This document shows positions 1 to 64,000 of a stretch of 64,000 nt of DNA, piece after piece (the first letter of the stretch is position 1; every line of letters starts with the position of its first letter). Source of the stretch: Streptococcus porcinus (GTDB lineage Bacteria; Bacillota; Bacilli; Lactobacillales; Streptococcaceae). Location of the stretch: the NCBI RefSeq assembly GCF_900475415.1, contig NZ_LS483388.1, positions 420,001 through 484,000 of the forward strand. Reading direction: 5' to 3'. A program made the translations under genes and the position numbers. The notes beneath the pieces were generated by a model. The model was not told where the DNA came from. It saw nothing but the letters and a program-made list of their open reading frames with translations, and ran no database searches.

Positions 1-315
1 TCAACTGATTTCATGTTTTAAGAGGATTGTTTCAAGACCATCATTATCAATAGCATAGACATACTTTGGTAGAAAAGGATCATAAGGATAGTCATAGTCA
101 AAAACGATTAGTAAGTTTTTCTTTTTATCATGGTATTCAATAGAAAGATTATTTTTGCTATTTTTTACTAACGCGAAAAGCAAGATACGATCTAAAGGGA
201 AGACCCCTTTTAAATTCTCATCAATGATGTGCCAGAATATATCAATAATTTCTGGTGGTATTGAGGTTGCTACACCAAAGCTTGCATATCGTTCTCGAGT
301 GTTTTGAAAAGCCAT
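1..315 (-). CDS. DUF960 family protein
   Basis: Small cytosolic protein of 104 residues, recognised as the streptococcal/lactobacillal DUF960 family by its opening (MAFQNTRERYASFGV) and the IIDENLKGVFPLD stretch. No signal peptide or membrane segment is visible. The reading frame extends upstream to a further ATG at 346-348, but the ATG at 313-315 is preferred because an AGAAAGGAAA ribosome binding site lies just upstream and family members start with MAF. The TGA stop is exactly at the window edge, so the gene is complete. Its biochemical function is unknown; only family membership is claimed. Confidence 0.8.
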   Translation of the reverse strand: MAFQNTRERYASFGVATSIPPEIIDIFWHIIDENLKGVFPLDRILLFALVKNSKNNLSIEYHDKKKNLLIVFDYDYPYDPFLPKYVYAIDNDGLETILLKHEIS

Positions 316-372
316 AGCTATTTCCTTTCTAAATGATAAGTAAAGCACTCCGATGGGAGTGCCTGACTTTTA

Positions 373-906
373 TTAACGATTCTTCAGTTCAAGATAACGT
401 TTGTACCAAATTTTGATATATGCTTTTGAGAAAGGTCCTTTTTCATGGTTAATCCAATCGACTAGGACTTTTACATTTTCTTTCAAAATGAAGTCAATAT
501 CAGGAGAATACTGCATTTTTTCTTTGTGAAGTTCATATTCATCCACATCTAATAATCTTTTCTCACCATCTGCAAATACTTTAACATCTAGGTCGTAGTC
601 AATATATTTTAATGCTTCACCATCTAAAATAAAAGGACTAGCCAAATTGCAATAATAAGAAATTCCATTATCTCTAATCATTGCAATGATGTTAAACCAG
701 TATTTCTTATGGAAGTAAATAATGGCTGGTTCTCTAGTGACCCAGCGCCGACCGTCACTTTCTGTGACTAGCGTGTGATCATTTACCCCAATCAAAGCAT
801 TTTCAGTTGTCTTTAGTACCATAGTGTCCCGCCAAGTGCGGTGCAAACTACCATCATGCTTATAACTTTGAATTGTAATAAAGTCGCCTTCCTTAGGTAA
901 TTTCAT
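373..906 (-). CDS. DUF402 family nucleoside tri-/diphosphatase
   Basis: 177 residues, the usual length for the DUF402/YgaC family (Ntdp in Staphylococcus), whose characterised members hydrolyse nucleoside tri- and diphosphates with divalent metal. Typical features are the N-terminal [19 protein letters not shown], a central barrel with the YYCNLASPF strand, acidic residues in [14 protein letters not shown] and [10 protein letters not shown] that would bind metal, and the C-terminal helical tail. A GGTAAGG element sits just before the ATG. It lies downstream of recX on the same strand, separated by a recX terminator. Activity is inferred from the family. Confidence 0.82.
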
Positions 907-949
907 GCCTTACCAACTTTCTACAATTAAACTTATCTGATATATTCTA

Positions 950-986
950 TCACAAAAAAAGAATAAAATCACTCATTTTGAGTGAC
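950..986 (-). terminator. recX terminator
   Basis: Read on the minus strand, the recX stop is followed by the stem TCACTC/GAGTGA with a short loop and then a T-rich run, a typical intrinsic terminator. Confidence 0.6.
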
Positions 987-1763
987 TTACAGGTATTCTC
1001 TTAAAGCTTGATTAATAGCATCAGAATCAAATCCTTTACGATAGAGTGCTTGAAAAAGTCTTTGTTGAAGTTCATAGCCGTCCCACTTTTTACTGAATTT
1101 GCGATACTGCTTTGTCAATTCTTTTGTTAATAGATGATTACTGAGCTCCTGAGCTTGTTCCAACTCGAGATCTCCTACAACGGCCCTCGCCAAATCATAG
1201 GAGAATCCCTTAGTAATAATGGATTGAATGATTTTATCTTTTAATGCTTTTTCGGGTAGTTTTCCTTGATATTTAGAAAGCAATTTTTTGACTAATTTTT
1301 CTACAAGAGGAGAATAATCATAATTAGTGAGGTACTGATCAATTAGTGATGGAGAGATCCCTTTTTGTAAAAGTTTTTGCTTTAGAACATGGGGGCCTTT
1401 ATCCCCAGATAATATATTTTGTCTGAGATAAGTCTCAATATACTGAGTATCGTTAATCCAGTTATTTTCTTCTAAATCCTTGATAATACGGTTGATTGTG
1501 ATTTTATCAATCTCATTTTTGTGAAGATAATCAATTACTTGCTTTTTAGTCCTAACTTGGAATGAAATGTAATAAAGGGCAAGATTTTTACCATGTGAAA
1601 ATTGAGCGAATACTTTTATCTCATTTAGTTGCTCGGGACTTATCTCCATATCCTTGGATAGCATAAATTTAACAATAGTGTCTTCAGTAATATATAGTTT
1701 TTCACTATAATCCAATTCAAGTAGATAGAGCCGTTTTTTCTTTTCAATTTTGCTTATTTTCAT
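987..1763 (-). CDS. recX: RecX recombination regulator
   Basis: 258-residue RecX, which binds RecA and modulates RecA filament formation during recombination and the SOS response. The three-helix tandem repeats are visible ([54 protein letters not shown]). An ATG at 1770-1772 is also in frame, but the family normally begins [13 protein letters not shown], giving a start at 1763. There is no clear SD. An extended -10 (TGTTATAAT) ends only 7 nt before this ATG, so the transcript may be nearly leaderless. Divergent from the rlmD-type gene, a common streptococcal arrangement. Confidence 0.88.
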
Positions 1764-1770
1764 ATTAATC

Positions 1771-1794
1771 ATTATAACAAATAAATGGTAAAAT
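1771..1794. promoter_or_regulatory. Overlapping divergent promoters recX / rlmD
   Basis: Minus strand: TGTTATAAT, with the TATAAT at 1776-1771, drives recX. Plus strand: TGGTAAAAT, with the TAAAAT at 1789-1794, drives rlmD. Both are extended -10 elements (TGn before the hexamer) and lie about 12 bp apart, so two polymerases would compete for one site. Confidence 0.6.
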
Positions 1795-1855
1795 AGTAGA
1801 AAAGGATTTTCACTAACATTTTAAGAATTTCTAAGCAGATGGGAAAAGAGGTTAT

Positions 1856-3211
1856 ATGCAGGGGATCAGAGAAAAACAAAAAATTAAACTAAAGATAAAG
1901 CGAATGGGGATTAACGGTGAAGGGATTGGTTTTTATAAAAGGACCTTGGTTTTTATACCAGGTGCCTTAAAGGGAGAAGAAGTTCTTTGCCAAGTCATCT
2001 CAGTTAATCAGCGTTTTCTCTATGCTAGGTTAGTAACAATTCTTAAAGCCTCTAAAGATCGAGTTCAACCTCCATGTCCTATTTATGAAGACTGCGGAGG
2101 CTGTCAAATTATGCACTTAGCCTACCCTAAGCAGTTGGACTTTAAAGATGATGTTATTCGTCAGAGCCTTAAAAAGTTTCAGCCTCAGGGATTTGAAAAC
2201 TTTACCATCAAGCATACTATTGGTATGGTTGAACCATGGCATTATCGGGCTAAATTGCAGTTTCAGACGAGATCGTTTGGGGGAAAGGTGCATGCCGGTT
2301 TATTTGCTGAAGGCAGTCATCGTTTGATTAGTATTGAAAATTGTTTAGTCCAAGATAGCACTACTCAAGCAATTATTAACGATATTGTCTGCCTGCTAGA
2401 GCGACATCGGATTCCTATTTATAACGAACGTCACATTGCCGGTTTACGTACAGTCATGATTCGAAAAGGTCAATCAAGTGGTCAAGTTCAACTTATTTTT
2501 GTAACAAGTAAAGAATTGCATATTGCTCCCTTAGTTAAAGAGTTAGTGGCTAACTTTGAGGAGATAAAGACAGTAGCTATTAATTATAATAGATCAAAAA
2601 CAAGTGGTCTTTATGGTGAACGGACAGAAATCATTTGGGGCAAAGAGACAATCAATGAAGATGTCTTAGACTATAGCTTTGCTTTATCACCAAGAGCATT
2701 TTATCAATTAAACCCTCAACAAACAGAGGTTCTCTATTCAGAAGTTGTTAAAGCTTTAGAAGTTTCTGAAAATGATCAAATAATAGATGCCTATTGTGGT
2801 GTTGGCACAATTGGCTTTGCTTTTGCCAAACATGTGAAAAGTATACGAGGGATGGATATTATTCCAGAAGCAATTGCTGATGCAAAAAAGAATGCTAAAG
2901 CAATGGGCTTTACTAATACTTACTACGAAACTGGTAAAGCAGAAGATCTGATTCCCAAGTGGTACCAGGAGGGCTATCGGGCCGATGCTATTATTGTTGA
3001 TCCGCCAAGAACAGGTTTAGATGAAAGATTATTAGAGACAGTAGTAAAGTATCAGCCTGAAAAAATGGTTTATGTCTCGTGTAATACCTCAACTTTAGCA
3101 CGTGACTTGGTTACTTTAGCCAAGTTTTACCAAGTAGAATATATCCAATCAGTAGATATGTTTCCTCACACGGCAAGGACTGAAGCAGTGGTTAAATTAC
3201 AAAAGAAATAA
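1856..3211 (+). CDS. rlmD: 23S rRNA (uracil-C5)-methyltransferase, RlmD/RlmCD type
   Basis: 451 residues. SAM-dependent methylation of a 23S rRNA uridine at C5; in Gram-positives one RlmCD-like enzyme may do U747 and U1939. N-terminal TRAM domain (about 1-60), a [4Fe-4S] cluster set by C74, C80, C83 and C163, then the methyltransferase domain with the SAM motif [14 protein letters not shown], the DPPRTGLD motif and the catalytic cysteine in [14 protein letters not shown] near residue 408. The C-terminal [13 protein letters not shown] is typical. The SD AAGAGG precedes the ATG. Followed by an intrinsic terminator. Exact target base not decidable from sequence. Confidence 0.93.
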
Positions 3212-3225
3212 ACAAGTCAGTCTAG

Positions 3226-3247
3226 GAGCACAATTGTGCTCTTTTTT
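3226..3247 (+). terminator. rlmD terminator
   Basis: Perfect palindrome GAGCACAATTGTGCTC followed by a run of T. Confidence 0.85.
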
Positions 3248-3490
3248 GATTTTTTTAAGAATAAATATTCTTTAATAGGAATAATCTATCGAGAAAATAT
3301 CAATATGCAAATAGTAAAATAATTATAAAACAGGATTCAAATAAATATTTATTAATAATATATGGATATTAACCAATAAATATCCATAAATAAGAAGAAT
3401 AAAAATTATTATAAATAACGGGATAGATTTAGTTTGTTCAGTATTAACATAAAATGATAATAGTATCACTCTTTAGAATAGTTAAAAGAT

Positions 3491-3529
3491 ATGGAAGCGT
3501 TTGCAAAAAATCGTTCAAAATGATAAAAT
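3491..3529 (+). promoter_or_regulatory. Promoter of the anchored carboxypeptidase with overlapping cre site
   Basis: ATGGAAGCGTTTGCA (3491-3505) fits the catabolite-responsive element consensus WTGNAANCGNWNNCW at every fixed position. Its right end overlaps a -35 box TTGCAA (3501-3506), which is 17 bp from TAAAAT (3524-3529) preceded by TG. CcpA bound here would occlude the polymerase, so repression in rich sugar is expected. The rest of the 367-bp gap 3212-3578 is AT-rich with nothing else recognised. Confidence 0.75.
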
Positions 3530-3578
3530 GATGGCGAAATAAGAAAAATGAGTAATTATTCTAATTTAGGAGGCCTAT

Positions 3579-6500
3579 ATGACTAAAATCAATTCTAGTC
3601 ATTCAACTTATGCTGATAGAGTTATCAAAGGTTTGTCAGCATCATGCTTAATACTTTGTAGTCTTGCCTTAGCTCAACAAGCCAAAGCAGATGTTGTTTC
3701 TTTGAAGGAGCCCCTTGTCCCAACAAGTAGTCAAACTGCTCCTGCAAGCACTGCCACAGATGCATCTTTGACGGAAAATACGACAGTAGGAACAGAGATA
3801 GCAGTCCCGACACCCTCGGCAGCTATAGGGGATGAGGCTTCAATAAATCCTGAGGTCAACACAGAATCAGTAGCAACAGAAGCTAGTGTTAACGAGACAA
3901 CTGCTCTTTCAGTTAGTTCTCAAGCCACTCCGAGCGCAACGACACAAGTTGAAAAGCCTCAAACTATCTATATGGATAAGTCTAATCAGGTTGATGTAAC
4001 TGTGGCAACGGAGAGTCCTGTGACTTGGACAATTCCAAATTTGCCTGCTAATGCCTATGATATCAAAACAGGTCAGTTTTCTGGGCAACCAACAGTGACG
4101 GTAGAAAGTATAGCGACAACAGGTGGTACCACCTACCAAATTAAAATTGATCCACTTTTTGGGTCAGATCTAAGCCTGCGTTGGCCTAATAATATTCGTC
4201 GGACTTATCGTGACTATATGGGAACTTATAGCCTTCAAGGTATTAGTCAAGATGGCTTAACAATTATTACAAAAGAGCTGATCTTACGACCTTATGAAAG
4301 TTACCAAACTCATGAAGAGTTACTTAATACCTTAAAAGATGTTCAAGTAAATCATGCGGCGGATCGTCTTGTAGAAGTAGAAACTATTGGTAAAAGTGCT
4401 CTTGGTAATGATATCAAAATGGGTATTGTGGCAAAAGATCAAGCTACTCTTGATAAATATCTTAACCGCACAACACCAATGATGCTAATGCAGCCTGACC
4501 AAGCCTTAAAACTATTAGCTCAAGGAAAGTTTGATTACCAATTGCCTATTCTTATCAATAATACGCATGCGGATGAGCAACCAGGTATTGATATTGTCAG
4601 GGGACTTTTTGAAGCTTTTGCAAGACAAACAAGTATCGATTATCAAACCGTTGATGCTGATAAAAATCCCATATCGGTTAAAATTGATATTCCGGCTCTA
4701 TTAGAAAAAGTTATCTTATTATTTGATTTTACGGAAAATCCAGATGGAGACATTGCTAATACACGTGCTCTCAATAATGGTTTAGACCCTAACCGAGACA
4801 CCGGTTATCAGACAAATCCTGAAACACGTGCCATTGTTGAACAAATCAATAAATGGAACCCTATTGCAATTTTCGATGTGCATGGCTTTGTTAAGGAGTT
4901 TTTAATAGAACCATGTACACCACCACATGATCCCAACTTTGAATATGATTTATTTGATCATAGCTTAGTTGAGGGAGCGCGCGCCATGGGAAATGCGGGT
5001 ATTACAAACTCGAATTATGATAGTTACATTATCCCAAAATTTGATTACGGTTCCGGCTGGGATGATTCATTCTCAGGATATACAGCAGTATATGGTCTCT
5101 ATCATGGTATTTTAGGCCATACTATAGAAATTCCTGAAACTAATGAAGAGTCTTATAAAGCAGGATACTATGCTGTTTTGGCAGGTATTAATTATGATTT
5201 GCAAAATAGTGACCAGCTGATGAAGAATCGTTTAGCATTTTACTCACGTGGTATTCATAAAGCAGAGGTGGCTGCCGCTAACGATGAATTGGTTACAGTT
5301 GATGGGTCCGTTAAGGGGAGAATTAAAGATGGGCATACTAACTTTTTCCCAGATTACTATGTTATCTCAATGGAGCTCTCAACAGAAAGTGATACTGATC
5401 AAGCCTTTAAAATGATTGACTACTTCCGTCGTAATGGAGTCGTCTTGAGTCAATTGACTCAAGATGTAGCTGGTTATCATAAGGGTGATTTAGTGATTGA
5501 TATGGCGCAAGCTAAAAGGGGCTATGCTAACCATGTTATGTATAAAGGTGCAAACGAGTCCGAATGGCCAGCAATGTATGCTGAACTTGTTATGAATTTC
5601 CCAGCGATGCGCGGTTTTAAAGCGGATGCTATTTACCAGTCAGGGTTATTTGCTGGTAAAATTGGTCATGTTACTTTAACAAGTGCTCCTAGGACAGCTC
5701 CAACTGATAAAGAGTATTACATTGTTTCTAATAATTCATTAGCAGCTGTCCAGGCCGTTAATGCAGCTTTAAAAGCTGGTAACAAGGTTTATCTAACTAA
5801 TGACGGTTACGTCATGGATAAATTAACCTATGAAAGTGTTGTTGCAACCTATCCGTTATATGCTAAACCAACCTGCTTGAAACCAATTGGTCAAAGTCTA
5901 AAAGCATTAAGCGTCTATGCACCCGGTAATCCAAACGCTTCCTTAGGTTTCACATCACCTTCAGAAGTCAGCTTGGCTTTAAGACAGATGGGATTCAATG
6001 TTGTTAACTCGGCAGACCAAGCAGATGTTATTATTCTAGATAATGATCAATTTGATGCTAGTCTTCTAGGGAAGAAACCAATCATCGTCCTTGGTGGAGT
6101 GGCGATGGCTAAGCTGGAAAGTCTGGGAGTCTTACCTGGATTTGATGCAGCTATGACTAATGAAAAGGATGGAGGAAGTTATGAAGGTTTAATGAAGATT
6201 AACCTTGATGCAAATAGCCCTTATACAAGTGGTTATGGGGCACAGTCACTTTATTATGCTAATTCTGGTTCTTGGATTCAAGGAGTTCCTGTTGGCTTTA
6301 TAAGCTTAGCTAAGATTTCACCAAGTGATTTCTATGTCTCAGGTTGGTGGCCACAACACGAAGGCTTGGCAAATAAAACGGTAGCTGTGAGTGGTATATT
6401 CCAAGGGCAACCAATGTTTATCTTTGCTGGTAATCCTGTTAATAAGACTCATACAATCAATTTTTATCGTTGGGTAAGTAATGCCATTTTTGGGACAAAC

Positions 6501-6776
6501 CTAACAGCCTTTGTTGAAGGTGAATGTCATAGACCAGCTACAGATAATAATACGGTAGTACCAGTTTACCATCAAGATTCCAGATTCCTTGTTTACCAAG
6601 GGGAACAGGTGACTTCAGAAGTAGACACTATGGCAGCGAAAGCTACTACAAGAACATTACCAAGCTTAGCTGATGGAACTAGTAGTAAGAAAGAAAGTCA
6701 GCTCTTTTGGATTACTGGTTTGCTAGTAGCCAGCGGAGGGCTGTTTGCAGCAGTTAAACGTCGCAAAGACGAATAA
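3579..6776 (+). CDS. Sortase-anchored M14-family zinc carboxypeptidase
   Basis: 1065-residue secreted, wall-attached metallopeptidase-like protein. Signal peptide about 1-38 (ending AQQAKAD), a Thr/Ser/Glu-rich spacer (about 40-130), then an M14 catalytic domain: zinc ligands H330 and E333 in NNTHADEQPG, third ligand H435 in DVHGF, and probable general base E517 in HTIEIPE. A C-terminal half of unknown fold follows. The anchor is LPSLAD (1027-1032) rather than LPxTG, followed by a hydrophobic segment and the tail KRRKDE. I associate LPxxxD anchors with S. uberis. A strong SD AGGAGG precedes the ATG. A host or bacterial peptide substrate is not evident. Confidence 0.88.
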   Translation: MTKINSSHSTYADRVIKGLSASCLILCSLALAQQAKADVVSLKEPLVPTSSQTAPASTATDASLTENTTVGTEIAVPTPSAAIGDEASINPEVNTESVATEASVNETTALSVSSQATPSATTQVEKPQTIYMDKSNQVDVTVATESPVTWTIPNLPANAYDIKTGQFSGQPTVTVESIATTGGTTYQIKIDPLFGSDLSLRWPNNIRRTYRDYMGTYSLQGISQDGLTIITKELILRPYESYQTHEELLNTLKDVQVNHAADRLVEVETIGKSALGNDIKMGIVAKDQATLDKYLNRTTPMMLMQPDQALKLLAQGKFDYQLPILINNTHADEQPGIDIVRGLFEAFARQTSIDYQTVDADKNPISVKIDIPALLEKVILLFDFTENPDGDIANTRALNNGLDPNRDTGYQTNPETRAIVEQINKWNPIAIFDVHGFVKEFLIEPCTPPHDPNFEYDLFDHSLVEGARAMGNAGITNSNYDSYIIPKFDYGSGWDDSFSGYTAVYGLYHGILGHTIEIPETNEESYKAGYYAVLAGINYDLQNSDQLMKNRLAFYSRGIHKAEVAAANDELVTVDGSVKGRIKDGHTNFFPDYYVISMELSTESDTDQAFKMIDYFRRNGVVLSQLTQDVAGYHKGDLVIDMAQAKRGYANHVMYKGANESEWPAMYAELVMNFPAMRGFKADAIYQSGLFAGKIGHVTLTSAPRTAPTDKEYYIVSNNSLAAVQAVNAALKAGNKVYLTNDGYVMDKLTYESVVATYPLYAKPTCLKPIGQSLKALSVYAPGNPNASLGFTSPSEVSLALRQMGFNVVNSADQADVIILDNDQFDASLLGKKPIIVLGGVAMAKLESLGVLPGFDAAMTNEKDGGSYEGLMKINLDANSPYTSGYGAQSLYYANSGSWIQGVPVGFISLAKISPSDFYVSGWWPQHEGLANKTVAVSGIFQGQPMFIFAGNPVNKTHTINFYRWVSNAIFGTNLTAFVEGECHRPATDNNTVVPVYHQDSRFLVYQGEQVTSEVDTMAAKATTRTLPSLADGTSSKKESQLFWITGLLVASGGLFAAVKRRKDE

Positions 6777-6821
6777 TAAGCCCTTATTTAAAGTAGGAAA
6801 GAAAGACAATAAGTAAACGAT

Positions 6822-6860
6822 AAAACAAAGCCTATCTCTAAGCAGATAGGCTTTGTTTTT
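6822..6860. terminator. Bidirectional terminator between convergent genes
   Basis: The 15-bp stem AAACAAAGCCTATCT / AGATAGGCTTTGTTT, with T runs on both strands, lies between the carboxypeptidase and the convergent RofA-like gene. Confidence 0.88.
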
Positions 6861-6880
6861 TATACGACTCTAAAATATAT

Positions 6881-8395
6881 CTAAGTCTCAGCTAACTGAA
6901 TCTGCTGTTTCAAAAAATTAGAAAATTGCTCTGCTTTTAACTTAGCAATAGTATCTTGTAACTGTCTGGTATTGGCTTCAAGATTATTATGTGAAAAGTC
7001 CAGGATTGGAATTCCAGAAATGATTTCTTGTTCAATAAAAGGAATAAGCTGATGGCTGGTCACAATTAAATGAGGGTTAATATCAGCAATCTGATAAATA
7101 TCATCTGTTAAAAGATAATAAGAGTGGAAACAAACATAATCTGAGGAAAAACGGTTGGCGATAAAATCAGTGAGGGTCATAGAACTAGTAAAATCAGTAG
7201 ATAAAAAAACGAGTTGTAGAGGAGATTGGTAACTCTTCAAAAAAAGTTCCAAATGATTACAAAAGAGATTTAGGTGACGTGTGTTGACCTGCACTGCTTG
7301 TTTAATATCTTTTTTCCATTTTTTGACAATCTTAAAAATAGCTTCTTTAAGTAAACTATTTTCCGAGCAATAATTTGAAAGAAAATAATTTTTTTCAGGA
7401 ATAAATGGTTCTAATTGATAGATGTGATCTTTAGCGAAGGCTAATACAATTCTTAAAAATTCTTTTTCTTTATTTTGGGGAACATTAAATAGTTTTTTTA
7501 AAGGATTCAGCAGTAACTGGAAATTATCATTCTGTTCAAAAATGGAAATATAAAAATCAACTTCTTCCTTAGTCCATTCTTGACTGGCAAAAGAATTGTT
7601 AGCAAGGATATAGATCAGGAAAAGGTAATCAACATCAGAAGTGCTAAAAGAAAGGTGCATCTCTTTTTCAATAGTGGCAGTAACAGTTTCCGATATCTTT
7701 TGATAAATAAAGATTTGTTTTAGCTCAGTGAAAATATCTGATTGAGGGAGACATACTTGATAATCAAATCGTTTCCAAGATAAGGCTAGTAAAGTATTGT
7801 AAAATTGGAAGGAATGTTCAAGTAAGTTTGAAAATTTTAAGCTAGAAGCACTGTTAGTAATGAATTGGTTGATAAGGTAAAAATCTTCTTGTGTAAATTT
7901 ATAAATGATGATGCCAAATTTAGATTGTAGAAGAGCAATCAGGAAACGAATCCGATATTCATCACCTCCAATGAGGTTTTTGTTTAAGGTTAAACCTATT
8001 TCCTTTAAAAAGGGCCGTATGGCTTCTCGCATACGATAAGCAGAGGCATTTGAAATGAAAGAGCGTTCAGCAAAATAAGTTAAGGGTTTTTGATTGTCTT
8101 TATTCAAAAGTAAAAAACGTAAGAGTTGTAAGATGTTAGATTGAGCGTAGAGATCAAAAAGATAGTGATCCTTTAATTCCTCATTATAAGTAGTGGTAAC
8201 AGCTTGGGGAGTAACCTCAATCTTAAGATTTTGGGGGAATTGGTCATTTAACTCTTGACAATACTGTTTGATGAGATTGTAAGACAATTTAGTTTTAGTC
8301 AGAAGGTCTGGTACTAAAAATTCCTTCTTATCTAAAAACATAGTTAGGAGTGTTTTTTTATCTATAATCGGTTTTTCTAAATAATGTTCTAGCAA
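6881..8395 (-). CDS. RofA-like (RALP, Nra/RofA) stand-alone transcriptional regulator
   Basis: 504 residues, the length of RofA/Nra proteins, which control adhesin and pilus (FCT) loci in streptococci. N-terminal Mga-type helix-turn-helix region with the family signature SNASAYRMREAI (about 114-125), GGDEYRIRFLIALLQSKFG, and the central LALSWKRFDY and YILANNSFASQEWT, all close to RofA. The C-terminal half has the PRD/EIIB-like fold of the family. It is divergent from the gene for a repeat-containing adhesin across 359 bp, like rofA with prtF1/sfbI, so that gene is the likely target. Activator or repressor cannot be told from sequence. Confidence 0.88.
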   Translation of the reverse strand: MLEHYLEKPIIDKKTLLTMFLDKKEFLVPDLLTKTKLSYNLIKQYCQELNDQFPQNLKIEVTPQAVTTTYNEELKDHYLFDLYAQSNILQLLRFLLLNKDNQKPLTYFAERSFISNASAYRMREAIRPFLKEIGLTLNKNLIGGDEYRIRFLIALLQSKFGIIIYKFTQEDFYLINQFITNSASSLKFSNLLEHSFQFYNTLLALSWKRFDYQVCLPQSDIFTELKQIFIYQKISETVTATIEKEMHLSFSTSDVDYLFLIYILANNSFASQEWTKEEVDFYISIFEQNDNFQLLLNPLKKLFNVPQNKEKEFLRIVLAFAKDHIYQLEPFIPEKNYFLSNYCSENSLLKEAIFKIVKKWKKDIKQAVQVNTRHLNLFCNHLELFLKSYQSPLQLVFLSTDFTSSMTLTDFIANRFSSDYVCFHSYYLLTDDIYQIADINPHLIVTSHQLIPFIEQEIISGIPILDFSHNNLEANTRQLQDTIAKLKAEQFSNFLKQQIQLAET

Positions 8396-8754
8396 ATGAT
8401 TCCCTCACATATTATCAACAGCAAAAAGTACCTAGGTTTTTAAATAAGGCCATTATAAATCATTCACTGTGAGAAATCAACTATTCGCTATAGGAAAGGG
8501 AGTAAGCGTTTTTTTCTCATTTAACCAATTAGGAATACTTTTTTTTGAGAAAAAAATAAGGAAAAGTTACTAGAAAAATGAAGAAAGACTTGTTATGATT
8601 ATAGACATTGTCAGTCATAAATCACTAACTATTAAGAAATACTAAATGATATATTTTTGGGGAAAAATATAGTCTTCTTTTACTTGTAAAAGCTCCTTAG
8701 TTTTCTAAAAAAGTAGTAACACTTAAGACAATGTAATGAGAGAGAGAGAAAACT
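8396..8754 (+). promoter_or_regulatory. Divergent control region regulator / adhesin
   Basis: A candidate adhesin promoter is TAGAAA (8571-8576), 17 bp, TATGAT (8594-8599) with an upstream TG. It would give a leader of about 150 nt. An inverted repeat TTTTTTTCTCA (8509-8519) / TGAGAAAAAAA (8546-8556) lies upstream and is a possible regulator site. The adhesin SD is the purine run GAGAGAGAGAAAA before 8755. The long untranslated leader leaves room for post-transcriptional control. Confidence 0.45.
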
Positions 8755-11700
8755 ATGTGCTTTTTAAAAAATAATTATCGCTACGCTTTACGGAAAACAT
8801 CTTTTGGACTTTTATCAGTTGCATGGCTAAGTTTTTTTCTAGTAACCAATCAAGTATCTGCTGATGAGATATCTTCAAATGTAGCTAATAATACTTCTAG
8901 CCAAGTACTTGCCAACGATTCGATTAAAGACTTAGAAGTAGCACTTAATCGTTCAAATGACGTTAAGAGTTTAGAAGAAAAATATCAAGCAGAAGGCTTC
9001 CAAGTAAGTCTTACTGAAGATGAGATATCTTATCCTGGTGCTCATGCGGCTGAAAAAATAGCAACTGAGATTAATCAGACCTATGATCAACAACAAAAAC
9101 AAATAGAAGCAGAAGTAGCTAGTTATAATGCGAAAGTAGCTGAGGAAGAAGCTAAGCAAAAGCAGTATCAAGAAGAGCTTGCTCTTTATCAGGAACAGGT
9201 AAAGGAAAAAGCACGAATTGAAGCGGTTAATGACCAGAAAAAAATTAATTACCAGAATGCTCAAGAAGCCTATATAGAAGCTGAAAAAAATCTGGGTGAG
9301 GAATACCAATTTACAAATGAGGATAAAAAAACAGTTAGTAATGGTAATAGTAACCCCTTAAAACTTTATGGGGAATTAGACCAAGAAAAGAAAAATAGTA
9401 TTGATTACTATAAGGGCTTAAAAGTTAAAGCCGATTTAGATGCCTTAGATGCTCATTCTTTACAAGAATCAATTACTTGGAATAAAAATACCACTTTTGA
9501 AAAAGTAAATGGTAACTTCAAAGTCAGTACAGGTACGGAGCTAAAAGACGAAACAAAACGTATTAGTCATACTATTAAATTAACGGGCTATAACATTAAT
9601 GATTCCTTTGTCTTAAAAAATGTTGGGAAGATTGAAACAGGTGATAGACTGGATTTAAAGGTTACTATTACCAAAATTGGAGAAGGTTATGGTCAGAAAA
9701 AAGATGATGGTAGCTATACCGTTGAACAAGCTCTTTACATAGGTAAAGAGTTTGAGAAGCTTAAAGAAGCTTCAGGCTCTATCGAATTTATCTATCGAAA
9801 TCATAAGGATATGGGCTTTAAATTTGAATTTTTGGTAAACAATAAGCCAACGAAAATTCTTATCACTCAAGTTATTGGTGATATTGATCTCGGACAAAAA
9901 ATTCAATTTGATTTTGGTAAGGATGGTAAGAAACTTTTTTCAGTGCCTCAGGACTCAAAAATTACAAATAATAATGAAACGTTTACGTCAGCTGCTAACT
10001 TTAATGTTCAAAACTTTGATAAAACCCCAGAGGGAACCATGTTAGCTGTAGGTGTAGGAACTGAGATGAATTATCACCATTTCACTGAGGCAAGTTACTA
10101 TCAATATACTAACAATAATTATGAAGTATTATCACAGTTAACAGAAGCGGAATTTGACAAGGAAAAACTTGCTCTAATGGCTGGAACAAGTACAGCAGCT
10201 CCGGGACAAAAGCGGGTTGGAGGAATCCTTTTTTCTTTATTTGGTAATTCAGTTAAGTTAAATGAGGTTGTTAAACCAGAACCCCCTACTTATGAACAAG
10301 TCTTGGAGCCACAAGTACCAACACCACCAGAAAAAATAACTATAGAAAAACCTAAACTTAGTCTGAAAAGTTTTAGATTAGTTCCTATGTTAGAAGCAGA
10401 GACTGCTTTTGATATTGAAACTGGAGATTGGCCTAAAGAAAACTTAAGTGATCCAAGCTTACCAGAGGACCCTATCATAAATGACAGTCTTCTGCCAACA
10501 GAAGATGACGGCCAAGTCAATATGAGTGAGATTGAACTTATCTTTGGTAATAGTGACTTTATCGATGTTTTTGAAGACACAGCAACAGAAGTGATAGGCG
10601 GTTCGAATTCTGGAGCTCTCTCTATTCAAGAAAATAGCGATCCTATTTATGAAGAAACATATGATTCCGAGCCAAGTCTTGAGTTAGGACAAAGCTTCTT
10701 AATTGAAGAATCAGAAGACACACAATTTGATATAAATGGTTTCTTAGGCGATGAGGTCATTGAAGAAGACACTGAAATCCCAGTTTATCAATCTGGACAA
10801 CAGTCAGACATTATAGAATTTAGCGAAGATAGCCAACCTGTTCTGACAGGCTTCTCAGGCGATGAGGTCATTGAAGAAGGTAGTCAAGTTCCAGTTTACC
10901 AATTTGGGATGCAGACAGAAGTCATAGAGTTCAGCGAAGATAGCCAACCTGTTCTGACAGGTTTCTCAGGCGATGAGGTCATTGAAGAAGACAGTCAAGT
11001 TCCAGTTTATCAATTTGGGATGCAGACAGAAGTTATAGAGTTCAGCGAAGATAGCCAACCTGTTCTGACAGGTTTCTCAGGCGATGAGGTCATTGAAGAA
11101 GACAGTCAAGTTCCAGTTTACCAATTTGGGATGCAGACAGAAGTCATAGAGTTCAGCGAAGATAGCCAACCTGTTCTGACAGGTTTCTCAGGCGATGAGG
11201 TCATTGAAGAAGACAGTCAAGTTCCAGTTTATCAATTTGGCATGCAGACAGAAGTTATAGAGTTCAGCGAAGATAGCCAACCTGTTCTGATAGGTTTCTC
11301 AGGCGATGAGGTCATTGAAGAAGACAGTCAAGTTCCAGTTTATCAATTTGGCATGCAGACAGAGGTTATAGAGTTCAGCGAAGATAGCCAACCTGTTCTG
11401 ACAGGTTTCTCAGGCGATGAGGTCATTGAAGAAGATACTGAAAGACCGATTCATCACTTTGGAATGCACTTAGAATCAATTGAATTCAGTGAAGATAGCC
11501 AACCTGTTCTGACAGGTTTCTCAGACGATGAGATCATCGAAGAAGATAGCATTATTCAAGAAGAAAAACTTGTTACAAAACAGAGTCAAAGTGAAGATAA
11601 AAATCATTTTAATAAAGCAAATAACCAAGCAACGCAAGTGGTAAAAACAGAAAAAGTTAATTTGCCAATGACCGGAGAAAAAGCGGAATCTAAGTTGGTA

Positions 11701-11769
11701 GCATTGATTTTTATAGTCATGAGTTTAGGTGGTCTTCTTAGCCAAACTTTTAAAAATCGTCAGTCTTAA
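8755..11769 (+). CDS. LPxTG-anchored adhesin with GbpC/Spa-like domain and fibronectin-binding-type repeats
   Basis: 1004 residues. Signal peptide about 1-37 (ALRKTSFGLLSVAWLSFFL...VSA). About 75-180 is a charged coiled coil resembling antigen I/II A-repeats, then a beta-rich domain about 235-505 that I assign to the GbpC/Spa type (SITWNKN, GTEMNYHHFTEASYYQY). A Pro-rich linker at about 505-535 leads to an acidic region and about eight 37-residue repeats (about 650-935) with EFSEDSQ, TGFSGDE and VIEEDS blocks, matching the pattern of streptococcal fibronectin-binding repeats. Cell-wall sorting signal LPMTG (970-974) plus membrane segment and tail. Product at the cell surface; fibronectin binding is inferred, not shown. 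Confidence 0.85.
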   Translation: MCFLKNNYRYALRKTSFGLLSVAWLSFFLVTNQVSADEISSNVANNTSSQVLANDSIKDLEVALNRSNDVKSLEEKYQAEGFQVSLTEDEISYPGAHAAEKIATEINQTYDQQQKQIEAEVASYNAKVAEEEAKQKQYQEELALYQEQVKEKARIEAVNDQKKINYQNAQEAYIEAEKNLGEEYQFTNEDKKTVSNGNSNPLKLYGELDQEKKNSIDYYKGLKVKADLDALDAHSLQESITWNKNTTFEKVNGNFKVSTGTELKDETKRISHTIKLTGYNINDSFVLKNVGKIETGDRLDLKVTITKIGEGYGQKKDDGSYTVEQALYIGKEFEKLKEASGSIEFIYRNHKDMGFKFEFLVNNKPTKILITQVIGDIDLGQKIQFDFGKDGKKLFSVPQDSKITNNNETFTSAANFNVQNFDKTPEGTMLAVGVGTEMNYHHFTEASYYQYTNNNYEVLSQLTEAEFDKEKLALMAGTSTAAPGQKRVGGILFSLFGNSVKLNEVVKPEPPTYEQVLEPQVPTPPEKITIEKPKLSLKSFRLVPMLEAETAFDIETGDWPKENLSDPSLPEDPIINDSLLPTEDDGQVNMSEIELIFGNSDFIDVFEDTATEVIGGSNSGALSIQENSDPIYEETYDSEPSLELGQSFLIEESEDTQFDINGFLGDEVIEEDTEIPVYQSGQQSDIIEFSEDSQPVLTGFSGDEVIEEGSQVPVYQFGMQTEVIEFSEDSQPVLTGFSGDEVIEEDSQVPVYQFGMQTEVIEFSEDSQPVLTGFSGDEVIEEDSQVPVYQFGMQTEVIEFSEDSQPVLTGFSGDEVIEEDSQVPVYQFGMQTEVIEFSEDSQPVLIGFSGDEVIEEDSQVPVYQFGMQTEVIEFSEDSQPVLTGFSGDEVIEEDTERPIHHFGMHLESIEFSEDSQPVLTGFSDDEIIEEDSIIQEEKLVTKQSQSEDKNHFNKANNQATQVVKTEKVNLPMTGEKAESKLVALIFIVMSLGGLLSQTFKNRQS
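10698..11560 (+). repeat. Tandem 111-bp repeats inside the adhesin
   Basis: Units repeat every 111 bp (for example units begin near 10921 and 11032). The five central copies are almost identical (one has LIGF for LTGF), while the first and the last two are diverged. Copy number is likely to vary between strains by slippage or recombination. Confidence 0.9.
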
Positions 11770-11868
11770 AACCTGTTTTAGAACTGTTGAAGTTTACCTT
11801 TTCAAGCACTAGTAGCTTTGTTGACTTAAATTAGGGCCTTAATAGGTGTAAAGTTAGGTATAGATATT

Positions 11869-11907
11869 AAAAAGGAAGTTGTAGTCATTAAGACAACTTC
11901 CTTTTTT
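11869..11907 (+). terminator. Adhesin terminator
   Basis: AAAAAGGAAGTTGT pairs with ACAACTTCCTTTTTT, ending in a T run. Confidence 0.85.
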
Positions 11908-11937
11908 GATAAACAATTATAAGTAGTAGGAGCTTTA

Positions 11938-12134
11938 TTAAACTTACTAATAAATTTTGGTATAATGAATTACGTAGAGTTCAAAGATAAGAAGATGGAG
12001 AAATGATGATAGTGTCTCTCTTTTATCCGAAGCTTTTCAAGCAAGATAGCCGTAATAAAAGTTTGAGTTTTCAGTGGGCAGAACAACCTGTTTTGAAGGA
12101 GGGATTGATAACATCTATAAGTATTATTACTTGA
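11938..12134 (+). other. Promoter-like site and 43-codon small ORF
   Basis: An extended -10 TGGTATAAT (TATAAT 11961-11966) is followed by a possible small ORF at 12003-12134 (ATG with GGAG 5-8 nt upstream, ending SISIIT). I recognise no family. Beyond it the sequence to 12288 shows only short interrupted frames, so this may be the remnant of a decayed gene or the leader of the next gene. Coding status is doubtful. Confidence 0.25.
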
Positions 12135-12288
12135 CTTCAGGAAATTCGAAATTAGGGGCTATCTGTTGAAGTTTGGCTACCGATTCCTTTAATTTGGAAT
12201 TATTTTTCTTTGAGAAAAATACCTACCTCGCTAATAATTACAAGAACAAGCAAATAATATATTTTTTAGATTGATAAGGAGAGACATT

Positions 12289-12960
12289 ATGACCAATCCA
12301 GAAAAACAAGCCCCTATCATGCGCCTCTTTGAGTTAGAGCCAATTCCATCTACTAGGAAAACTTTCCAGAAAGTTGGGAAAGACAATCTTTTACAAGCTA
12401 TTAACAAAGAAGAAGGAACTTTGGTTATGGTTACTTGTTATCATGAAAATTCAAATCAGCAAGTGGTTTTTGAGGTTTATCAGAATGAAGCTGCCTACCG
12501 GCAACATATCCAAACAGACCACTTCCAAACCTTTTTAGATTATGCTAGTGATGGCTTAAAGAGTCCTAAAGTTGTTATACTGCAAGCAGAGTTGCTTTGT
12601 GAAAAAGCTGAAAAGAAATTCTTTGAAAATGCTTCTACATTACATATTCGCTTAGCTAAAATAAGTTTAGATCCAGAAAATGCTGCTATCTTCAAGGATA
12701 TCTTAAATCAAGAAATGCCCACTTCAATTGCTAAAGAAAGCGGTGTTTTAGCCCTTTTTTGTGGCCGGAATTTAGAAGATTTGAGTCAATGGTATTTTTT
12801 CGAAGTTTATCAAAATCAAGAAGCTTATCAGAAGCATATTGAGAGTGAGCATTTTAAAAAATACCTCAAAGATTCAGCTGAAATCATCCTAACTAAAGAA
12901 CTTGAGATTTTGGATGGAGATATTTTGGTTAGCCAAGGCAAGGCACAGTATTTATCATAA
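12289..12960 (+). CDS. Tandem ABM-domain (putative quinol monooxygenase-like) protein
   Basis: 223 residues made of two antibiotic-biosynthesis-monooxygenase (ABM) ferredoxin-like domains (about 1-110 and 115-215). Each has the hallmark tail: VFEVYQNEAAYRQHIQTDHF and FFEVYQNQEAYQKHIESEHF, followed by Phe and Leu. ABM proteins are small cofactor-free oxygenases or haem/quinone-binding proteins; fused tandem copies are less common than single domains. The start at 12289 is preferred over the in-frame ATG at 12271 because AAGGAGAG lies 6 nt before it. It stands alone, 1.2 kb before the LysR gene, with no operon partner. Substrate unknown. Confidence 0.75.
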   Translation: MTNPEKQAPIMRLFELEPIPSTRKTFQKVGKDNLLQAINKEEGTLVMVTCYHENSNQQVVFEVYQNEAAYRQHIQTDHFQTFLDYASDGLKSPKVVILQAELLCEKAEKKFFENASTLHIRLAKISLDPENAAIFKDILNQEMPTSIAKESGVLALFCGRNLEDLSQWYFFEVYQNQEAYQKHIESEHFKKYLKDSAEIILTKELEILDGDILVSQGKAQYLS

Positions 12961-13213
12961 GAAAATAAGCTTTTGTGTGATGTTAGGAGTCTAGTTAACA
13001 TGCCAAGATAAATAGCTCAGCTGTTGTTAGTTTTTAGATGTCTAATTTAGCTAGTAGAAAGGTTTTAACCCCATTCGGAATTTTGCACCTAAGATAAGGG
13101 GGATAAATAGTCCATTTAATCTATTTCTAGGAAAATCTTGTCACTAAAAAATGAACCCAGTCATGAATAAGTAAATATACTTTTCAGAATTAGAAGAGGA
13201 ACCTAACTATAGA

Positions 13214-13247
13214 AAATGAGCCTTTCAATCAAGATTGGCTCATTTGT
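13214..13247 (-). terminator. Probable LysR-gene terminator
   Basis: AATGAGCC and GGCTCATT can form a stem around the stop of the LysR gene, with a modest T-rich tail on the minus strand. Confidence 0.4.
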
Positions 13248-14134
13248 TCGATATGGTAATGCTTGGAAACGTAGTTGATAAAGTCTTGTATGGCTGGAGC
13301 ATGTGTTGTGCTGTTTAGGTAAGCCATATAATAGTAACGGGAGTTTTTTAGGGCATTTACCTCAATGATGTCGACATCTAATGTCTTTAAAAATTCTAAT
13401 TTTGGCAGAATAGCAATACCGAAATTTTGAGCAACTAAACCTGCAATCGTTTCATCCTCTTCAATTTCAAAGGTAATATTAATCTGGTTTTTATAATTTT
13501 TGTACAGTTCTTCAATTACTGGTCGAACACCACTTTTCTTTGAAAACCAAATTTGTGAATAGGGAAGTGTATCTTCTAAAGTTACCTCTTCTAATTTTGT
13601 TAGCTCATGGTTTTTTGGAACAACAATAACCATATCTTGTATAGCAATAGGAATAAAAGTAATTTGGGGGTTGCTCTCAATTTTAGAACAAAAGGCTAAA
13701 TCATATTTACCATCTGTTAGCCCTTTAAGCAAATCCGCAGTCATTCCGCTATCATTGTAAAAAATAAAATTAGCTGGGGATTGGGGATATTGGGTAAGAA
13801 ACTGTCGCGTTAGGTTTGGGACAATACGGTGACTTAAAATACGTAGTAAGGCAATATTAATATCAAGTTTGTCTTGGCTGATTGCTTGAAGATGTGATAC
13901 GCTTTGATCAATAATCTTTAACGCTTTTTGAATATCTTTTGCGAATCTTCTACCATTAGTTGTAAGTACAATATTACGTCCTTGCTTTTCAAAAAGTTGT
14001 AGTCCTAGCTCATTCTCAATCATTGTAATAGCATGACTTAAGGTTGGTTGTGTAATATGTAATTGTTCAGCAGCTTTAGTATAATGCTCTACACTTGCAA
14101 GCGTAATAAAATATCTTAGATGTTGTAAATTCAT
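13229..14134 (-). CDS. LysR-family regulator of the quinate/shikimate locus
   Basis: 301 residues. N-terminal winged helix-turn-helix of LysR regulators (MNLQHLRYFITLASVEHYTK, AAEQLHITQPTLSHAITMIE, LFEKQGRNIVLTTNG), then a periplasmic-binding-protein-like effector domain (about 90-300). It is divergent from the TIM-barrel/SDR/MFS/aroE operon, the classical LysR layout. GGGGAG lies 6 nt before the ATG at 14134. The likely co-inducer is a cyclic acid of the pathway. Its probable binding motif appears upstream of both operons of the locus (see 14174 and 19664), and the first copy lies in its own promoter region, suggesting autoregulation. Confidence 0.87.
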   Translation of the reverse strand: MNLQHLRYFITLASVEHYTKAAEQLHITQPTLSHAITMIENELGLQLFEKQGRNIVLTTNGRRFAKDIQKALKIIDQSVSHLQAISQDKLDINIALLRILSHRIVPNLTRQFLTQYPQSPANFIFYNDSGMTADLLKGLTDGKYDLAFCSKIESNPQITFIPIAIQDMVIVVPKNHELTKLEEVTLEDTLPYSQIWFSKKSGVRPVIEELYKNYKNQINITFEIEEDETIAGLVAQNFGIAILPKLEFLKTLDVDIIEVNALKNSRYYYMAYLNSTTHAPAIQDFINYVSKHYHIEQMSQS

Positions 14135-14173
14135 AATCAACTCCCCGTAATGTTTTTCTTATTCTATCATGAA

Positions 14174-14241
14174 CTATAAATTTTTTCTATGGAAAGCCTT
14201 TCAAAATTCAATTGGATTTTGTGATTTCTTTAACTTATAAT
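14174..14241 (+). promoter_or_regulatory. LysR-type operator plus promoter of the first quinate/shikimate operon
   Basis: The motif CTATAAA-n6-CTATGGA (14174-14193) contains ATA-N9-TAT. It is followed 39 bp from its start by TTGGAT (14213-14218), a 17-bp spacer and TATAAT (14236-14241). The motif centre is near -64 relative to the predicted start, the standard LysR recognition site. The same module occurs at 19664-19731. Confidence 0.75.
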
Positions 14242-14292
14242 GAGTTTGTAACTGAATGTTAAAAAATTAACAAACTTTTGGGAGGATGTAGA

Positions 14293-15129
14293 ATGTCACA
14301 AGAATCACCAATTACTATTAGTTCCTGGACCTTAGGAGATACTTGTCGCTTTGAAGATCGGGTTAAGGCAGCCAAAAATGCAGGATATCAAGGCATTGGA
14401 CTTCGCTCAGAAACCTATGTTGACGCCTTAAATGAAGGTTTAACAGATCATGATATTTTAACAATTTTAGATAAATATGATATTAAAGTAACTGAAGTTG
14501 AATATATTGTTCAGTGGGCAGAAGAAAACCGTTCCTATGAGCAGAAATATAAGGAACAGATATGTTTTCACATGTGTCGACTTTTTGATGTTGCTCATAT
14601 CAACTGTGGTCTTATGGAAAGTTATTCTATTGATTACACAGCTCGAAAATTAAAAGAACTTTGCGAGCGTGCTGGTGACCTAATTATAGGTGTTGAACCG
14701 ATGCCATATAGTGGACTTCCTGATTTTGATAAGGCTTATGCTGTTGTTGAAGCCTCTGGTTGTGATAACGCCATGTTGATCCTTGATACTTGGCACTGGG
14801 TTCGGGCTGATCAACCTTATCGTCAACTCACAGCTAAACAAGCAGCAAAAGTTGTTTCTATTCAAATCAATGATGCCTATGAACGACCATATGCGTCAGC
14901 AATTCTCCGAGATGAGTCAATGCATGATCGTTTAGCACCGGGAACAGGAGTCAAGGACACTGTTGGTTTTATTAATATGATTAAGGAAGCAGGCATTCGG
15001 CCTAAAGTTATAGGTGTTGAAGTGATTTCAGATGCTATTTTGGCTCAAGGTTTAGATTATGCTTCTCGATATACATATGAAAATACGGTCAAGGTTCTTG
15101 AAGAAGCTTGGCCAGAGCAATTATACTAA
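14293..15129 (+). CDS. Xylose-isomerase-like TIM-barrel enzyme (candidate 3-dehydroshikimate dehydratase or isomerase)
   Basis: 278 residues, AP-endonuclease-2/xylose-isomerase-like TIM barrel. Metal-ligand candidates are visible: the Glu in GVEPMPYSG, Asp and His in LILDTWHW, Asp in IQINDAYE and Glu in VIGVEVISD, the pattern of IolE/AsbF-type enzymes. Because it opens an operon with aroE and next to aroD, a 3-dehydroshikimate dehydratase (to protocatechuate) or an isomerase of a cyclohexane-carboxylate is plausible. The family is too broad to be sure. The start at 14293 follows GGGAGG; the in-frame upstream ATG at 14278 overlaps that SD region and is less likely. Confidence 0.7.
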   Translation: MSQESPITISSWTLGDTCRFEDRVKAAKNAGYQGIGLRSETYVDALNEGLTDHDILTILDKYDIKVTEVEYIVQWAEENRSYEQKYKEQICFHMCRLFDVAHINCGLMESYSIDYTARKLKELCERAGDLIIGVEPMPYSGLPDFDKAYAVVEASGCDNAMLILDTWHWVRADQPYRQLTAKQAAKVVSIQINDAYERPYASAILRDESMHDRLAPGTGVKDTVGFINMIKEAGIRPKVIGVEVISDAILAQGLDYASRYTYENTVKVLEEAWPEQLY

Positions 15130-15201
15130 TGAGTTTGTTGATTTTTTAACAAAAGTAAGTGAAAGAAATAATTTACGATATAATAGAAAGATAGGTGGAA
15201 A

Positions 15202-16059
15202 ATGACGGAAGAATGGTTAGGCCTAGATGGAAAGGTTGCAGTCGTTACAGGAGCAGTTGGAGGTATGGGGAAAACAATTGTTCAAGAATTTGCTAAACAA
15301 GGTGTAAATATTGTCCTCCTCGATATTAAAGAGAATGACTTAAATGTTTATGCTGAAGAAATAAGGACGACTTATGGTGTTGATACTTTAGCCATTGTGA
15401 CTGATTCTACATCAGAAGAAGCAGTTGAAAATGCAGTGAGGAAGACAGTTGAAAAATTCGGTCGTGTTGATATTTTAGTTAATACAGCCGCTATGCTACG
15501 AGCATGCCCGCTTGAAGACTTACCTTTGGAAGAATGGCGGCAAACGGTAGATATTAACTTAACAGGTTATTTCCTAGTATCGCAACGGTTTGGTCGTCAA
15601 ATGATTAAACAGGGAAAAGGGAATATGGTTCATGTATCAACGATTGCTTCTGTGTTTCCTGAGACCTACTCTGCAGCTTATAGTTCAACAAAAGCGGGTG
15701 TAAATATGATGTCTCGTCAGATGGCAGCAGAGTGGGGTCAATTTGGGGTGCGTAGTAATTGTATTCAGCCATGTTTTGTTAAAACGCCGTTATCTGAAGC
15801 TTTCTATGCTGATCCAGATGTAGAAAAAGGTCGTAAGGCTTTAACTGCAAACAAACGGATTGGCAATACTATGGATATTGCTAATGCAGTACTTTATCTT
15901 GCAAGTGATCGTTCTGATTATACAAATGGACATGAATTACGTGTTGAAGGTGGTTTTGGCATTATGATGGGGGATCAAACTCCAAAGCCAGGCGGTCGCC
16001 GTCATTATGCAGAGAAAGAACATAAAGCTTATCTTGAAAGAGTCAAGGGAAATAGCTAA
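15202..16059 (+). CDS. Short-chain dehydrogenase/reductase (SDR)
   Basis: 285 residues, classical SDR: nucleotide motif TGAVGGMGKT near residue 16, NTAAML for the NNAG-like strand, catalytic Ser in VHVSTIAS and the Tyr160-x3-Lys164 pair. It acts in the cytoplasm with NAD(P). Spacing of 72 bp after the TIM-barrel gene and 45 bp before the first transporter indicates an operon. Within this locus it could oxidise or reduce a ring hydroxyl of quinate, shikimate or their reduced products; the substrate is not determined by sequence. The SD AGGTGG precedes the ATG. Confidence 0.82.
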   Translation: MTEEWLGLDGKVAVVTGAVGGMGKTIVQEFAKQGVNIVLLDIKENDLNVYAEEIRTTYGVDTLAIVTDSTSEEAVENAVRKTVEKFGRVDILVNTAAMLRACPLEDLPLEEWRQTVDINLTGYFLVSQRFGRQMIKQGKGNMVHVSTIASVFPETYSAAYSSTKAGVNMMSRQMAAEWGQFGVRSNCIQPCFVKTPLSEAFYADPDVEKGRKALTANKRIGNTMDIANAVLYLASDRSDYTNGHELRVEGGFGIMMGDQTPKPGGRRHYAEKEHKAYLERVKGNS

Positions 16060-16104
16060 TAAAAGCTAGAGGATTATTAGGATTATCTTTAAAAAGGGGA
16101 ACTT

Positions 16105-17394
16105 ATGTTTAAAAACAATAAATACAATTTTACTGCGATTTTGCTCTGGATGACCTATTTCTGTCATGGTATTCAGGCTATTATCATTTCACAAAATGCT
16201 AACTTCTTTGCAAATAAATGGGAAGTAGAAGCAGCAGCAGTTTTCGCAGTTATTGCTTGGACTGGTTTAGGAAAAATCTCTTTCTTAACTTTTTCTGGAC
16301 CACTTTCGGATAAAATTGGCCGTAAACCATTGATTGCCTTAGGTTTATTTGGTTATGTTATTATGTTTGGTTCATTTTTAGTGGCAACAAACCTTTGGAT
16401 GGCTAATATTCTCGCTTTTATTGGTGGAGCAATGACCTCACTTTATGATGGTGCTATTAATCCAGCTTTATTTGAAATGTATCCTGAAAATAAGTCAACG
16501 GCATCAATTTTTAGTAAGGCATTCATTTCGGTTTCTTCAATGCTTTACCCATTATTTGTAGCTTACTTAGTAAGTCATAAAATGGCAATTGAGATTGGTA
16601 TTATTGTTCCCTTTGTTCTTAGTATCCTAGTTTTAATTGGTGTTCTTATTTCGAGGTTCCCTGATAATGATATTCGTAAAGAGCAAAATGTTTCTGCCAG
16701 TGAAGCAATCAAAATCTTAGAAGCTAGACAAAGTACTGATCACGTTGTTACAAGTTCTAAAGTATCTCCAAATAAAAAAAGTGCAAATTTTGCTATAGAT
16801 GGTGTTGTTCTGTCTGCTTTTGCTTTTACCATTTACTCGACTTTTTACTTGTTTCAACAAGCCTCTAAATTGTATGCTCAAAATGTTATTCACATGTCAG
16901 AAACAAGTGCAGCAGCTGTGACTTCTTATTATCAACTTGGTGGTTTGATTGCGACAATTGTCTTTGCTTTTTTGATGGCTCGTGGCATTCGTGATATTGC
17001 ATTACTCGTTATTAGTCCAATTTTTGCAGGATTAGCAGGTCTTCTGGTTTACTTTATTCCAACTGCTGCTACATTAACTTTTGCTGGTATCATTATTGGA
17101 TTCTTTGCGGCTGGAGGACTCTTACAAATGGGGAATGCAGTTTTAAACCAATTCTTTGATAAAAACAAAGGTCGTAATACAAGTATTTATTATTTTGTAA
17201 TGGCTCTAGGTTCCTATATTGTTCCAATGCTAGCTTCCAAATTAATTGCGGCAAATCGTGCAGATTTGATTATGTTATTTGTATCACTTTGTGGATTTGC
17301 TTCTGCAGCCTTAATGATGTTTGCTGGAAAACGTTATGGCCATATTTTTGGAGTATCAGTCTTCTCTAACACAACAAAGACTGAAAGGAACTAG
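16105..17394 (+). CDS. MFS transporter (putative quinate/shikimate uptake), copy 1
   Basis: 429 residues, twelve predicted hydrophobic segments. The MFS loop motif is seen as GPLSDKIGRKPLIALG between segments 2 and 3. It is clearly paralogous to the next gene (both begin with a Y-x-GIQAIIISQN or [12 protein letters not shown] helix and share FFAAGG near the C-terminus). Located between the SDR and aroE, so import of quinate, shikimate or a related aromatic precursor is the likely role. SD AAAAGGGG. Confidence 0.8.
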   Translation: MFKNNKYNFTAILLWMTYFCHGIQAIIISQNANFFANKWEVEAAAVFAVIAWTGLGKISFLTFSGPLSDKIGRKPLIALGLFGYVIMFGSFLVATNLWMANILAFIGGAMTSLYDGAINPALFEMYPENKSTASIFSKAFISVSSMLYPLFVAYLVSHKMAIEIGIIVPFVLSILVLIGVLISRFPDNDIRKEQNVSASEAIKILEARQSTDHVVTSSKVSPNKKSANFAIDGVVLSAFAFTIYSTFYLFQQASKLYAQNVIHMSETSAAAVTSYYQLGGLIATIVFAFLMARGIRDIALLVISPIFAGLAGLLVYFIPTAATLTFAGIIIGFFAAGGLLQMGNAVLNQFFDKNKGRNTSIYYFVMALGSYIVPMLASKLIAANRADLIMLFVSLCGFASAALMMFAGKRYGHIFGVSVFSNTTKTERN

Positions 17395-17455
17395 ATAAAA
17401 GAGAGGATAATGATTTTCTCTGTAATTGATAAAAATATATAAGGAGTATCATTCA

Positions 17456-18688
17456 ATGAAAAATAAGTATGTGCCGACTATTGGCGCACTTTATATTAAC
17501 TATATTTTTCAAGGAATCGCTGCAATTATTATTTCACAGAATATGGCTGTATTGGAAGGAAGATGGCAGGCTTCTATTAGTCAGATTACTTTAGTAATCA
17601 GTGCCATTGGTTTTGGTCGTATTCTAAGTGTTAATATTGCCGGTTTGATTTCAGATGCTCTCGGTCGGCGAAAAGCAGTACTTCTGGGAGTTTTAGCCTA
17701 TATTATTTTTTATCTAGGTTTAGTTTTTGCTAGTAATTATATGATTGCATTTATATTTGCCATCTTTGCTGGTATTGGTAATTCTTTTTTAGACACAGCT
17801 ACTTATCCCGTGGTTGTGGAAGCTTTTGAGGAGCATAGTAGTAATAGTGCCCTAAGTGTACTGAATAAGGCTTTTATCTCTATCGGCCAATTTTTACTGC
17901 CCATTATCACTAGCTTTTTATTACGTCATCATTTCTATTTTGGATGGACTTTCATTGCTTCTAGTTTGTTTTTAGTAGTCAACACTTTCTTTATTTTTAA
18001 GTTACCGTTTCCTAAATATCAAAAAAATAAGGCAACTGAACCTGTTGTAGACGCTGAATTTTCAACAGAAATTAAACCTTTATGGAATCAGTCTAACTTT
18101 GCGATTGAAGGTCTTTGCCTATTAATCTTTTCACTTGTTTCTGTTTCCCTATTTAACATTTTTATTATTTGGATTCCAAGTTTTGCGGAAAGTGCTATCG
18201 GAATAGCAAGAACAACGAGTCTCATGTTTGTCAGTCTGTACAGTATTTTTTCCTTTGTTTCAGTTTTTATTACATCTGCTATTGTTAAGCGTGGAGTAAA
18301 TGTGTTATCATTTATGATTTTTTGTACTAGTATGTCAGCACTCGCGATTATGGGCATGTTAGTAATGCCAAACATTTATAGCTTAGTGTTTGCAACATTT
18401 TGTATTGGATTCTTTGCAGCTGGTGGCATATGGCAATTAGGATTAGCAACGTTACTCGACTTTTTCCCACAAAGAAGAGGACTTGTAACTAGTTACTATT
18501 CCCTAGCTACATCGGTATCTGTAATGGGCTCTCCTTATATAACAGGTATTCTTGCAGAGAAGAGAGTTGCATTAGTATTTTATTTAGTAGTAGCATTAGC
18601 AGTGTTAGGAAGTATTGCATTATCAATTGTTGCTTATCGTTATAAAAAAGTTTTCTTATCAGAAACAAACATTATTAGTATTCATTAA
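17456..18688 (+). CDS. MFS transporter (putative quinate/shikimate uptake), copy 2
   Basis: 410 residues, twelve hydrophobic segments, loop motif [16 protein letters not shown]. Paralogue of the preceding transporter but well diverged, so the two may differ in substrate (for example quinate against shikimate) or one may export the end product. The start at 17456 is chosen because AAGGAG lies upstream; the frame also opens at 17426. The aroE ATG follows 16 bp after the stop. Confidence 0.8.
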
Positions 18689-18704
18689 AAAGAGAGGTAT
18701 TATT

Positions 18705-19589
18705 ATGTCAGAACGTTTATCAGGTCATACATTACTTATTTCCTTAATTGCAACACCCATACGCCATAGTCTGTCACCTAAAATGCATAATGAAGCTTTT
18801 GCTAAATTGGGGTTGGATTATGCTTACCTTGCTTTTGAAGTAGGTAATGAGGAACTAGCAGATGCGGTTCAAGGAATCCGTGCTTTGGGAATTCGTGGTT
18901 CAAATGTGTCCATGCCAAATAAACAAGCGATTATTCCTTATCTTGATGAGATTTCACCTGCTGCAGAACTTGTAGGAGCAGTAAATACGGTAGTCAACAA
19001 AGATGGTAAAGGTCACTTGGTAGGGCACATTACAGATGGAACAGGGGCAGTTCGTGCTTTAGCAGAAGAAGGTGTTGATATTAAAGGTCAAATTATTACT
19101 TTAGCAGGAGCGGGTGGCGCAGGCACTGCAATTGCTGTCCAACTTGGCTTAGATGGTGCTAAAGAGGTCCGTATCTTTAATCCTAAAGATGCTGCCTACA
19201 CTAATGCAGAAAAGACTGTGGAAAAACTTAATAGCAAAACAAATACTAAAGCTACAGTGACTGATTTAGCAGATGACGAAGCTTTCAAAAAGTCAATTGC
19301 TGAATCTTCTATCTACATTGATGCAACCGGTGTTGGTATGAAACCGCTTGAGAATCTTAGTTTAATAAATGATCCAGAAGTTATTCGTCCAGATTTAGTT
19401 GTCTTTGACGTGGTTTATAGCCCAGCTGAAACAAAATTATTGAAGTTTGCAAAAGAACATGGCGCTAAAAAAACTATTAATGGTTTAGGGATGATGCTTT
19501 ATCAAGGTGCCGAAGCCTTCAAATTATTCACAGGTGAAGAAATGCCAGTAGAATACATTAAGGATCTTCTTTTTAATGAAGAAAAATAA
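18705..19589 (+). CDS. aroE: Shikimate/quinate dehydrogenase (AroE family)
   Basis: 294 residues. Interconverts 3-dehydroshikimate and shikimate, or dehydroquinate and quinate, with NAD(P). The substrate site is conserved: SLSPKMHN near the N-terminus, Lys73 in SNVSMPNK (normally NVTxPxK), GAVNTV, Asp111 in HITDGTG. Dinucleotide motif GAGGAGTA; the following strand ends in FNPKDA rather than the NRT that marks NADP-specific AroE, so NAD use or quinate activity is possible. It is embedded in a catabolic-type operon with transporters, so it is likely not the biosynthetic AroE. SD AGAGAGG before 18705; the frame opens further upstream without SD. Confidence 0.88.
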
Positions 19590-19602
19590 AGATTTTCAAA
19601 AG

Positions 19603-19632
19603 AACAGTGAGGTTTGTCTTACTGTTTTTTTT
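19603..19632 (+). terminator. Terminator after aroE
   Basis: AACAGTGAG pairs with CTTACTGTT (one wobble) before a run of T; separates the first operon from aroD. Confidence 0.75.
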
Positions 19633-19663
19633 GCTATTTAAAATGGTTTGTTCTATGGATAAC

Positions 19664-19731
19664 CTATAAAATTTATCTATTGATTCACAAAAAAAGATGC
19701 ATTAGATTTAGGAAAATTCTCATGCTATACT
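19664..19731 (+). promoter_or_regulatory. Second LysR-type operator plus promoter (aroD operon)
   Basis: CTATAAA-n6-CTATTGA (19664-19683) matches the site at 14174 at 17 of 20 positions. TTAGAT (19703-19708) starts 39 bp after the motif start, exactly as in the first operon. A 17-bp spacer leads to TATACT (19726-19731) with TGC upstream. Confidence 0.75.
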
Positions 19732-19828
19732 TATAGTGAAAAACATCACATTTTCTCTACTTAATTGTATTGGAATATGTCAGAAAATTAAAAATGAAAG
19801 TAAAATTTGAGAAAGGTAAACGTATTAA

Positions 19829-20584
19829 ATGGTAAAAACAGTTTCAGTTGGGGATATAACAATTGGCCAAGGTCTACCTAAAATTATCGTGCCCATCGTC
19901 GCTAAAAGTGCAGAAGCTATTATCCAAGCTGCCAAAGAAATCAGTCACATTGATTGTGATTTTGTAGAGTGGCGAATAGATCATTTTGAAGAAGTCATGA
20001 ACTTTGTAGCCGTTGCAGACTTATCCAAAGTAGTGAGAGAACTTCTGGGAAAGCCACTTTTGGTAACCTTTAGAACGTACAAAGAAGGAGGGGTTAGTCC
20101 TTTAATCAATAAAAGTTATTTCGAATTATACGAAACATTAATTGAAATAGGGAAACTGGATTTATTAGATGTTGAATTGTTTATGCCTGAAGAAGGGGTT
20201 CAAAACATAATCAAAAAGGCACATGACAAGGACATTAAAATCATTATGTGCAATCATGATTTTGATAAGACACCTAGTCAAGAAATTATTGTTGAACGTT
20301 TAAGAAAGATGGAAGAAAAGGGTGCTGATATTTGTAAAATTGCTGTAATGCCTCAAAGCAGTCAGGATGTACTAACGCTTATGAAAGCTACCATTCAAGC
20401 ACGTGAAGAATTACAACAACCTTTAATTACTATGTCAATGGGATCATTAGGTATGGTAACGCGTATTGCTGGTGAAATGCTTGGCTCCACAGCTACTTTT
20501 GGAGCTCTACAGGAGATATCAGCTCCAGGGCAAATTCCAGTAACCTTACTACGAGAGATTTTAAGGACATTTAGAGGAAATTAA
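19829..20584 (+). CDS. aroD: Type I 3-dehydroquinate dehydratase
   Basis: 251 residues, the usual length. Converts 3-dehydroquinate to 3-dehydroshikimate through a Schiff base. Catalytic residues are at the canonical positions: E86 in FRTYKEGG, H143 in MCNHDFDKTP and K170 in GADICKIAVMPQS; substrate residues in EWRIDHF are also present. It has its own promoter and starts a second operon with the large reductase 14 bp downstream. Type I enzymes serve in biosynthesis or catabolism; the surroundings point to quinate use. Confidence 0.95.
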   Translation: MVKTVSVGDITIGQGLPKIIVPIVAKSAEAIIQAAKEISHIDCDFVEWRIDHFEEVMNFVAVADLSKVVRELLGKPLLVTFRTYKEGGVSPLINKSYFELYETLIEIGKLDLLDVELFMPEEGVQNIIKKAHDKDIKIIMCNHDFDKTPSQEIIVERLRKMEEKGADICKIAVMPQSSQDVLTLMKATIQAREELQQPLITMSMGSLGMVTRIAGEMLGSTATFGALQEISAPGQIPVTLLREILRTFRGN

Positions 20585-20598
20585 GAAAAGGATAGGAC

Positions 20599-23505
20599 AT
20601 GACGAGAGAATTACTTAATCATTTGACATTACCCAACGGTTTAACATTAAAAAATCGGATTGTGATGGCTCCAATGACGACACAATCAGCCTATTTTGAT
20701 GGTAGTGTGACTGAAGAACTTATTAAATATTACGCAGAACGATCAGGAACAGCTGGAACAATCGTTGTGGAAAGCGCCTTTGTCGAAGATAAGGGACGTG
20801 GATTCTTTGGTGCACTTGGTATCGATCATGATGATAAAATTGAAGGATTGAGTCGCATTGCAAAAGCAATTAAGAATAAAGGTTCAAAGGCACTCATTCA
20901 AATTTACCATGCTGGACGTATGGCTTGGCCAGAGATGAATGGAGGGGCAAAACCTATTTCTGCGTCAGCAGTTGCTGCCCTTCGTCCTAACGCACCTGTT
21001 CCTAGCGAAATGACACATCAAGCTGTTCTGGAAATGATTGAGCAGTTTGCGGAGGCAGTTCGTCGCGCTATCAAGGCAGGCTTTGATGGTGTTGAACTAC
21101 ATGGTGCAAATACTTATCTTTTGCAGCAGTTTTTCTCTCCACACTCAAATCGTCGTCAAGACACTTGGGGTGGCAGCCGAGAAAAACGAGCTAAATTCCC
21201 CAAAGAAGTTTTAAAGGCTGTCCGTGCGGTTCTTGAAGAAGAAGAGACAAAGGATTTTATCATAGGCTATCGGTTCTCCCCTGAAGAATTAGAAGAACCA
21301 GGGATTCGTTTTGAGGACAGTATGTATCTTCTTAACTCTTTAGCCGAAGTAGGTCTAGATTATGTTCATTTCTCAATGAGTGATTACCTAAGAACATCTA
21401 TCGTCGACACTAATGATATAGAACCACTTATTAGCAAGTATCATGCTCTGAAATCAGAAAGCTTAGCTACTGTGCCAGTAGTAGGTGTCGGAAGTATTTT
21501 ACAAAAAGCTGACGCAGAAGAAGCATTAGAAGTTGGTTATGATTTAGTAGCAGTAGCAAAAGGTTTTCTAGTGCAAAATGACTGGGCACAGGCAGTCATG
21601 GGGGATCACCTTATCCCAGCATTTGCAGATGTTAACGATCGTGAAAAATTGGTGATTCCAACCCCTTTATGGAAGTTTATGGATGATACTTTCTTTTTAG
21701 TAAAAGATACACTTGCGGAAGCCAAAAAGGCAGAGCGGCTAAAAGGACTGATGACTAAACCTTTAGAGTATAAAGCTGGACAATATCGAGTGATGGCACA
21801 TGGGCACAATAGTGAACTTCCAATGAAGGTAAGCTTTAGCGACACTGCAATCACCGCAATTGAAATTGATAGTGCTGGGGAATCAGCTGGTCTATCGGAT
21901 TTAGTTTTTGAAAAAATGCCAAAACAAATTATTGATTTCCAAACCTTAAATGTTGATGCTGTCTCAGGTGCATCTTCAACTAGTCAAGGTGTTATTGATG
22001 GAGTCTCAGCAGCAGTTTTAGAAGCTAGTGGCCAGGATGCAGTAGATGTCTTGAAAGCTCGGCCAAAACCTACTGTGGTTCGTTCAACAGAAGTAATTGA
22101 GGAAGAGACAGATGTTGTTGTTGTGGGTGGTGGCGCGGCCGGAATTGCTGCTGCTTTGCGGGCAGATGAACTTGGCTTCAATGTAACCCTAATTGAAAAA
22201 CTAAGTTTTATTGGTGGTGCTATATCTGTCTCTGGTGGAAATCAAGTTGTTATGGGGTCAAGACTTCAAAAAGAAGAAGGCGTGATAGATGATACTCCTG
22301 AACTCATGTATGAAGATTTCATGGAAAATGGAAATCATAAAAATATTCCAGAACTCTTATCCCTATTGGCGGAAAATGTTGGTCAAGCTACGGATTGGGT
22401 TCACGATTATATTGGTGTTCAATACGATAAGGGCTTGCATGTCTTAGCTGAGTATCGTAAAGACAGAGAATTAGCTTATTCTCACGGAGGTCATGGCTTC
22501 GCTGACACTGTTCGCACTAAAATGGCAGCATCAGGGGTCACCTTACTATTACAAACAAAAGCAGAGAAACTCTTACATGACAATCAAGGAAATGTAACAG
22601 GTCTTGTTGCGGTAGAAGAAACTGGAAAAACTCACCGTATTAGAACAAAAGGCGTTATTCTGACTACAGGTGGCTATGGTAATAACAAAGCTCTTTTAAC
22701 TGATGAGCTTAAAGATGTTCTTTTCTATGGGACAAGCTCTTCAATGGGTGAAGGTCTTCTTATGGCACAAGTGCCAGAAATTGATGCGGCAAGCCGATTA
22801 ATGGCCTATGGTAAAATCTATCCCAATGGAGTGGAAGTGGCACCAGGATATGCTAAATCAACCATTGGTGGGAACTTAGTTGTTCTTAAGGAAAATGGTT
22901 TATTAGTCAATACTGATGGTCGGCGCGTGGTTAACGAACGTGCTAGTAACCACGATATCTTAGAAGTTTTAATGGAACAACAAACCAAATTACTTTACTT
23001 ATTGTTAGACCAAAATCATTTTGATATTTTCCGTAAGGAAATTGCTGAAGGAGGAATTTCAGAAGCAGAAGTAGCATCATGGCTTGAAGCAAATGGCCAA
23101 ACAAGACCATATCTCTTCCATGCAGATACTTTAGAAGAACTGGCTGAATTAGCTGGTATGGACTCTAATAGTTTAGCTGAAACAGTTGCTCGTTATAATA
23201 CTTTTGTTGATAATGGAGAGGACTTAGACTTCCATAGGGAAGAACGCTTTCTCCAAGAAAAAGTTGGGCAAGGTCCTTATTATATGATTGAACAACGTCC
23301 ACGTTTTGCGACAACCATGGGTGGCTTAGTGGTTAATGATAAACTTGAAGTTGAAAATAATAAAGGTAATGTGATTCAAGGACTTTATGCGGCAGGAGAA
23401 GTTGTTGGTGGTGTTATGGGAACAGACTCACCATCAGGAGCTAATAACGCTTGGGCATTGACATCTGGTAAACTTGCAGCAGAAAATTTAGTAGCAAATA
23501 ATTAA
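20599..23505 (+). CDS. OYE / FMN_bind / FAD_binding_2 fusion: NADH-dependent enoate (fumarate-reductase-like) reductase
   Basis: 968 residues in three parts. About 1-370: old-yellow-enzyme/2,4-dienoyl-CoA-reductase-like FMN domain (VELHGANTYLLQQFFSP). About 385-480: FMN_bind domain with a D453-x-x-S-G-A-S459 flavinylation motif, so FMN would be attached to S459 by an ApbE enzyme. About 500-968: FAD_binding_2 domain of the fumarate/urocanate-reductase type (DVVVVGGGAAGIAAALRADE, GRRVVNERASNHD, AAGEVVGGVMGTDSPSGANN). This layout is known from soluble NADH:fumarate and NADH:acrylate-type reductases. Here, beside aroD and aroE, the acceptor is probably an unsaturated ring acid such as 3-dehydroshikimate or shikimate. 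No signal peptide, so cytoplasmic. Confidence 0.85.
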   Translation: MTRELLNHLTLPNGLTLKNRIVMAPMTTQSAYFDGSVTEELIKYYAERSGTAGTIVVESAFVEDKGRGFFGALGIDHDDKIEGLSRIAKAIKNKGSKALIQIYHAGRMAWPEMNGGAKPISASAVAALRPNAPVPSEMTHQAVLEMIEQFAEAVRRAIKAGFDGVELHGANTYLLQQFFSPHSNRRQDTWGGSREKRAKFPKEVLKAVRAVLEEEETKDFIIGYRFSPEELEEPGIRFEDSMYLLNSLAEVGLDYVHFSMSDYLRTSIVDTNDIEPLISKYHALKSESLATVPVVGVGSILQKADAEEALEVGYDLVAVAKGFLVQNDWAQAVMGDHLIPAFADVNDREKLVIPTPLWKFMDDTFFLVKDTLAEAKKAERLKGLMTKPLEYKAGQYRVMAHGHNSELPMKVSFSDTAITAIEIDSAGESAGLSDLVFEKMPKQIIDFQTLNVDAVSGASSTSQGVIDGVSAAVLEASGQDAVDVLKARPKPTVVRSTEVIEEETDVVVVGGGAAGIAAALRADELGFNVTLIEKLSFIGGAISVSGGNQVVMGSRLQKEEGVIDDTPELMYEDFMENGNHKNIPELLSLLAENVGQATDWVHDYIGVQYDKGLHVLAEYRKDRELAYSHGGHGFADTVRTKMAASGVTLLLQTKAEKLLHDNQGNVTGLVAVEETGKTHRIRTKGVILTTGGYGNNKALLTDELKDVLFYGTSSSMGEGLLMAQVPEIDAASRLMAYGKIYPNGVEVAPGYAKSTIGGNLVVLKENGLLVNTDGRRVVNERASNHDILEVLMEQQTKLLYLLLDQNHFDIFRKEIAEGGISEAEVASWLEANGQTRPYLFHADTLEELAELAGMDSNSLAETVARYNTFVDNGEDLDFHREERFLQEKVGQGPYYMIEQRPRFATTMGGLVVNDKLEVENNKGNVIQGLYAAGEVVGGVMGTDSPSGANNAWALTSGKLAAENLVANN

Positions 23506-23517
23506 CTCGTTTCCTCT

Positions 23518-23560
23518 AATTAAAAAGTTCAGGTGACTCTGTCATTTGAGCTTTTTAATT
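23518..23560 (+). terminator. Terminator of the aroD operon
   Basis: AATTAAAAAG pairs with CTTTTTAATT, with inner TCA/TGA pairing and a T-rich tail. The rest of the gap to 23840 has no recognisable feature except an AT-rich region before the DedA gene. Confidence 0.75.
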
Positions 23561-23840
23561 CTCTTTTTCAAGTGTAGATGTTATAACAGGTATCTCATTT
23601 AATCTTAAAAGGAATGTAGGGGTATGTTGAGTGGTGTATTTTCACAGCTACTATTAGTGCACTAGTAATTGTTGCTGATTTTCTTCTAACCACCTTTTCT
23701 TCCTGATGAAGGCTCATTCTGTCAGCAAAGCTTAAGAAAAGCTTAATTCAAGTCATTTTTAGAAATCTTTTCTGGTAATAGATTAGTTTTTTTGCTATGC
23801 TATGACTTAGAGAAAAATTTTACATCTAAAAAGGGAAGTT

Positions 23841-24449
23841 ATGTTTACTGATTTTATTAATACCATTTTGACCAACTATGGTCTCTACGCTTTTGCTATT
23901 ATTTTTGTTATTATTTTTATAGAGACAGGTTTAGTCTTCTTCCCTTTTTTACCTGGGGATTCCCTCTTATTTATGACAGGAGCTTCTATTGCTAAAAGTG
24001 GTTATAATCCGATTCCTTTTATTATTTTGTTGGCTAGTGCGGCGATAATCGGCGATTATGTTAACTATAGCCTTGGGAAAAAATATGGTTTGTCATTACG
24101 GAAAGTGCCGTTTTTGGGGAAGTTTATTAAGGATAGTCATATTGCAGAGACAGAACAGTTTTTTGTTAAGTATGGTAATCTTGCGATCTCATTAGGGCGT
24201 TTTGTTCCCATTGTTCGTACCTTTATTCCTTTTATCTCAGGTATTGGACGTATGGATCAAAAGCAATTTTTAATTTATAACTGTATTGGTGGTCTTTCTT
24301 GGGTGCTTATTGGAATTTTAGCAGGCTTTTTCTTTGGTAGCATTCCATTTGTTCAAACTCATTTTGAAATGATAATGTTAGCTATTATTTTCATATCTAT
24401 ATTACCCATCATTTTTGTAGCTATAAAACGTCATCTTAATAATAAATAG
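23841..24449 (+). CDS. DedA/VTT-family membrane protein
   Basis: 202 residues, several hydrophobic segments, with family motifs FIETGLVFFPFLPGDSLLF near the N-terminus, GDYVNYSLGKKYG, and the FVRTFIPFISGIGRM-type region (GRFVPIVRTFIPFISGIG). DedA proteins are cytoplasmic-membrane proteins now linked to lipid-carrier or phospholipid scrambling and to membrane-potential maintenance. The Asp/Glu and Arg residues typical for the family are present. Single-gene unit with its own terminator. Confidence 0.88.
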   Translation: MFTDFINTILTNYGLYAFAIIFVIIFIETGLVFFPFLPGDSLLFMTGASIAKSGYNPIPFIILLASAAIIGDYVNYSLGKKYGLSLRKVPFLGKFIKDSHIAETEQFFVKYGNLAISLGRFVPIVRTFIPFISGIGRMDQKQFLIYNCIGGLSWVLIGILAGFFFGSIPFVQTHFEMIMLAIIFISILPIIFVAIKRHLNNK

Positions 24450-24450
24450 A

Positions 24451-24480
24451 AAGAAAGGCTAGTGATAGCCTTTCTTTTTA
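24451..24480 (+). terminator. DedA terminator
   Basis: AAGAAAGGCTA-GTGA-TAGCCTTTCTT followed by T residues. Confidence 0.88.
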
Positions 24481-24579
24481 TTCTCTTATTTGTCAACAAT
24501 GAAAACCTTTTCTAAAAGGCTTGACCTAGACTTTTATTTTATTTACAATACCAGTAAAAATAGGAAAGAGGAAAAGTCT

Positions 24580-25068
24580 ATGGATGCTTATGAAAAATTA
24601 GCAACTTATCTAAAAAAAGAAGGGATTGCTTACGATGTTGTTGAACATCCAGCTGTTTTTACAACGGAGGAGGCAGACCGTTATATTGAAGGCTATGAAG
24701 GAGTAAGAACCAAGTCCATGTTTTTAACCAATAAGAAGAAAACAAGTTACTATTTAGTAATCATGGATGATGCTAAGTCATTAGATATGGATTCTTTTAA
24801 AGATATAGTTCATACTAATCGTATTAGAATGGCTTCAGTAGAGAGCTTACAGCAAAAAATGGGGCTAACTCCAGGCTCTGTTTCCCCATTTGGCCTTTTA
24901 AATAATCAAGAAAAGGACATTCAAGTTTACTTTGATCAGGATATTTTAGGTAAGCCAGTTCAGACTTTCCATCCAAATGACAATACAAAGACAATCTTTG
25001 TCAAAACTGAGGATATTATACATTTTATTGAGAACTTGGGTTTTGAGGTACATAAAGTCATATTGTAG
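24580..25068 (+). CDS. YbaK/ProX-type prolyl-tRNA(Ala) deacylase
   Basis: 162 residues, YbaK/aminoacyl-tRNA-editing fold as a stand-alone protein (PrdX/ProX type), which hydrolyses mischarged Ala-tRNA(Pro) or related species. Motifs seen: YDVVEHPAVFTTEEADRY, KSMFLTNKKKTSYYLVIM, GLTPGSVSPFGLLNN and the late DNTKTIFVKTEDI. The conserved Lys of the family is in TKSMFL. The start at 24580 follows GGAAAGAGG; the frame opens at 24490 but has no SD there. A short palindrome GAGGCTAAGCCTC follows the gene. Confidence 0.85.
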   Translation: MDAYEKLATYLKKEGIAYDVVEHPAVFTTEEADRYIEGYEGVRTKSMFLTNKKKTSYYLVIMDDAKSLDMDSFKDIVHTNRIRMASVESLQQKMGLTPGSVSPFGLLNNQEKDIQVYFDQDILGKPVQTFHPNDNTKTIFVKTEDIIHFIENLGFEVHKVIL

Positions 25069-25331
25069 GCCTTGAAATAAAAACACGAGGCTAAGCCTCT
25101 TCGTCATTATTAGCGGAGTGATTTGCAATAGTCAAATGAGCGCTCGATTGGAAGTAAAAAGAAACCTTTACTTAATAAAGTTATTTTTATAAGGATTGCT
25201 ATTATCAAGCATATAATGTAATATTTTTGGAGTTATTATTATGTTATGATTTGAAATAATTTAAAATAATTAATATAATATAATAAAAGGCAATGATTTA
25301 TCATGCCCAGAATAGTCATGAGTTGAGACTC

Positions 25332-25360
25332 TTGTCAATATTTTGGCGTGATAATATAAC
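25332..25360 (+). promoter_or_regulatory. Promoter of the HExxH lipoprotein
   Basis: TTGTCA (25332-25337), 17-bp spacer, TATAAC (25355-25360). The remainder of the 347-bp gap from 25069 is very AT-rich (poly-TAATA) without further recognisable elements. Confidence 0.55.
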
Positions 25361-25415
25361 TAAAATTCCTAATTAATAGGTTTAATATTGGAAACTAGAA
25401 AGTGAGGAAATAAGA

Positions 25416-26816
25416 GTGAAGACGAGGAGAAAACCAATTTATCTTTCGTTAGTGGCCCTATTAGTGACAGGTGCTGTATTGACTGCGTGTACAGAGGTTT
25501 CTAAAAATAAAGGAACGAGTACAAAAATGGAACATCAAGTAGCTAAAAAACCAAATTTTAGCACATATGTGGATAAGGTTAGTGAGTTAGTTAAGCTGAA
25601 TTGGCCATCTATGGATAAGGTGTGGCCTACTTATAATTATAATAAACATAATTTCTTAATCTTTTATGTTAATGACGAAGGTGATGTGAAAGAAGCTAGA
25701 TTGTTAAATGTCAAGGAGAATAGAAAACTCAAAAAAGAGGAATATAAACAAATTCCTGCTCCAACTCCACAAGGTTATATTAACGTAAAATTTCAGGATA
25801 AGCAGTCTATTGCTATGAGTGTGGATGATAGAGTAATGGAAGCTAAAGACTCCGTTCAAGAATTATATAAAACAGCAACACATGAAATGGTTCATTTCTA
25901 TTATCAAGGGGAAATAAAAGCATCAAGTAATGCGGATAGAAATCAGATATACCCTATTGAAAGTGGGCCAAGGATTGCCAGAAGAATGCTCTATAGTCGT
26001 TTAATACAGGCTTTTGAAAACCCTGAAAAACAAGACGATTACCTAGCTAAAGCTAAATATTGGTTAGAAAAGTATCATACTGAGTTTAAAAAGGAAGCTG
26101 ATGGTATAAGGGTAACAGATATTGCTGAAGGTACTGCAAGGTATACAGAAAGTCTAGGTAGCTTTATTGGTAAGAACTTATCTAAAGCAGATTCTCGAAA
26201 AGAAGCAGAAAAACTTATTAAAAAAGATAAGATTTTTATAGCTGCAGATAAAGAAAGCTATGAAATTGGCTATGTTGCTGCTCTTATTCTAGATGAAAAA
26301 GATCCAAATTGGAAAAATAGTTTCTATTCAAAAAATAAAGGGATAGAAGAAGTGTTGTTGGAAGGTATTACTGCCGTGCCTGACAGACCTGATAACAAAA
26401 TTGAGACAAGGATCACAAAAAAAGTAACAAAGACTAACAAAGATATCAAAGTTAAATTGAAGGATATTGTTGCAGCAAACAAAGATACAGCTATTCCATT
26501 CCTTCATTTAGATGTCTCTAAAGGATCTAAAAGTTTTACTGCTCAACAGATGTTTAGTTATCAAAATATGCCTGTTATGTCAGGATATAGCAATCGATTT
26601 AATGTGAATAATAAAGCGATAGAGATCAAAAACATAGCTATTCTCAGTGGCTATAATCAGGTAAAACAATACATTAGAATACCTTTAACTGGAAAATATG
26701 AAATCAAAAATGGTAAGCTAACTATCAAATCAGATTCTCTTAACATTCCTGGTATTCCTGTTGAGGTCTCTACAGAAAATGGCCGAACTATCTATAGTGC
26801 AGAAATACAAGATTAA
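25416..26816 (+). CDS. Lipoprotein with gluzincin-type HExxH motif (putative metallopeptidase)
   Basis: 466 residues starting with GTG (SD-like GTGAGG upstream). Lipoprotein signal with lipobox LTAC, lipidated Cys25, so surface-attached on the membrane. HEMVH at residues 156-160 is a zinc-metallopeptidase HExxH motif, and E238 in DIAEGTARYTES is a plausible third ligand as in gluzincins. The C-terminal 130 residues look like a separate beta-rich domain (KVKLKDIVAANK, GKYEIKNGKLTIKS). I do not recognise a named family. No immediate operon partner. Lys-rich overall. Peptidase activity is inferred from motif only. Confidence 0.7.
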   Translation: MKTRRKPIYLSLVALLVTGAVLTACTEVSKNKGTSTKMEHQVAKKPNFSTYVDKVSELVKLNWPSMDKVWPTYNYNKHNFLIFYVNDEGDVKEARLLNVKENRKLKKEEYKQIPAPTPQGYINVKFQDKQSIAMSVDDRVMEAKDSVQELYKTATHEMVHFYYQGEIKASSNADRNQIYPIESGPRIARRMLYSRLIQAFENPEKQDDYLAKAKYWLEKYHTEFKKEADGIRVTDIAEGTARYTESLGSFIGKNLSKADSRKEAEKLIKKDKIFIAADKESYEIGYVAALILDEKDPNWKNSFYSKNKGIEEVLLEGITAVPDRPDNKIETRITKKVTKTNKDIKVKLKDIVAANKDTAIPFLHLDVSKGSKSFTAQQMFSYQNMPVMSGYSNRFNVNNKAIEIKNIAILSGYNQVKQYIRIPLTGKYEIKNGKLTIKSDSLNIPGIPVEVSTENGRTIYSAEIQD

Positions 26817-27311
26817 TTAAGGTTATTTGAATATTAACTGTTTACTGATAATAGTTTGTAGAAGCCTGAAGTTTTAGTTTTGTTTATGTTTATATCACTA
26901 GATTTTTGAGAAAGTCAAAGGCCGAGCTAGCCTCAGGAGTTTAATTGAATAAACGAAAGGGGATAGTATAGGTTTAGACTAGGCTTATTTCATCGAAAAT
27001 CAACTCCGTGGACAGAACATAAAAGGAGATTATGAATAATAAGCTAGGAAAGTACAGGTAACATGTTAATAAAGAAAAGTCTCCAAAGTCAGATAAGGTT
27101 TTGGAGACTTTTCATATATCTCGTAATTAGGTATTTACAAATTGCCACATGAGAGTTAACAGTGGGTTGTTAATATGAACCCATATGGATTGCCGTTTCT
27201 ATTTGGGTTAATGATAGAGTGAGTTTTTCTTTAAACTTACTTTATAAAAGTATTAAAATAATGATATACTATTATACATAAAACTATAAAATTCTGAACA
27301 GGTGAGAACTT
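26817..27311 (+). other. 495-bp gap with terminator and mini-ORF
   Basis: It contains a nine-codon ORF (27032-27061) with a perfect AAAAGGAG ribosome binding site, and a strong terminator at 27074-27113 (GAAAAGTCTCCAAA pairing with TTTGGAGACTTTTC). The mini-ORF looks like the stump of a lost gene. Nothing else recognised. Confidence 0.5.
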
Positions 27312-29126
27312 ATGACATTTAAGAAAGAAGCTTTTTCATTTTATTTTAGATTCTTTTGGTCGTTAATGAAATTTCAAATAACAACAAAAGGTATATTGTT
27401 TTTAGCGGTTTTTCCGCTATCTAAAGAGATTTTGCAACTATTACTTAAATCAAGTGGAAAATCGAGTCTCTCAAGTGGAGATTTTGTGTCAACTTTTTTT
27501 AGTTTACAAGGAGCAGGAATTTTTATTTTAGCCCTGATACTTTTAGTTATTTTGGTTGCCTTTGATATTAATGCCTTTATTATTATTAGTGCCTTGGCAC
27601 GGAAGGGAAGCCCTGATATTCCGCTATTACGAATGCTTGCCATTAGTTTTAAATCAATAAAAAATTTTTTAAAACCTCAAGGGCTGTTAATTTTGATTTA
27701 TGTGGCTGTTATTATCCCGCTAATAGGTATAGGAATTACCATTTCCCCTATGAGCAATTTTACAATTCCTAATTTTATTACAGATGTTATTTACGGTACT
27801 CCGATCTATTTAGTAGCCTACTGTGGATTTCTTTTGATATTTACTTTTATTACTTTAAAATATTTTTTCTTTTTTCATTATTGTCTATTAGAGGGAGAAT
27901 CTATTAAAGATTCTCTGCAAAAAGCGTCACACTTAATGAAAGGACATTGGAAATCCTTTATAAAAGACTTTTTTTTAAAAATTGGACTTAGATATGCAGT
28001 TTTTTCCTTTCTTTATTATTTAATTGTTTTAAGCATTATTTTAATTTTAGACAAATTTAAAATTGGACCAGGCTTGGCTATGTTTGTTTTATTGAACATT
28101 GCTGAGATTTTCACAATTTTAGGATTATTGGCAGTACCGATTATTATCTATTCAGTTACTGATCTCTTTTACAGATATAACGTAAGGGATGGCTATTCTT
28201 TAAAGAATAGGATTTATAAGATAGAAGAATATGAAAGAGAAGCTCAGAAAACAAAAAAGAAGAAAAAGACAAAAGCAAGACTATTCCTAGTTCTTGTAGG
28301 AATCCTTCTTATAAATTCTTCAATCAGTACTGCCTATGGACTTTTTTTCAATAAATTTGCAAAGGGAGAAAATAAAATAGCTCTCGTTGCTCATAGAGGT
28401 GGTGGAAACTTAGGTGCTGAAAATACAATAGCTGGTATGCAAAAAGCTATAAAGGCGGGTGCTTCTTGGACTGAAATAGATGTTCAAAGGACCAAAGATG
28501 GCTATTATGTTATTAATCATGACTCAACATTTAAGAGACTTACAGGAATAGATAAGAGTTCAGATGAGATGACTTTAAAGGAAATAAAATCGCTTAGGGT
28601 AAAGGATCTTTTTGATAAAGAAAGACCAGCTCAGCCAGTAGCTACACTTGAGGAATTCATTAAAGCAGGGCAAGGGAAGATAGGCTTTTATATTGAACTA
28701 AAAGGGGATACTGCGAATAAAAAAATGGCAGATGATGTAGTAAAGCTTATTAAGGACAAAAAGTTGGAAAACAGCACAGCTTTATTATCCCTAGATTTAA
28801 ATCTTATAAAATATATAGAAAGTAAATATCCTGAAATAACTACTGGCTACCTCTATTATTTTTCTCTGGGTGAGATTAGTGAGATACAAGCTGATATTCT
28901 TATTATGGAAGAGAGAGAAGCGACAACGCTTAATATTCTAAAAGCTCATGAAGCAGGTAAAAAAGTGGTTGTATGGACAATAAATAGCTCTGATTCAGTA
29001 AATCAATTTGTGAAAAGTGATGTCGATGCCATTATTACCGACTTTGTTTTAGATGTGAAGAATGGAATGAAGGAAAGAGATGCTAGAAGCGATCTCCAAA
29101 TTGTAGTAGACGATATTTTAAGCTGA
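27312..29126 (+). CDS. Membrane-anchored glycerophosphodiester phosphodiesterase
   Basis: 604 residues. The N-terminal about 345 residues are a multi-span membrane domain of the GPDPase_memb type. The C-terminal about 255 residues are a GDPD TIM barrel with catalytic and metal residues VAHRGGG (His, Arg), AENT (Glu), WTEIDVQRTKDG (Glu, Asp) and VINHD (His), ending AIITDF. It hydrolyses glycerophosphodiesters (or acts on lipoteichoic/teichoic acid-derived glycerophosphate) to glycerol-3-phosphate and alcohol, outside or at the membrane. The KKKKKTKAR stretch separates the domains. Single gene, followed by a terminator. Confidence 0.9.
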   Translation: MTFKKEAFSFYFRFFWSLMKFQITTKGILFLAVFPLSKEILQLLLKSSGKSSLSSGDFVSTFFSLQGAGIFILALILLVILVAFDINAFIIISALARKGSPDIPLLRMLAISFKSIKNFLKPQGLLILIYVAVIIPLIGIGITISPMSNFTIPNFITDVIYGTPIYLVAYCGFLLIFTFITLKYFFFFHYCLLEGESIKDSLQKASHLMKGHWKSFIKDFFLKIGLRYAVFSFLYYLIVLSIILILDKFKIGPGLAMFVLLNIAEIFTILGLLAVPIIIYSVTDLFYRYNVRDGYSLKNRIYKIEEYEREAQKTKKKKKTKARLFLVLVGILLINSSISTAYGLFFNKFAKGENKIALVAHRGGGNLGAENTIAGMQKAIKAGASWTEIDVQRTKDGYYVINHDSTFKRLTGIDKSSDEMTLKEIKSLRVKDLFDKERPAQPVATLEEFIKAGQGKIGFYIELKGDTANKKMADDVVKLIKDKKLENSTALLSLDLNLIKYIESKYPEITTGYLYYFSLGEISEIQADILIMEEREATTLNILKAHEAGKKVVVWTINSSDSVNQFVKSDVDAIITDFVLDVKNGMKERDARSDLQIVVDDILS

Positions 29127-29315
29127 TGTGTCAAATTAGGTAGATGGGGTAATAGCTAGATTTTAGATTGAAGGTATTTCATATATACGAATTTCTATCG
29201 TACAGTTTTTATTATCATAAAAGTTATTTTTTAGAATAAAACAGGAATATATATGGGATTTAACAATTATAATGTCAATAAGAGTTATTAACTATTCAAG
29301 CCCACATTAGACAAT

Positions 29316-29350
29316 AAAAAGAGAAATTCTTTTCAGGATTTCTCTTTTTT
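29316..29350 (+). terminator. Glycerophosphodiesterase terminator
   Basis: AAAAAGAGAAAT pairs with ATTTCTCTTTTTT. The remaining DNA to 29654 shows short broken frames only and no gene I can support. Confidence 0.75.
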
Positions 29351-29654
29351 GCTCTATTAGCACGGATATAAAATAAGTGGTCTCAAAAAGATTTATTTTT
29401 CAATGTGAAGACTTAGAAGCATCTGATTTTTCAATTAATCAAAATGTGAAGATGTATCTTATTCAGGTATTGTTTTGATTCTAGTCGCCATTTTATAAGT
29501 TTTAAAAATCATATTAAGAAGTGCCTGATATTACGTGGTAAAGAAGAAAATAAATAGATTATCTTTTAGAATACCGAAACTGTTTTAACAGTTTTTAATT
29601 GTGTCAAAATAACAAAATAATATATAATAATAAAAAATTTTTTTGGAGGATACT

Positions 29655-29975
29655 ATGACAAAAAAGTCTAAAATTATATTCGGTATTATAGTTTCTATTA
29701 TTAGTATCATTGTAGTTACTATTTTTTCTTTGGAAAGTATTTTTGGAACAAAAGCCTATTTTTATGGTCGTGCTAGTAAAGAAAATACTATAAACAAATT
29801 GTTTAGTGAAGATGGTAGAAGTAAGGGGCCTTATAAATTAGAGAAATTAAAGGCAAAAACTGGAGATATTGTTAAAGTAACCTTTACAGATGCCGGAGGA
29901 GTCATCTTAGATGAGCAAATGGTTTCTTCAGAAGAAGTTCCAAAGAGTGTAAAAAAAGTTGTTGTTAATGACTAA
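29655..29975 (+). CDS. Small membrane-anchored protein, unknown
   Basis: 106 residues. Basic N-terminus (MTKKSK) and a membrane segment about 7-28 (IIFGIIVSIISIIVVTIFSL), then an exported domain of about 75 residues with YKLEKLKAKTGDIVKVTFTDAG and a C-terminal EEVPKSVKKVV. It faintly recalls the YxeA/DUF1093 OB-fold proteins (YxLxAxxxxG ... VxxxEVxxSEIPK), but I would not assign it. The start at 29655 follows GGAGG; a longer frame opens at 29643. Expressed as a single gene. Confidence 0.5.
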   Translation: MTKKSKIIFGIIVSIISIIVVTIFSLESIFGTKAYFYGRASKENTINKLFSEDGRSKGPYKLEKLKAKTGDIVKVTFTDAGGVILDEQMVSSEEVPKSVKKVVVND

Positions 29976-29997
29976 AAAGCGGTCCTTGTTTTGCACA

Positions 29998-30166
29998 AAA
30001 AGAGTCTTCATATGAAGCCCTAAAACTTGAACAAAGCGATGAAACAAATGGGAATTGACCTAAGTAAATTAGATAGGCTTACAAAGCAGAAATATCAATT
30101 CCGTGGCAAGTTAATAAAAAAGAAAATCAACAGTTATTAAAAATGTTGAAAGGTAAAAATAATTAA
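29998..30166 (+). pseudogene. Decayed 3' end of an unknown gene
   Basis: One frame (30002 onward) reads ESSYEALKLEQSDETNGN, hits three stops, then continues AYKAEISIPWQVNKKENQQ...KGKNN to a stop at 30166. A second frame between 30039 and 30090 reads KQMGIDLSKLDRL, which would join the two. This pattern of coding-like text alternating between frames is what a frameshifted gene end looks like. Parent family not recognised. Confidence 0.4.
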
Positions 30167-30196
30167 TAAAAACACGTCGGAAGAAAAATTCAGAAC

Positions 30197-30230
30197 AAAA
30201 AAATAAGAAACCCTAATTTAATAAGGTTTC
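30197..30230 (-). terminator. tRNA-Thr terminator
   Basis: On the minus strand GAAACC...GGTTTC is followed by TTATTTTTTT. Confidence 0.6.
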
Positions 30231-30244
30231 GTTAATATAATTTA

Positions 30245-30315
30245 TGCCACCACCGAGAATCGAACTCGGAACGAAGCATTACCATTGCTTTATTATACCA
30301 TTTAACTATAGCGGC
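30245..30315 (-). tRNA. tRNA-Thr (GGT)
   Basis: 71-nt cloverleaf on the minus strand: acceptor GCCGCTA pairing with TGGTGGC (G-U pairs allowed), D-loop with AATGGTA, anticodon stem AAGCA/TGCTT with loop ATGGTAA giving anticodon GGT, T arm CCGAG-TTCGATT-CTCGG, discriminator A. CCA is not encoded. Single tRNA, not part of an rRNA operon. Confidence 0.9.
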
Positions 30316-30325
30316 TACTCTATCT

Positions 30326-30354
30326 ATGATACTATAAAATGAGTTTTGGTGCAA
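30326..30354 (-). promoter_or_regulatory. tRNA-Thr promoter
   Basis: Minus strand TTGCAC, 17-bp spacer, TATCAT, ending 10 bp before the mature tRNA. The rest of the gap to 30685 contains nothing recognised. Confidence 0.65.
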
Positions 30355-30685
30355 GACTATTTTTTTGAGAAAAACTTTTTTAATAGCTCAGCTTGGAATT
30401 GAATTTCACTATTTAGGCTTTAGTAATCTATTTTTGAAATGCGGTAACAAAGAATTGCGACTTCAATTGTTCTCATTTATTAACTGTGATAAAGTAAATA
30501 AAGCTGTTCTTTGACTTTGGGTTACGATCAAGAAGGGAACGAAGCAGATAATGTCAGGATATAAAGTTTAAAAGCTACTCATGACATCGTGCGGTTTAAA
30601 TATCGTTTCCTTTAACTTTTATGAATATCCATCTTTCTAGCACCGTGTTTCGGAAATTAAGCCAAGACTCATTAAGGAGTATGTT

Positions 30686-31501
30686 ATGTCTGTTATCTTT
30701 AGTCCTACTGGACAAGCTATGCCTGAAAAAACTATCCCCCTCTCTCTATCAGCTTTTGAAAAAATTGAAGGGACAAGAGTCTATTGGTTAGGAAATGCAT
30801 CAATTATGATTAATAGCCGCGGTACCATCCTGATGATTGATCCGGTCTTAGATAGTTTTGATATGCCCTTGCTAATCGATATGCCTATTGACTCAAAAAT
30901 TATTCCAAAAATTGACGGTCTCTTAATTTCTCATATTGATAATGATCACCTCAGTTTTGAAACTTTGGAGAATTGCAAAGCAGTTACCAAATCTTACCAT
31001 GCTCCAGCACATGTAGCAGATATTATGATAGCGCAAGGCTTTGCAACGAATGAATATGCCGTCGGCGATCGTTTTACGATAAATGATATTACAATTACCA
31101 CAACCCCAACGAGACACAACTGGCAAAATAGCATCTCAAAGTATCGATACCGTGAATGGAAAGAAGAAGAATATCTCGGTTTTTGGTTTGATACCGTTGA
31201 TGGGAGTATTTGGCTGCCTAGTGATAGTAAACTGATGTCGGAACATCTGGAGATGTCTCCAGCGGATTTGATTCTTTTTGATTTTAGTGATAACGAGTGG
31301 CATATCACTTATGATGGAGCTATTAAAGAAGCTAATGCTTATCCAAAAGCTGACTTACTGACCATTCATTGGGGATCTGTTGACGCTCCCACATGGAATA
31401 CTTTTAATGGAAATCCTGAGCAGCTTCGCAAAGATATAGTTAATCCTAATCGCGTCCACGCTTTGAACATAGGCGAGGGTATAGATCTAGTTAGAAAATA
31501 A
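30686..31501 (+). CDS. MBL-fold metallo-hydrolase (UlaG/NAPE-PLD-like)
   Basis: 271 residues, metallo-beta-lactamase fold of the L-ascorbate-6-phosphate-lactonase/NAPE-PLD-like branch: WLGNASIMINSRGTILMIDPVL, SHIDNDHLSFETL (a variant of HxHxDH in which the second His is Asp), RHNWQ, WLPSDSK and IHWGSVD. The changed metal motif is common in this branch. Cytoplasmic; substrate unknown. SD AAGGAG before the ATG. Convergent with the MATE gene 31 bp downstream. Confidence 0.8.
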   Translation: MSVIFSPTGQAMPEKTIPLSLSAFEKIEGTRVYWLGNASIMINSRGTILMIDPVLDSFDMPLLIDMPIDSKIIPKIDGLLISHIDNDHLSFETLENCKAVTKSYHAPAHVADIMIAQGFATNEYAVGDRFTINDITITTTPTRHNWQNSISKYRYREWKEEEYLGFWFDTVDGSIWLPSDSKLMSEHLEMSPADLILFDFSDNEWHITYDGAIKEANAYPKADLLTIHWGSVDAPTWNTFNGNPEQLRKDIVNPNRVHALNIGEGIDLVRK

Positions 31502-31532
31502 AAAAGCAAACTCTCAATGTGATTTGCTAAAT

Positions 31533-32903
31533 TTATGATCGTTCACCCTTAAGCTCCTGAGGCATTCGTTGAAATTCTCTTCTGAGGAAATAGAAGGCTG
31601 AGAGAAAAGCAATTAAATCAGAGATTGGACCAGCATACATAACACCTTCGACGCCCATGTAATGGGGGAGAATAATAAGAAGAGGTAATAGGAAAATAAC
31701 TTGTTTCATTAGTGATAGAAAGGCACCTATTCTTGCTTTCCCTATAGCTTGGAAGAAAGTTGTAGAGGCAATCTGAATGCCGTTTATAAAAACAAAGAAA
31801 AGAAAAACACGAACATATTTTATTCCAAATTGGAAATAAAGCTTGGAACCTGTTCCGAAGATTTCAAGGAAAGGTTTAGTAAAGATTTCAAAACTTAAAA
31901 AAGCAATAATAGAAATTATGGTGGCAGTTTTAAGAAGTAATTTAGTTGTTTCTTTTACTCGGTTTAAGTTTTTAGCTCCGTAATTATAACCGATGATGGG
32001 TTGTGCCCCTTGAACGAGTCCGATAATGATCGCAATAAATAAGGAGTTGATTTTCATGACGATTCCTGCTACTGCAATAACGATATCACTACCATAAATA
32101 GAATCAGCTCCAAATTTACGAAGCATATTATTGGTAACAATCTGGATAAGTAAAGTAGAGAATTGAAAAATAAATGAGGAAGAACCAACAGATAAAATAG
32201 CTTTGACAATCTCACTATTAATTTTAAAATCATTTGTTACAAGTTTAACTGACTTAAATTTACGGAAATAGAGCGCCATATAGATGGCTGATAAGATTTG
32301 ACTGATTAAAGTAGCTATAGCAGCACCTTTTATCCCCCAACCAAAATAAAAGATAAAGATAGGAACTAAAATAGTATTTAAGACTGCTCCAAAAATAATA
32401 GCCATCATAGAATAATTAGGGCTACCATCTGCTCTAACTAAGGGATTGACGCTCATAGTAAATAATAAAAAGGGAATGCCAAAGGCCGAGATGGAGGTAT
32501 AGTCTTGAGCATAGGCCATTGTGGCCTCCGTAGCACCAAAAATCAGCAGTAAGGGTTTAAGAAAAAGAATGACAAAAATACCAATCAATAGTCCCATAAG
32601 GAGCGACAAGGAAATAGCATTGCCGACAACTTTACTGGCTTGATCAACTTTTCCCCGACCTAAAGAGAGATTAAAATTTGAGGCACCTCCAAGCCCAAAG
32701 GTTAAACCAAAAGCTAAGCAGATGATTGTTAATGGGAATGCCACACTTGTCGCAGCATTACCAAGATAACCAACGCTGTGCCCAATGAAAATTTGGTCAA
32801 CAATATTGTAAAGGGAATTGACTAAATTAGCTAAAATAGCCGGCATTGCCATGGTGAAAAGAAGTTTAGGAATAGGTTTTGATTGAAAATGACTGGCTTG
32901 CAT
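31533..32903 (-). CDS. MATE-family efflux transporter
   Basis: 456 residues, twelve hydrophobic segments, two homologous halves; typical phrases are VDQIFIGHSVGYLGNAA and AISAFGIPF, and the second-half QPIIGYNYGAKN. Na+ or H+ coupled export of cationic drugs or metabolites. It follows the MarR gene by 12 bp with its own GGAGG site and is transcribed from the MarR promoter, so the pair is a self-contained efflux module induced by a ligand of MarR. Confidence 0.92.
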   Translation of the reverse strand: MQASHFQSKPIPKLLFTMAMPAILANLVNSLYNIVDQIFIGHSVGYLGNAATSVAFPLTIICLAFGLTFGLGGASNFNLSLGRGKVDQASKVVGNAISLSLLMGLLIGIFVILFLKPLLLIFGATEATMAYAQDYTSISAFGIPFLLFTMSVNPLVRADGSPNYSMMAIIFGAVLNTILVPIFIFYFGWGIKGAAIATLISQILSAIYMALYFRKFKSVKLVTNDFKINSEIVKAILSVGSSSFIFQFSTLLIQIVTNNMLRKFGADSIYGSDIVIAVAGIVMKINSLFIAIIIGLVQGAQPIIGYNYGAKNLNRVKETTKLLLKTATIISIIAFLSFEIFTKPFLEIFGTGSKLYFQFGIKYVRVFLFFVFINGIQIASTTFFQAIGKARIGAFLSLMKQVIFLLPLLIILPHYMGVEGVMYAGPISDLIAFLSAFYFLRREFQRMPQELKGERS

Positions 32904-32915
32904 GAATTCCTCCTT

Positions 32916-33347
32916 TTATTTCAGAATATCGTCACTGTTAAGTAATTTTAAGAGCAGTTGGCGTAAGGTGTTTTTTTCATTATCTGTGAGCTTTTTGGTA
33001 AAACTGGCTTCAATTTGGTCACTAGTTTTTAGAATAAAGTCTCGTGCATTTTTTGTTTTCTCAGTTAGTCTAATAATTTTAGAACGCTTATCATCGGGGT
33101 GTGCTTGGCGATAAATCAATTCTTTTTTCTCTAGATTTTGTAGAATTCCTGTTACAGTCGGATTTGATATACAGAAATAAGCTTCAATATCTATTTGTCG
33201 CACACTAGCTTCAGGTTTTAATGTAACATACTTTAGTATTTTGAATTGACTAGGAGTTAACCCATGCGGGGCTAAGATATGTCCGGCAGCTTTATCAAAG
33301 GTTTGACTGCTTTTTTTGATTAAAATACCAATGTGATCGTTTTCCAT
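32916..33347 (-). CDS. MarR-family regulator of the MATE exporter
   Basis: 143 residues, winged-helix MarR fold: GLTPSQFKILKYV, ASVRQIDIEAYFCISNPTVTGI recognition region, LEKKELIYRQAHPDDKRSKIIRLT wing. First gene of the operon with the MATE transporter. Two identical 12-bp palindromes in its promoter (33360-33371 and 33392-33403) are the probable operators, giving negative autoregulation relieved by a small molecule. One Cys (in YFCISN) sits in the DNA-binding region and could make it redox-sensitive, but this is speculation. Confidence 0.92.
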   Translation of the reverse strand: MENDHIGILIKKSSQTFDKAAGHILAPHGLTPSQFKILKYVTLKPEASVRQIDIEAYFCISNPTVTGILQNLEKKELIYRQAHPDDKRSKIIRLTEKTKNARDFILKTSDQIEASFTKKLTDNEKNTLRQLLLKLLNSDDILK

Positions 33348-33359
33348 AATGATCCTTTC

Positions 33360-33403
33360 ATAGCTTCCTATGTAATATATCTCATTATAACATAGCTTCC
33401 TAT
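33360..33403 (-). promoter_or_regulatory. MarR promoter with twin operators
   Basis: ATAGCTTCCTAT occurs exactly twice (33360-33371, 33392-33403), each palindromic as ATAG-N4-CTAT, 32 bp apart. Between them lies the minus-strand extended -10 TGTTATAAT (33392-33384). One operator is immediately upstream of the -10 and the other just downstream of the expected start. Confidence 0.75.
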
Positions 33404-33415
33404 CTTTTTTGTCAA

Positions 33416-33441
33416 AAGACTCTAAAAATTTTTAGAGTCTT
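33416..33441. terminator. Perfect 26-bp palindrome, terminator-like
   Basis: AAGACTCTAAAAA/TTTTTAGAGTCTT is perfectly self-complementary with a T-rich right flank. No plus-strand gene ends here, so it may isolate the MarR promoter from read-through, or be a leftover. Confidence 0.45.
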
Positions 33442-33557
33442 ATTTTGGGTAATGAAGACGAGTCTTTTTAAAATGTTAAGCTTAGATATGGGAGAATGGT
33501 ACTCACTCCCTACTTATGATATAATTGGCTTATCACTTTAGGAAGTAGTAAGGTTAT

Positions 33558-33812
33558 ATGTCTTTCGAAAAAGAATTTATCAAAGATTTTGAAGCGTGGG
33601 TTCAAACACAAATTCAGGTTAATCAAGTAGCAATGACTACCAGCCAGCAAGTTGCCCAAGAAGATGGTGATGAACGTGCTAGAGATGCCTTTATTAGGTA
33701 TGAAAGTAAATTGGATGCTTATCAGTTTCTCTTAGGAAAATTTGCCAACTATCATAATGGCAAGGGCTTTCATGATATGCCAGATGATTTATTTGGCAAA
33801 CGAAATTACTAG
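33558..33812 (+). CDS. DUF1912 family protein
   Basis: 84 residues, the small acidic streptococcal DUF1912 family (MSFEKEFIKDFEAWV start, YESKLDAYQFLLGKF, ending HDMPDDLFGKRNY). All-alpha, cytosolic, function unknown. An extended -10 TGATATAAT (TATAAT 33520-33525) lies upstream, and GGAAGTAGTAAGG is the ribosome site region. It precedes the valS leader, as I recall for related genomes. Confidence 0.8.
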   Translation: MSFEKEFIKDFEAWVQTQIQVNQVAMTTSQQVAQEDGDERARDAFIRYESKLDAYQFLLGKFANYHNGKGFHDMPDDLFGKRNY

Positions 33813-33830
33813 TACTTTAATAGTTTTACT

Positions 33831-34079
33831 GATTGAAAATGAATATCTAGGATTGCCTTATAGAAGCTAATCTGTTAGAATAATTGTAATCAGAGTCCAG
33901 ATGAGTTTATCTGTTACAGAAAGCGGTGTTGTTGAGAAATCCGTACAGATGTCAAATGGTGTTGCTGAGGCTAAACCTTATGAATAACAAAGTTGCAAAT
34001 GTCTCAGGATATTTGAATTTGGGTGGTACCGCGGATATATCAATTCGTCCCTGTCTAGTATTGCTAGATGGGGTTTTTT
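33831..34079 (+). promoter_or_regulatory. Valine T-box leader with terminator
   Basis: It contains the conserved T-box sequence GGGTGGTACCGCGG (34021-34034) and, upstream in stem I, a specifier-loop context GAT-GTC-AAA with GTC (33951-33953), a valine codon. It ends in a hairpin (about 34049-34070) and a T run (34073-34079). Uncharged tRNA-Val would stabilise the antiterminator and switch on transcription of the genes below. The two genes before valS would also come under this control. Confidence 0.88.
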
Positions 34080-34092
34080 GTATAGGAGGGAA

Positions 34093-34197
34093 ATGATGCT
34101 TAAACCTTCTTATACTAGTTTTACAGTTTCTGTTTTTTTGGCTGACTCCAATGTCACTATCCTACTATCGACCAAAGTCATCAAAGAATATACCTAG
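34093..34197 (+). other. 34-codon small ORF between T-box and GNAT gene
   Basis: ATG at 34093 with a perfect AGGAGG 5-10 nt upstream, 34 sense codons, ending IKEYT. Rich in Val, Ile, Leu, Thr and Ser (VSVFLADSNVTILLSTKVI). It may be a translated leader, or what remains at the junction where genes were inserted between the T-box and valS. No family recognised. Confidence 0.3.
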
Positions 34198-34214
34198 AAA
34201 GTTAGAGGTTGTTA

Positions 34215-34799
34215 ATGATAAAAATACTAGGAGAGCTTGAAAATAACCAACTGCCAGCTATAGAGACGAAAAGGTTAATTCTTCGGGGTCGTCACCTGTC
34301 AGATGCGGAAGATATCTTTGCTTTTGCAAAGTTGGCAGAGGTCTCATATCCTGCTGGATTTCCCCCCGTCGCAACTATTGAAGACGAAATTCACTATCTG
34401 GGCACCATTTACCCAGAAAATCTAAAAAAAGAAAAACTCCCCTCAGGGTATTGTATCACGCTCAAGGGTCAAGATAAGGTCATTGGCTCTGTCGATTTTA
34501 ATCACCGCCATGAGGACGATGTTTTTGAGATAGGTTATCTCTTACACCCAGACTTTTGGGGACAGGGAATCGTCCCTGAAGCAGCAGAAGCTCTTTTAGA
34601 ATATGGTTTCACAAAATTACAGTTGCACAAAATTGAATTGGCCTGCTACAGCTATAACAAACAAAGTCAGGCTGTAGCTGACAAACTAGGTTTTACCCTA
34701 GAAGCAAGAGTACGCGATAGAAAAGACGCTCAGAATCACCGTTGCGATGATTTGCGCTATGGCCTGTTGAAGAGTGAGTGGGAGGCGAAGTACCTATGA
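34215..34799 (+). CDS. GNAT acetyltransferase, RimJ/RimL type
   Basis: 194 residues. GNAT fold: LETKRLILRG-type start (IETKRLILRGRHLSDAEDIF), motif A EIGYLLHPDFWGQGIVPEAAEALLEYGF, motif B with LACYSYNKQSQAVADKLGF. Probably acetylates a protein N-terminus or small amine using acetyl-CoA. The ATG at 34215 is preferred (AGAGG 6 nt upstream); a TTG at 34209 is also in frame. Its stop overlaps the next start by 4 bp (ATGA), indicating translational coupling. It lies downstream of the valine T-box. Confidence 0.87.
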   Translation: MIKILGELENNQLPAIETKRLILRGRHLSDAEDIFAFAKLAEVSYPAGFPPVATIEDEIHYLGTIYPENLKKEKLPSGYCITLKGQDKVIGSVDFNHRHEDDVFEIGYLLHPDFWGQGIVPEAAEALLEYGFTKLQLHKIELACYSYNKQSQAVADKLGFTLEARVRDRKDAQNHRCDDLRYGLLKSEWEAKYL

Positions 34800-35356
34800 A
34801 TTTAGTCTTAATAGGAGCGCAAGCTTCTGGCAAAATGACTATCGGCCAAGAAGTTGCTAAACTGACTGAGCTGACCTTGTTTCATAATCATGAAACCATA
34901 GACTTTGTCCTTAAGTTTATGCCTTGGTCTACAGATGCTACGGACTTGATTACTAAGATTCGTCTTGACTTTTTTGAGACTTTTGCCAAAATAGGGCGGT
35001 CAATGATTTTTACCATCGTCATTGATTTTGGAGACTCAACTGAGGTTGCCTTCTTAGAGACTCTTCAAAATATTTTTGAAGCAGAAAATCAGGAAGTTCT
35101 CTTTGTAGAATTAGAAACTTCCTTGGAAGAACGGCTTGTCCGTAATAAAACGGAAAATCGCCTGAGGCATAAACCCTTTAAAAGAGATATTGCCTGGTCA
35201 GAAAATGATATCCTCAGCACTATGGACTATGTCACTTTTAACAGTAAAGAAGCACCAGAAAAGCTTCGCTATTACTACAAAATCAATAATACCCAAAAAA
35301 GTGCCCAAGAAGTTGCGGCAGAAATAGTGGAAGTTATGAAGAAAATAGAATATTAA
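34796..35356 (+). CDS. P-loop kinase-like protein (AAA_33/shikimate-kinase-like)
   Basis: 186 residues. Walker A IGAQASGKMTIG at residues 5-16, in which the usual GK[ST] is GKM-T, and a downstream Arg-rich lid (ETSLEERLVRNKTENRLRHKP). Resembles small nucleotide or metabolite kinases of unknown substrate seen near GNAT genes. Translationally coupled to the GNAT gene. The Met after the Walker lysine is unusual and may weaken phosphate binding, although the following Thr could serve. Confidence 0.7.
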   Translation: MNLVLIGAQASGKMTIGQEVAKLTELTLFHNHETIDFVLKFMPWSTDATDLITKIRLDFFETFAKIGRSMIFTIVIDFGDSTEVAFLETLQNIFEAENQEVLFVELETSLEERLVRNKTENRLRHKPFKRDIAWSENDILSTMDYVTFNSKEAPEKLRYYYKINNTQKSAQEVAAEIVEVMKKIEY

Positions 35357-35431
35357 GAAAGATTTTTCTTATTTCTATAATAGCTCATCAGAAAATATCA
35401 AATATCTCTTATGAATTAAGAAAGGACAATT

Positions 35432-38083
35432 ATGTCAAAAGAACTATCACCAAAATACAACCCAACCGAAGTTGAAGCAGGTCGCTACGACAAGTGGTTG
35501 GAAGAAGATGTTTTCAAGCCATCAGGCGATAAAACAGCTAAACCTTATTCAATCGTTATCCCACCACCAAACGTAACCGGTAAACTTCACCTTGGTCATG
35601 CTTGGGACACAACCCTTCAAGATATTATTATCCGTCAAAAACGGATGCAAGGCTTTGATACCCTTTGGTTACCTGGAATGGACCACGCGGGGATTGCGAC
35701 GCAAGCAAAAGTTGAAGAACGTCTGCGTGAACAAGGCATCACCCGTTATGACCTTGGTCGTGAAAAATTCCTAGACAAGGTTTGGGAATGGAAAGACGAA
35801 TATGCAGCTACCATTAAAGAACAATGGGGTAAGATGGGGATTTCCGTGGATTATTCACGCGAACGTTTCACCCTTGACGAAGGCCTCTCTAAAGCGGTAC
35901 GCAAGGTTTTCGTTGACTTATACAAAAAGGGATGGATTTACCGTGGTGAGTTCATCATCAACTGGGATCCGGCTGCCCGCACAGCTTTGTCCGACATCGA
36001 AGTTATCCATAAAGACGTGGAAGGTGCCTTTTACCATATGACTTATATGTTGGAAGATGGCTCGCGCGGCTTACAAGTGGCAACTACTCGACCAGAAACC
36101 ATGTTCGGAGACGTGGCTGTTGCCGTTAACCCGGAAGATCCTCGTTATAAAGATTTGATCGGTAAAAATGTTGTTTTACCAATCGTGAATAAACTGATTC
36201 CAATCGTCGGTGACGAACATGCCGACCCTGAATTTGGAACAGGTGTTGTTAAAATTACACCTGCCCATGACCCTAATGACTTCTTAGTTGGTCAACGCCA
36301 TAACTTACCACAAGTAAATGTTATGAATGACGACGGGACAATGAACGAGTTAGCTGGCGAATTTGCTGGTATGGACCGTTTTGAAGCTCGTAAAGCAACC
36401 GTTGCTAAATTAGAAGAACTCGGTGCCCTTGTTAACATCGAAAAACGTGTTCACTCAGTCGGTCACTCAGAACGTTCTGGTGCAGTGGTTGAGCCTCGTT
36501 TATCAACCCAATGGTTTGTTAAAATGGATGAACTGGCTAAACAAGCCATGGATAACCAAGGCACAGACAACCGTGTTGATTTCTACCCACCACGCTTCAA
36601 TGATACTTTCATGAGCTGGATGGAAAATGTCCATGACTGGGTTATCTCACGCCAATTATGGTGGGGACATCAAATCCCAGCTTGGTACAATGCCGAAGGC
36701 GACATATACGTTGGCGAAGAAGCACCAGAAGGTGATGGCTGGAAACAGGACGAAGATGTCCTTGACACTTGGTTCTCATCAGCCCTATGGCCATTTTCAA
36801 CCATGGGTTGGCCTGACACAGATGCCGAAGACTTCAAACGTTACTTCCCAACATCTACACTGGTGACAGGTTACGATATCATCTTTTTCTGGGTATCACG
36901 GATGATTTTCCAATCCCTTGAATTCACTAATGAGCGCCCATTCCAAAATGTTTTGATTCATGGACTCATTCGTGATGAAGAAGGCCGCAAAATGTCTAAA
37001 TCATTGGGTAACGGTATTGACCCAATGGATGTTGTTGAAAAATATGGTGCAGATAGCTTACGTTGGTTCCTATCAAACGGCTCTGCCCCAGGCCAAGACG
37101 TTCGTTTCTCTTACGAAAAAATGGATGCCTCATGGAACTTCATTAACAAAATCTGGAACATTTCCCGTTACATCCTCATGAACAATGAAGGATTAACAAT
37201 TGAAGAAGCAGAAAACAATGTGGCTAAAGTAGCAGCCTCAGAAGCAGGAAATGTGACAGACCAATGGATTCTTCACAACCTCAATGAGACTATTGTCAAA
37301 GTTACCGAAAACTTTGACAAGTTCGAGTTCGGTGTTGCCGGCCACATCTTGTACAACTTCATTTGGGAAGAATTCGCCAACTGGTATGTTGAGCTAACTA
37401 AGGAAGTGCTTTATTCTGACAATGAAGACGAAAAAGTCATGACCCGCTCAGTCCTTCTTTACACCTTGGACAAAATCTTGCGCCTGCTCCACCCAATCAT
37501 GCCTTTCGTGACCGAAGAAATCTTCGCTCAATATGCCCAAGGCTCAATCGTTACAGCAGCTTACCCAGTCGCTAACGGTGCTTTTGAGAATGCGGTAGCC
37601 CACCGCGGGGTTGAGAGCTTGAAAGACCTGATCCGTGCTGTCCGCAATGCGCGTGCAGAGGTGAACGTTGCACCAAGCAAGGCCATCACTATCTTGATTA
37701 AAACGTCAGACAAAGAGCTAGAGGACTTTTTCAAAGCCAACGAAAACTACATCCGACGTTTTACAAACCCTGAAAAATTATACATCTCAGCTGACCTCCA
37801 AGCCCCAGACATGGCCATGACCAGCATCATCACAGGCGCAGAAATCTACCTGCCACTAGCAGACCTGCTCAACGTGGACGAAGAGTTAGCCCGCCTAGAC
37901 AAAGAATTGGCCAAATGGCAAAAAGAACTAGACATGGTCGGCAAAAAACTCAGCAACGAACGCTTCGTTGCCAACGCCAAACCAGAAGTCGTAGCCAAAG
38001 AGCGCGAAAAAGAGGCCGACTATCAGGCTAAATTTGATGCGACTCAGGAGAGAATTGTAGAAATGAATAAACTTGTTAAATAG
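35432..38083 (+). CDS. valS: Valyl-tRNA synthetase
   Basis: 883 residues, full length. Class I synthetase signatures: HIGH box as HLGHA in [16 protein letters not shown] (about 46-61), the editing domain with [15 protein letters not shown] in [12 protein letters not shown] (about 522), and a C-terminal coiled coil ([27 protein letters not shown]). Charges tRNA-Val in the cytoplasm. Controlled by the valine T-box 1.3 kb upstream, and perhaps by a weaker promoter at 35353-35381 (TTAAGA, 17 bp, TATAAT). Its coding sequence is C-rich at third positions compared with neighbours, as in strongly expressed genes. Confidence 0.98.
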
Positions 38084-38092
38084 TTAAAATCA

Positions 38093-38263
38093 TTCACTAC
38101 TATCAGTACTGTCTGCATCGGACTGCCTGGTCTCAACTCTGGGTGGAATGTTAGAACAATTATAGTTCTGACATCTATTTATCGATGTGATAAAAAAAAG
38201 GAGTCCTGTCGCTAGACCATCAGTCTAAGCGATAGGGCTCTTTGTCGTATTGAAGTGATTTTA
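38093..38263 (+). repeat. Structured repeat, copy 1
   Basis: About 171 bp, nearly identical to 38307-38478. Inside are a hairpin ATGTTAGAAC/GTTCTGACAT and then a second long hairpin (38201-38240) with GAGTCCTGTCGC opposite GCGATAGGGCTC and a T-rich tail, probably the valS terminator. No ORF. Confidence 0.85.
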
Positions 38264-38306
38264 ACGGATTTAACTTAGTAATCTTTTGATAAAAATGAGC
38301 CAGACT

Positions 38307-38478
38307 TTCACTACTATCAGTACTGCCTGCATCGGACTGCCTGGTCTCAACTCTGGGTGGAATGTTAGAACAATTATAGTTCTGACATCTATTTGTCGAT
38401 GTGATAATAAAAAAAGAGCCCTGTCGCTAGACCATCAGTCTAAGCGACAGGGTTTTTAGTCGTATTGAAGTGATTTTG
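38307..38478 (+). repeat. Structured repeat, copy 2
   Basis: Second copy, offset 214-215 bp. Differences from copy 1 fall partly in stem positions and keep the pairing (CCCTGTCGC opposite GCGACAGGG here, against wobble pairs in copy 1), which argues that the RNA or DNA structure is under selection. The AT-rich DNA to 38718 contains nothing more. Confidence 0.85.
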
Positions 38479-38718
38479 ATAAATTTTAAGAAAGTAAATT
38501 TGATACAGCTTACAAATTTGTTAAAATAGAAATTAGTATTATTGATTTAAAGTATGTAATTTATAAATCCTAAAACCTTAAATTGTTTATCTTTATAAAT
38601 TTTTTATTGTTTAGGGGTAGAGATATTTTATTAAAATTGGATTTATTAGATAAAAAAGCAAATTAATGTTTTATTTGACTATTTGTATTTTATAAATAAA
38701 AATTTTTGTGGGGTAAAT

Positions 38719-39783
38719 ATGGATATTAAAGAGATTATGAATATTTCTAACATTATTAATGGAGTTATAGCAAGTATAGTGGCGGCTGGAGTTATTTCTC
38801 CTGTAATTTGGCTTTGGAAAAAAATTAGCGGAAAGGTAATAATTAATAGAATTGATGTTAGAAATGTTCCTAAAACTTTTCAAGGTAATGCTTTACCAGT
38901 TTTAAATGATTTAAAGAAATTAAAGAACTATGTTGAGAATGAAATAATAATTAACAACAATAAAGATAATGTATTAATAAGTGACTTAGTTATTGAAGTT
39001 ATTAAAGTCAGTAAATATTTTTATGAGGATATTTTGATTCAAAGAGGATTTAACATGCCTAAACAAATTGTCGATTTTGTTGTGTTTAATAATGGAAATA
39101 TAACAAGTAAATCCCGATGTATAAGTGCAAGAGTTTACTATATAAATAAAAAAGATGATGAAGTTCAAACTATTGAAACTCTTTCATTAAACCAAGAAGC
39201 TTTAAAAAAAGGGGAGATAAGAATAATATTTTCAAAAAATTTAAGTGATCCAAGATTATTAAATTATTTTTCCAATAATCTACCTGATTACAAACAGTCA
39301 ATCAAATTAGATTTAATAGATGATATAGAAGATAAAGTTCTGTCAACTATTGAGATACCATACCTTTCCTCTAATAAAATGTTTGTTCTGAATTTGGGTG
39401 GTAGTGCACCAGTAGACCGAACTTTAATTCCAATAGTTGAGTTATATCAACCATATAATCAATTAAATTTTTCCTTTAGAATAAATCAAGTACTAAGTGA
39501 TGGAATTAATCAAATTAGATTTAATATATTAGTGGATGCTCCGTGCCAAATTAAATATTCCGTAAAATTAATAGATAATAAATCAAAAATCGTTTCAAAA
39601 TACGTTGTGGATACTTTAAATATCCGATTTCCAAACTATCATTTAACCTCACAGTATAATGACGACATGTTTATTTTTTTATCTACTAATGAAATTTCTG
39701 AGAGTAATTATGATGACGTGTATTTAAGATCTCCAAATTTGATTAATAGTCCTTCAAAAATTAAGGAAGCATATAATCTTTAG
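38719..39783 (+). CDS. AT-rich orphan protein with one N-terminal membrane helix
   Basis: 354 residues, family not recognised. A hydrophobic segment at about 9-31 (ISNIINGVIASIVAAGVISP) ends in WLWKK, so the bulk would be cytosolic. The rest is rich in Asn, Ile, Lys and Ser, with beta-strand-like stretches. The start at 38719 follows GGGG; a longer frame opens at 38683. Base composition is clearly more AT-rich than valS upstream, suggesting a transferred gene. Some defence or phage-related proteins have such a one-helix layout, but nothing here proves it. Confidence 0.6.
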   Translation: MDIKEIMNISNIINGVIASIVAAGVISPVIWLWKKISGKVIINRIDVRNVPKTFQGNALPVLNDLKKLKNYVENEIIINNNKDNVLISDLVIEVIKVSKYFYEDILIQRGFNMPKQIVDFVVFNNGNITSKSRCISARVYYINKKDDEVQTIETLSLNQEALKKGEIRIIFSKNLSDPRLLNYFSNNLPDYKQSIKLDLIDDIEDKVLSTIEIPYLSSNKMFVLNLGGSAPVDRTLIPIVELYQPYNQLNFSFRINQVLSDGINQIRFNILVDAPCQIKYSVKLIDNKSKIVSKYVVDTLNIRFPNYHLTSQYNDDMFIFLSTNEISESNYDDVYLRSPNLINSPSKIKEAYNL

Positions 39784-39962
39784 GTTAGATTTAAATAATT
39801 GTATTTTTTGATTATTACTTATGAAATAATTGAGATTGGCTTTTATTAATATAGATTTTTTGAACTTCTATTTGAATTGATTTTATTGATTTTTGATAAA
39901 TAAGTTTAATTTTTACCTGTAGTCAATACTCATGTGTAGATTAAATTGATTTTCTATTTTTA

Positions 39963-40021
39963 ATTGCATGAACGTGCAATTAATAGGCAAAAATCACAGT
40001 TATTTGCACAATCATGCAAAT
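39963..40021 (+). repeat. Paired palindromes upstream of the DUF4143 ATPase
   Basis: Two palindromes 39 bp apart: ATTGCA-TGAACG-TGCAAT (39963-39980) and ATTTGCA-CAATCA-TGCAAAT (40002-40021), separated by AATAGGCAAAAATCACAGTT. The second directly precedes an extended -10 TGATATAAT (TATAAT 40037-40042), so it probably acts as an operator. A near copy lies after the gene (41329-41388). Confidence 0.85.
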
Positions 40022-40060
40022 AATCTTACGGTGTGATATAATGTTTTTGAGGTGAATCGA

Positions 40061-41281
40061 ATGAAATATATTCAAAGACCAAGCTATCAAGCCTTTTTAA
40101 ATAGGCATCGTGAGAAACAAGTAATTAAAGTTGTTAGTGGTGTTAGGCGAGCAGGTAAATCGGTACTTTTTCAGCTTTATAAAGAGGAGCTCTTGGCTTC
40201 TGGTGTAAAACCAGAACAAATTATTGCAATTAATTTTGAAGATCTAGCCTATTTTGATTTACGTGATTTTAAAGTACTCAATGATTATATTGTGGATCGA
40301 TTATCAGAAGATGAAATGAATTACGTCTTTCTTGATGAAGTTCAACATGTCGACCAGTTTGAGTTGGTGGCTGATAGTCTTTTTATTAAAGAAAATGTAG
40401 ATCTTTATTTAACGGGCTCAAATGCCTATTTTATGTCCAGTCAATTAACGACAAACTTGACGGGTCGTTATGTGCAGTTAGAAGTTTTGCCTTTATCATT
40501 TAGTGAGTATGTTGCTGGTATGGAGCTCCAAGGAAATCAATTGAGTAAAACAGAACTATTTAATACTTACTTATTTAGTGCTTTCCCTTACCTCTTACAG
40601 ACAGAAACTTATCAGGAAAGAATTGACTATCTACAAGGGATATATAATTCAATCCTCTTACATGATATTGTTCCAAGAATAGGCAGTCCAAGTCCAGTTT
40701 TGATTGAAAGAATTGTCCGGACACTATTAAGCAGTATTGGTAGTCAAGTTTCAACCAATAAAATCAGAAACACCCTTATCAGTCAGCAAACGCAAATTTC
40801 TCATCATGCATTGGATAACTATTTGGACACCTTAACAGACAGTCTGCTTTTTTATGTCGTACCACGCTTTGATGTTAAAGGTCGGTCATTATTACAAAGA
40901 CTAGAAAAATATTATCCCGTCGATTTAGGATTTAGAAATTTATTATTACCTGATCACCAAGAAGATTTAGGGCATATGATTGAATCGATTGTATTTCTAG
41001 AATTAAAGAGACGTTACCATAAAGTTTATGTGGGCAATATTGATAAATACGAAGTCGATTTCGTTGCTGTAACTGACCTTGGGGCATATGCCTATTATCA
41101 AGTTAGTCTCAACACCTTGGACCCAGTAACCTTGGAAAGAGAATTGAGACCATTACAAGCTATTAATGATCAGTATCCAAAATACCTGCTGACATTAGAC
41201 AAGATTCAAAACCAAGCCAATTTTGAAGGCATTGAGAAAGTAAATCTTATTGATTGGCTATTGGGAAATATGAAACCATAA
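40061..41281 (+). CDS. AAA-family ATPase with DUF4143
   Basis: 406 residues. Walker A SGVRRAGKSVLF (about 31-42), Walker B YVFLDEVQHV (about 91-100), sensor LYLTGSNAYF, and the GRYVQLEVLPLSFSEY region of the DUF4143 family; the C-terminal DUF4143 part has the nuclease-like EVDFVAV motif after KVYVGNIDKY. Such ATPases are widespread and mobile in bacteria and archaea but lack a settled function. The ATG at 40061 is chosen; GTG at 40052 lies inside the SD GAGGTG. Flanked on both sides by paired palindromes. Confidence 0.87.
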   Translation: MKYIQRPSYQAFLNRHREKQVIKVVSGVRRAGKSVLFQLYKEELLASGVKPEQIIAINFEDLAYFDLRDFKVLNDYIVDRLSEDEMNYVFLDEVQHVDQFELVADSLFIKENVDLYLTGSNAYFMSSQLTTNLTGRYVQLEVLPLSFSEYVAGMELQGNQLSKTELFNTYLFSAFPYLLQTETYQERIDYLQGIYNSILLHDIVPRIGSPSPVLIERIVRTLLSSIGSQVSTNKIRNTLISQQTQISHHALDNYLDTLTDSLLFYVVPRFDVKGRSLLQRLEKYYPVDLGFRNLLLPDHQEDLGHMIESIVFLELKRRYHKVYVGNIDKYEVDFVAVTDLGAYAYYQVSLNTLDPVTLERELRPLQAINDQYPKYLLTLDKIQNQANFEGIEKVNLIDWLLGNMKP

Positions 41282-41289
41282 CTAGTCAT

Positions 41290-41311
41290 GCCATCTATGT
41301 GATGGCTTTTT
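41290..41311 (+). terminator. Terminator of the DUF4143 ATPase
   Basis: GCCATC-TATGT-GATGGC followed by TTTTT. Confidence 0.7.
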
Positions 41312-41328
41312 CTGTCTAAGGAAAAATT

Positions 41329-41388
41329 ATTTGCACAATCATACAAATAATAGGTAACAATCACAGTTATTTGCACAAACATGCAAAT
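41329..41388 (+). repeat. Paired palindromes downstream of the DUF4143 ATPase
   Basis: ATTTGCA-CAATCA-TACAAAT (41329-41348) and ATTTGCA-CAAACA-TGCAAAT (41369-41388), separated by AATAGGTAACAATCACAGTT, which matches the upstream spacer at 18 of 20 positions. The same two-palindrome cassette therefore brackets the gene in direct orientation. Confidence 0.85.
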
Positions 41389-41495
41389 AATATATGAAGG
41401 TGAATTAAAAATTCTGTCAATAATCTCATTTCTTAAGATGATTTGTAATTCATTAACATGGGTCACAATGGGACAACTAATTATCCTTTTAAGAC

Positions 41496-41534
41496 TGTAA
41501 ACGCTTTATTTACTCTAATATTCTATGATATAAT
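41496..41534 (+). promoter_or_regulatory. Promoter of the biosynthetic operon with cre-like site
   Basis: TGTAAACGCTTTAT (41496-41509) differs from the cre consensus TGWAARCGYTWNCW at one position. It overlaps the -35 region of an extended -10 promoter TGATATAAT (TATAAT 41529-41534). CcpA control is therefore plausible. Confidence 0.5.
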
Positions 41535-41574
41535 TAGAATTATTAAGAAATTCTATGGATATTGAGGGATAGCA

Positions 41575-42714
41575 GTGAAAGTCTTGATTACATCACCTCG
41601 GGCACCGGTCACCATTGACTGGGTAAGGCTAGCGCTTAGGTCAAATCATGAGGTACATTTAACAGATAGTTTAGAATCGCCCTTGGCCTTTTTTACTTAT
41701 GAGCAAGGACTAAGACCTATTTATCATAAAATTGCTGGTCCTCGTTATGACTTTAAAGCCTATGCCAAAGCCATGACTGCCTTAATTGAACAAATGGATT
41801 TAGTTATTCCCACCTGTGAAGATATCTTTTATCTGGAACAGGTGCCCTTATCTGAAAGCAACCGAGCTAAATGCTTGATGCCTGATAAAGACTTAATTTT
41901 TCAATTACATCATAAATATGCTATTTACCAAATCATTATGAACCCAGTTGGCATAGTTTATCCCAAAACTAAATTATTAGAATCCTGGACAGATTTGGAT
42001 CAAACTCAACTATCCTCAACCATTCTCAAACCCGTCTTTTCCCGTTTTGGAAAGGAGGTCATAAGAGATATTAATAATGAATCTTATGAAATTAAGCCAA
42101 TCTCTTCCAGCTATCCATGGGTGCAGCAAGAGAAAATCAATGGTCAAAATCTCTGCTCCTATGCCATCTGTCATCATGGCGAAGTAGTAGCTCAAGTTGT
42201 CTACCAAGCACAATACTGCTTGAATGGTTCGGCATCTTCATATTTTGAAGCCTATGACGAGCCTAGAATAAATGCCTTTGTTTGCGATTTTGTCGCTCGA
42301 ACAAATTACCATGGACAAATTGCTTTTGATTTTATCGACAATGGGCAGGACATCTACCTTCTAGAGTGTAACCCTCGAGCAACCAGTGGCCTTCATCTCC
42401 TTTCGGAAGGATTAAGAATAGAAGAAGCAGGAATCCGCTATACTGAAACAGGGGAATTACCCGTTAAAAGCATGGGAAAAGGACTGTATTTCCTCTTTGG
42501 CTTGCAAGCACTAGGGCAAGGGAAAATAGCAGAGCTGATGAGAGACAAAAAACGTTCAGAGAGTATATTAAAAGGTGTACCAATGCACCACCTCATAGCT
42601 GCGCTGGCAGAATTCACTAAAATCGCCGCAGTGAAAAAAATCAGCCTGACCCAGGCCAGCACAGATGATATCCAATACGATGGAGAGGCAGGACAAAAAG
42701 ATGTCACACTTTAG
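41575..42714 (+). CDS. ATP-grasp enzyme of an uncharacterised biosynthetic operon
   Basis: 379 residues, GTG start after GAGGGA. N-terminal Rossmann-like pre-ATP-grasp part (MKVLITSPRAPVTIDWVRLA), central ATP-grasp fold (STILKPVFSRFGKEV for the P-loop lysine region; QIAFDFIDNGQDIYLLECNPRATSG for the metal-binding strand with Asp, Glu, Asn). It should join a carboxylate to an amine, thiol or hydroxyl through an acyl phosphate. First gene of a tight six-gene operon; its stop overlaps the next start. Substrates unknown. Confidence 0.82.
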   Translation: MKVLITSPRAPVTIDWVRLALRSNHEVHLTDSLESPLAFFTYEQGLRPIYHKIAGPRYDFKAYAKAMTALIEQMDLVIPTCEDIFYLEQVPLSESNRAKCLMPDKDLIFQLHHKYAIYQIIMNPVGIVYPKTKLLESWTDLDQTQLSSTILKPVFSRFGKEVIRDINNESYEIKPISSSYPWVQQEKINGQNLCSYAICHHGEVVAQVVYQAQYCLNGSASSYFEAYDEPRINAFVCDFVARTNYHGQIAFDFIDNGQDIYLLECNPRATSGLHLLSEGLRIEEAGIRYTETGELPVKSMGKGLYFLFGLQALGQGKIAELMRDKKRSESILKGVPMHHLIAALAEFTKIAAVKKISLTQASTDDIQYDGEAGQKDVTL

Positions 42715-44266
42715 CCGCAGCCTCCAGGCATTGAGCCAGAAATATGGTAGTCAAGCCCTTATTAGGAACCTGACAATTCCAATCGAGCTATTAGAGATTG
42801 AGACGATGGCAAAATCAGAAAATGAGACGGAAGAGACAACAGTTTCAGAAAATGAGACGGTCGAACTAACAAGTCCAGTCAATGAGCATTCAAGTCTTAC
42901 AAATTCTGTAGATAAAAATGTTGATCTTACAAGTTCAGAAAATGGTAACGACGCCCTAAAAATTACAGAAAATGGCAAAATAGGTATTACAAATTCAGAA
43001 GATGAAAACAGTTTGATGGCAAATTATGACACTAAAGATCCATACCTTGCAAGTTCAGACAATAAGAATTCACAACTAATAAAGTCTGACAATAAGAACT
43101 CGTTCGTTAGCAATTCTGAAAATCTAACAACCAATCAGAACAGTGATTCAAATCACAAACCATCAACTAAATCCTCTATCAAACTCCCTTGCTCCGTCAA
43201 TCACCAAGCTCAGGACAATACCTGGACTGTTTCACTCAAAAGTATGATAGTAGGGGCAGGTTATGATGAATTGTCAAAATTAAAAGGAATTTCTAAAGTT
43301 GTCACTAAATTATTAATTATAGTTCTGGAACACTTTATTGACTTCTTTAAAATGGATGACATTGTTGGGTTGGACAATGCTTGTTTGACAACCAGTCTTT
43401 TGTCTAAAGAATTTTTGGATTTGGATCCGACTGACTTGTTTGCTAAGGCTAAACAGGCTTATCCCAATTCAGCTTTGATGATACGCTCGCTCAATAAAGC
43501 ACATCATGACTCCTATATAGAAAAATTAGAGAAAAACACAAGAGCTCATCTTTTAGTCAATCGCCAAATTTATCTGATTGACCAACCGGAGCAGGCTCTC
43601 AAAAAACGAGATAGTAAACGCGATTTGAAACTATTGGAAGATGGTTGTTATAAATTCAGAAAATTAGACGATGATTCTTCGCTTGATAGCTTTCCTAACT
43701 CCTTACCTAATGTCTCGCCTAATTTCTCGCCAAATTCCATACCTGATTCTTCACCTGATTCTTCATCAGTTGGCACCACCCCAACCACTTTCTCCGACTT
43801 TCAATCAGTCATTTCCCTCTACAATCAGCTCTATTTAGACAAATACTCAGCTTCTAATGTTCAGTTCACAGCGCTTTTCTTGCAAGAACTGGTTAGAGAG
43901 GGGGCCATAACTATCTTTCTAATGGAAAATCAGACCGGTCAGGCTTGTGGCTGTCTTGGTCTGATTGAGGAAGAGGGGATTCTTACTGCACCTCTCTTGG
44001 GTTACAGGACGGAGCTTGCACAATCAGAGGGGCTCTACCGTCGTTTGTCTATCTTCATTACCCAATATTGTCTGGAAAAGGGCTTTAAGCAGAACTTGTC
44101 TGCGGGGGCACCTGATTTTAAAAAGAACCGTGGGGCTAAACCCACTTTGGAATATACGGCTGTTTATGTGGATCATCTGCCTTGGTATCGGCGGGCGGCC
44201 TGGCAGCTTTTGGCTTGGACCTGTCAGCATTATTACGGTCCCATGCTTGTCAAAAAAGGATTATAA
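42701..44266 (+). CDS. GNAT-like protein with two low-complexity inserts
   Basis: 521 residues. The C-terminal about 160 residues look like a GNAT-type acyltransferase (AITIFLMENQTGQACGCLGLIEE, GLYRRLSIFITQYCLEKG). Before that is an alpha-helical region (SKVVTKLLIIVLEHFIDFF). Two low-complexity blocks interrupt it: an Asn/Ser/Glu/Thr-rich stretch (about 43-156) with degenerate TSSENGN-like units, and a Ser-Pro-Asn block (about 328-355: SPNFSPNSIPDSSPDSS). Overlaps the ATP-grasp gene by 14 bp and abuts the epimerase ATG. Start 42701 fits the overlap and SD. Enzymatic role inferred from fold only. Confidence 0.65.
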   Translation: MSHFSRSLQALSQKYGSQALIRNLTIPIELLEIETMAKSENETEETTVSENETVELTSPVNEHSSLTNSVDKNVDLTSSENGNDALKITENGKIGITNSEDENSLMANYDTKDPYLASSDNKNSQLIKSDNKNSFVSNSENLTTNQNSDSNHKPSTKSSIKLPCSVNHQAQDNTWTVSLKSMIVGAGYDELSKLKGISKVVTKLLIIVLEHFIDFFKMDDIVGLDNACLTTSLLSKEFLDLDPTDLFAKAKQAYPNSALMIRSLNKAHHDSYIEKLEKNTRAHLLVNRQIYLIDQPEQALKKRDSKRDLKLLEDGCYKFRKLDDDSSLDSFPNSLPNVSPNFSPNSIPDSSPDSSSVGTTPTTFSDFQSVISLYNQLYLDKYSASNVQFTALFLQELVREGAITIFLMENQTGQACGCLGLIEEEGILTAPLLGYRTELAQSEGLYRRLSIFITQYCLEKGFKQNLSAGAPDFKKNRGAKPTLEYTAVYVDHLPWYRRAAWQLLAWTCQHYYGPMLVKKGL

Positions 44267-45253
44267 ATGATGAAAGATTTAGTTTTGATTACCGGGGCGA
44301 CCGGGTTTTTGGGCTCTTATTTGATTGATGAGTGCCTCAAGCGTAATTATCAGGTTCTGGCCATGGGTCGAAATGTGGCTAAAGGTCAAGCCTTGGAGCG
44401 TGAAAACGTGACCTTCATTGAGGGAGACATCACCAAGGTGGTCGATTTGGAGAAGGTTTTTGCCTATCCAATTACGAAAATTATCCACGCCGCGGCGCTT
44501 TCCACGGTTTGGGGAGAATGGGATGCCTTCTACAGGAGTAATGTGCTGGGAACTAAGAATATTTTGCATTATGCCCAGAAGAAGCAGGTGTCGCGCTTGG
44601 TTTATGTGTCTTCGCCCAGCATTTATGCCTCTGCCAAGGATCAGCTTAGGGTGACGGAGGATGCTGCGCCTAAGCAGAATGAGCTTAACAACTATATCAA
44701 GAGTAAGCTCATGTCCGAGCAACTCTTCAAGGACTATCCTAATTTGCCTTATGTGATTATCAGACCTCGTGGCATTTTTGGGGTGGGTGATTCCAGCATC
44801 ATTCCACGCTTATTGGAAATCAATAAAACCATTGGTATTCCGCTTTTAAATGGTGGGCAGAACCAGATTGATTTGACCTGTGCGGAAAATGTGGCCTATG
44901 CGATTGGCTTGATGCTGGAAAATCCACTGGCAATTCATCAGGTTTACAATATTACGAATGACCAACCCATGGTCTTTAAAGACTTGGTCAGCTATTTCTT
45001 TAAGCAATTGGGTCAGCCTGTTCATTTTCGCAAGATACCGGCGCAGCCGGTCTACGGTGCGGCAGCCTTTTTGGAGTGGCTCTATAAGGGCTTAAAGCTC
45101 AAGGGGGAGCCACGGATGACCCTTTATACTTATTATTTGGTCCGTTATAGTCAGACCCTTTCGGTGGAAAAGGCTAAGGGAGAATTAGGTTATGCACCAA
45201 TCATGACCCTTGAGGAAGGAATTGACAATTATGTCAAAAATCAAAAGTCTTAA
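44267..45253 (+). CDS. NAD-dependent epimerase/dehydratase (3-beta-HSD/OleD-like reductase)
   Basis: 328 residues, extended SDR: TGATGFLGSYL at the N-terminus, Asp in FIEGDIT, VYVSSPSIYASAKD, catalytic Tyr-x3-Lys in NNYIKSKL, then RPRGIFGVGD typical of 3-beta-HSD/OleD-like members, which reduce 2-alkyl-3-ketoacids or oxidise sterol-like alcohols. The ATG follows directly on the preceding stop; an ATG at 44270 is an alternative. Overlaps the MBL gene by 23 bp. From here to 48235 the DNA is visibly richer in GC than the surroundings. Confidence 0.85.
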   Translation: MMKDLVLITGATGFLGSYLIDECLKRNYQVLAMGRNVAKGQALERENVTFIEGDITKVVDLEKVFAYPITKIIHAAALSTVWGEWDAFYRSNVLGTKNILHYAQKKQVSRLVYVSSPSIYASAKDQLRVTEDAAPKQNELNNYIKSKLMSEQLFKDYPNLPYVIIRPRGIFGVGDSSIIPRLLEINKTIGIPLLNGGQNQIDLTCAENVAYAIGLMLENPLAIHQVYNITNDQPMVFKDLVSYFFKQLGQPVHFRKIPAQPVYGAAAFLEWLYKGLKLKGEPRMTLYTYYLVRYSQTLSVEKAKGELGYAPIMTLEEGIDNYVKNQKS

Positions 45254-46034
45254 GTATTTTGAATGTGGCTACTGTGTTAATCAGGAGAGCATGATTTTTA
45301 AAGGGGTGCCCAAAAAAGAAGTGCTCTTTCCGGCGGGTGTTTTTCTGATTAATCATGAGGACTTAGGCTATATTCTTTATGATACCGGCTACGCTGTCGA
45401 TGTCGCTTCAAGTAAAAAACTCAAATATCTCTTATATCGTCTCCCTAATCCCATTCATCTGAAAAGGGAAGATTGTATTGATAGACAATTAGAAAAGCTA
45501 GATATTAAAGTCAGTCACATTAATCATATCATTATTTCACACCTGCACCCTGATCATATTGGATGCTTGAAACTTTTTCCAAATGCTGACTTCTATCTGA
45601 GTCGAAAGGCTTATCAATGCTACTTAAAACCTAAGTTTCGCGAACTGATTTTTCAGGAATACTTTCCAGAAGATTTTGATAAACGTCTGCAAGTCTTAGA
45701 TTTTCCGACAGATTCTAGTCTCTTGCCAGGGCAAAAGTGCTTAGATTTTCTTATGGATGCTTCCATCATGGCTTATTCTCTGGATGGTCATGCAAAAGGG
45801 CAACTCTGTTTGCATTTACCGGAGAAAAAGCTCTTTTTAGCAGCCGATACAGTTTGGCGGACCGATATGTTGGATAAGATTGACCGCATGCGAACCATTC
45901 CCAGACTGATTCAGTCCGATTTCAAGGCCTATCAAAACAGTATTGAACTTCTAAAAGACATTCAAAAACAAGGCATTGAAGTCTTGGTCAGCCATGAGGA
46001 CCCTCAAAATATTCGGAGGATTTTGCATGAATAG
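45231..46034 (+). CDS. MBL-fold hydrolase (N-acyl-homoserine-lactonase-like)
   Basis: 267 residues with complete dinuclear metal site: ISHLHPDHIG (HxHxDH), His in SLDGHAKGQ, Asp in LAADTVW and His in LVSHEDP. AHL-lactonase/glyoxalase-II-like. In this operon it likely hydrolyses a thioester or lactone intermediate. The start at 45231 has GAAGGAA upstream and overlaps the epimerase end; the frame itself opens at 45210. Its stop overlaps the next gene by 8 bp. Confidence 0.85.
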   Translation: MSKIKSLKYFECGYCVNQESMIFKGVPKKEVLFPAGVFLINHEDLGYILYDTGYAVDVASSKKLKYLLYRLPNPIHLKREDCIDRQLEKLDIKVSHINHIIISHLHPDHIGCLKLFPNADFYLSRKAYQCYLKPKFRELIFQEYFPEDFDKRLQVLDFPTDSSLLPGQKCLDFLMDASIMAYSLDGHAKGQLCLHLPEKKLFLAADTVWRTDMLDKIDRMRTIPRLIQSDFKAYQNSIELLKDIQKQGIEVLVSHEDPQNIRRILHE

Positions 46035-47325
46035 TCTCTTATTTTTAAAAACTTTTATCAAAGCCCGCTGGTTTGCGCCCAAAACGGAAGGAGCCCTTTT
46101 GTTAAGGCAGGAGAAGCTCTGGCAAGAACAAATCGCTTTTATGCAAAAGGAATCTCCTTATTTTAGGGAGCATGGTTTGTCTGAAGCTTTTCTCATGGAC
46201 AAGGCCTTCATGATGGAAAATTTTGATCAACTGAACACCGTTGGTATGACCAAGGACAAGGCTTTTGCTTTAGCACTGCAAGAAGAAGAGAGTCGTCAAT
46301 TCACTCAGCACGAGGCTGGTCTTGCTGTCGGGCTTTCCTCTGGCACCTCGGGTAATAGAGGCATCTTTCTGACCCAGGAAAAAGAACGGGTGATTTGGGC
46401 CGCAACGATCTTAGCCAAGGTATTGCCCCAAGGAAAACTCTTCCCCCACAAAATCGCCTTTTTCCTTAGAGCCGACAACAAACTCTATCAAACGGTTGAT
46501 TCGCCTCTGCTTTCTTTGGCCTATTTTGACATGGAAAGAGACTTGAGTACACATATCCAGCGACTCAATGATCTGCAGCCTAGTATCTTGGTTGCACCCG
46601 CATCAGTCTTACTGCAACTAGCCCATCTGCAAAGCAAGAATCAACTCAGCATCGCACCGCATAAGGTGATATCGGTGGCAGAAATTCTGGAGGATGGCGA
46701 CCGCAAGGTTATTCAATCAGCCTTCAAACAAGAGGTCATCCACCAGATTTATCAAGCTACCGAGGGCTTTCTTGGCTATACCTGCCCTCAGGGGACCTTA
46801 CACCTCAATGAGGACGTCTTGATTATCGGTCAAGAATGGCTGGATGATAAACGCTTTTACCCCATTATTACTGACCTTTTGCGCAAGAGTCAGCCAATAA
46901 TCAATTACCGGCTCAATGACATCTTGCAAATCAAAGAAGAGGCCTGTCCCTGTGGCAGTCCCCTGATGGCTATTGAGAAAATTGAAGGTCGCTCAGATGA
47001 CCTCTTCTTCGGAGAAAAAAGGGACGGCAGTGTCGCCCTAATCTATCCTGATTTTATCAGAAGGTGTTTTCTGCAATCAGGCTTCGAAGGGGACTACCAA
47101 GTCCGTCAGCTAAGCCTAGACCAGCTGGACCTTGGTCTTTCCCATTTTGACAAAAAAGAAGATTTGGAGAAGGCCTTCCAGTCCCTGGCTGCGCTGCAAG
47201 AATTCAAGCCCTTTACGCTTCAATTTTCAGCTTACAGCAAGCCTCATAAGCAAAAATTACGCCGCATCATCCAAGCCATGCCTAAAGAGAAAGTGAACGA
47301 ATGTTATGAGAAAAGTATCGATTAA
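46027..47325 (+). CDS. F390-synthetase-like adenylate-forming enzyme
   Basis: 432 residues, adenylate-forming superfamily, the phenylacetate-CoA-ligase/coenzyme F390-synthetase-like branch (the putative adenylating clade TIGR02304). Motifs: LAVGLSSGTSGNRGIFLT (phosphate loop), YQATEGFLGYT, ITDLLRKSQPIINYRLND, and the zinc-site-like ACPCGSP. It activates a carboxylic acid as an acyl adenylate, and by analogy with OleC could form a beta-lactone. GGAGG precedes the ATG at 46027; the longer frame from 45976 would overlap the MBL gene heavily. Confidence 0.82.
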   Translation: MNSLLFLKTFIKARWFAPKTEGALLLRQEKLWQEQIAFMQKESPYFREHGLSEAFLMDKAFMMENFDQLNTVGMTKDKAFALALQEEESRQFTQHEAGLAVGLSSGTSGNRGIFLTQEKERVIWAATILAKVLPQGKLFPHKIAFFLRADNKLYQTVDSPLLSLAYFDMERDLSTHIQRLNDLQPSILVAPASVLLQLAHLQSKNQLSIAPHKVISVAEILEDGDRKVIQSAFKQEVIHQIYQATEGFLGYTCPQGTLHLNEDVLIIGQEWLDDKRFYPIITDLLRKSQPIINYRLNDILQIKEEACPCGSPLMAIEKIEGRSDDLFFGEKRDGSVALIYPDFIRRCFLQSGFEGDYQVRQLSLDQLDLGLSHFDKKEDLEKAFQSLAALQEFKPFTLQFSAYSKPHKQKLRRIIQAMPKEKVNECYEKSID

Positions 47326-48235
47326 AGGTTACGGGACTGCCCTACCAGCAGACAGCATCACCTTCGGTGACCAACGCCGTTTCCGTGTGGCCAATAGCAA
47401 GGAGCAGTTGCCCCTAGCCGTTGAAGCCTGCCAAAAAGCCTTAGCCAATGCCAAACTCTTGATATCTGATATTGATTGTATTGTCTCAGCTAGCGCTGTC
47501 GGCATTCAGCCTATTCCCTGCACCGCAGCTTTGATTCACGAACAAATTGCCCTGGGCACAGATATCCCAGCATTGGATATTAATTCTACCTGCACCAGCT
47601 TTATCACCGCCCTGGATACCATCTCCTACTTGATTGAAGCAGGGCGCTACCAGCGCGTGCTGATTGTCTCCAGTGAAGTTGGCTCCCAAGGGCTGAACCC
47701 AGACCAAATAGAGTCTTATGAGCTCTTTGGAGATGGCGCGGCAGCTTTCATCATCGAAAAAAGCCAAGAAGACAAAGGCATCATCGATGCTATCCAAGCC
47801 ACCTGGTCCGAAGGGGCACATGACACGGAAATCCGAGGCGGATTGACCAGCCTCCCACCCCAATATTTCGTGGCTGAAAAAGCCAGCGACTACCAATTTG
47901 ACATGAAAGGACGCCGCATCCTGTCCCTATCAGCCAAGAAAATCCCGGCCCTAATGACCAAACTGCTGACCAAAAACCAGATGACCACAGCCGACATCGA
48001 CTTCGCCATCCCCCACCAAGCCAGCAAGGCCCTACCACTCATCATAAAAAAAATGGGACTGCGCCAAGACCAATACCTCGACATCGTCAAAGACTACGGC
48101 AACATGGTTTCCGTCTCAGTCCCCTTCGCCCTAGCCTACGCCCTAGACAATCAAATGATCCACCCCGGCCAAACCATCGCCCTCATGGGCACCGCAGCAG
48201 GATTGACAGCTAATATAATGTTGCTGAAGGTGTAG
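47306..48235 (+). CDS. 3-oxoacyl-ACP synthase III-like (FabH/OleA-type) condensing enzyme
   Basis: 309 residues, KASIII thiolase fold with the complete catalytic triad C96 (DINSTCTSF), H237 (AIPHQASKA) and N266 (DYGNMVSVSVP). It condenses an acyl-CoA or acyl-ACP by Claisen reaction, or acts as an acyltransferase. Last gene of the operon, overlapping the adenylating gene by 20 bp. Unusually GC-rich (long runs of C at third positions) in this genome. A second, diverged copy of its last 65 bp lies at 51463-51527, beyond a 3.2-kb insertion. Confidence 0.87.
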   Translation: MRKVSIKGYGTALPADSITFGDQRRFRVANSKEQLPLAVEACQKALANAKLLISDIDCIVSASAVGIQPIPCTAALIHEQIALGTDIPALDINSTCTSFITALDTISYLIEAGRYQRVLIVSSEVGSQGLNPDQIESYELFGDGAAAFIIEKSQEDKGIIDAIQATWSEGAHDTEIRGGLTSLPPQYFVAEKASDYQFDMKGRRILSLSAKKIPALMTKLLTKNQMTTADIDFAIPHQASKALPLIIKKMGLRQDQYLDIVKDYGNMVSVSVPFALAYALDNQMIHPGQTIALMGTAAGLTANIMLLKV

Positions 48236-48266
48236 GGGGATAGGATATGATATAAAATTTCAATTT

Positions 48267-48298
48267 ATTTAATTATTTAATTATTTAATTATTTGATT
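48267..48298 (+). repeat. 8-bp tandem repeat ATTTAATT x4
   Basis: Three exact copies and a fourth with one change (ATTTGATT), ending 2 bp before the SD of the PHP-ATPase gene. Copy number could change by slippage. Confidence 0.8.
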
Positions 48299-48317
48299 AG
48301 AAGAGAGGAACAATGTT

Positions 48318-50915
48318 GTGATAAATAGAGGTTCAGAATATAAAAAATGGGATTTACATATACATTCCCCATTTACAATTTTAAATAATAATTTTGAAAA
48401 AATTGAAGATGGATCGCCAGATATTGATAAATTTATCAAAAAAATAAAAGATGAAAAAATAGATGTAATAGGATTAACGAACTATTTCAATTTTACAGAA
48501 AATGATTTTGAACTAAAACGGAAATTAGAAAGATTTGGAGTAGTTACTTTCTTAAACCTTGAAGTTAGACTTTCTAACATAAATAAAGAAGATCAATTAT
48601 TTGATTATCATGTTATATTTGATCCATTATTAGATGATCAAATAATAAAAAATCTATTAGGGCAATTAAAAGCAAATATAGGAAGCACTGAAAAATCATT
48701 TAATACACTTACATATAATGAAGTTGAAAAACTGGCTAATGTTTCATTTAATGATTTGATAAAAGTATTGAGTAGTGATAAAGAACTAAATGGTAGATAT
48801 CTAAAAGGTTTTCTTTCGAGGGGACATGGTAGTGCAACTAGTGATAAGGATTCTAAAAATCAGGCAGTTTATGAAAATATTTGTGTAAATTCTGACTTTA
48901 TTATACATTCCAGCTGTAATGATCCGAAAACCTGTTCAGATAAGAAATGTAAACATAATAATCTCAAGAAAGATAGAGAATTTTGGCTCGGGAGTAAGTA
49001 TGTAAGACCACTTTTACAGTCTTCGGATGCACATTCTATAGAAAAAATCGGAAAAAAATATTCTTGGATAAAATCTGATTTAACTTTTGAAGGATTAAAG
49101 CAGATAAAGTATGAACCAGAATTTCGAATTTGTTTAGACAAAGAAAAACCATCATTAAAAAAAGATGAACTTGTAATTGACTATATAGAATATAAAGGTA
49201 AAAAATTATTTTTATCTGAAAATTTAAATTCAATCATTGGTGGCCGATCAACTGGAAAATCAACTTTATTAAATTCTATTGCTAAAAAACTTGGAAATAC
49301 AGTAGATGTTGGTAATTATTATTTTGAAGATATTGATAATTTTAAAGTCTATTGGAGAGATGGTAAAGAAGATGATTCACGAAAAATACATTATATTCCT
49401 CAAGAATATATGTTTTCTTTAGCAAAAGATAATGAGAAGTTAAAATCATTAGTTGGGGAAATAATTCAATCGAAAGGAATTGATTTCCAACTTAGAAACT
49501 ATGAAATGAAATGTAGTAATTTACAACGAGAAATAAAGAATCTGATTCATGGCTTCAAAGAAAATATGAGATTTCAAGAAGAATTAATTTCACCAGAAGC
49601 AGAAAAAGGACTCACTGAAGCCAGAATTGAAGCTTATGAAAATAAAAAGAAAGAACTGTTAGAATTCGATTCTTTTAAAGACGATGAAAGGGTTTTAGTA
49701 GAAGAAAAAAGAAAACTTTTAGATCATCTAATTAAAGAAAATAAAAATCTCGATGATGATTTAAACATCGTTAATAATTTACAACTTTCAGATACTAATT
49801 TCATTATTGAAAATTTTTTGAACCCGTCAAATGATTTGCAAACAAAAATTAATAGTATTATTGAAGATATCAAAAATTTAATTGCAGATAAATTTAGTTC
49901 AGAATTATTTGTTTTAAAAAATAAATTAAATCGAAAATTAATTGAAAATACAAAAATAATTCAGGAATTAGAAAACGATTCATTAATTCAAAAATATAAT
50001 AAATATCTTGAAAAAAATTTTGAGATATTAAAGCTTGAAGAATTGATAAAATTAGAGTATCACATATTGTCAGAAATAAATGCATTTGAAAATAAAAAAC
50101 AACAATTAGTCCAAGAGGAAAAAGATATTAAAAAAGAAATTATTGATAAGTATAAGGAATATACAAAATATAGAGAAGATTTACAAAATTCTTTCAAAAT
50201 AAATGAAGAAGATGATTTAACCATTTCAATTAAATTTTCTTTGTGTGATCTATATGCTGAGTTTGACTACATCAATGGAAGAGGAAATTCGAAACAGTTA
50301 TTTATTGAAAACATGTATTCTGATTTTGATTCTGTAGTTGATAGCATTTTTGATGATAATTCATTGGTTTTTAACGGTAATAAAAATCATTTTTCGCATC
50401 TAGAGTATTTTTTAAATAAAAATTTTTATCATTATCATTTTGATATAGAATATCAAAATGATAAATTCGATCAAATGTCACCAGGTAAGAAGTCTTTTAT
50501 TGTGTTAAAATTGATTCTTGATTATTCAGAAAGTAAAATTCCAGTATTAATTGATCAACCAGAGGATAGTTTAGATAATCGTGCTATTTATAGTGAGTTG
50601 ACAACATATATAAAGAAAACAAAATTGAATCGACAAATAATTCTTGTAACACATAATCCAAATATTGTTGTGACAGGTGACTGTGAAAACATTATTGTTG
50701 CAAATAAGGATTCCAATAATTCGCAAAATGAAAATGGATTAACATTTGATTATATTAATGGATCCTTGGAAAGTTCAATTAGAAAACCTGAAAGTAATTA
50801 TATATTACAAAAATTCAGCATTAAAGAACATGTTTGTGATATTTTAGAAGGTGGTCAAACAGCTTTTCTCAAGCGCGAAAACAAATACAATATACATCAA
50901 AGGGTTTTGAGATAA
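48318..50915 (+). CDS. PHP-domain / SMC-like AAA ATPase (TrlF-type, putative defence protein)
   Basis: 865 residues. N-terminal PHP phosphoesterase-like domain with DLHIHSP (His14, His16), a Cys cluster at about 190-217 (CNDPKTCSDKKC) that may bind zinc, Walker A GGRSTGKST at about 308-316, long coiled coils (about 390-640), then Walker B PVLIDQPEDSLDN at about 743 and H-loop LVTHNPN. This is an SMC/Rad50-like ATPase fused to a hydrolase, the layout of several anti-phage or DNA-processing proteins. GTG start; AGAGAGG 10 nt upstream. Very AT-rich compared with the preceding operon. Followed 98 bp later by a methyltransferase stub. Confidence 0.8.
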   Translation: MINRGSEYKKWDLHIHSPFTILNNNFEKIEDGSPDIDKFIKKIKDEKIDVIGLTNYFNFTENDFELKRKLERFGVVTFLNLEVRLSNINKEDQLFDYHVIFDPLLDDQIIKNLLGQLKANIGSTEKSFNTLTYNEVEKLANVSFNDLIKVLSSDKELNGRYLKGFLSRGHGSATSDKDSKNQAVYENICVNSDFIIHSSCNDPKTCSDKKCKHNNLKKDREFWLGSKYVRPLLQSSDAHSIEKIGKKYSWIKSDLTFEGLKQIKYEPEFRICLDKEKPSLKKDELVIDYIEYKGKKLFLSENLNSIIGGRSTGKSTLLNSIAKKLGNTVDVGNYYFEDIDNFKVYWRDGKEDDSRKIHYIPQEYMFSLAKDNEKLKSLVGEIIQSKGIDFQLRNYEMKCSNLQREIKNLIHGFKENMRFQEELISPEAEKGLTEARIEAYENKKKELLEFDSFKDDERVLVEEKRKLLDHLIKENKNLDDDLNIVNNLQLSDTNFIIENFLNPSNDLQTKINSIIEDIKNLIADKFSSELFVLKNKLNRKLIENTKIIQELENDSLIQKYNKYLEKNFEILKLEELIKLEYHILSEINAFENKKQQLVQEEKDIKKEIIDKYKEYTKYREDLQNSFKINEEDDLTISIKFSLCDLYAEFDYINGRGNSKQLFIENMYSDFDSVVDSIFDDNSLVFNGNKNHFSHLEYFLNKNFYHYHFDIEYQNDKFDQMSPGKKSFIVLKLILDYSESKIPVLIDQPEDSLDNRAIYSELTTYIKKTKLNRQIILVTHNPNIVVTGDCENIIVANKDSNNSQNENGLTFDYINGSLESSIRKPESNYILQKFSIKEHVCDILEGGQTAFLKRENKYNIHQRVLR

Positions 50916-51013
50916 AACAATATATCTTAATTTATTGATTTGATAAAATACTAGTTTTAGTAATTTATGTTATCCTTATTTAGTTAATCATAAAATTGAA
51001 AGTAGGTGCTTAC

Positions 51014-51115
51014 ATGACAAATTCTGTAAGTTCCAAGCAGGATAAGAAGTACAATTTAGCAGCTTTCTTCTCCGCCGGTAGATGCCATTGGTTGGGTTGC
51101 AAAATAAAGAAATAA
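51014..51115 (+). pseudogene. N-terminal stub of a cytosine-5 DNA methyltransferase
   Basis: ATG at 51014 with AGTAGG upstream, reading MTNSVSSKQDKKYNLAAFFS, then AG before the similarity stops. C5-methyltransferases begin with motif I as aaFFSGAGGLDLGF, so this is such a start that loses frame inside motif I and ends after 33 codons. A terminator follows at once, so most of the gene has been deleted. Confidence 0.65.
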
Positions 51116-51120
51116 TATGT

Positions 51121-51155
51121 AAAAACAAAGCAAAAAAATTTTTGCTTTGTTTTTT
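51121..51155. terminator. Strong bidirectional terminator
   Basis: AAAAACAAAGCAAAAA pairs with TTTTTGCTTTGTTTTT. It lies between the plus-strand stub and the minus-strand methyltransferase remnant. Confidence 0.85.
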
Positions 51156-51450
51156 CTATTCTAACGATAAATTTTCCACTTTCATTTACAATGTCACTAA
51201 CTAAGGCAATTCCCATAAAGAACATTCGCATTCTATCAGAAACGGGTATAATTTCTCCACTAGATAGCTGTTTATGTGATGTCTAATTATCTGGAAAATC
51301 TTGGAGTCTTTCTGCTTAAATTGGAGTGATAAGTCTGTATCTATTATTTCTATAGATTAGATGAGTTGATCGATTGATGCTTCCTTCAGAAGTCAACATT
51401 GTTCTTCCAGGTAAATCCTCAATATCGTATGGTGACATGCCCCTTCAGAG
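51139..51450 (-). pseudogene. C-terminal remnant of a cytosine-5 DNA methyltransferase
   Basis: On the minus strand one frame reads MSPYDIEDLPGRTMLTSEGS, INRSTHLIYRNNRYRLITPI, stop, AERLQDFPDN, stop, then IIPVSDRMRMFFMGIALVSD and IVNESGKFIVRIEK. This is the end of a C5-methyltransferase: the LTPxEaeRLqgFPdnWT block (motif IX region) and the DRMRxxxMGNALV block (motif X). Two in-frame stops and the loss of the N-terminal part make it a pseudogene. The N-terminal side ends about 12 bp before the KASIII tail copy. Confidence 0.75.
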
Positions 51451-51462
51451 AAAATATAAGAA

Positions 51463-51527
51463 AAACCATCGTCCTTATGGGCACCGCAGCCGGATTGATA
51501 GCCAATATTTTGTTGCTGAAGGTGTGA
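51463..51527 (+). pseudogene. Diverged second copy of the KASIII gene 3' end
   Basis: 65 bp matching the last 65 bp of the KASIII gene (48171-48235) with roughly eight differences. It encodes TIVLMGTAAGLIANILLLKV against TIALMGTAAGLTANIMLLKV, then a stop. No upstream KASIII coding sequence remains. It is followed by a terminator that probably belonged to the operon. Confidence 0.85.
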
Positions 51528-51544
51528 TGAATTGAAGAAAAATT

Positions 51545-51568
51545 AAAAGCCACAGCAGTGGCTTTTTT
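51545..51568 (+). terminator. Former operon terminator
   Basis: AAAAGCCAC-AGCA-GTGGCTTTTTT, directly after the KASIII tail copy. Confidence 0.85.
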
Positions 51569-52114
51569 GATACTTATTTGAATTAGGAGCAAATGATATA
51601 ATTCGATAACTTTATTCTTTTTAGCAAAAAATTCGCTACTCTGCTTTTTAAAAAAATCAAGTAATTCAGGACTAACCGAAACGCGTTCAATAATAAAAGC
51701 TTGAATATCATTAATAAAGAGATAGAAAGCAGAATCAGTAATAGTCATTCTAAAGACTTCTTAATAGAGATAAGTGGCATTGCCACTTGATTGACTGGTC
51801 TTAAAGTGATCTTGAAAAAAGGAATACTGTATTTCCTTTTCCTGAATACTCTTAGTTTGAAGAAAGTATTTCTTTCCTCGCCAACCCGCAAACCACATTA
51901 ACAGAAAAGGGTAAAAAATGGTAAATAGGAGCAGAAGTACGAAAAACACATAGGATTTCCATACTAATAGCAAAAGTAAACTTGCACCAATTAAAATGAA
52001 ATACCCTAGTCGAAATTTTCTCAATTTCATCGCAAAAAGGGCTCGATTCAAGACCAAATAAGTTCCTAAGGTAATTTTCCCACTCGCCTCAATCAAAGGA
52101 ATTTGACTGTCCAT
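51569..52114 (-). pseudogene. YcxB-like membrane protein split by one nonsense codon
   Basis: Minus strand. Residues 1-117 (MDSQIPLIEASGKITLGTYL..., two membrane segments about 36-75) end at TAA after ATYLY. The same frame then continues EVFRMTITDSAFYLFINDIQ, AFIIERVSVSPELLDFFKKQ without a shift. Together they look like a YcxB-family protein (two N-terminal helices and a C-terminal cytosolic domain), so a single substitution has split the gene. The true C-terminus is unclear because the frame runs on into the terminator and KASIII tail. Confidence 0.65.
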
Positions 52115-52260
52115 AGTGTCTCCAAATAAGCTATTCTCAAGAGTATTTTAGCATAGATTGATGAAAGGATAACAATAAAAATTGGGAACATTAATAATAA
52201 AGACTTGATCATCGGATCATTTAAAGAGATAATAGATTTATTAAATATTGAGGTATTTTT

Positions 52261-55128
52261 ATGATAAGGTCTGACTTTGAGAATCAGCTGAAAGAATCAT
52301 TACATTATGGATTTATAAACCAATCAACCGTGGAAGTAGGAAATTATTCTCCTAAAATTGTTATCAATAACCCTGAAAAAAATCAATTTGTTTTATCAGA
52401 TATTCATCAGGAATTAATTCAATCAACTGGCTTTTATTTTTCTGTAGCTTTTATTACACAATCAGGGATTGCATTAATAAAAAGTCAATTAGCAGACTTA
52501 AAGGCAAAGAATGTATTTGGGAAAATTCTGATATCGCCTTATTTAGATTTTAACAATCCCTTGGCAATGAGGGAACTTTTAAAGTTAAAAAATGTTGAAG
52601 TTAGAGTATCTCCAAATGCAATGCAATTGCATTCAAAATTTTATTTATTTGAACAAGGGCAGAAACGAGTTCTAATTTCTGGCAGTTCAAATTTAACAGG
52701 AAATGCTTTAAAGAAAAACTATGAGTGGAATATCAAATTAACGTCTACTGACAATGGTAATATTATTTCAGAGACAAAACGTGAATTTGAAAGAGTTTGG
52801 CAAAAATCATCGATTTTAAATGAAGATTGGATAAGTAACTATTCATTACGAAGAAGTTCACTTGTTAAAGAAATTATTTTTGAAGAAGAAAAACAAATTG
52901 AATTTTCTTCACGAATAAAACCAAATGCAATGCAAGAAAATGCTTTGGCAGGATTAAATAATGTCAGAGAAAATGGAGCTAAAAAGGCTATTGTTGTGAG
53001 TGCTACTGGAACAGGTAAAACATTTCTTTCAGCCTTCGATGTCCAACAAGTTAACCCTGAAAGAGTTCTATTTATCGTTCACAGAGAACAGATTCTAACA
53101 AAGTCTCTGGAGAGTTTTCAAAGAGTATTGGGATTTGATGGAAAAGATGCATGTATTTTTAAATCAGGAATGGATATTTCTCAAAAGAAATATGTTTTTG
53201 CCACAATCCAAACAATCTCAAAAGTTGAAAATTTAGCTAAGTTTGAAAAAGACTGGTTTGATTACATATTAATTGATGAAGTCCACAAAGCAGGAGCTAA
53301 TACCTACAAAATTGTAATGGATTATTTTACTCCACAATTTTTATTGGGGATGACTGCGACACCTGAAAGAACAGATGGTCAAAACATCTATGAACTTTTT
53401 GATTATAATTTAGCTTATGAGATTAGGCTACAGGAAGCATTGGATAATGAACTTTTATGTCCTTTTCTTTACTTTGGTGTCACTGATCTCATCATTGATG
53501 GAAAGTTAATTGATGAGAATACTACCTTCTCTAAATTAATTTCAAAAGAACGCGTAAAACATATACTAGATAAAATTGAATATTATGGTCATGATGGTCA
53601 AAAAGTTAGGGGGTTGATTTTCTGTTCGAGTAAAGATGAGGCGCGTGAATTATCTATTCAATTTAATCTTCAGGGTTTGAAAACAAAGGCACTAACTGGA
53701 GATGATAACCAAAAAGTTAGGGAAGAAGCGGTAAAAGCACTAGAATCAGGTCAGCTTGATTATTTACTTACTGTTGATATTTTTAACGAAGGAATTGACA
53801 TTCCAAGTGTAAACCAGGTTGTTATGTTAAGAAATACCCAATCTAGTATCATCTTCATTCAGCAGTTAGGAAGAGGACTTCGTAAACATTCAAGTAAGGA
53901 ATTTGTTACCATTATTGATTTTATTGGAAATTATAAAAATAATTATTTAATTCCTATAGCACTTTATGGTGATCAGTCCATGAATAAAGATAATCTGAGA
54001 CGTGATGTTCGTTCAGAAAGTTTGCTTTCTGGTTTAACAACTATTAATTTTGAAGAAATTGCCAAAAAACAAATTTTTGATTCAATCACTAATACTAGCT
54101 TATCTAGTATGAAAATATTGAATGATAGCTTTGTAGAGCTGAGAAATAAACTAGGCAAGACTCCATATTTAATTGATTTTCTAAAACATGGTAGTTTTGA
54201 CCCATTGGTGTTTTTTGAAAATAACCAATTCAGATCTTATGTAGATGTGTTGAATAAGTTTTCAGATAAGTATATTGTGTTATCAACTTTAGAGAAATCA
54301 ATGCTAGAATTTCTGTCTTTTGAATGTCTCAACGGAAAGAGAAAGCATGACTTACTTTTACTGAAATTATTACTGGAAAATAATGGCAAAATCTCCAAGT
54401 CATTTTTCATGAATTACCTAGTAACTGAAAATCTAGATATTTCAGAACCATTGATATCGTCTGTTGAAAGGATATTAAATTTTACCTTTTTAAAAGGCCA
54501 AGAGTTGAAACGATTTGGAGATGTGCCTCTTGTTGATTTAATTGAAAATGAATATGTTCTGAACAAAGATATTTATAAATCATTTATTAGTAACAGTGAA
54601 TTTAAAAAATTAGTTAGTGATATCGTCATAAGTGGACTTGAAAAATCAGTTCATTACCCTGAGATTCTAACTATTGGTCAAAAATATTCTCGAAGAGATG
54701 CTTTGAAACTATTAAATTTTGAAAAAAATAATACACCCCAAAATATTGGTGGTTATGTGGTCGATAAAAAAGCAAAAGCTTGTCCAATCTTTATCACTTA
54801 CCATAAATCAGATGAAATTTCTGAAACAACTAAATATGATGACGAATTTTTAAGTGAGTCAGTCTTAAAATGGTTCTCAAAAAATAATAGAAGACTAACT
54901 TCTCCGGATGTAAGGAGCATAATGAGTTCTTTAGATAAAGAGATGCAATTACCTCTTTTTGTCAAAAAAGATGATGGAGAGGGAAGTGACTTTTATTATC
55001 TAGGAAACATGACTTATATTGAATCCTCAGCAGTTGAAGAAGTCCTCTCAGAAAAACCAGTTGTAAGGATGCACTTTCAGCTTGACCATCCGATAGAACG
55101 GATTTTATATGATTACTTAACAAAATAA
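52261..55128 (+). CDS. PLD-like nuclease / superfamily II helicase / DUF3427 protein
   Basis: 955 residues. About 20-170: phospholipase-D-like domain with HSKFYLF and GSSNLT (HxK and GSxN). About 215-580: SF2 helicase with Walker A SATGTGKTF (246-254), DEVH box (339-342), GMTATPER and the C-terminal helicase motif QQLGRGLRKH. The remaining about 370 residues are DUF3427-like. Proteins with this layout occur as stand-alone DNA-processing or defence enzymes. Convergent with a NUDIX gene 24 bp away. ATG at 52261 after an AT-rich leader with a weak SD (GAGG). Confidence 0.87.
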   Translation: MIRSDFENQLKESLHYGFINQSTVEVGNYSPKIVINNPEKNQFVLSDIHQELIQSTGFYFSVAFITQSGIALIKSQLADLKAKNVFGKILISPYLDFNNPLAMRELLKLKNVEVRVSPNAMQLHSKFYLFEQGQKRVLISGSSNLTGNALKKNYEWNIKLTSTDNGNIISETKREFERVWQKSSILNEDWISNYSLRRSSLVKEIIFEEEKQIEFSSRIKPNAMQENALAGLNNVRENGAKKAIVVSATGTGKTFLSAFDVQQVNPERVLFIVHREQILTKSLESFQRVLGFDGKDACIFKSGMDISQKKYVFATIQTISKVENLAKFEKDWFDYILIDEVHKAGANTYKIVMDYFTPQFLLGMTATPERTDGQNIYELFDYNLAYEIRLQEALDNELLCPFLYFGVTDLIIDGKLIDENTTFSKLISKERVKHILDKIEYYGHDGQKVRGLIFCSSKDEARELSIQFNLQGLKTKALTGDDNQKVREEAVKALESGQLDYLLTVDIFNEGIDIPSVNQVVMLRNTQSSIIFIQQLGRGLRKHSSKEFVTIIDFIGNYKNNYLIPIALYGDQSMNKDNLRRDVRSESLLSGLTTINFEEIAKKQIFDSITNTSLSSMKILNDSFVELRNKLGKTPYLIDFLKHGSFDPLVFFENNQFRSYVDVLNKFSDKYIVLSTLEKSMLEFLSFECLNGKRKHDLLLLKLLLENNGKISKSFFMNYLVTENLDISEPLISSVERILNFTFLKGQELKRFGDVPLVDLIENEYVLNKDIYKSFISNSEFKKLVSDIVISGLEKSVHYPEILTIGQKYSRRDALKLLNFEKNNTPQNIGGYVVDKKAKACPIFITYHKSDEISETTKYDDEFLSESVLKWFSKNNRRLTSPDVRSIMSSLDKEMQLPLFVKKDDGEGSDFYYLGNMTYIESSAVEEVLSEKPVVRMHFQLDHPIERILYDYLTK

Positions 55129-55162
55129 AAAAATAAAGATTCATTTGAATCTTTATTTTTTT
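55127..55162. terminator. Bidirectional terminator helicase / NUDIX
   Basis: AAAAATAAAGATTCA and TGAATCTTTATTTTT are complementary with T runs in both directions; it fills the 24-bp gap between the convergent genes. Confidence 0.9.
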
Positions 55163-55545
55163 ATTAATATTTCAACAGCTGGGATATCCACTGGAGCCCA
55201 ATTAAGTGTATGGAATTCTGATGGATAGAGCCACTTCGAATCTTGATGCTCCAATAGTTCGAGTTTATCTGAAACTAGTTCAGAAAGATAAGTTTTCATC
55301 ACAACTGTTCCAAACTCATAATCATATGAGGCTTCATTCACAAATTCTTTGACTTCAATAGTTGCATTAAATTCTTCCATAATCTCACGTTTTAATGCAG
55401 TTTCAGGTGATTCACCAACTTCAAGTTTGCCACCAGGAAATTCCCAATACCCACCAAGTGATTTATCTTCTGGTCTCTGAGCACAAAATATTTTACCGTC
55501 TTTTATGATAGCAGCAGCAACCACATTAATCGTTTTTTGGGACAT
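55153..55545 (-). CDS. NUDIX hydrolase (MutT/8-oxo-dGTPase-like)
   Basis: 130 residues. NUDIX box GGKLEVGESPETALKREIMEEF matches GX5EX7REUXEEXG[U] except that the final Gly is Phe-Asn. MSQKTINVVAAAIIKDGKIFCAQRP start and WEFPGGK are typical of MutT-type 8-oxo-dGTP diphosphatases, which clean the nucleotide pool. Convergent with the PLD-helicase gene, a pairing that suggests joint work in DNA damage response, though this is an inference. Confidence 0.9.
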   Translation of the reverse strand: MSQKTINVVAAAIIKDGKIFCAQRPEDKSLGGYWEFPGGKLEVGESPETALKREIMEEFNATIEVKEFVNEASYDYEFGTVVMKTYLSELVSDKLELLEHQDSKWLYPSEFHTLNWAPVDIPAVEILIKK

Positions 55546-55627
55546 TTTCTTCTCCTCAATTTGAATTTTTCTTATTAATCATAACATATTTTGGGATTAC
55601 TATCTTATTTAACCAACCTTGACACCG

Positions 55628-55694
55628 TTTACATCCCCCTGTCATCTTGCTATAATCAGGTCATAATTAAAAAGCATGCTACCATGCTTTTTTT
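55628..55694 (+). promoter_or_regulatory. Sensor-kinase promoter followed by a leader hairpin
   Basis: TTTACA (55628-55633), 17 bp, TATAAT (55651-55656) with TGC before it. The transcript then forms AAAAAGCATG-CTAC-CATGCTTTTT (55669-55692) with T residues, a terminator-like hairpin in the leader ending only about 14 bp before the ATG. Confidence 0.65.
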
Positions 55695-55707
55695 GTGAGG
55701 TTTTGGG

Positions 55708-57378
55708 ATGGAAAGTGATAAGAAAGTGGCTGGACTGACCTTTAAGGAGAAGTTGCGGCTTGAGATTTTGGCTGGTTTTAAGAAGACAGCTTGGGTTATT
55801 GGTTTGAGTTATGTTTTGGTTTTGACTTTGTTTATTCTTTTGGTGCAGTATAGTCAGTTGGCTCATGGGAATAATGAGATTGTGACTTATTTTGATACTG
55901 TGCATTTGAAAAGTAATCGACTTTTCAGCAATCTTGAGAAGCGTAGTCTCAATAAATTCTTGTCGGGGCATCTTAGTGAACGTGAGATGTACAGACAGGT
56001 CTATCAAGAATCGAGTCGTTTACCTTTTCGCTCGGCTATTTCTATCTATAATCCTAAGGGACAGTTGCTTTTGAGCACGCGCCTTCCTAATCGGGATGGT
56101 CTTCGTGATGATGCTTTTGTTAAAATTGCTTTGTCTCACATCAAAAATAAATCTGAGTACCGATTGATGAAAGACTATCAGGGGAATCCTTTTCTCTTAA
56201 AAATGAAAGCTATCTGGTCAAAAGGAATTAAGACAGGTTATTTGGTGCTTTACATTGATGGGAATGATTTTGAGTCTGGTCTAAAGGTTGATGCGACTCA
56301 GTATGTGATTGCGGATCGTTTTAATCATCTTTTTACTTCAAATAGTTTACAAGATACAACTCTCTCTTGGCAAAAAATTAATAGTAATCAGCTTAAAAAA
56401 AGGATGAGTATAAGGAATGGAAGTTTAATTTTACACCAGTGGAAACCCTTGGGTCAAGAGCTTTTTTTGTATACTTCGATCTTGGTGCTTCCCTTATCTT
56501 ATCTGTTACTTTTTACTTGTTTCTTTGTTTTTGTTATTATGCTTCTTTTAATTGTTTTAGCAAGACAACTTTCTGAACGTATTTCCAGTCATAGTAGTGA
56601 CAGTGTTGCTATTCTCGTTGAGGATTTGGATTTAATTGTTGGTGGTTATCAATATAAAGTTGGTGTTAGGTCAGAAGATGAGTTTGGTTATTTGGCAGAA
56701 AAAATAAATAGTTTAATTAATACTTTAGACCGTTTATTTCGACAGATGCTAACCTTGGAACAAGAAAAATCAACTGTCGAACGTAAACTTTTGGAAGCTC
56801 AATTTCACCCTCATTTTCTTTATAATTCCTTGGAATCCATTAAAGTTTTAATTCATTTTAACCCTCATAAAGCACAAGCGATGATTTTAGCCCTTAATCG
56901 AGTTCTGCGTTATAGCATTACCTCTCAAGCAGAATATGCCGTTTTAGCTTCTGATTTTGATATCTTAGAGGACTTTTTAGAGGTTAATCAAGTGCGTTTT
57001 GAAGATTTTCACTTTAGTTTATCTTATCCTGATGAACTGCAGCAACTGCGAATTCCTAAGCTCTTTTTATTACCTTTGGTTGAGAATGCCATTAAATATG
57101 GCATGCAATATCGGCATGATTTAACCCTTAGGGTAGATCTTAAAATGATAGACAAACACATCCAGATTTATGTTTTAGATAATGGTCCAGGTTTTAGTCA
57201 ATCCTTTAAAGATAACTTTGCTCGTTATTTAAAAGCTGGTCATACGGAACACGGATTAGTGAATTCTTACAGTCGCTTAGCCATGTTCTATCCAAGCACG
57301 ACTATCCAGCTTTGCCAAGTCGATATGTTGAACGGTATTTTACTACAATTTGAAAGGAAGCAAGCATGTTACGAATGA
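55708..57378 (+). CDS. YesM-family sensor histidine kinase
   Basis: 556 residues. Membrane segments at about 28-50 and about 255-290 enclose an extracytoplasmic sensor domain of about 200 residues. Then HAMP-like linker, phosphoacceptor region AQFHPHFLYNSLES (His about 369) and ATPase motifs LLPLVENAIKYG (N box) and LDNGPGFS (G box). Overlaps the response regulator start by 13 bp. The gene order resembles hptSRA, where the ligand is hexose phosphate. SD GTGAGG overlaps the foot of the leader hairpin region. Confidence 0.9.
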   Translation: MESDKKVAGLTFKEKLRLEILAGFKKTAWVIGLSYVLVLTLFILLVQYSQLAHGNNEIVTYFDTVHLKSNRLFSNLEKRSLNKFLSGHLSEREMYRQVYQESSRLPFRSAISIYNPKGQLLLSTRLPNRDGLRDDAFVKIALSHIKNKSEYRLMKDYQGNPFLLKMKAIWSKGIKTGYLVLYIDGNDFESGLKVDATQYVIADRFNHLFTSNSLQDTTLSWQKINSNQLKKRMSIRNGSLILHQWKPLGQELFLYTSILVLPLSYLLLFTCFFVFVIMLLLIVLARQLSERISSHSSDSVAILVEDLDLIVGGYQYKVGVRSEDEFGYLAEKINSLINTLDRLFRQMLTLEQEKSTVERKLLEAQFHPHFLYNSLESIKVLIHFNPHKAQAMILALNRVLRYSITSQAEYAVLASDFDILEDFLEVNQVRFEDFHFSLSYPDELQQLRIPKLFLLPLVENAIKYGMQYRHDLTLRVDLKMIDKHIQIYVLDNGPGFSQSFKDNFARYLKAGHTEHGLVNSYSRLAMFYPSTTIQLCQVDMLNGILLQFERKQACYE

Positions 57379-58133
57379 TTATTGTCGAAGATGAGCATCT
57401 AATTAGGAAGTGGTTGAGTCAAGTCATTGATTATAAACAAATGGGGATTGATTTGCTTGCTTGTGTCCGTGATGGTCAAGAGGGAATAGAGGCGATTGAA
57501 CAGTATCAACCTGATATAGTTCTAACGGATATCATGATGCCTAGAAAAACGGCCTTTGATATGTTTGAAGCGACCCAAAAGACACCTTATCAAAAGCTTG
57601 TCTTATCATCTTTTAGTGATTTTCAAAACGCTAAGAAAGCGATGCGATATGGGGTTTATAACTTTTTAGAAAAACCTCTAGACATAGATGAACTGCGTGA
57701 TTGTCTTTGGCAGATTTGTTTAGACCTTAAGTCGGATAATATTCTCTTAGCTAATGAAGAAGAGTTGAGCAAGCAATTTCCGACGATCGCTCTACCAGTT
57801 AGCGAAGATACTTCTTTATCGGCTCAGGTTATTTCTTATTTGCAGCATCATTACAATCAGACTATATCAACGGAGGCTATTGCCCATCAATTTGGCTATA
57901 GTGAGAGTTACCTTTATAAAAAAGTCAAAGATGAGCTAGGTATTACCCTGAAGGATTATCTAAACAGATATCGAGTGCGCCAGGCTATCCAGTGTATTTT
58001 AGTAGATCCTAGTCTTATGGTTTATCAAGTTTCAGCTACCGTAGGGTTTTCAGACTATAACTATTTTGGGAAGGTTTTTCGACGTTATACTGGCCTAACG
58101 TTTACAGAATTTAAAGAGAATTTTACTCATTGA
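57366..58133 (+). CDS. AraC-type response regulator (YesN family)
   Basis: 255 residues. Receiver domain 1-120 with phosphorylation site Asp55 in DIVLTDIMMP, acidic pair VEDEH and Lys in FLEKPLDI. C-terminal AraC helix-turn-helix about 155-255 (AIAHQFGYSESYLYKKVKDE, VGFSDYNYFGKVFRRYTG). Activates transcription after phosphorylation by the upstream kinase; the transporter operon next door is the natural target. Confidence 0.93.
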   Translation: MLRMIIVEDEHLIRKWLSQVIDYKQMGIDLLACVRDGQEGIEAIEQYQPDIVLTDIMMPRKTAFDMFEATQKTPYQKLVLSSFSDFQNAKKAMRYGVYNFLEKPLDIDELRDCLWQICLDLKSDNILLANEEELSKQFPTIALPVSEDTSLSAQVISYLQHHYNQTISTEAIAHQFGYSESYLYKKVKDELGITLKDYLNRYRVRQAIQCILVDPSLMVYQVSATVGFSDYNYFGKVFRRYTGLTFTEFKENFTH

Positions 58134-58151
58134 GGATAGAATCGTCCTATA

Positions 58152-58166
58152 ATTAAAGCGCTTTCT
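58152..58166 (+). promoter_or_regulatory. cre-like site before the transporter operon
   Basis: ATTAAAGCGCTTTCT matches WTGNAANCGNWNNCW at all but one fixed position (T for G). It lies 43 bp before the binding-protein ATG and just after a TATAAT (58148-58153), so CcpA could block the promoter. Confidence 0.5.
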
Positions 58167-58208
58167 TTTGTAAAATTGAGATATCAAAATATTAAAAGGA
58201 GCATGATT

Positions 58209-59243
58209 ATGCACAAAAAAAGCTTAACAGTCTTAATGGCCTCAGTTGCACTTATAGGGCTATCTGCTTGTGGTTCAAAAGCGGAAAATAAGAAGGAAGC
58301 TAAAGAAAGTGATAAATTAGTTGTCTATTCTCCAAATTCTGAAGGGCTAATTAATGCTACGATTCCGGCTTTTGAAGAAAAATATGGAATCAAGGTAGAA
58401 TTAATTCAAGCAGGAACAGGTGAACTTTTCAAAAAAGTTGAAAGTGAGGCAAATAAACCTGTTGCCGATGTTGTTTTTGGTGGCTCCTATACACAATACG
58501 CCCAACATCCTGAACTTTTTGAAAAATACACAGCAAAAGATAACGATAAAGTTATCAGGGATTATCAAAATACAACAGGTTATTCAACACCTTACACTCT
58601 GGATGGTTCAGTTCTGATTGTTAATCCTGATTTAACAAAAGGTATGAAAATAAAAGGGTATAAAGACCTTTTAAATCCTGAACTTAAAGGTAAGATTGCT
58701 ACGGCGGACCCAGCTAATTCTTCTAGCGCTTTCGCCCAGTTAACCAATATGTTGAAAGCCACTGGTGGCTATGACAAAAATACATCTTGGGATTATGTCA
58801 AAGACCTCTTCACCTTAGTGGATGGTAAAATCAACTCTAGCTCATCAAACGTCTACAAGTCTGTTGCTGATGGTGAAATGGCTGTTGGTCTTTCTTATGA
58901 AGATCCAAGCGTGAAATTGCTAAATGATGGTGCTAATGTCAAGGTTATCTATCCAGAAGAAGGATCTGTTTTCTTACCAGCTAGCGCTGCGATTATAAAA
59001 AATGCACCAAATGAGTCAAATGCTAAAAAATTTATTGACTTTATTGTATCTAAAGAGGCCCAAGATGCCCTTGGTACTGAAACAACTAACCGCCCTGTTC
59101 GTAATGATGCTAAGGTTAGTAAAAACATGAAGTCACTAAAAGATATTAAGACAATCAATGAAGATTATGATTATGTTATCAAACATAAAGCTGAGATTGT
59201 CAAACGTTACAACGACATTTTTGTTGATATTCAGTCTAAGTAG
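58209..59243 (+). CDS. Extracellular substrate-binding lipoprotein (AfuA/HptA-like)
   Basis: 344 residues. Lipobox LSAC with Cys21, then a type 2 periplasmic-binding fold of the iron(III)/AfuA family (LVVYSPNSEGLINATIPAFE, ADVVFGGSY, SSSNVYKSVADGEMAVGLSYED, FIVSKEAQ). AfuA and HptA in this family bind or sense hexose phosphates, and the neighbouring YesM/YesN pair fits that role. Iron or phosphonate are alternatives. Start 58209: AAGGAG lies 7 nt upstream, while the ATG at 58203 is too close. Confidence 0.85.
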   Translation: MHKKSLTVLMASVALIGLSACGSKAENKKEAKESDKLVVYSPNSEGLINATIPAFEEKYGIKVELIQAGTGELFKKVESEANKPVADVVFGGSYTQYAQHPELFEKYTAKDNDKVIRDYQNTTGYSTPYTLDGSVLIVNPDLTKGMKIKGYKDLLNPELKGKIATADPANSSSAFAQLTNMLKATGGYDKNTSWDYVKDLFTLVDGKINSSSSNVYKSVADGEMAVGLSYEDPSVKLLNDGANVKVIYPEEGSVFLPASAAIIKNAPNESNAKKFIDFIVSKEAQDALGTETTNRPVRNDAKVSKNMKSLKDIKTINEDYDYVIKHKAEIVKRYNDIFVDIQSK

Positions 59244-59252
59244 GAGTAACCT

Positions 59253-60332
59253 ATGAGTCAGATTACCATTAAAAATGCCAAAAAAATTTATAATGATACG
59301 CCAGTTATTGAAAATCTCAATCTAGTTATCCCTGATGGAAGCCTCTTTACTTTACTAGGTCCCTCGGGATGTGGGAAAACGACTTTATTACGAATGATTG
59401 CTGGTTTTAATTCCATTGAAGGTGGAGATTTCTATTTTGGAGAAGAACGTATCAATCAGAAGGAACCGAGTCGTCGTAATATTGGTATGGTTTTTCAAAA
59501 CTATGCTATATTTCCTCACCTTTCTGTAAAAGATAATGTAGCATTTGGATTAAAGCAACGACAATTAACAAAAACAGAAATTGAGTATAGAGTTGATAAA
59601 TATTTGAAATTGATGCAAATTGATCAGTTTAAAGACCGGAAACCAGAAAATTTGAGTGGTGGACAACAGCAAAGGGTTGCTTTAGCGCGTGCCTTAGCTA
59701 TTAATCCTGATGTTTTGCTGATGGATGAGCCACTTAGTAATCTAGATGCTAAGTTACGGATTGATATGCGTCAAGCGATTAAAGAAATTCAAAAAGAAGT
59801 TGGTATTACAACAGTCTATGTTACTCATGATCAGGAAGAAGCCATGGCTATTTCTGATCACATTGCAGTTATGTATCTGGGTGAAATCCAACAGATTGGT
59901 AAACCCAAGGAGCTTTATCATCGACCAAGTAATGAATTTGTCGCTACCTTTATTGGACGCACTAATATGTTAGATGCTGAGTTAATCCATCAAGGTGCTC
60001 AAGCCTATTTACAATTTAAAGACGGCTACACAATCCCCTTCCCATCTTTAAATTATCTGCAAGATCAAGCTGTTCGGGTAAGCGTTCGTCCAGAGGAGTT
60101 TATTAGGCAAAGTGATGGACCTATTGAGGCTATCATTAAAGATAGTACCTACTTAGGCTTAAATACAGAATACCTAGTTGAAACGTCATTTGCTAGTCGC
60201 TTACAGGTGATAGAAGAATCAACCTTGGAGGAAGACTTTGATGTAGGAAATAAGATTCGTTTGGCAATTAATGCTCAGAAAATCAACGTCTTTTCCGCTG
60301 ATGGTAAGGTGAATTTACTGGGGGTGGAGTAA
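59253..60332 (+). CDS. ABC transporter ATP-binding protein (AfuC/PotA-like)
   Basis: 359 residues. Walker A LGPSGCGKTTLL, signature LSGGQQQRVALARAL, Walker B VLLMDEPLSNLDAKLR, H-loop VTHDQEEAM, and a C-terminal TOBE domain (about 280-355). Energises the binding-protein-dependent importer. 9 bp after the binding-protein gene and directly joined to the permease gene. Confidence 0.93.
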   Translation: MSQITIKNAKKIYNDTPVIENLNLVIPDGSLFTLLGPSGCGKTTLLRMIAGFNSIEGGDFYFGEERINQKEPSRRNIGMVFQNYAIFPHLSVKDNVAFGLKQRQLTKTEIEYRVDKYLKLMQIDQFKDRKPENLSGGQQQRVALARALAINPDVLLMDEPLSNLDAKLRIDMRQAIKEIQKEVGITTVYVTHDQEEAMAISDHIAVMYLGEIQQIGKPKELYHRPSNEFVATFIGRTNMLDAELIHQGAQAYLQFKDGYTIPFPSLNYLQDQAVRVSVRPEEFIRQSDGPIEAIIKDSTYLGLNTEYLVETSFASRLQVIEESTLEEDFDVGNKIRLAINAQKINVFSADGKVNLLGVE

Positions 60333-61997
60333 ATGATTAAAAAGCTTCAAAAAATGAACATTTGGGTATTATCCTCACTCATTATTTTTATCTCTTACTT
60401 ACTCTTTTTGATTTATCCTATTGTTACGATTCTTAAGCAGGCCTTGTTTGTTGATGGTCATCTGTCGATACAAAACTTCATGACTTTCTTTTCTAAGGAT
60501 TATTATTTTGAAACGTTATTAAATAGTTTTAAAGTCTCTGTCATGGCAACCCTATTGTCATTGATTGTCGGGACTTTGCTTGCTTATTGCTTTGCTATGT
60601 TCCGCTTTAAAGGTAAAAAATATCTCCAAATTTTGGTTATTATTGCCTCAATGTCAGCGCCGTTTGTAGGAGCTTATTCATGGATTCTCCTATTAGGACG
60701 TAATGGTGTCATCACCAAATGGTTGCAAATGACTTTTGGCATACCCAAAATTGATATTTATGGTTTTTCAGGAATTGTTCTAGTTTTTACTTTACAGCTC
60801 TTTCCACTAGTATTCTTATATGTTAGTGGAGCCCTTAAGAGTATGGATAATTCCTTACTTGAGGCAGCAGAAAGTATGGGTGTTAAGGGAAGAAAACGTT
60901 TGACAAAAATTGTTTTACCTCTTTTAGTGCCAACCCTTTTAGCTGCGGCTTTACTGGTCTTTATGCGTGCTTTTTCTGACTTTGGTACTCCGATGCTAAT
61001 TGGAGAAGGCTACCGCACCTTTCCAGTTCTTGTTTATTCTCAATTTATTAGTGAGGTTGGAGGTAACTCAGCTTTTGCATCAGCTTTGGCTATAATTGCA
61101 ATTACCATTGCACTTGTCATTTTCTTAGTGCAAAAATACTTGTCACAAAAGCACAGCTTTAGCATGAACTCCTTACATCCAATAGAAGCAAAGTCAATTA
61201 ATGGTTGGCAAAAAATAGTGATCTATCTTTGGGTTTATGGGATTATCGGTCTTTCAGTCTTACCACAGACCTATTTAATCTATACATCTTTCCTCAAAAC
61301 ATCAGGAATGATTTTTGTACCAGGTTATTCACTCAATAGTTATGCACAGGCTTTTAATAGGATGGGGACCAGTATTGTGAATACATTACGTATCCCTCTT
61401 ATGGCCTTATGTCTTGTTCTCATTTTTGCAACTTTTATTTCTTACCTTAGTGTTCGTAAACGTAATGCCTTCACCTCTTTAATCGATAGTATGAGTATGG
61501 TACCTTATATCGTCCCCGGTACTGTAATGGGGATAGCCTTTATTACAGCTTTTAATACTGGTATTGGTGGGAGTGGTTTTCTAGCCATTATTGGGACATC
61601 GCTGGTTATGGTTATTTCTTTAGCTGTCAGAAGATTGCCTTATACCATCCGTTCTTCAGTCGCTTCGCTACACCAAATATCTCCAAGTATTGAAGAAGCT
61701 GCTTCTAGTTTAGGAAGTTCACGCTTAAATACCTTTGTTAAGATAACAATTCCAATGATGTTATCGGGTATTGTATCAGGTGCTATTTTATCTTGGATTA
61801 CCATGATTTCAGAATTATCAACCTCTATTCTTTTGTATAATATTAATACGAAAACGATGACGGTTGCTATCTATACTGAAGTTCTTCGAGGTAATTATGG
61901 GATTGCAGCAGCTTTATCAACAATTCTAACAACTTTCACAGTCTTGTCGCTTTTACTTTTTATGAAAGTTTCTAAGAGTGATAGCATCACGATGTAG
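60333..61997 (+). CDS. ABC transporter permease, two fused BPD domains (AfuB-like)
   Basis: 554 residues, about twelve membrane segments, two binding-protein-dependent permease domains in one chain with two EAA-type loops (EAAESMGVKGRKRLTKIVLP and EAASSLGSSRLNTFVKITIP). The fused form is typical for the Fbp/Afu family. The ATG follows the TAA of the ATPase gene without a gap. Confidence 0.92.
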   Translation: MIKKLQKMNIWVLSSLIIFISYLLFLIYPIVTILKQALFVDGHLSIQNFMTFFSKDYYFETLLNSFKVSVMATLLSLIVGTLLAYCFAMFRFKGKKYLQILVIIASMSAPFVGAYSWILLLGRNGVITKWLQMTFGIPKIDIYGFSGIVLVFTLQLFPLVFLYVSGALKSMDNSLLEAAESMGVKGRKRLTKIVLPLLVPTLLAAALLVFMRAFSDFGTPMLIGEGYRTFPVLVYSQFISEVGGNSAFASALAIIAITIALVIFLVQKYLSQKHSFSMNSLHPIEAKSINGWQKIVIYLWVYGIIGLSVLPQTYLIYTSFLKTSGMIFVPGYSLNSYAQAFNRMGTSIVNTLRIPLMALCLVLIFATFISYLSVRKRNAFTSLIDSMSMVPYIVPGTVMGIAFITAFNTGIGGSGFLAIIGTSLVMVISLAVRRLPYTIRSSVASLHQISPSIEEAASSLGSSRLNTFVKITIPMMLSGIVSGAILSWITMISELSTSILLYNINTKTMTVAIYTEVLRGNYGIAAALSTILTTFTVLSLLLFMKVSKSDSITM

Positions 61998-62002
61998 ACC
62001 TT

Positions 62003-62036
62003 AACCCTAGTCTTTGTAAAGAAGACTAGGGTTTTT
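62003..62036 (+). terminator. Transporter operon terminator
   Basis: AACCCTAGTCTT pairs with AAGACTAGGGTT, followed by T residues. Confidence 0.92.
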
Positions 62037-62229
62037 TGTGAATAAAAGCAGTGTGCTTAATACCTCTTAACCTTATTTTGAAGATTGTTTACAACAAGAT
62101 TCATTTTTTGATATTTTGATTGCTTTTTTAATATCATTTTCGAATATCTAGATGAAGAATAATGGGAAAATAGCCAGTTTTGGGAAAGAATCATGTCATG
62201 ATAATATCGTCATAATAAAGGAGTTTTGT

Positions 62230-62439
62230 ATGTCAGAATCAACCTCAATCTGTCTGTCAGATGACTTAAACCAACAATTGAACTTTTGGACAAGCGCATA
62301 TCATATCAGTAAGTCAGAGTTTATTAATCAGATTATTAGGGAAAAACTAGATTCACTCTATGCAATTCAAGAAGCTAATTTAGCTATGCGAGACTGGATT
62401 AAAGAACATCAGAATTCGTATTTTAGCCCGATAAAATGA
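62230..62439 (+). CDS. Ribbon-helix-helix protein, orphan antitoxin-like
   Basis: 69 residues, CopG/Arc-type fold: strand STSICLSDDLNQQLNFW, then two helices (KSEFINQIIREKLDSLYAI) and an acidic tail, as in RelB/DUF6290-type antitoxins. AAAGGAG precedes the ATG at 62230 (a longer frame opens at 62152). An overlapping ATGA begins a 15-codon frame that stops; no toxin can be read downstream, so it is either an orphan regulator or the survivor of a decayed toxin-antitoxin pair. Confidence 0.65.
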   Translation: MSESTSICLSDDLNQQLNFWTSAYHISKSEFINQIIREKLDSLYAIQEANLAMRDWIKEHQNSYFSPIK

Positions 62440-62649
62440 AACATGTGGACAAATCTAAAAGATTGGTAACAACGGATTTCTAATGGAGAAGTCTTATATG
62501 CTAAAAGGTAAGTATTAAAAGGAAGAGTTTGAAAAAAGCCCTAAAGTTACTTGTATAATGTTCTAGCTTGCCCGAAGTTTAGCTTCATTTCTGCCAATTT
62601 TTCCCCTTCGTGTTATAATAGTTTTATAATATAGGAATGGGGATTTGAA

Positions 62650-63609
62650 ATGGCGATAGTGAGGTATGGTGTGGTGTCTACGGCTCAAGTAGCGCCAAGA
62701 TTTATTGAAGGTGTCCGATTGGCTGGAAATGGTGAAATAGGTGCTGTTTCTAGTCGCTCTCTTGAAAAAGCACGGACTTTTGCGGCACAGTATCATATTC
62801 CTAAAGCTTACGGTAGTCTTTCTGGAATGCTTGCAGATCCAGACATTGATATCATTTATGTCCCTACAATTAATAAAGATCACTATAATTGTGCAAAAAA
62901 AGCCCTACAGGCTGGGAAACATGTGTTAGTAGAAAAGCCCTTTACCCTTACATATGCAGAAGCTCGAGAGCTTTTTAATTTGGCATATCGTAAGAAGCTT
63001 TTCTTAATGGAGGCTCAAAAATCAGTTTTTATTCCTCTCACGGATATAATCAAAAAGACCATTCAATCTGGGGAACTAGGAGACATTCTTTCTGTTAGCT
63101 CAACCACTGCTTATCCCAATATAGACCATATTACTTGGTTTACGGATTTAGAAGCAGGTGGAGGCACAGCTCATTTTATGGCGCCATATGCTTTTTCATA
63201 CCTTCAGTATCTTTTTGACTGTCCTATTGAAAAGGCAGGTGGTATAGCCAACTTTCCAGAAGGGATGAGTGATAGTCAGTCTAAGATTCTCTTGCAAATG
63301 GGAAATGGTGTCATGGTTGATATTTTTCTAACGACCAAGCTTAAGTTGAAACATAAAATGACGATCCGAGGAACCAAAGGGACATTAGAGATTCCTAGTT
63401 TTTGGAAATCAACAATGGCGACGCTGACCTACGAAGATGGTAGTCGCAGATTATTAGAAGCTCCCATGGATAGTGATTTTGCTTCTGAAGCTTATCACGT
63501 TAGTCAAATGATTCAAGAAGGTGCAACAACGAGTCCAATTATGAAACCACAGATTACTCTTCTCACCATTAAAATTATCGAGGAACTTTATAAATCTTGG
63601 GGAAAATAA
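62650..63609 (+). CDS. Gfo/Idh/MocA-family oxidoreductase
   Basis: 319 residues. N-terminal Rossmann domain ([17 protein letters not shown]), [10 protein letters not shown], and the family signature VEKPFTLT with the catalytic Lys; C-terminal alpha/beta substrate domain. Oxidises or reduces sugars, inositols or related compounds with NAD(P). Single gene with a promoter-like TATAAT region (about 62615-62635) and its own terminator. Substrate unknown. Confidence 0.9.
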
Positions 63610-63632
63610 AAGGTACAAGTAGTGCCTTTTTT
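63608..63632 (+). terminator. Oxidoreductase terminator
   Basis: AAAAGGTAC and GTGCCTTTT with TTT following. Confidence 0.7.
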
Positions 63633-63679
63633 GGTTAGTAATATAGTAAGGCATAAAAAAGTCTGGAAGGAGTAGAGTT

Positions 63680-64000
63680 ATGTCCGCTGAAATAAAGACG
63701 CAGGAGTTACTTAGAATTATCAATGTGGATCATTTATCTTCAGACGATAAACGGTTGTTAATGAGTTTAGGTGAGCTGGGCCATGATGTTTTAGATTACG
63801 CTCAAGATAGCAATGAGACAGCTTTTGTCAAAGAACAAGATGGATGGTTCGTTTTAGTGTATCAGCTATTGGAAGATAAGATTGTATCCCTAAAGGATGG
63901 CAATGTTCCTCGGATTATGCCCATGACTTTTCTTGTCAGTAATCAGTCATTATTAATTTTTGAAACAGATGAAACGGCCCAACTATTGGCTAAGGTTATA
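63680..64000 (+). CDS. Unknown protein, 3' end cut by the window
   Basis: 107 codons open to the window edge. The ATG at 63680 has GGAAGGAG upstream. The protein starts MSAEIKTQELLRIINVDHL and continues with an all-cytosolic mix of short helices and strands (DGWFVLVYQLLEDKIVSLKD, RIMPMTFLVSNQSLLIFETD). No family recognised. The C-terminal part lies outside the window. Confidence 0.65.
   Translation, partial: MSAEIKTQELLRIINVDHLSSDDKRLLMSLGELGHDVLDYAQDSNETAFVKEQDGWFVLVYQLLEDKIVSLKDGNVPRIMPMTFLVSNQSLLIFETDETAQLLAKVI

What the first reader, a model, noticed from the sequence alone, without database searches (positions are those of the whole stretch)
14293..23505. Possible quinate/shikimate-reducing pathway that uses the ring acid as an electron acceptor
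The locus combines uptake (two MFS), AroD, AroE, an SDR, an AP2-like TIM barrel and a fused OYE/FMN_bind/FAD reductase. Known relatives of the fusion reduce fumarate or acrylate-like acids with NADH. Lactobacilli are known to reduce quinate/shikimate to dihydroxycyclohexane-carboxylate. I infer that 3-dehydroshikimate or shikimate is reduced here to regenerate NAD+ in a fermenting coccus. I do not know of a streptococcal description.
Basis: partly seen in the sequence, partly recalled or inferred. Interest (0 to 1): 0.78.

Follow-up and report, generated by a model that had tools for sequence, protein, structure and literature searches.

The report
Streptococcal quinate/shikimate locus with ring reductase
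This stretch of a streptococcus genome looks like a regulated gene set for taking up plant ring acids (quinate and shikimate) and probably using them to get rid of electrons during fermentation, with a reductase whose active-site residues differ from those of the known fumarate and urocanate reductases.

Summary
The TIM barrel is 57% identical to Listeria Lmo2234 and carries seven of ten residues of a dehydroshikimate dehydratase site, so one branch probably makes protocatechuate. The reductase (RED) tracks hydroaromatic genes: of 197 Streptococcus genomes 15 have it, all 15 with this AroE type and 13 with this TIM barrel (found in no other). Of 80 named loci, 10 of 16 RED-type have AroE nearby, against 0 of 64 others. 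RED-type FAD domains, with or without the OYE part, form their own group: 38 of 38 rows share residues (K753, R902, A904, D943, S944, W952) that none of 47 fumarate/urocanate/HcrB-like rows has, and lack their Arg/His. Best reading: a qui-type locus in which an NADH-fed, ApbE-flavinylated reductase reduces the ring C=C of shikimate or dehydroshikimate as an electron sink. The substrate is inferred from context, not shown. Rivals: caffeate reduction, protocatechuate only, shikimate salvage.

The parts
13229..14140 (-). LysR-type regulator, divergent from the operon (QuiR-like)
   Evidence: Pfam HTH_1 and LysR_substrate; best solved match is Listeria Lmo0488 effector domain 5ted, residues 94-295, E 1.4e-36, next best 2.2e-20
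14176..14190 (.). palindromic box ATARA-N5-TCTAT upstream of the TIM barrel, candidate regulator site
   Evidence: 9 of 10 core matches; 9 sites this good in 64 kb; seen at both promoters of 7 of 7 streptococcal loci of this layout, absent in L175 and L176; motif chosen after inspection
14293..15129 (+). TIM barrel, probable 3-dehydroshikimate dehydratase
   Evidence: AP_endonuc_2; 57% identical to Lmo2234 over 271 residues; E135 D165 H168 Q191 S209 R213 E243 invariant in 7 of 7, at the numbers and spacings of the QuiC1/QsuB site (PMC7442255 passages)
15202..16059 (+). SDR, possibly reducing a ring ketone or oxidising quinate
   Evidence: adh_short_C2; passes only a broad NCBIfam subfamily (glucose 1-dehydrogenase, 218 against 215 bits); substrate unknown
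16105..17394 (+). MFS transporter 1
   Evidence: MFS_1; below the cut-off of every specific transporter model shown
17456..18688 (+). MFS transporter 2
   Evidence: MFS_1; below the cut-off of every specific transporter model shown; goes with AroE and AroD in other genera
18705..19589 (+). AroE, shikimate/quinate dehydrogenase
   Evidence: NCBIfam shikimate dehydrogenase NF001313 over cut-off (458 against 431), quinate/shikimate dehydrogenase NF009390 below it (322 against 349); closest solved: Listeria 3tnl, then YdiB
19598..19631 (+). terminator-like stem after AroE
   Evidence: such sites are not more common than in shuffles (3 against a mean of 6.7)
19666..19680 (.). second palindromic box, upstream of AroD
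   Evidence: 9 of 10 core matches; same reservations as the first box
19829..20584 (+). AroD, type I 3-dehydroquinate dehydratase
   Evidence: DHquinase_I E 3.1e-72; second copy elsewhere, beside aroC by its look
20599..23505 (+). RED, 968-aa fused reductase
20632..21597 (+). OYE domain of RED (residues 12-333), presumed NADH side
   Evidence: Oxidored_FMN E 5.8e-71
21802..22017 (+). FMN_bind domain of RED (residues 402-473)
21955..21975 (+). flavinylation motif D453-A-V-S-G-A-S459
   Evidence: fits D-x-x-[S/T]-G-A-[S/T] (PMC12052999 passages); D453, S456, G457, A458 and S459 invariant in 13 of 13
22111..23430 (+). FAD_binding_2 domain of RED (residues 505-944), presumed catalytic
   Evidence: E 4.7e-54; distinct residue signature
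23518..23560 (+). terminator-like stem after RED
   Evidence: not above shuffles as a class

Best explanation
A qui-type quinate/shikimate locus under a QuiR-like LysR regulator, probably two transcription units (TIM-SDR-MFS1-MFS2-AroE and AroD-RED). Inferred route: MFS proteins import quinate or shikimate; AroE interconverts quinate with 3-dehydroquinate and shikimate with 3-dehydroshikimate using NAD; AroD dehydrates dehydroquinate; the TIM barrel turns part of the dehydroshikimate into protocatechuate. RED takes electrons from NADH through its OYE domain and a covalent FMN set by ApbE, and its FAD domain reduces the ring C=C of shikimate or dehydroshikimate; the SDR would reduce a ring ketone. 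The net effect would be an electron sink that regenerates NAD+ in a fermenting cell. Shown here: genes, domains, flavinylation motif, co-occurrence, the changed active site. Inferred: substrates, direction, products, regulation.
For: RED in 15 of 197 Streptococcus genomes, all 15 with this AroE type (72% identity or more; 13 of the 182 without RED also have it at 53% or more) and 13 of 15 with the TIM barrel, which no other genome has (Fisher 3.2e-15 and 1.5e-18, not corrected for relatedness). AroE near 10 of 16 RED-type named loci, AroD near 8; 0 of the 64 other loci. In the 6 unlinked Enterococcus cases an AroE of 76-79% identity lies elsewhere in the genome, in 4 of 6 with MFS2, AroD and LysR. 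OYE-less RED-type proteins lie in a stretch with AroE in 7 of 9 loci. RED-type residues in 38 of 38 rows against 0 of 47 Arg-type rows, separate tree group. HcrB-layout proteins keep Arg/His in 7 of 7. L. monocytogenes-type loci hold an unrelated OYE/Pyr_redox_2 reductase in the same gene set.
Against: No substrate was tested. Two OYE-less RED-type genomes (G198, G385) have no AroE or AroD nearby and only 46-48% AroE elsewhere. TIM-SDR-AroE sets without RED exist (L170, L172). AroE outlives RED in relatives, and AroE may also serve biosynthesis here. The TIM barrel is far below the cut-off of the QuiC model (19.8 against 1200 bits) and lacks three of the ten site residues. AroE passes the shikimate, not the quinate, model. 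Genome counts are not independent. The tree program flags the join of the most distant RED-type branch as a meeting of long branches, although the alternative was rejected (p-AU 0.015).
Confidence: 0.58

Rival explanations
1. The locus handles chlorogenate-type esters: the quinate half goes to protocatechuate, and RED reduces the released hydroxycinnamate (caffeate), as HcrAB does in lactobacilli.
For: In 4 streptococcal loci (L004/L225, L177, L180, L181) an esterase-like gene and a citrate-type transporter gene lie between AroE and AroD, in L175 beside AroD (the transporter of L177 is in two ORFs). L164 carries an RED-type FAD domain in the HcrA/HcrB layout.
Against: The window itself has no such esterase. 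HcrB-layout proteins, which by layout I take for hydroxycinnamate reductases, keep the Arg/His set and fall in the other tree group. That layout was not tested by identity to L. plantarum HcrB.
Confidence: 0.18
2. Protocatechuate only: quinate/shikimate are aromatised as reported for Listeria, and RED serves another purpose such as detoxifying an enone or quinone.
For: TIM barrel and regulator resemble Listeria Lmo2234 and Lmo0488.
Against: L005, L013/L182, L163, L164, L175 and L176 have RED-type, AroE and AroD together without TIM or SDR in the stretch; Streptococcus genomes G129 and G179 have RED but no TIM.
Confidence: 0.1
3. Salvage: imported quinate or shikimate feeds chorismate synthesis, and RED is a side activity.
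For: AroA is present, with a shikimate-kinase-like ORF beside it and AroD beside an aroC-like ORF by their look. The usual aroE and aroB are not between AroD and AroC, and the only other AroE match is divergent. Relatives without RED keep this AroE.
Against: TIM barrel and RED would waste the substrate; AroB was not searched genome-wide.
Confidence: 0.08
4. RED runs in the oxidative direction, desaturating a saturated ring acid on the way to protocatechuate.
For: Sub-cut-off matches to 3-ketosteroid, tricarballylate and 4-oxocyclohexanecarboxylate dehydrogenases.
Against: An NAD(P)H-side module (OYE or FMN_red) is fused or adjacent, and forming a C=C with NAD+ as acceptor is uphill (general knowledge).
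Confidence: 0.06

Closest known systems
Listeria qui operons with regulator QuiR (Lmo0488), Lmo2234 and neighbours (the QuiR work is recalled, not seen)
   Same: LysR, TIM barrel, AroE and MFS genes; best solved matches of the regulator, TIM barrel and AroE are Listeria proteins; L178, whose TIM barrel is 100% identical to Lmo2234, shows the order LysR/TIM/reductase/AroE/MFS/MFS
   Different: Listeria has an OYE/Pyr_redox_2 reductase where streptococci have RED, no SDR in that stretch, and two separate operons (recalled)
Soluble fumarate and urocanate reductases (FccA, UrdA)
   Same: FAD_binding_2 fold family, FMN_bind and flavinylation motif
   Different: The two Arg and the His pair are replaced (N784, S944, A904-T905) in every RED-type row but for the N784 place, which is Tyr in 4
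HcrA/HcrB hydroxycinnamate reductase of lactobacilli (identified here by layout only)
   Same: NAD(P)H-linked, FMN_bind plus FAD_binding_2; L164 has the same layout with an RED-type FAD domain
   Different: Arg/His kept in 7 of 7; no AroE or AroD in the 7 stretches; separate tree group
Other OYE-FMN_bind-FAD fusions (Staphylococcus, Vibrio, enterobacteria), including presumed fumarate and acrylate reductases
   Same: Same three-domain layout
   Different: 42-44% or less over the whole chain or best segment in most listed cases, Arg-type FAD domain, no AroE or AroD nearby
Quinate/shikimate reduction by lactobacilli (Whiting and Coggins, recalled)
   Same: The proposed chemistry and purpose
   Different: No genes for it found in the papers searched; the organisms of the OYE-less loci are unnamed here

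Membership tests
Soluble fumarate/urocanate reductases (flavocytochrome c, TIGR01813) | score over the curated cut-off | tested here: not met
   249 against 285.45 bits
Soluble fumarate/urocanate reductases (flavocytochrome c, TIGR01813) | proton-donor Arg (UrdA R411) and carboxylate Arg (UrdA R560) | tested here: not met
   N784 and S944; Arg in 47 of 47 Arg-type rows
ApbE-flavinylated FMN_bind proteins | D-x-x-[S/T]-G-A-[S/T] in an FMN_bind domain and an ApbE in the genome | tested here: met
   D453-S459, ApbE match; motif. The modification itself was not tested
VprA vinyl phenol reductase (NF053717) | score over the curated cut-off | tested here: not met
   194 against 600 bits
HcrB hydroxycinnamate reductase | Arg-type FAD domain with FMN_red front end | tested here: not met
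   OYE front end and RED-type residues; HcrB taken by layout, not by identity
Dehydroshikimate dehydratase (QuiC1/QsuB type) | active-site residues of the TIM barrel | tested here: inconclusive
   7 of 10 by number and spacing; counterparts of Arg64, Leu97 and Leu136 not recognised; no residue-level alignment to QuiC1 was printed; QuiC model far below cut-off
Dehydroshikimate dehydratase (QuiC1/QsuB type) | conversion of dehydroshikimate to protocatechuate | not testable with these tools
   needs an assay
YdiB-type quinate/shikimate dehydrogenase | score over the NF009390 cut-off | tested here: not met
   322 against 349 bits; over the cut-off of shikimate dehydrogenase NF001313
YdiB-type quinate/shikimate dehydrogenase | NAD-type acidic residue after the second strand | tested here: met
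   NPKD at the place of YdiB NRRD/NRKD; the meaning of this Asp is recalled
QuiR-type regulator | effector domain closest to Lmo0488 | tested here: met
   binding of shikimate not testable
Hydroaromatic C=C reductase | NADH-dependent reduction of shikimate or dehydroshikimate | not testable with these tools
   needs the purified enzyme

The most novel reading that the evidence does not exclude
RED and its OYE-less cousins are a new reductase subfamily for hydroaromatic acids with exchangeable NADH input modules, and they are the unknown genes of the quinate/shikimate reduction described (recalled) in lactobacilli. In the full locus RED, the TIM-barrel dehydratase and the SDR together would take dehydroshikimate to 3,4-dihydroxycyclohexanecarboxylate, making quinate a sink for several NADH in streptococci, Gemella, Aerococcus and Enterococcus.
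Probability: 0.3. Interest if true: 0.75.

Novelty: new variant of a known kind. Interest (0 to 1): 0.57.

Why it matters
If true, it would give genes to an old biochemical observation, extend it to streptococci and related cocci, and add a reductase group whose substrate cannot be read from the fumarate reductase pattern. Public names such as 'Urocanate reductase' and 'fumarate reductase flavoprotein subunit' on these proteins (seen) are contradicted by the residues. It makes a simple question testable: do these cocci use dietary quinate and shikimate as electron acceptors?

Tried and rejected
Rejected: RED as a fumarate or urocanate reductase. Rejected as the main reading: RED as an HcrB orthologue. 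The structure model of RED was only moderate (mean pLDDT 76.1, pTM 0.48, under 50 in several active-site stretches), so I drew nothing from it, ran no fold search and left the second structure job unused. Promoter-like sites were not above shuffles and terminator-like sites were fewer than in shuffles. My note after called both second copies biosynthetic paralogues; searches show the second AroE is divergent and lies in another gene cluster, so I withdraw that for AroE and keep it for AroD. Paper searches found no genetic account of quinate or shikimate reduction in streptococci or lactobacilli; searches did not return the Listeria QuiR and QuiC2 papers, of which the second was seen only as a reference title. 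The regulator box was defined after looking at the regions; of 9 loci, 7 have it at both promoters and L175 and L176, whose layout differs and of which I scanned one upstream region each, do not. Rows dropped: A1 took the window and 12 of 120 listed homologues; of 120 FAD domains of sufficient length 99 were kept after removing duplicates, shorter pieces having been set aside before that count; the trees used 80 and 74 of 111 rows; the residue count used 85 of 111, the other 26 being VprA-like and unclassified rows. The family and genome searches are capped or drawn samples: 197 and 395 genomes.
Full report
What is there. The window lies in a 2.03-Mb genome. Its reductase is 98% identical to a Streptococcus porcinus protein, so I take it for a streptococcus close to that species. 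Upstream and divergent lies a LysR-type regulator (13229-14140). Gaps between the operon genes are 14-72 bp except for 239 bp between AroE and AroD, which holds a terminator-like stem and a palindromic box (core ATAGA-N5-TCTAT, 9 of 10) like one upstream of the TIM barrel. Boxes of 9-10 matches stand upstream of both genes in 7 of 7 streptococcal loci of this layout; L175 and L176, with another layout, lack it in the one region scanned each. The motif was chosen after looking, and nine sites this good occur in the 64 kb. I read this as two units under one regulator, as I recall for the two qui operons of Listeria.

What the parts resemble. The regulator's effector domain matches Listeria Lmo0488 (5ted, E 1.4e-36) far better than the next solved LysR. 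The TIM barrel is 57% identical to Lmo2234 over 271 residues (2g0w). Its residues E135, D165, H168, Q191, S209, R213 and E243, invariant in 7 of 7 aligned sequences, stand at nearly the same numbers and spacings as seven of the ten active-site residues listed for QuiC1/QsuB dehydroshikimate dehydratases (passages of PMC7442255); IolI has His where it has Gln, and a profile of the family reaches QuiC1 (5hmq) at E 1.2e-4. Against this, the QuiC model scores 19.8 bits with a cut-off of 1200 and three of the ten residues are not recognised. I read it as a dehydratase towards protocatechuate. A 2020 paper on a distinct Listeria dehydratase, QuiC2, I saw only as a reference title; that QuiC2 is Lmo2234 is my guess. 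AroE is closest to a Listeria enzyme and then to YdiB, and has the acidic residue that I recall as NAD-type, but by curated cut-off it is a shikimate, not a quinate/shikimate, dehydrogenase. AroD has a second copy elsewhere, beside an aroC-like ORF.

The reductase. RED joins Oxidored_FMN, FMN_bind and FAD_binding_2 in one chain with the flavinylation motif DAVSGAS, and the genome has one ApbE; in Enterococcus pallens an ApbE gene lies directly upstream of RED. UrdA needs R411 and R560 (passages of PMC7921117); RED has N784 and S944 there. In 111 aligned FAD domains, the 38 RED-type rows all have E746, K753, R902, F903, A904, T905, D943, S944, N950, W952 and S956, while the 47 Arg-type rows (fumarate, urocanate, HcrB-layout and other OYE-fused kinds) all have His at A904 and Arg at N784 and S944; Y741 is shared by the RED-type rows and 4 Arg-type rows; 26 further rows were not counted. 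The four most distant RED-type rows differ at N784 (Tyr) and two of them, measured, are 31-34% identical to RED over this domain. In the tree the 28 RED-type rows form one group (SH-aLRT 99), apart from the Arg-type group (98). The program warned that the most distant branch joins by long branches. A second tree without six long rows kept the group (99), and holding that branch with the Arg-type rows instead was rejected (p-AU 0.015); both are quick searches.

Input modules are exchanged. The OYE front end occurs on RED-type and on Arg-type FAD domains. RED-type FAD domains also occur without it, and in L164 with an FMN_red front end and a separate FMN_red protein, the layout I recall for HcrB and HcrA. 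So the FAD domain, not the layout, goes with the hydroaromatic genes.

Association with hydroaromatic genes. Of 80 named loci fetched with the reductase profile, 16 are RED-type: 8 have AroE and AroD in the stretch, 2 AroE alone, 6 neither; the other 64 (36 with an FAD domain) have neither, some on short stretches. The six are Enterococcus; all six genomes carry an AroE 76-79% identical to the window's elsewhere, in four of six with LysR, MFS2 and AroD. Of 197 Streptococcus genomes RED is in 15 and TIM in 13, all 13 among the 15; AroE of this type (53% or more, a cut set at the gap to 44%) is in 28, including all 15; Fisher p 1.5e-18 and 3.2e-15, not corrected for shared ancestry. Of nine OYE-less RED-type loci, seven have AroE in the stretch, six of these also AroD; the exceptions G198 and G385 have neither. 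S. massiliensis (L005) and the genomes of L013/L182, L163, L164, L175 and L176 have RED-type, AroE, AroD and MFS genes without TIM or SDR in the stretch, so the core appears to be uptake, AroE, AroD and RED.

Replacement. In L178, whose TIM barrel is 100% identical to Lmo2234 and which is therefore L. monocytogenes or very near it, the gene set holds a 644-aa Oxidored_FMN + Pyr_redox_2 protein of the BaiCD kind, below the curated cut-off; the other seven fetched loci of that unnamed genus also show an OYE-type ORF beside TIM. L179 has such a protein between AroE and an MFS gene. An unrelated layout for similar chemistry in the same gene set is my best argument that the pathway includes a C=C reduction.

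Esters. In four streptococcal loci (L004/L225, L177, L180, L181) an esterase-like and a citrate-type transporter gene lie between AroE and AroD, and in L175 beside AroD; only L180 and L225 were scanned against family libraries. This would suit quinate esters such as chlorogenate. The window has no such pair.

How it most likely works. Quinate or shikimate enters through MFS proteins. AroE with NAD makes dehydroquinate from quinate, AroD makes dehydroshikimate, AroE can return shikimate. RED reduces the ring C=C with NADH. In loci without the SDR shikimate is the simpler substrate, since no ketone is left over; with it, dehydroshikimate, whose C=C is activated by ketone and carboxylate, is equally possible. 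The TIM barrel would drain dehydroshikimate to protocatechuate; one quinate aromatised and one reduced would balance the NADH. None of these steps was measured.

Against. The substrate is not shown. AroE may also serve biosynthesis: AroA is present, with a kinase-like ORF beside it, but no aroE or aroB lies between AroD and the aroC-like ORF as they do in L005, and the only other AroE match is divergent; AroB was not searched genome-wide. Relatives without RED keep AroE, alone or with MFS genes. TIM-SDR-AroE sets without RED exist (L170, L172). Hydroxycinnamate reduction cannot be excluded by sequence.

Literature. Open-library searches returned no genetic account of quinate or shikimate reduction in streptococci or lactobacilli; most subscription papers are not held. 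The work of Whiting and Coggins on lactobacilli and of Prezioso on Listeria QuiR is recalled, not seen. From passages of PMC13101492 I take that L. plantarum HcrA/HcrB reduce hydroxycinnamates with NADH.

Verdict. I rate it a new variant of a known kind.

Noticed in passing
L263 (G195), L264 (G070), L265 (G015), L266 (G124), L267 (G043): Streptococcus genomes with a close AroE (62-97%) but no RED keep AroE alone or with MFS genes, in three of five beside the same VTT gene as the window: the locus looks decayed with AroE retained.
   Followed up: partly
G000:C1:1139000-1158900 (L261), outside the window: A second, divergent AroE-like gene lies beside a TIM-barrel gene, an F420_ligase-like gene and an AMP-binding/PP-binding protein, which looks like a natural-product cluster.
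   Followed up: partly
window 41575-48235: A run of ORFs that by eye look like an ATP-grasp protein, an epimerase-like SDR, a metallo-beta-lactamase-fold hydrolase, an AMP-ligase-like protein and a ketoacyl-synthase III-like protein; no family search was made.
   Followed up: no
window 8755-11769: A 1004-aa surface-protein-like ORF with many near-identical repeats and an LPMTGE-type end.
   Followed up: no
L012, L170, L171, L178, L179: Two AroE subtypes by sequence motif: SMPNK types go with AroD, TMPCK types with the TIM barrel, as if two modules had fused in the streptococcal locus (the L170 and L171 copies were judged by score only).
   Followed up: partly
L177 6227-7542: The citrate-type transporter gene of this locus is in two overlapping ORFs, so probably broken.
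   Followed up: no
public names: RED-type proteins are named urocanate reductase or fumarate reductase flavoprotein subunit in public records although the defining arginines are absent.
   Followed up: yes
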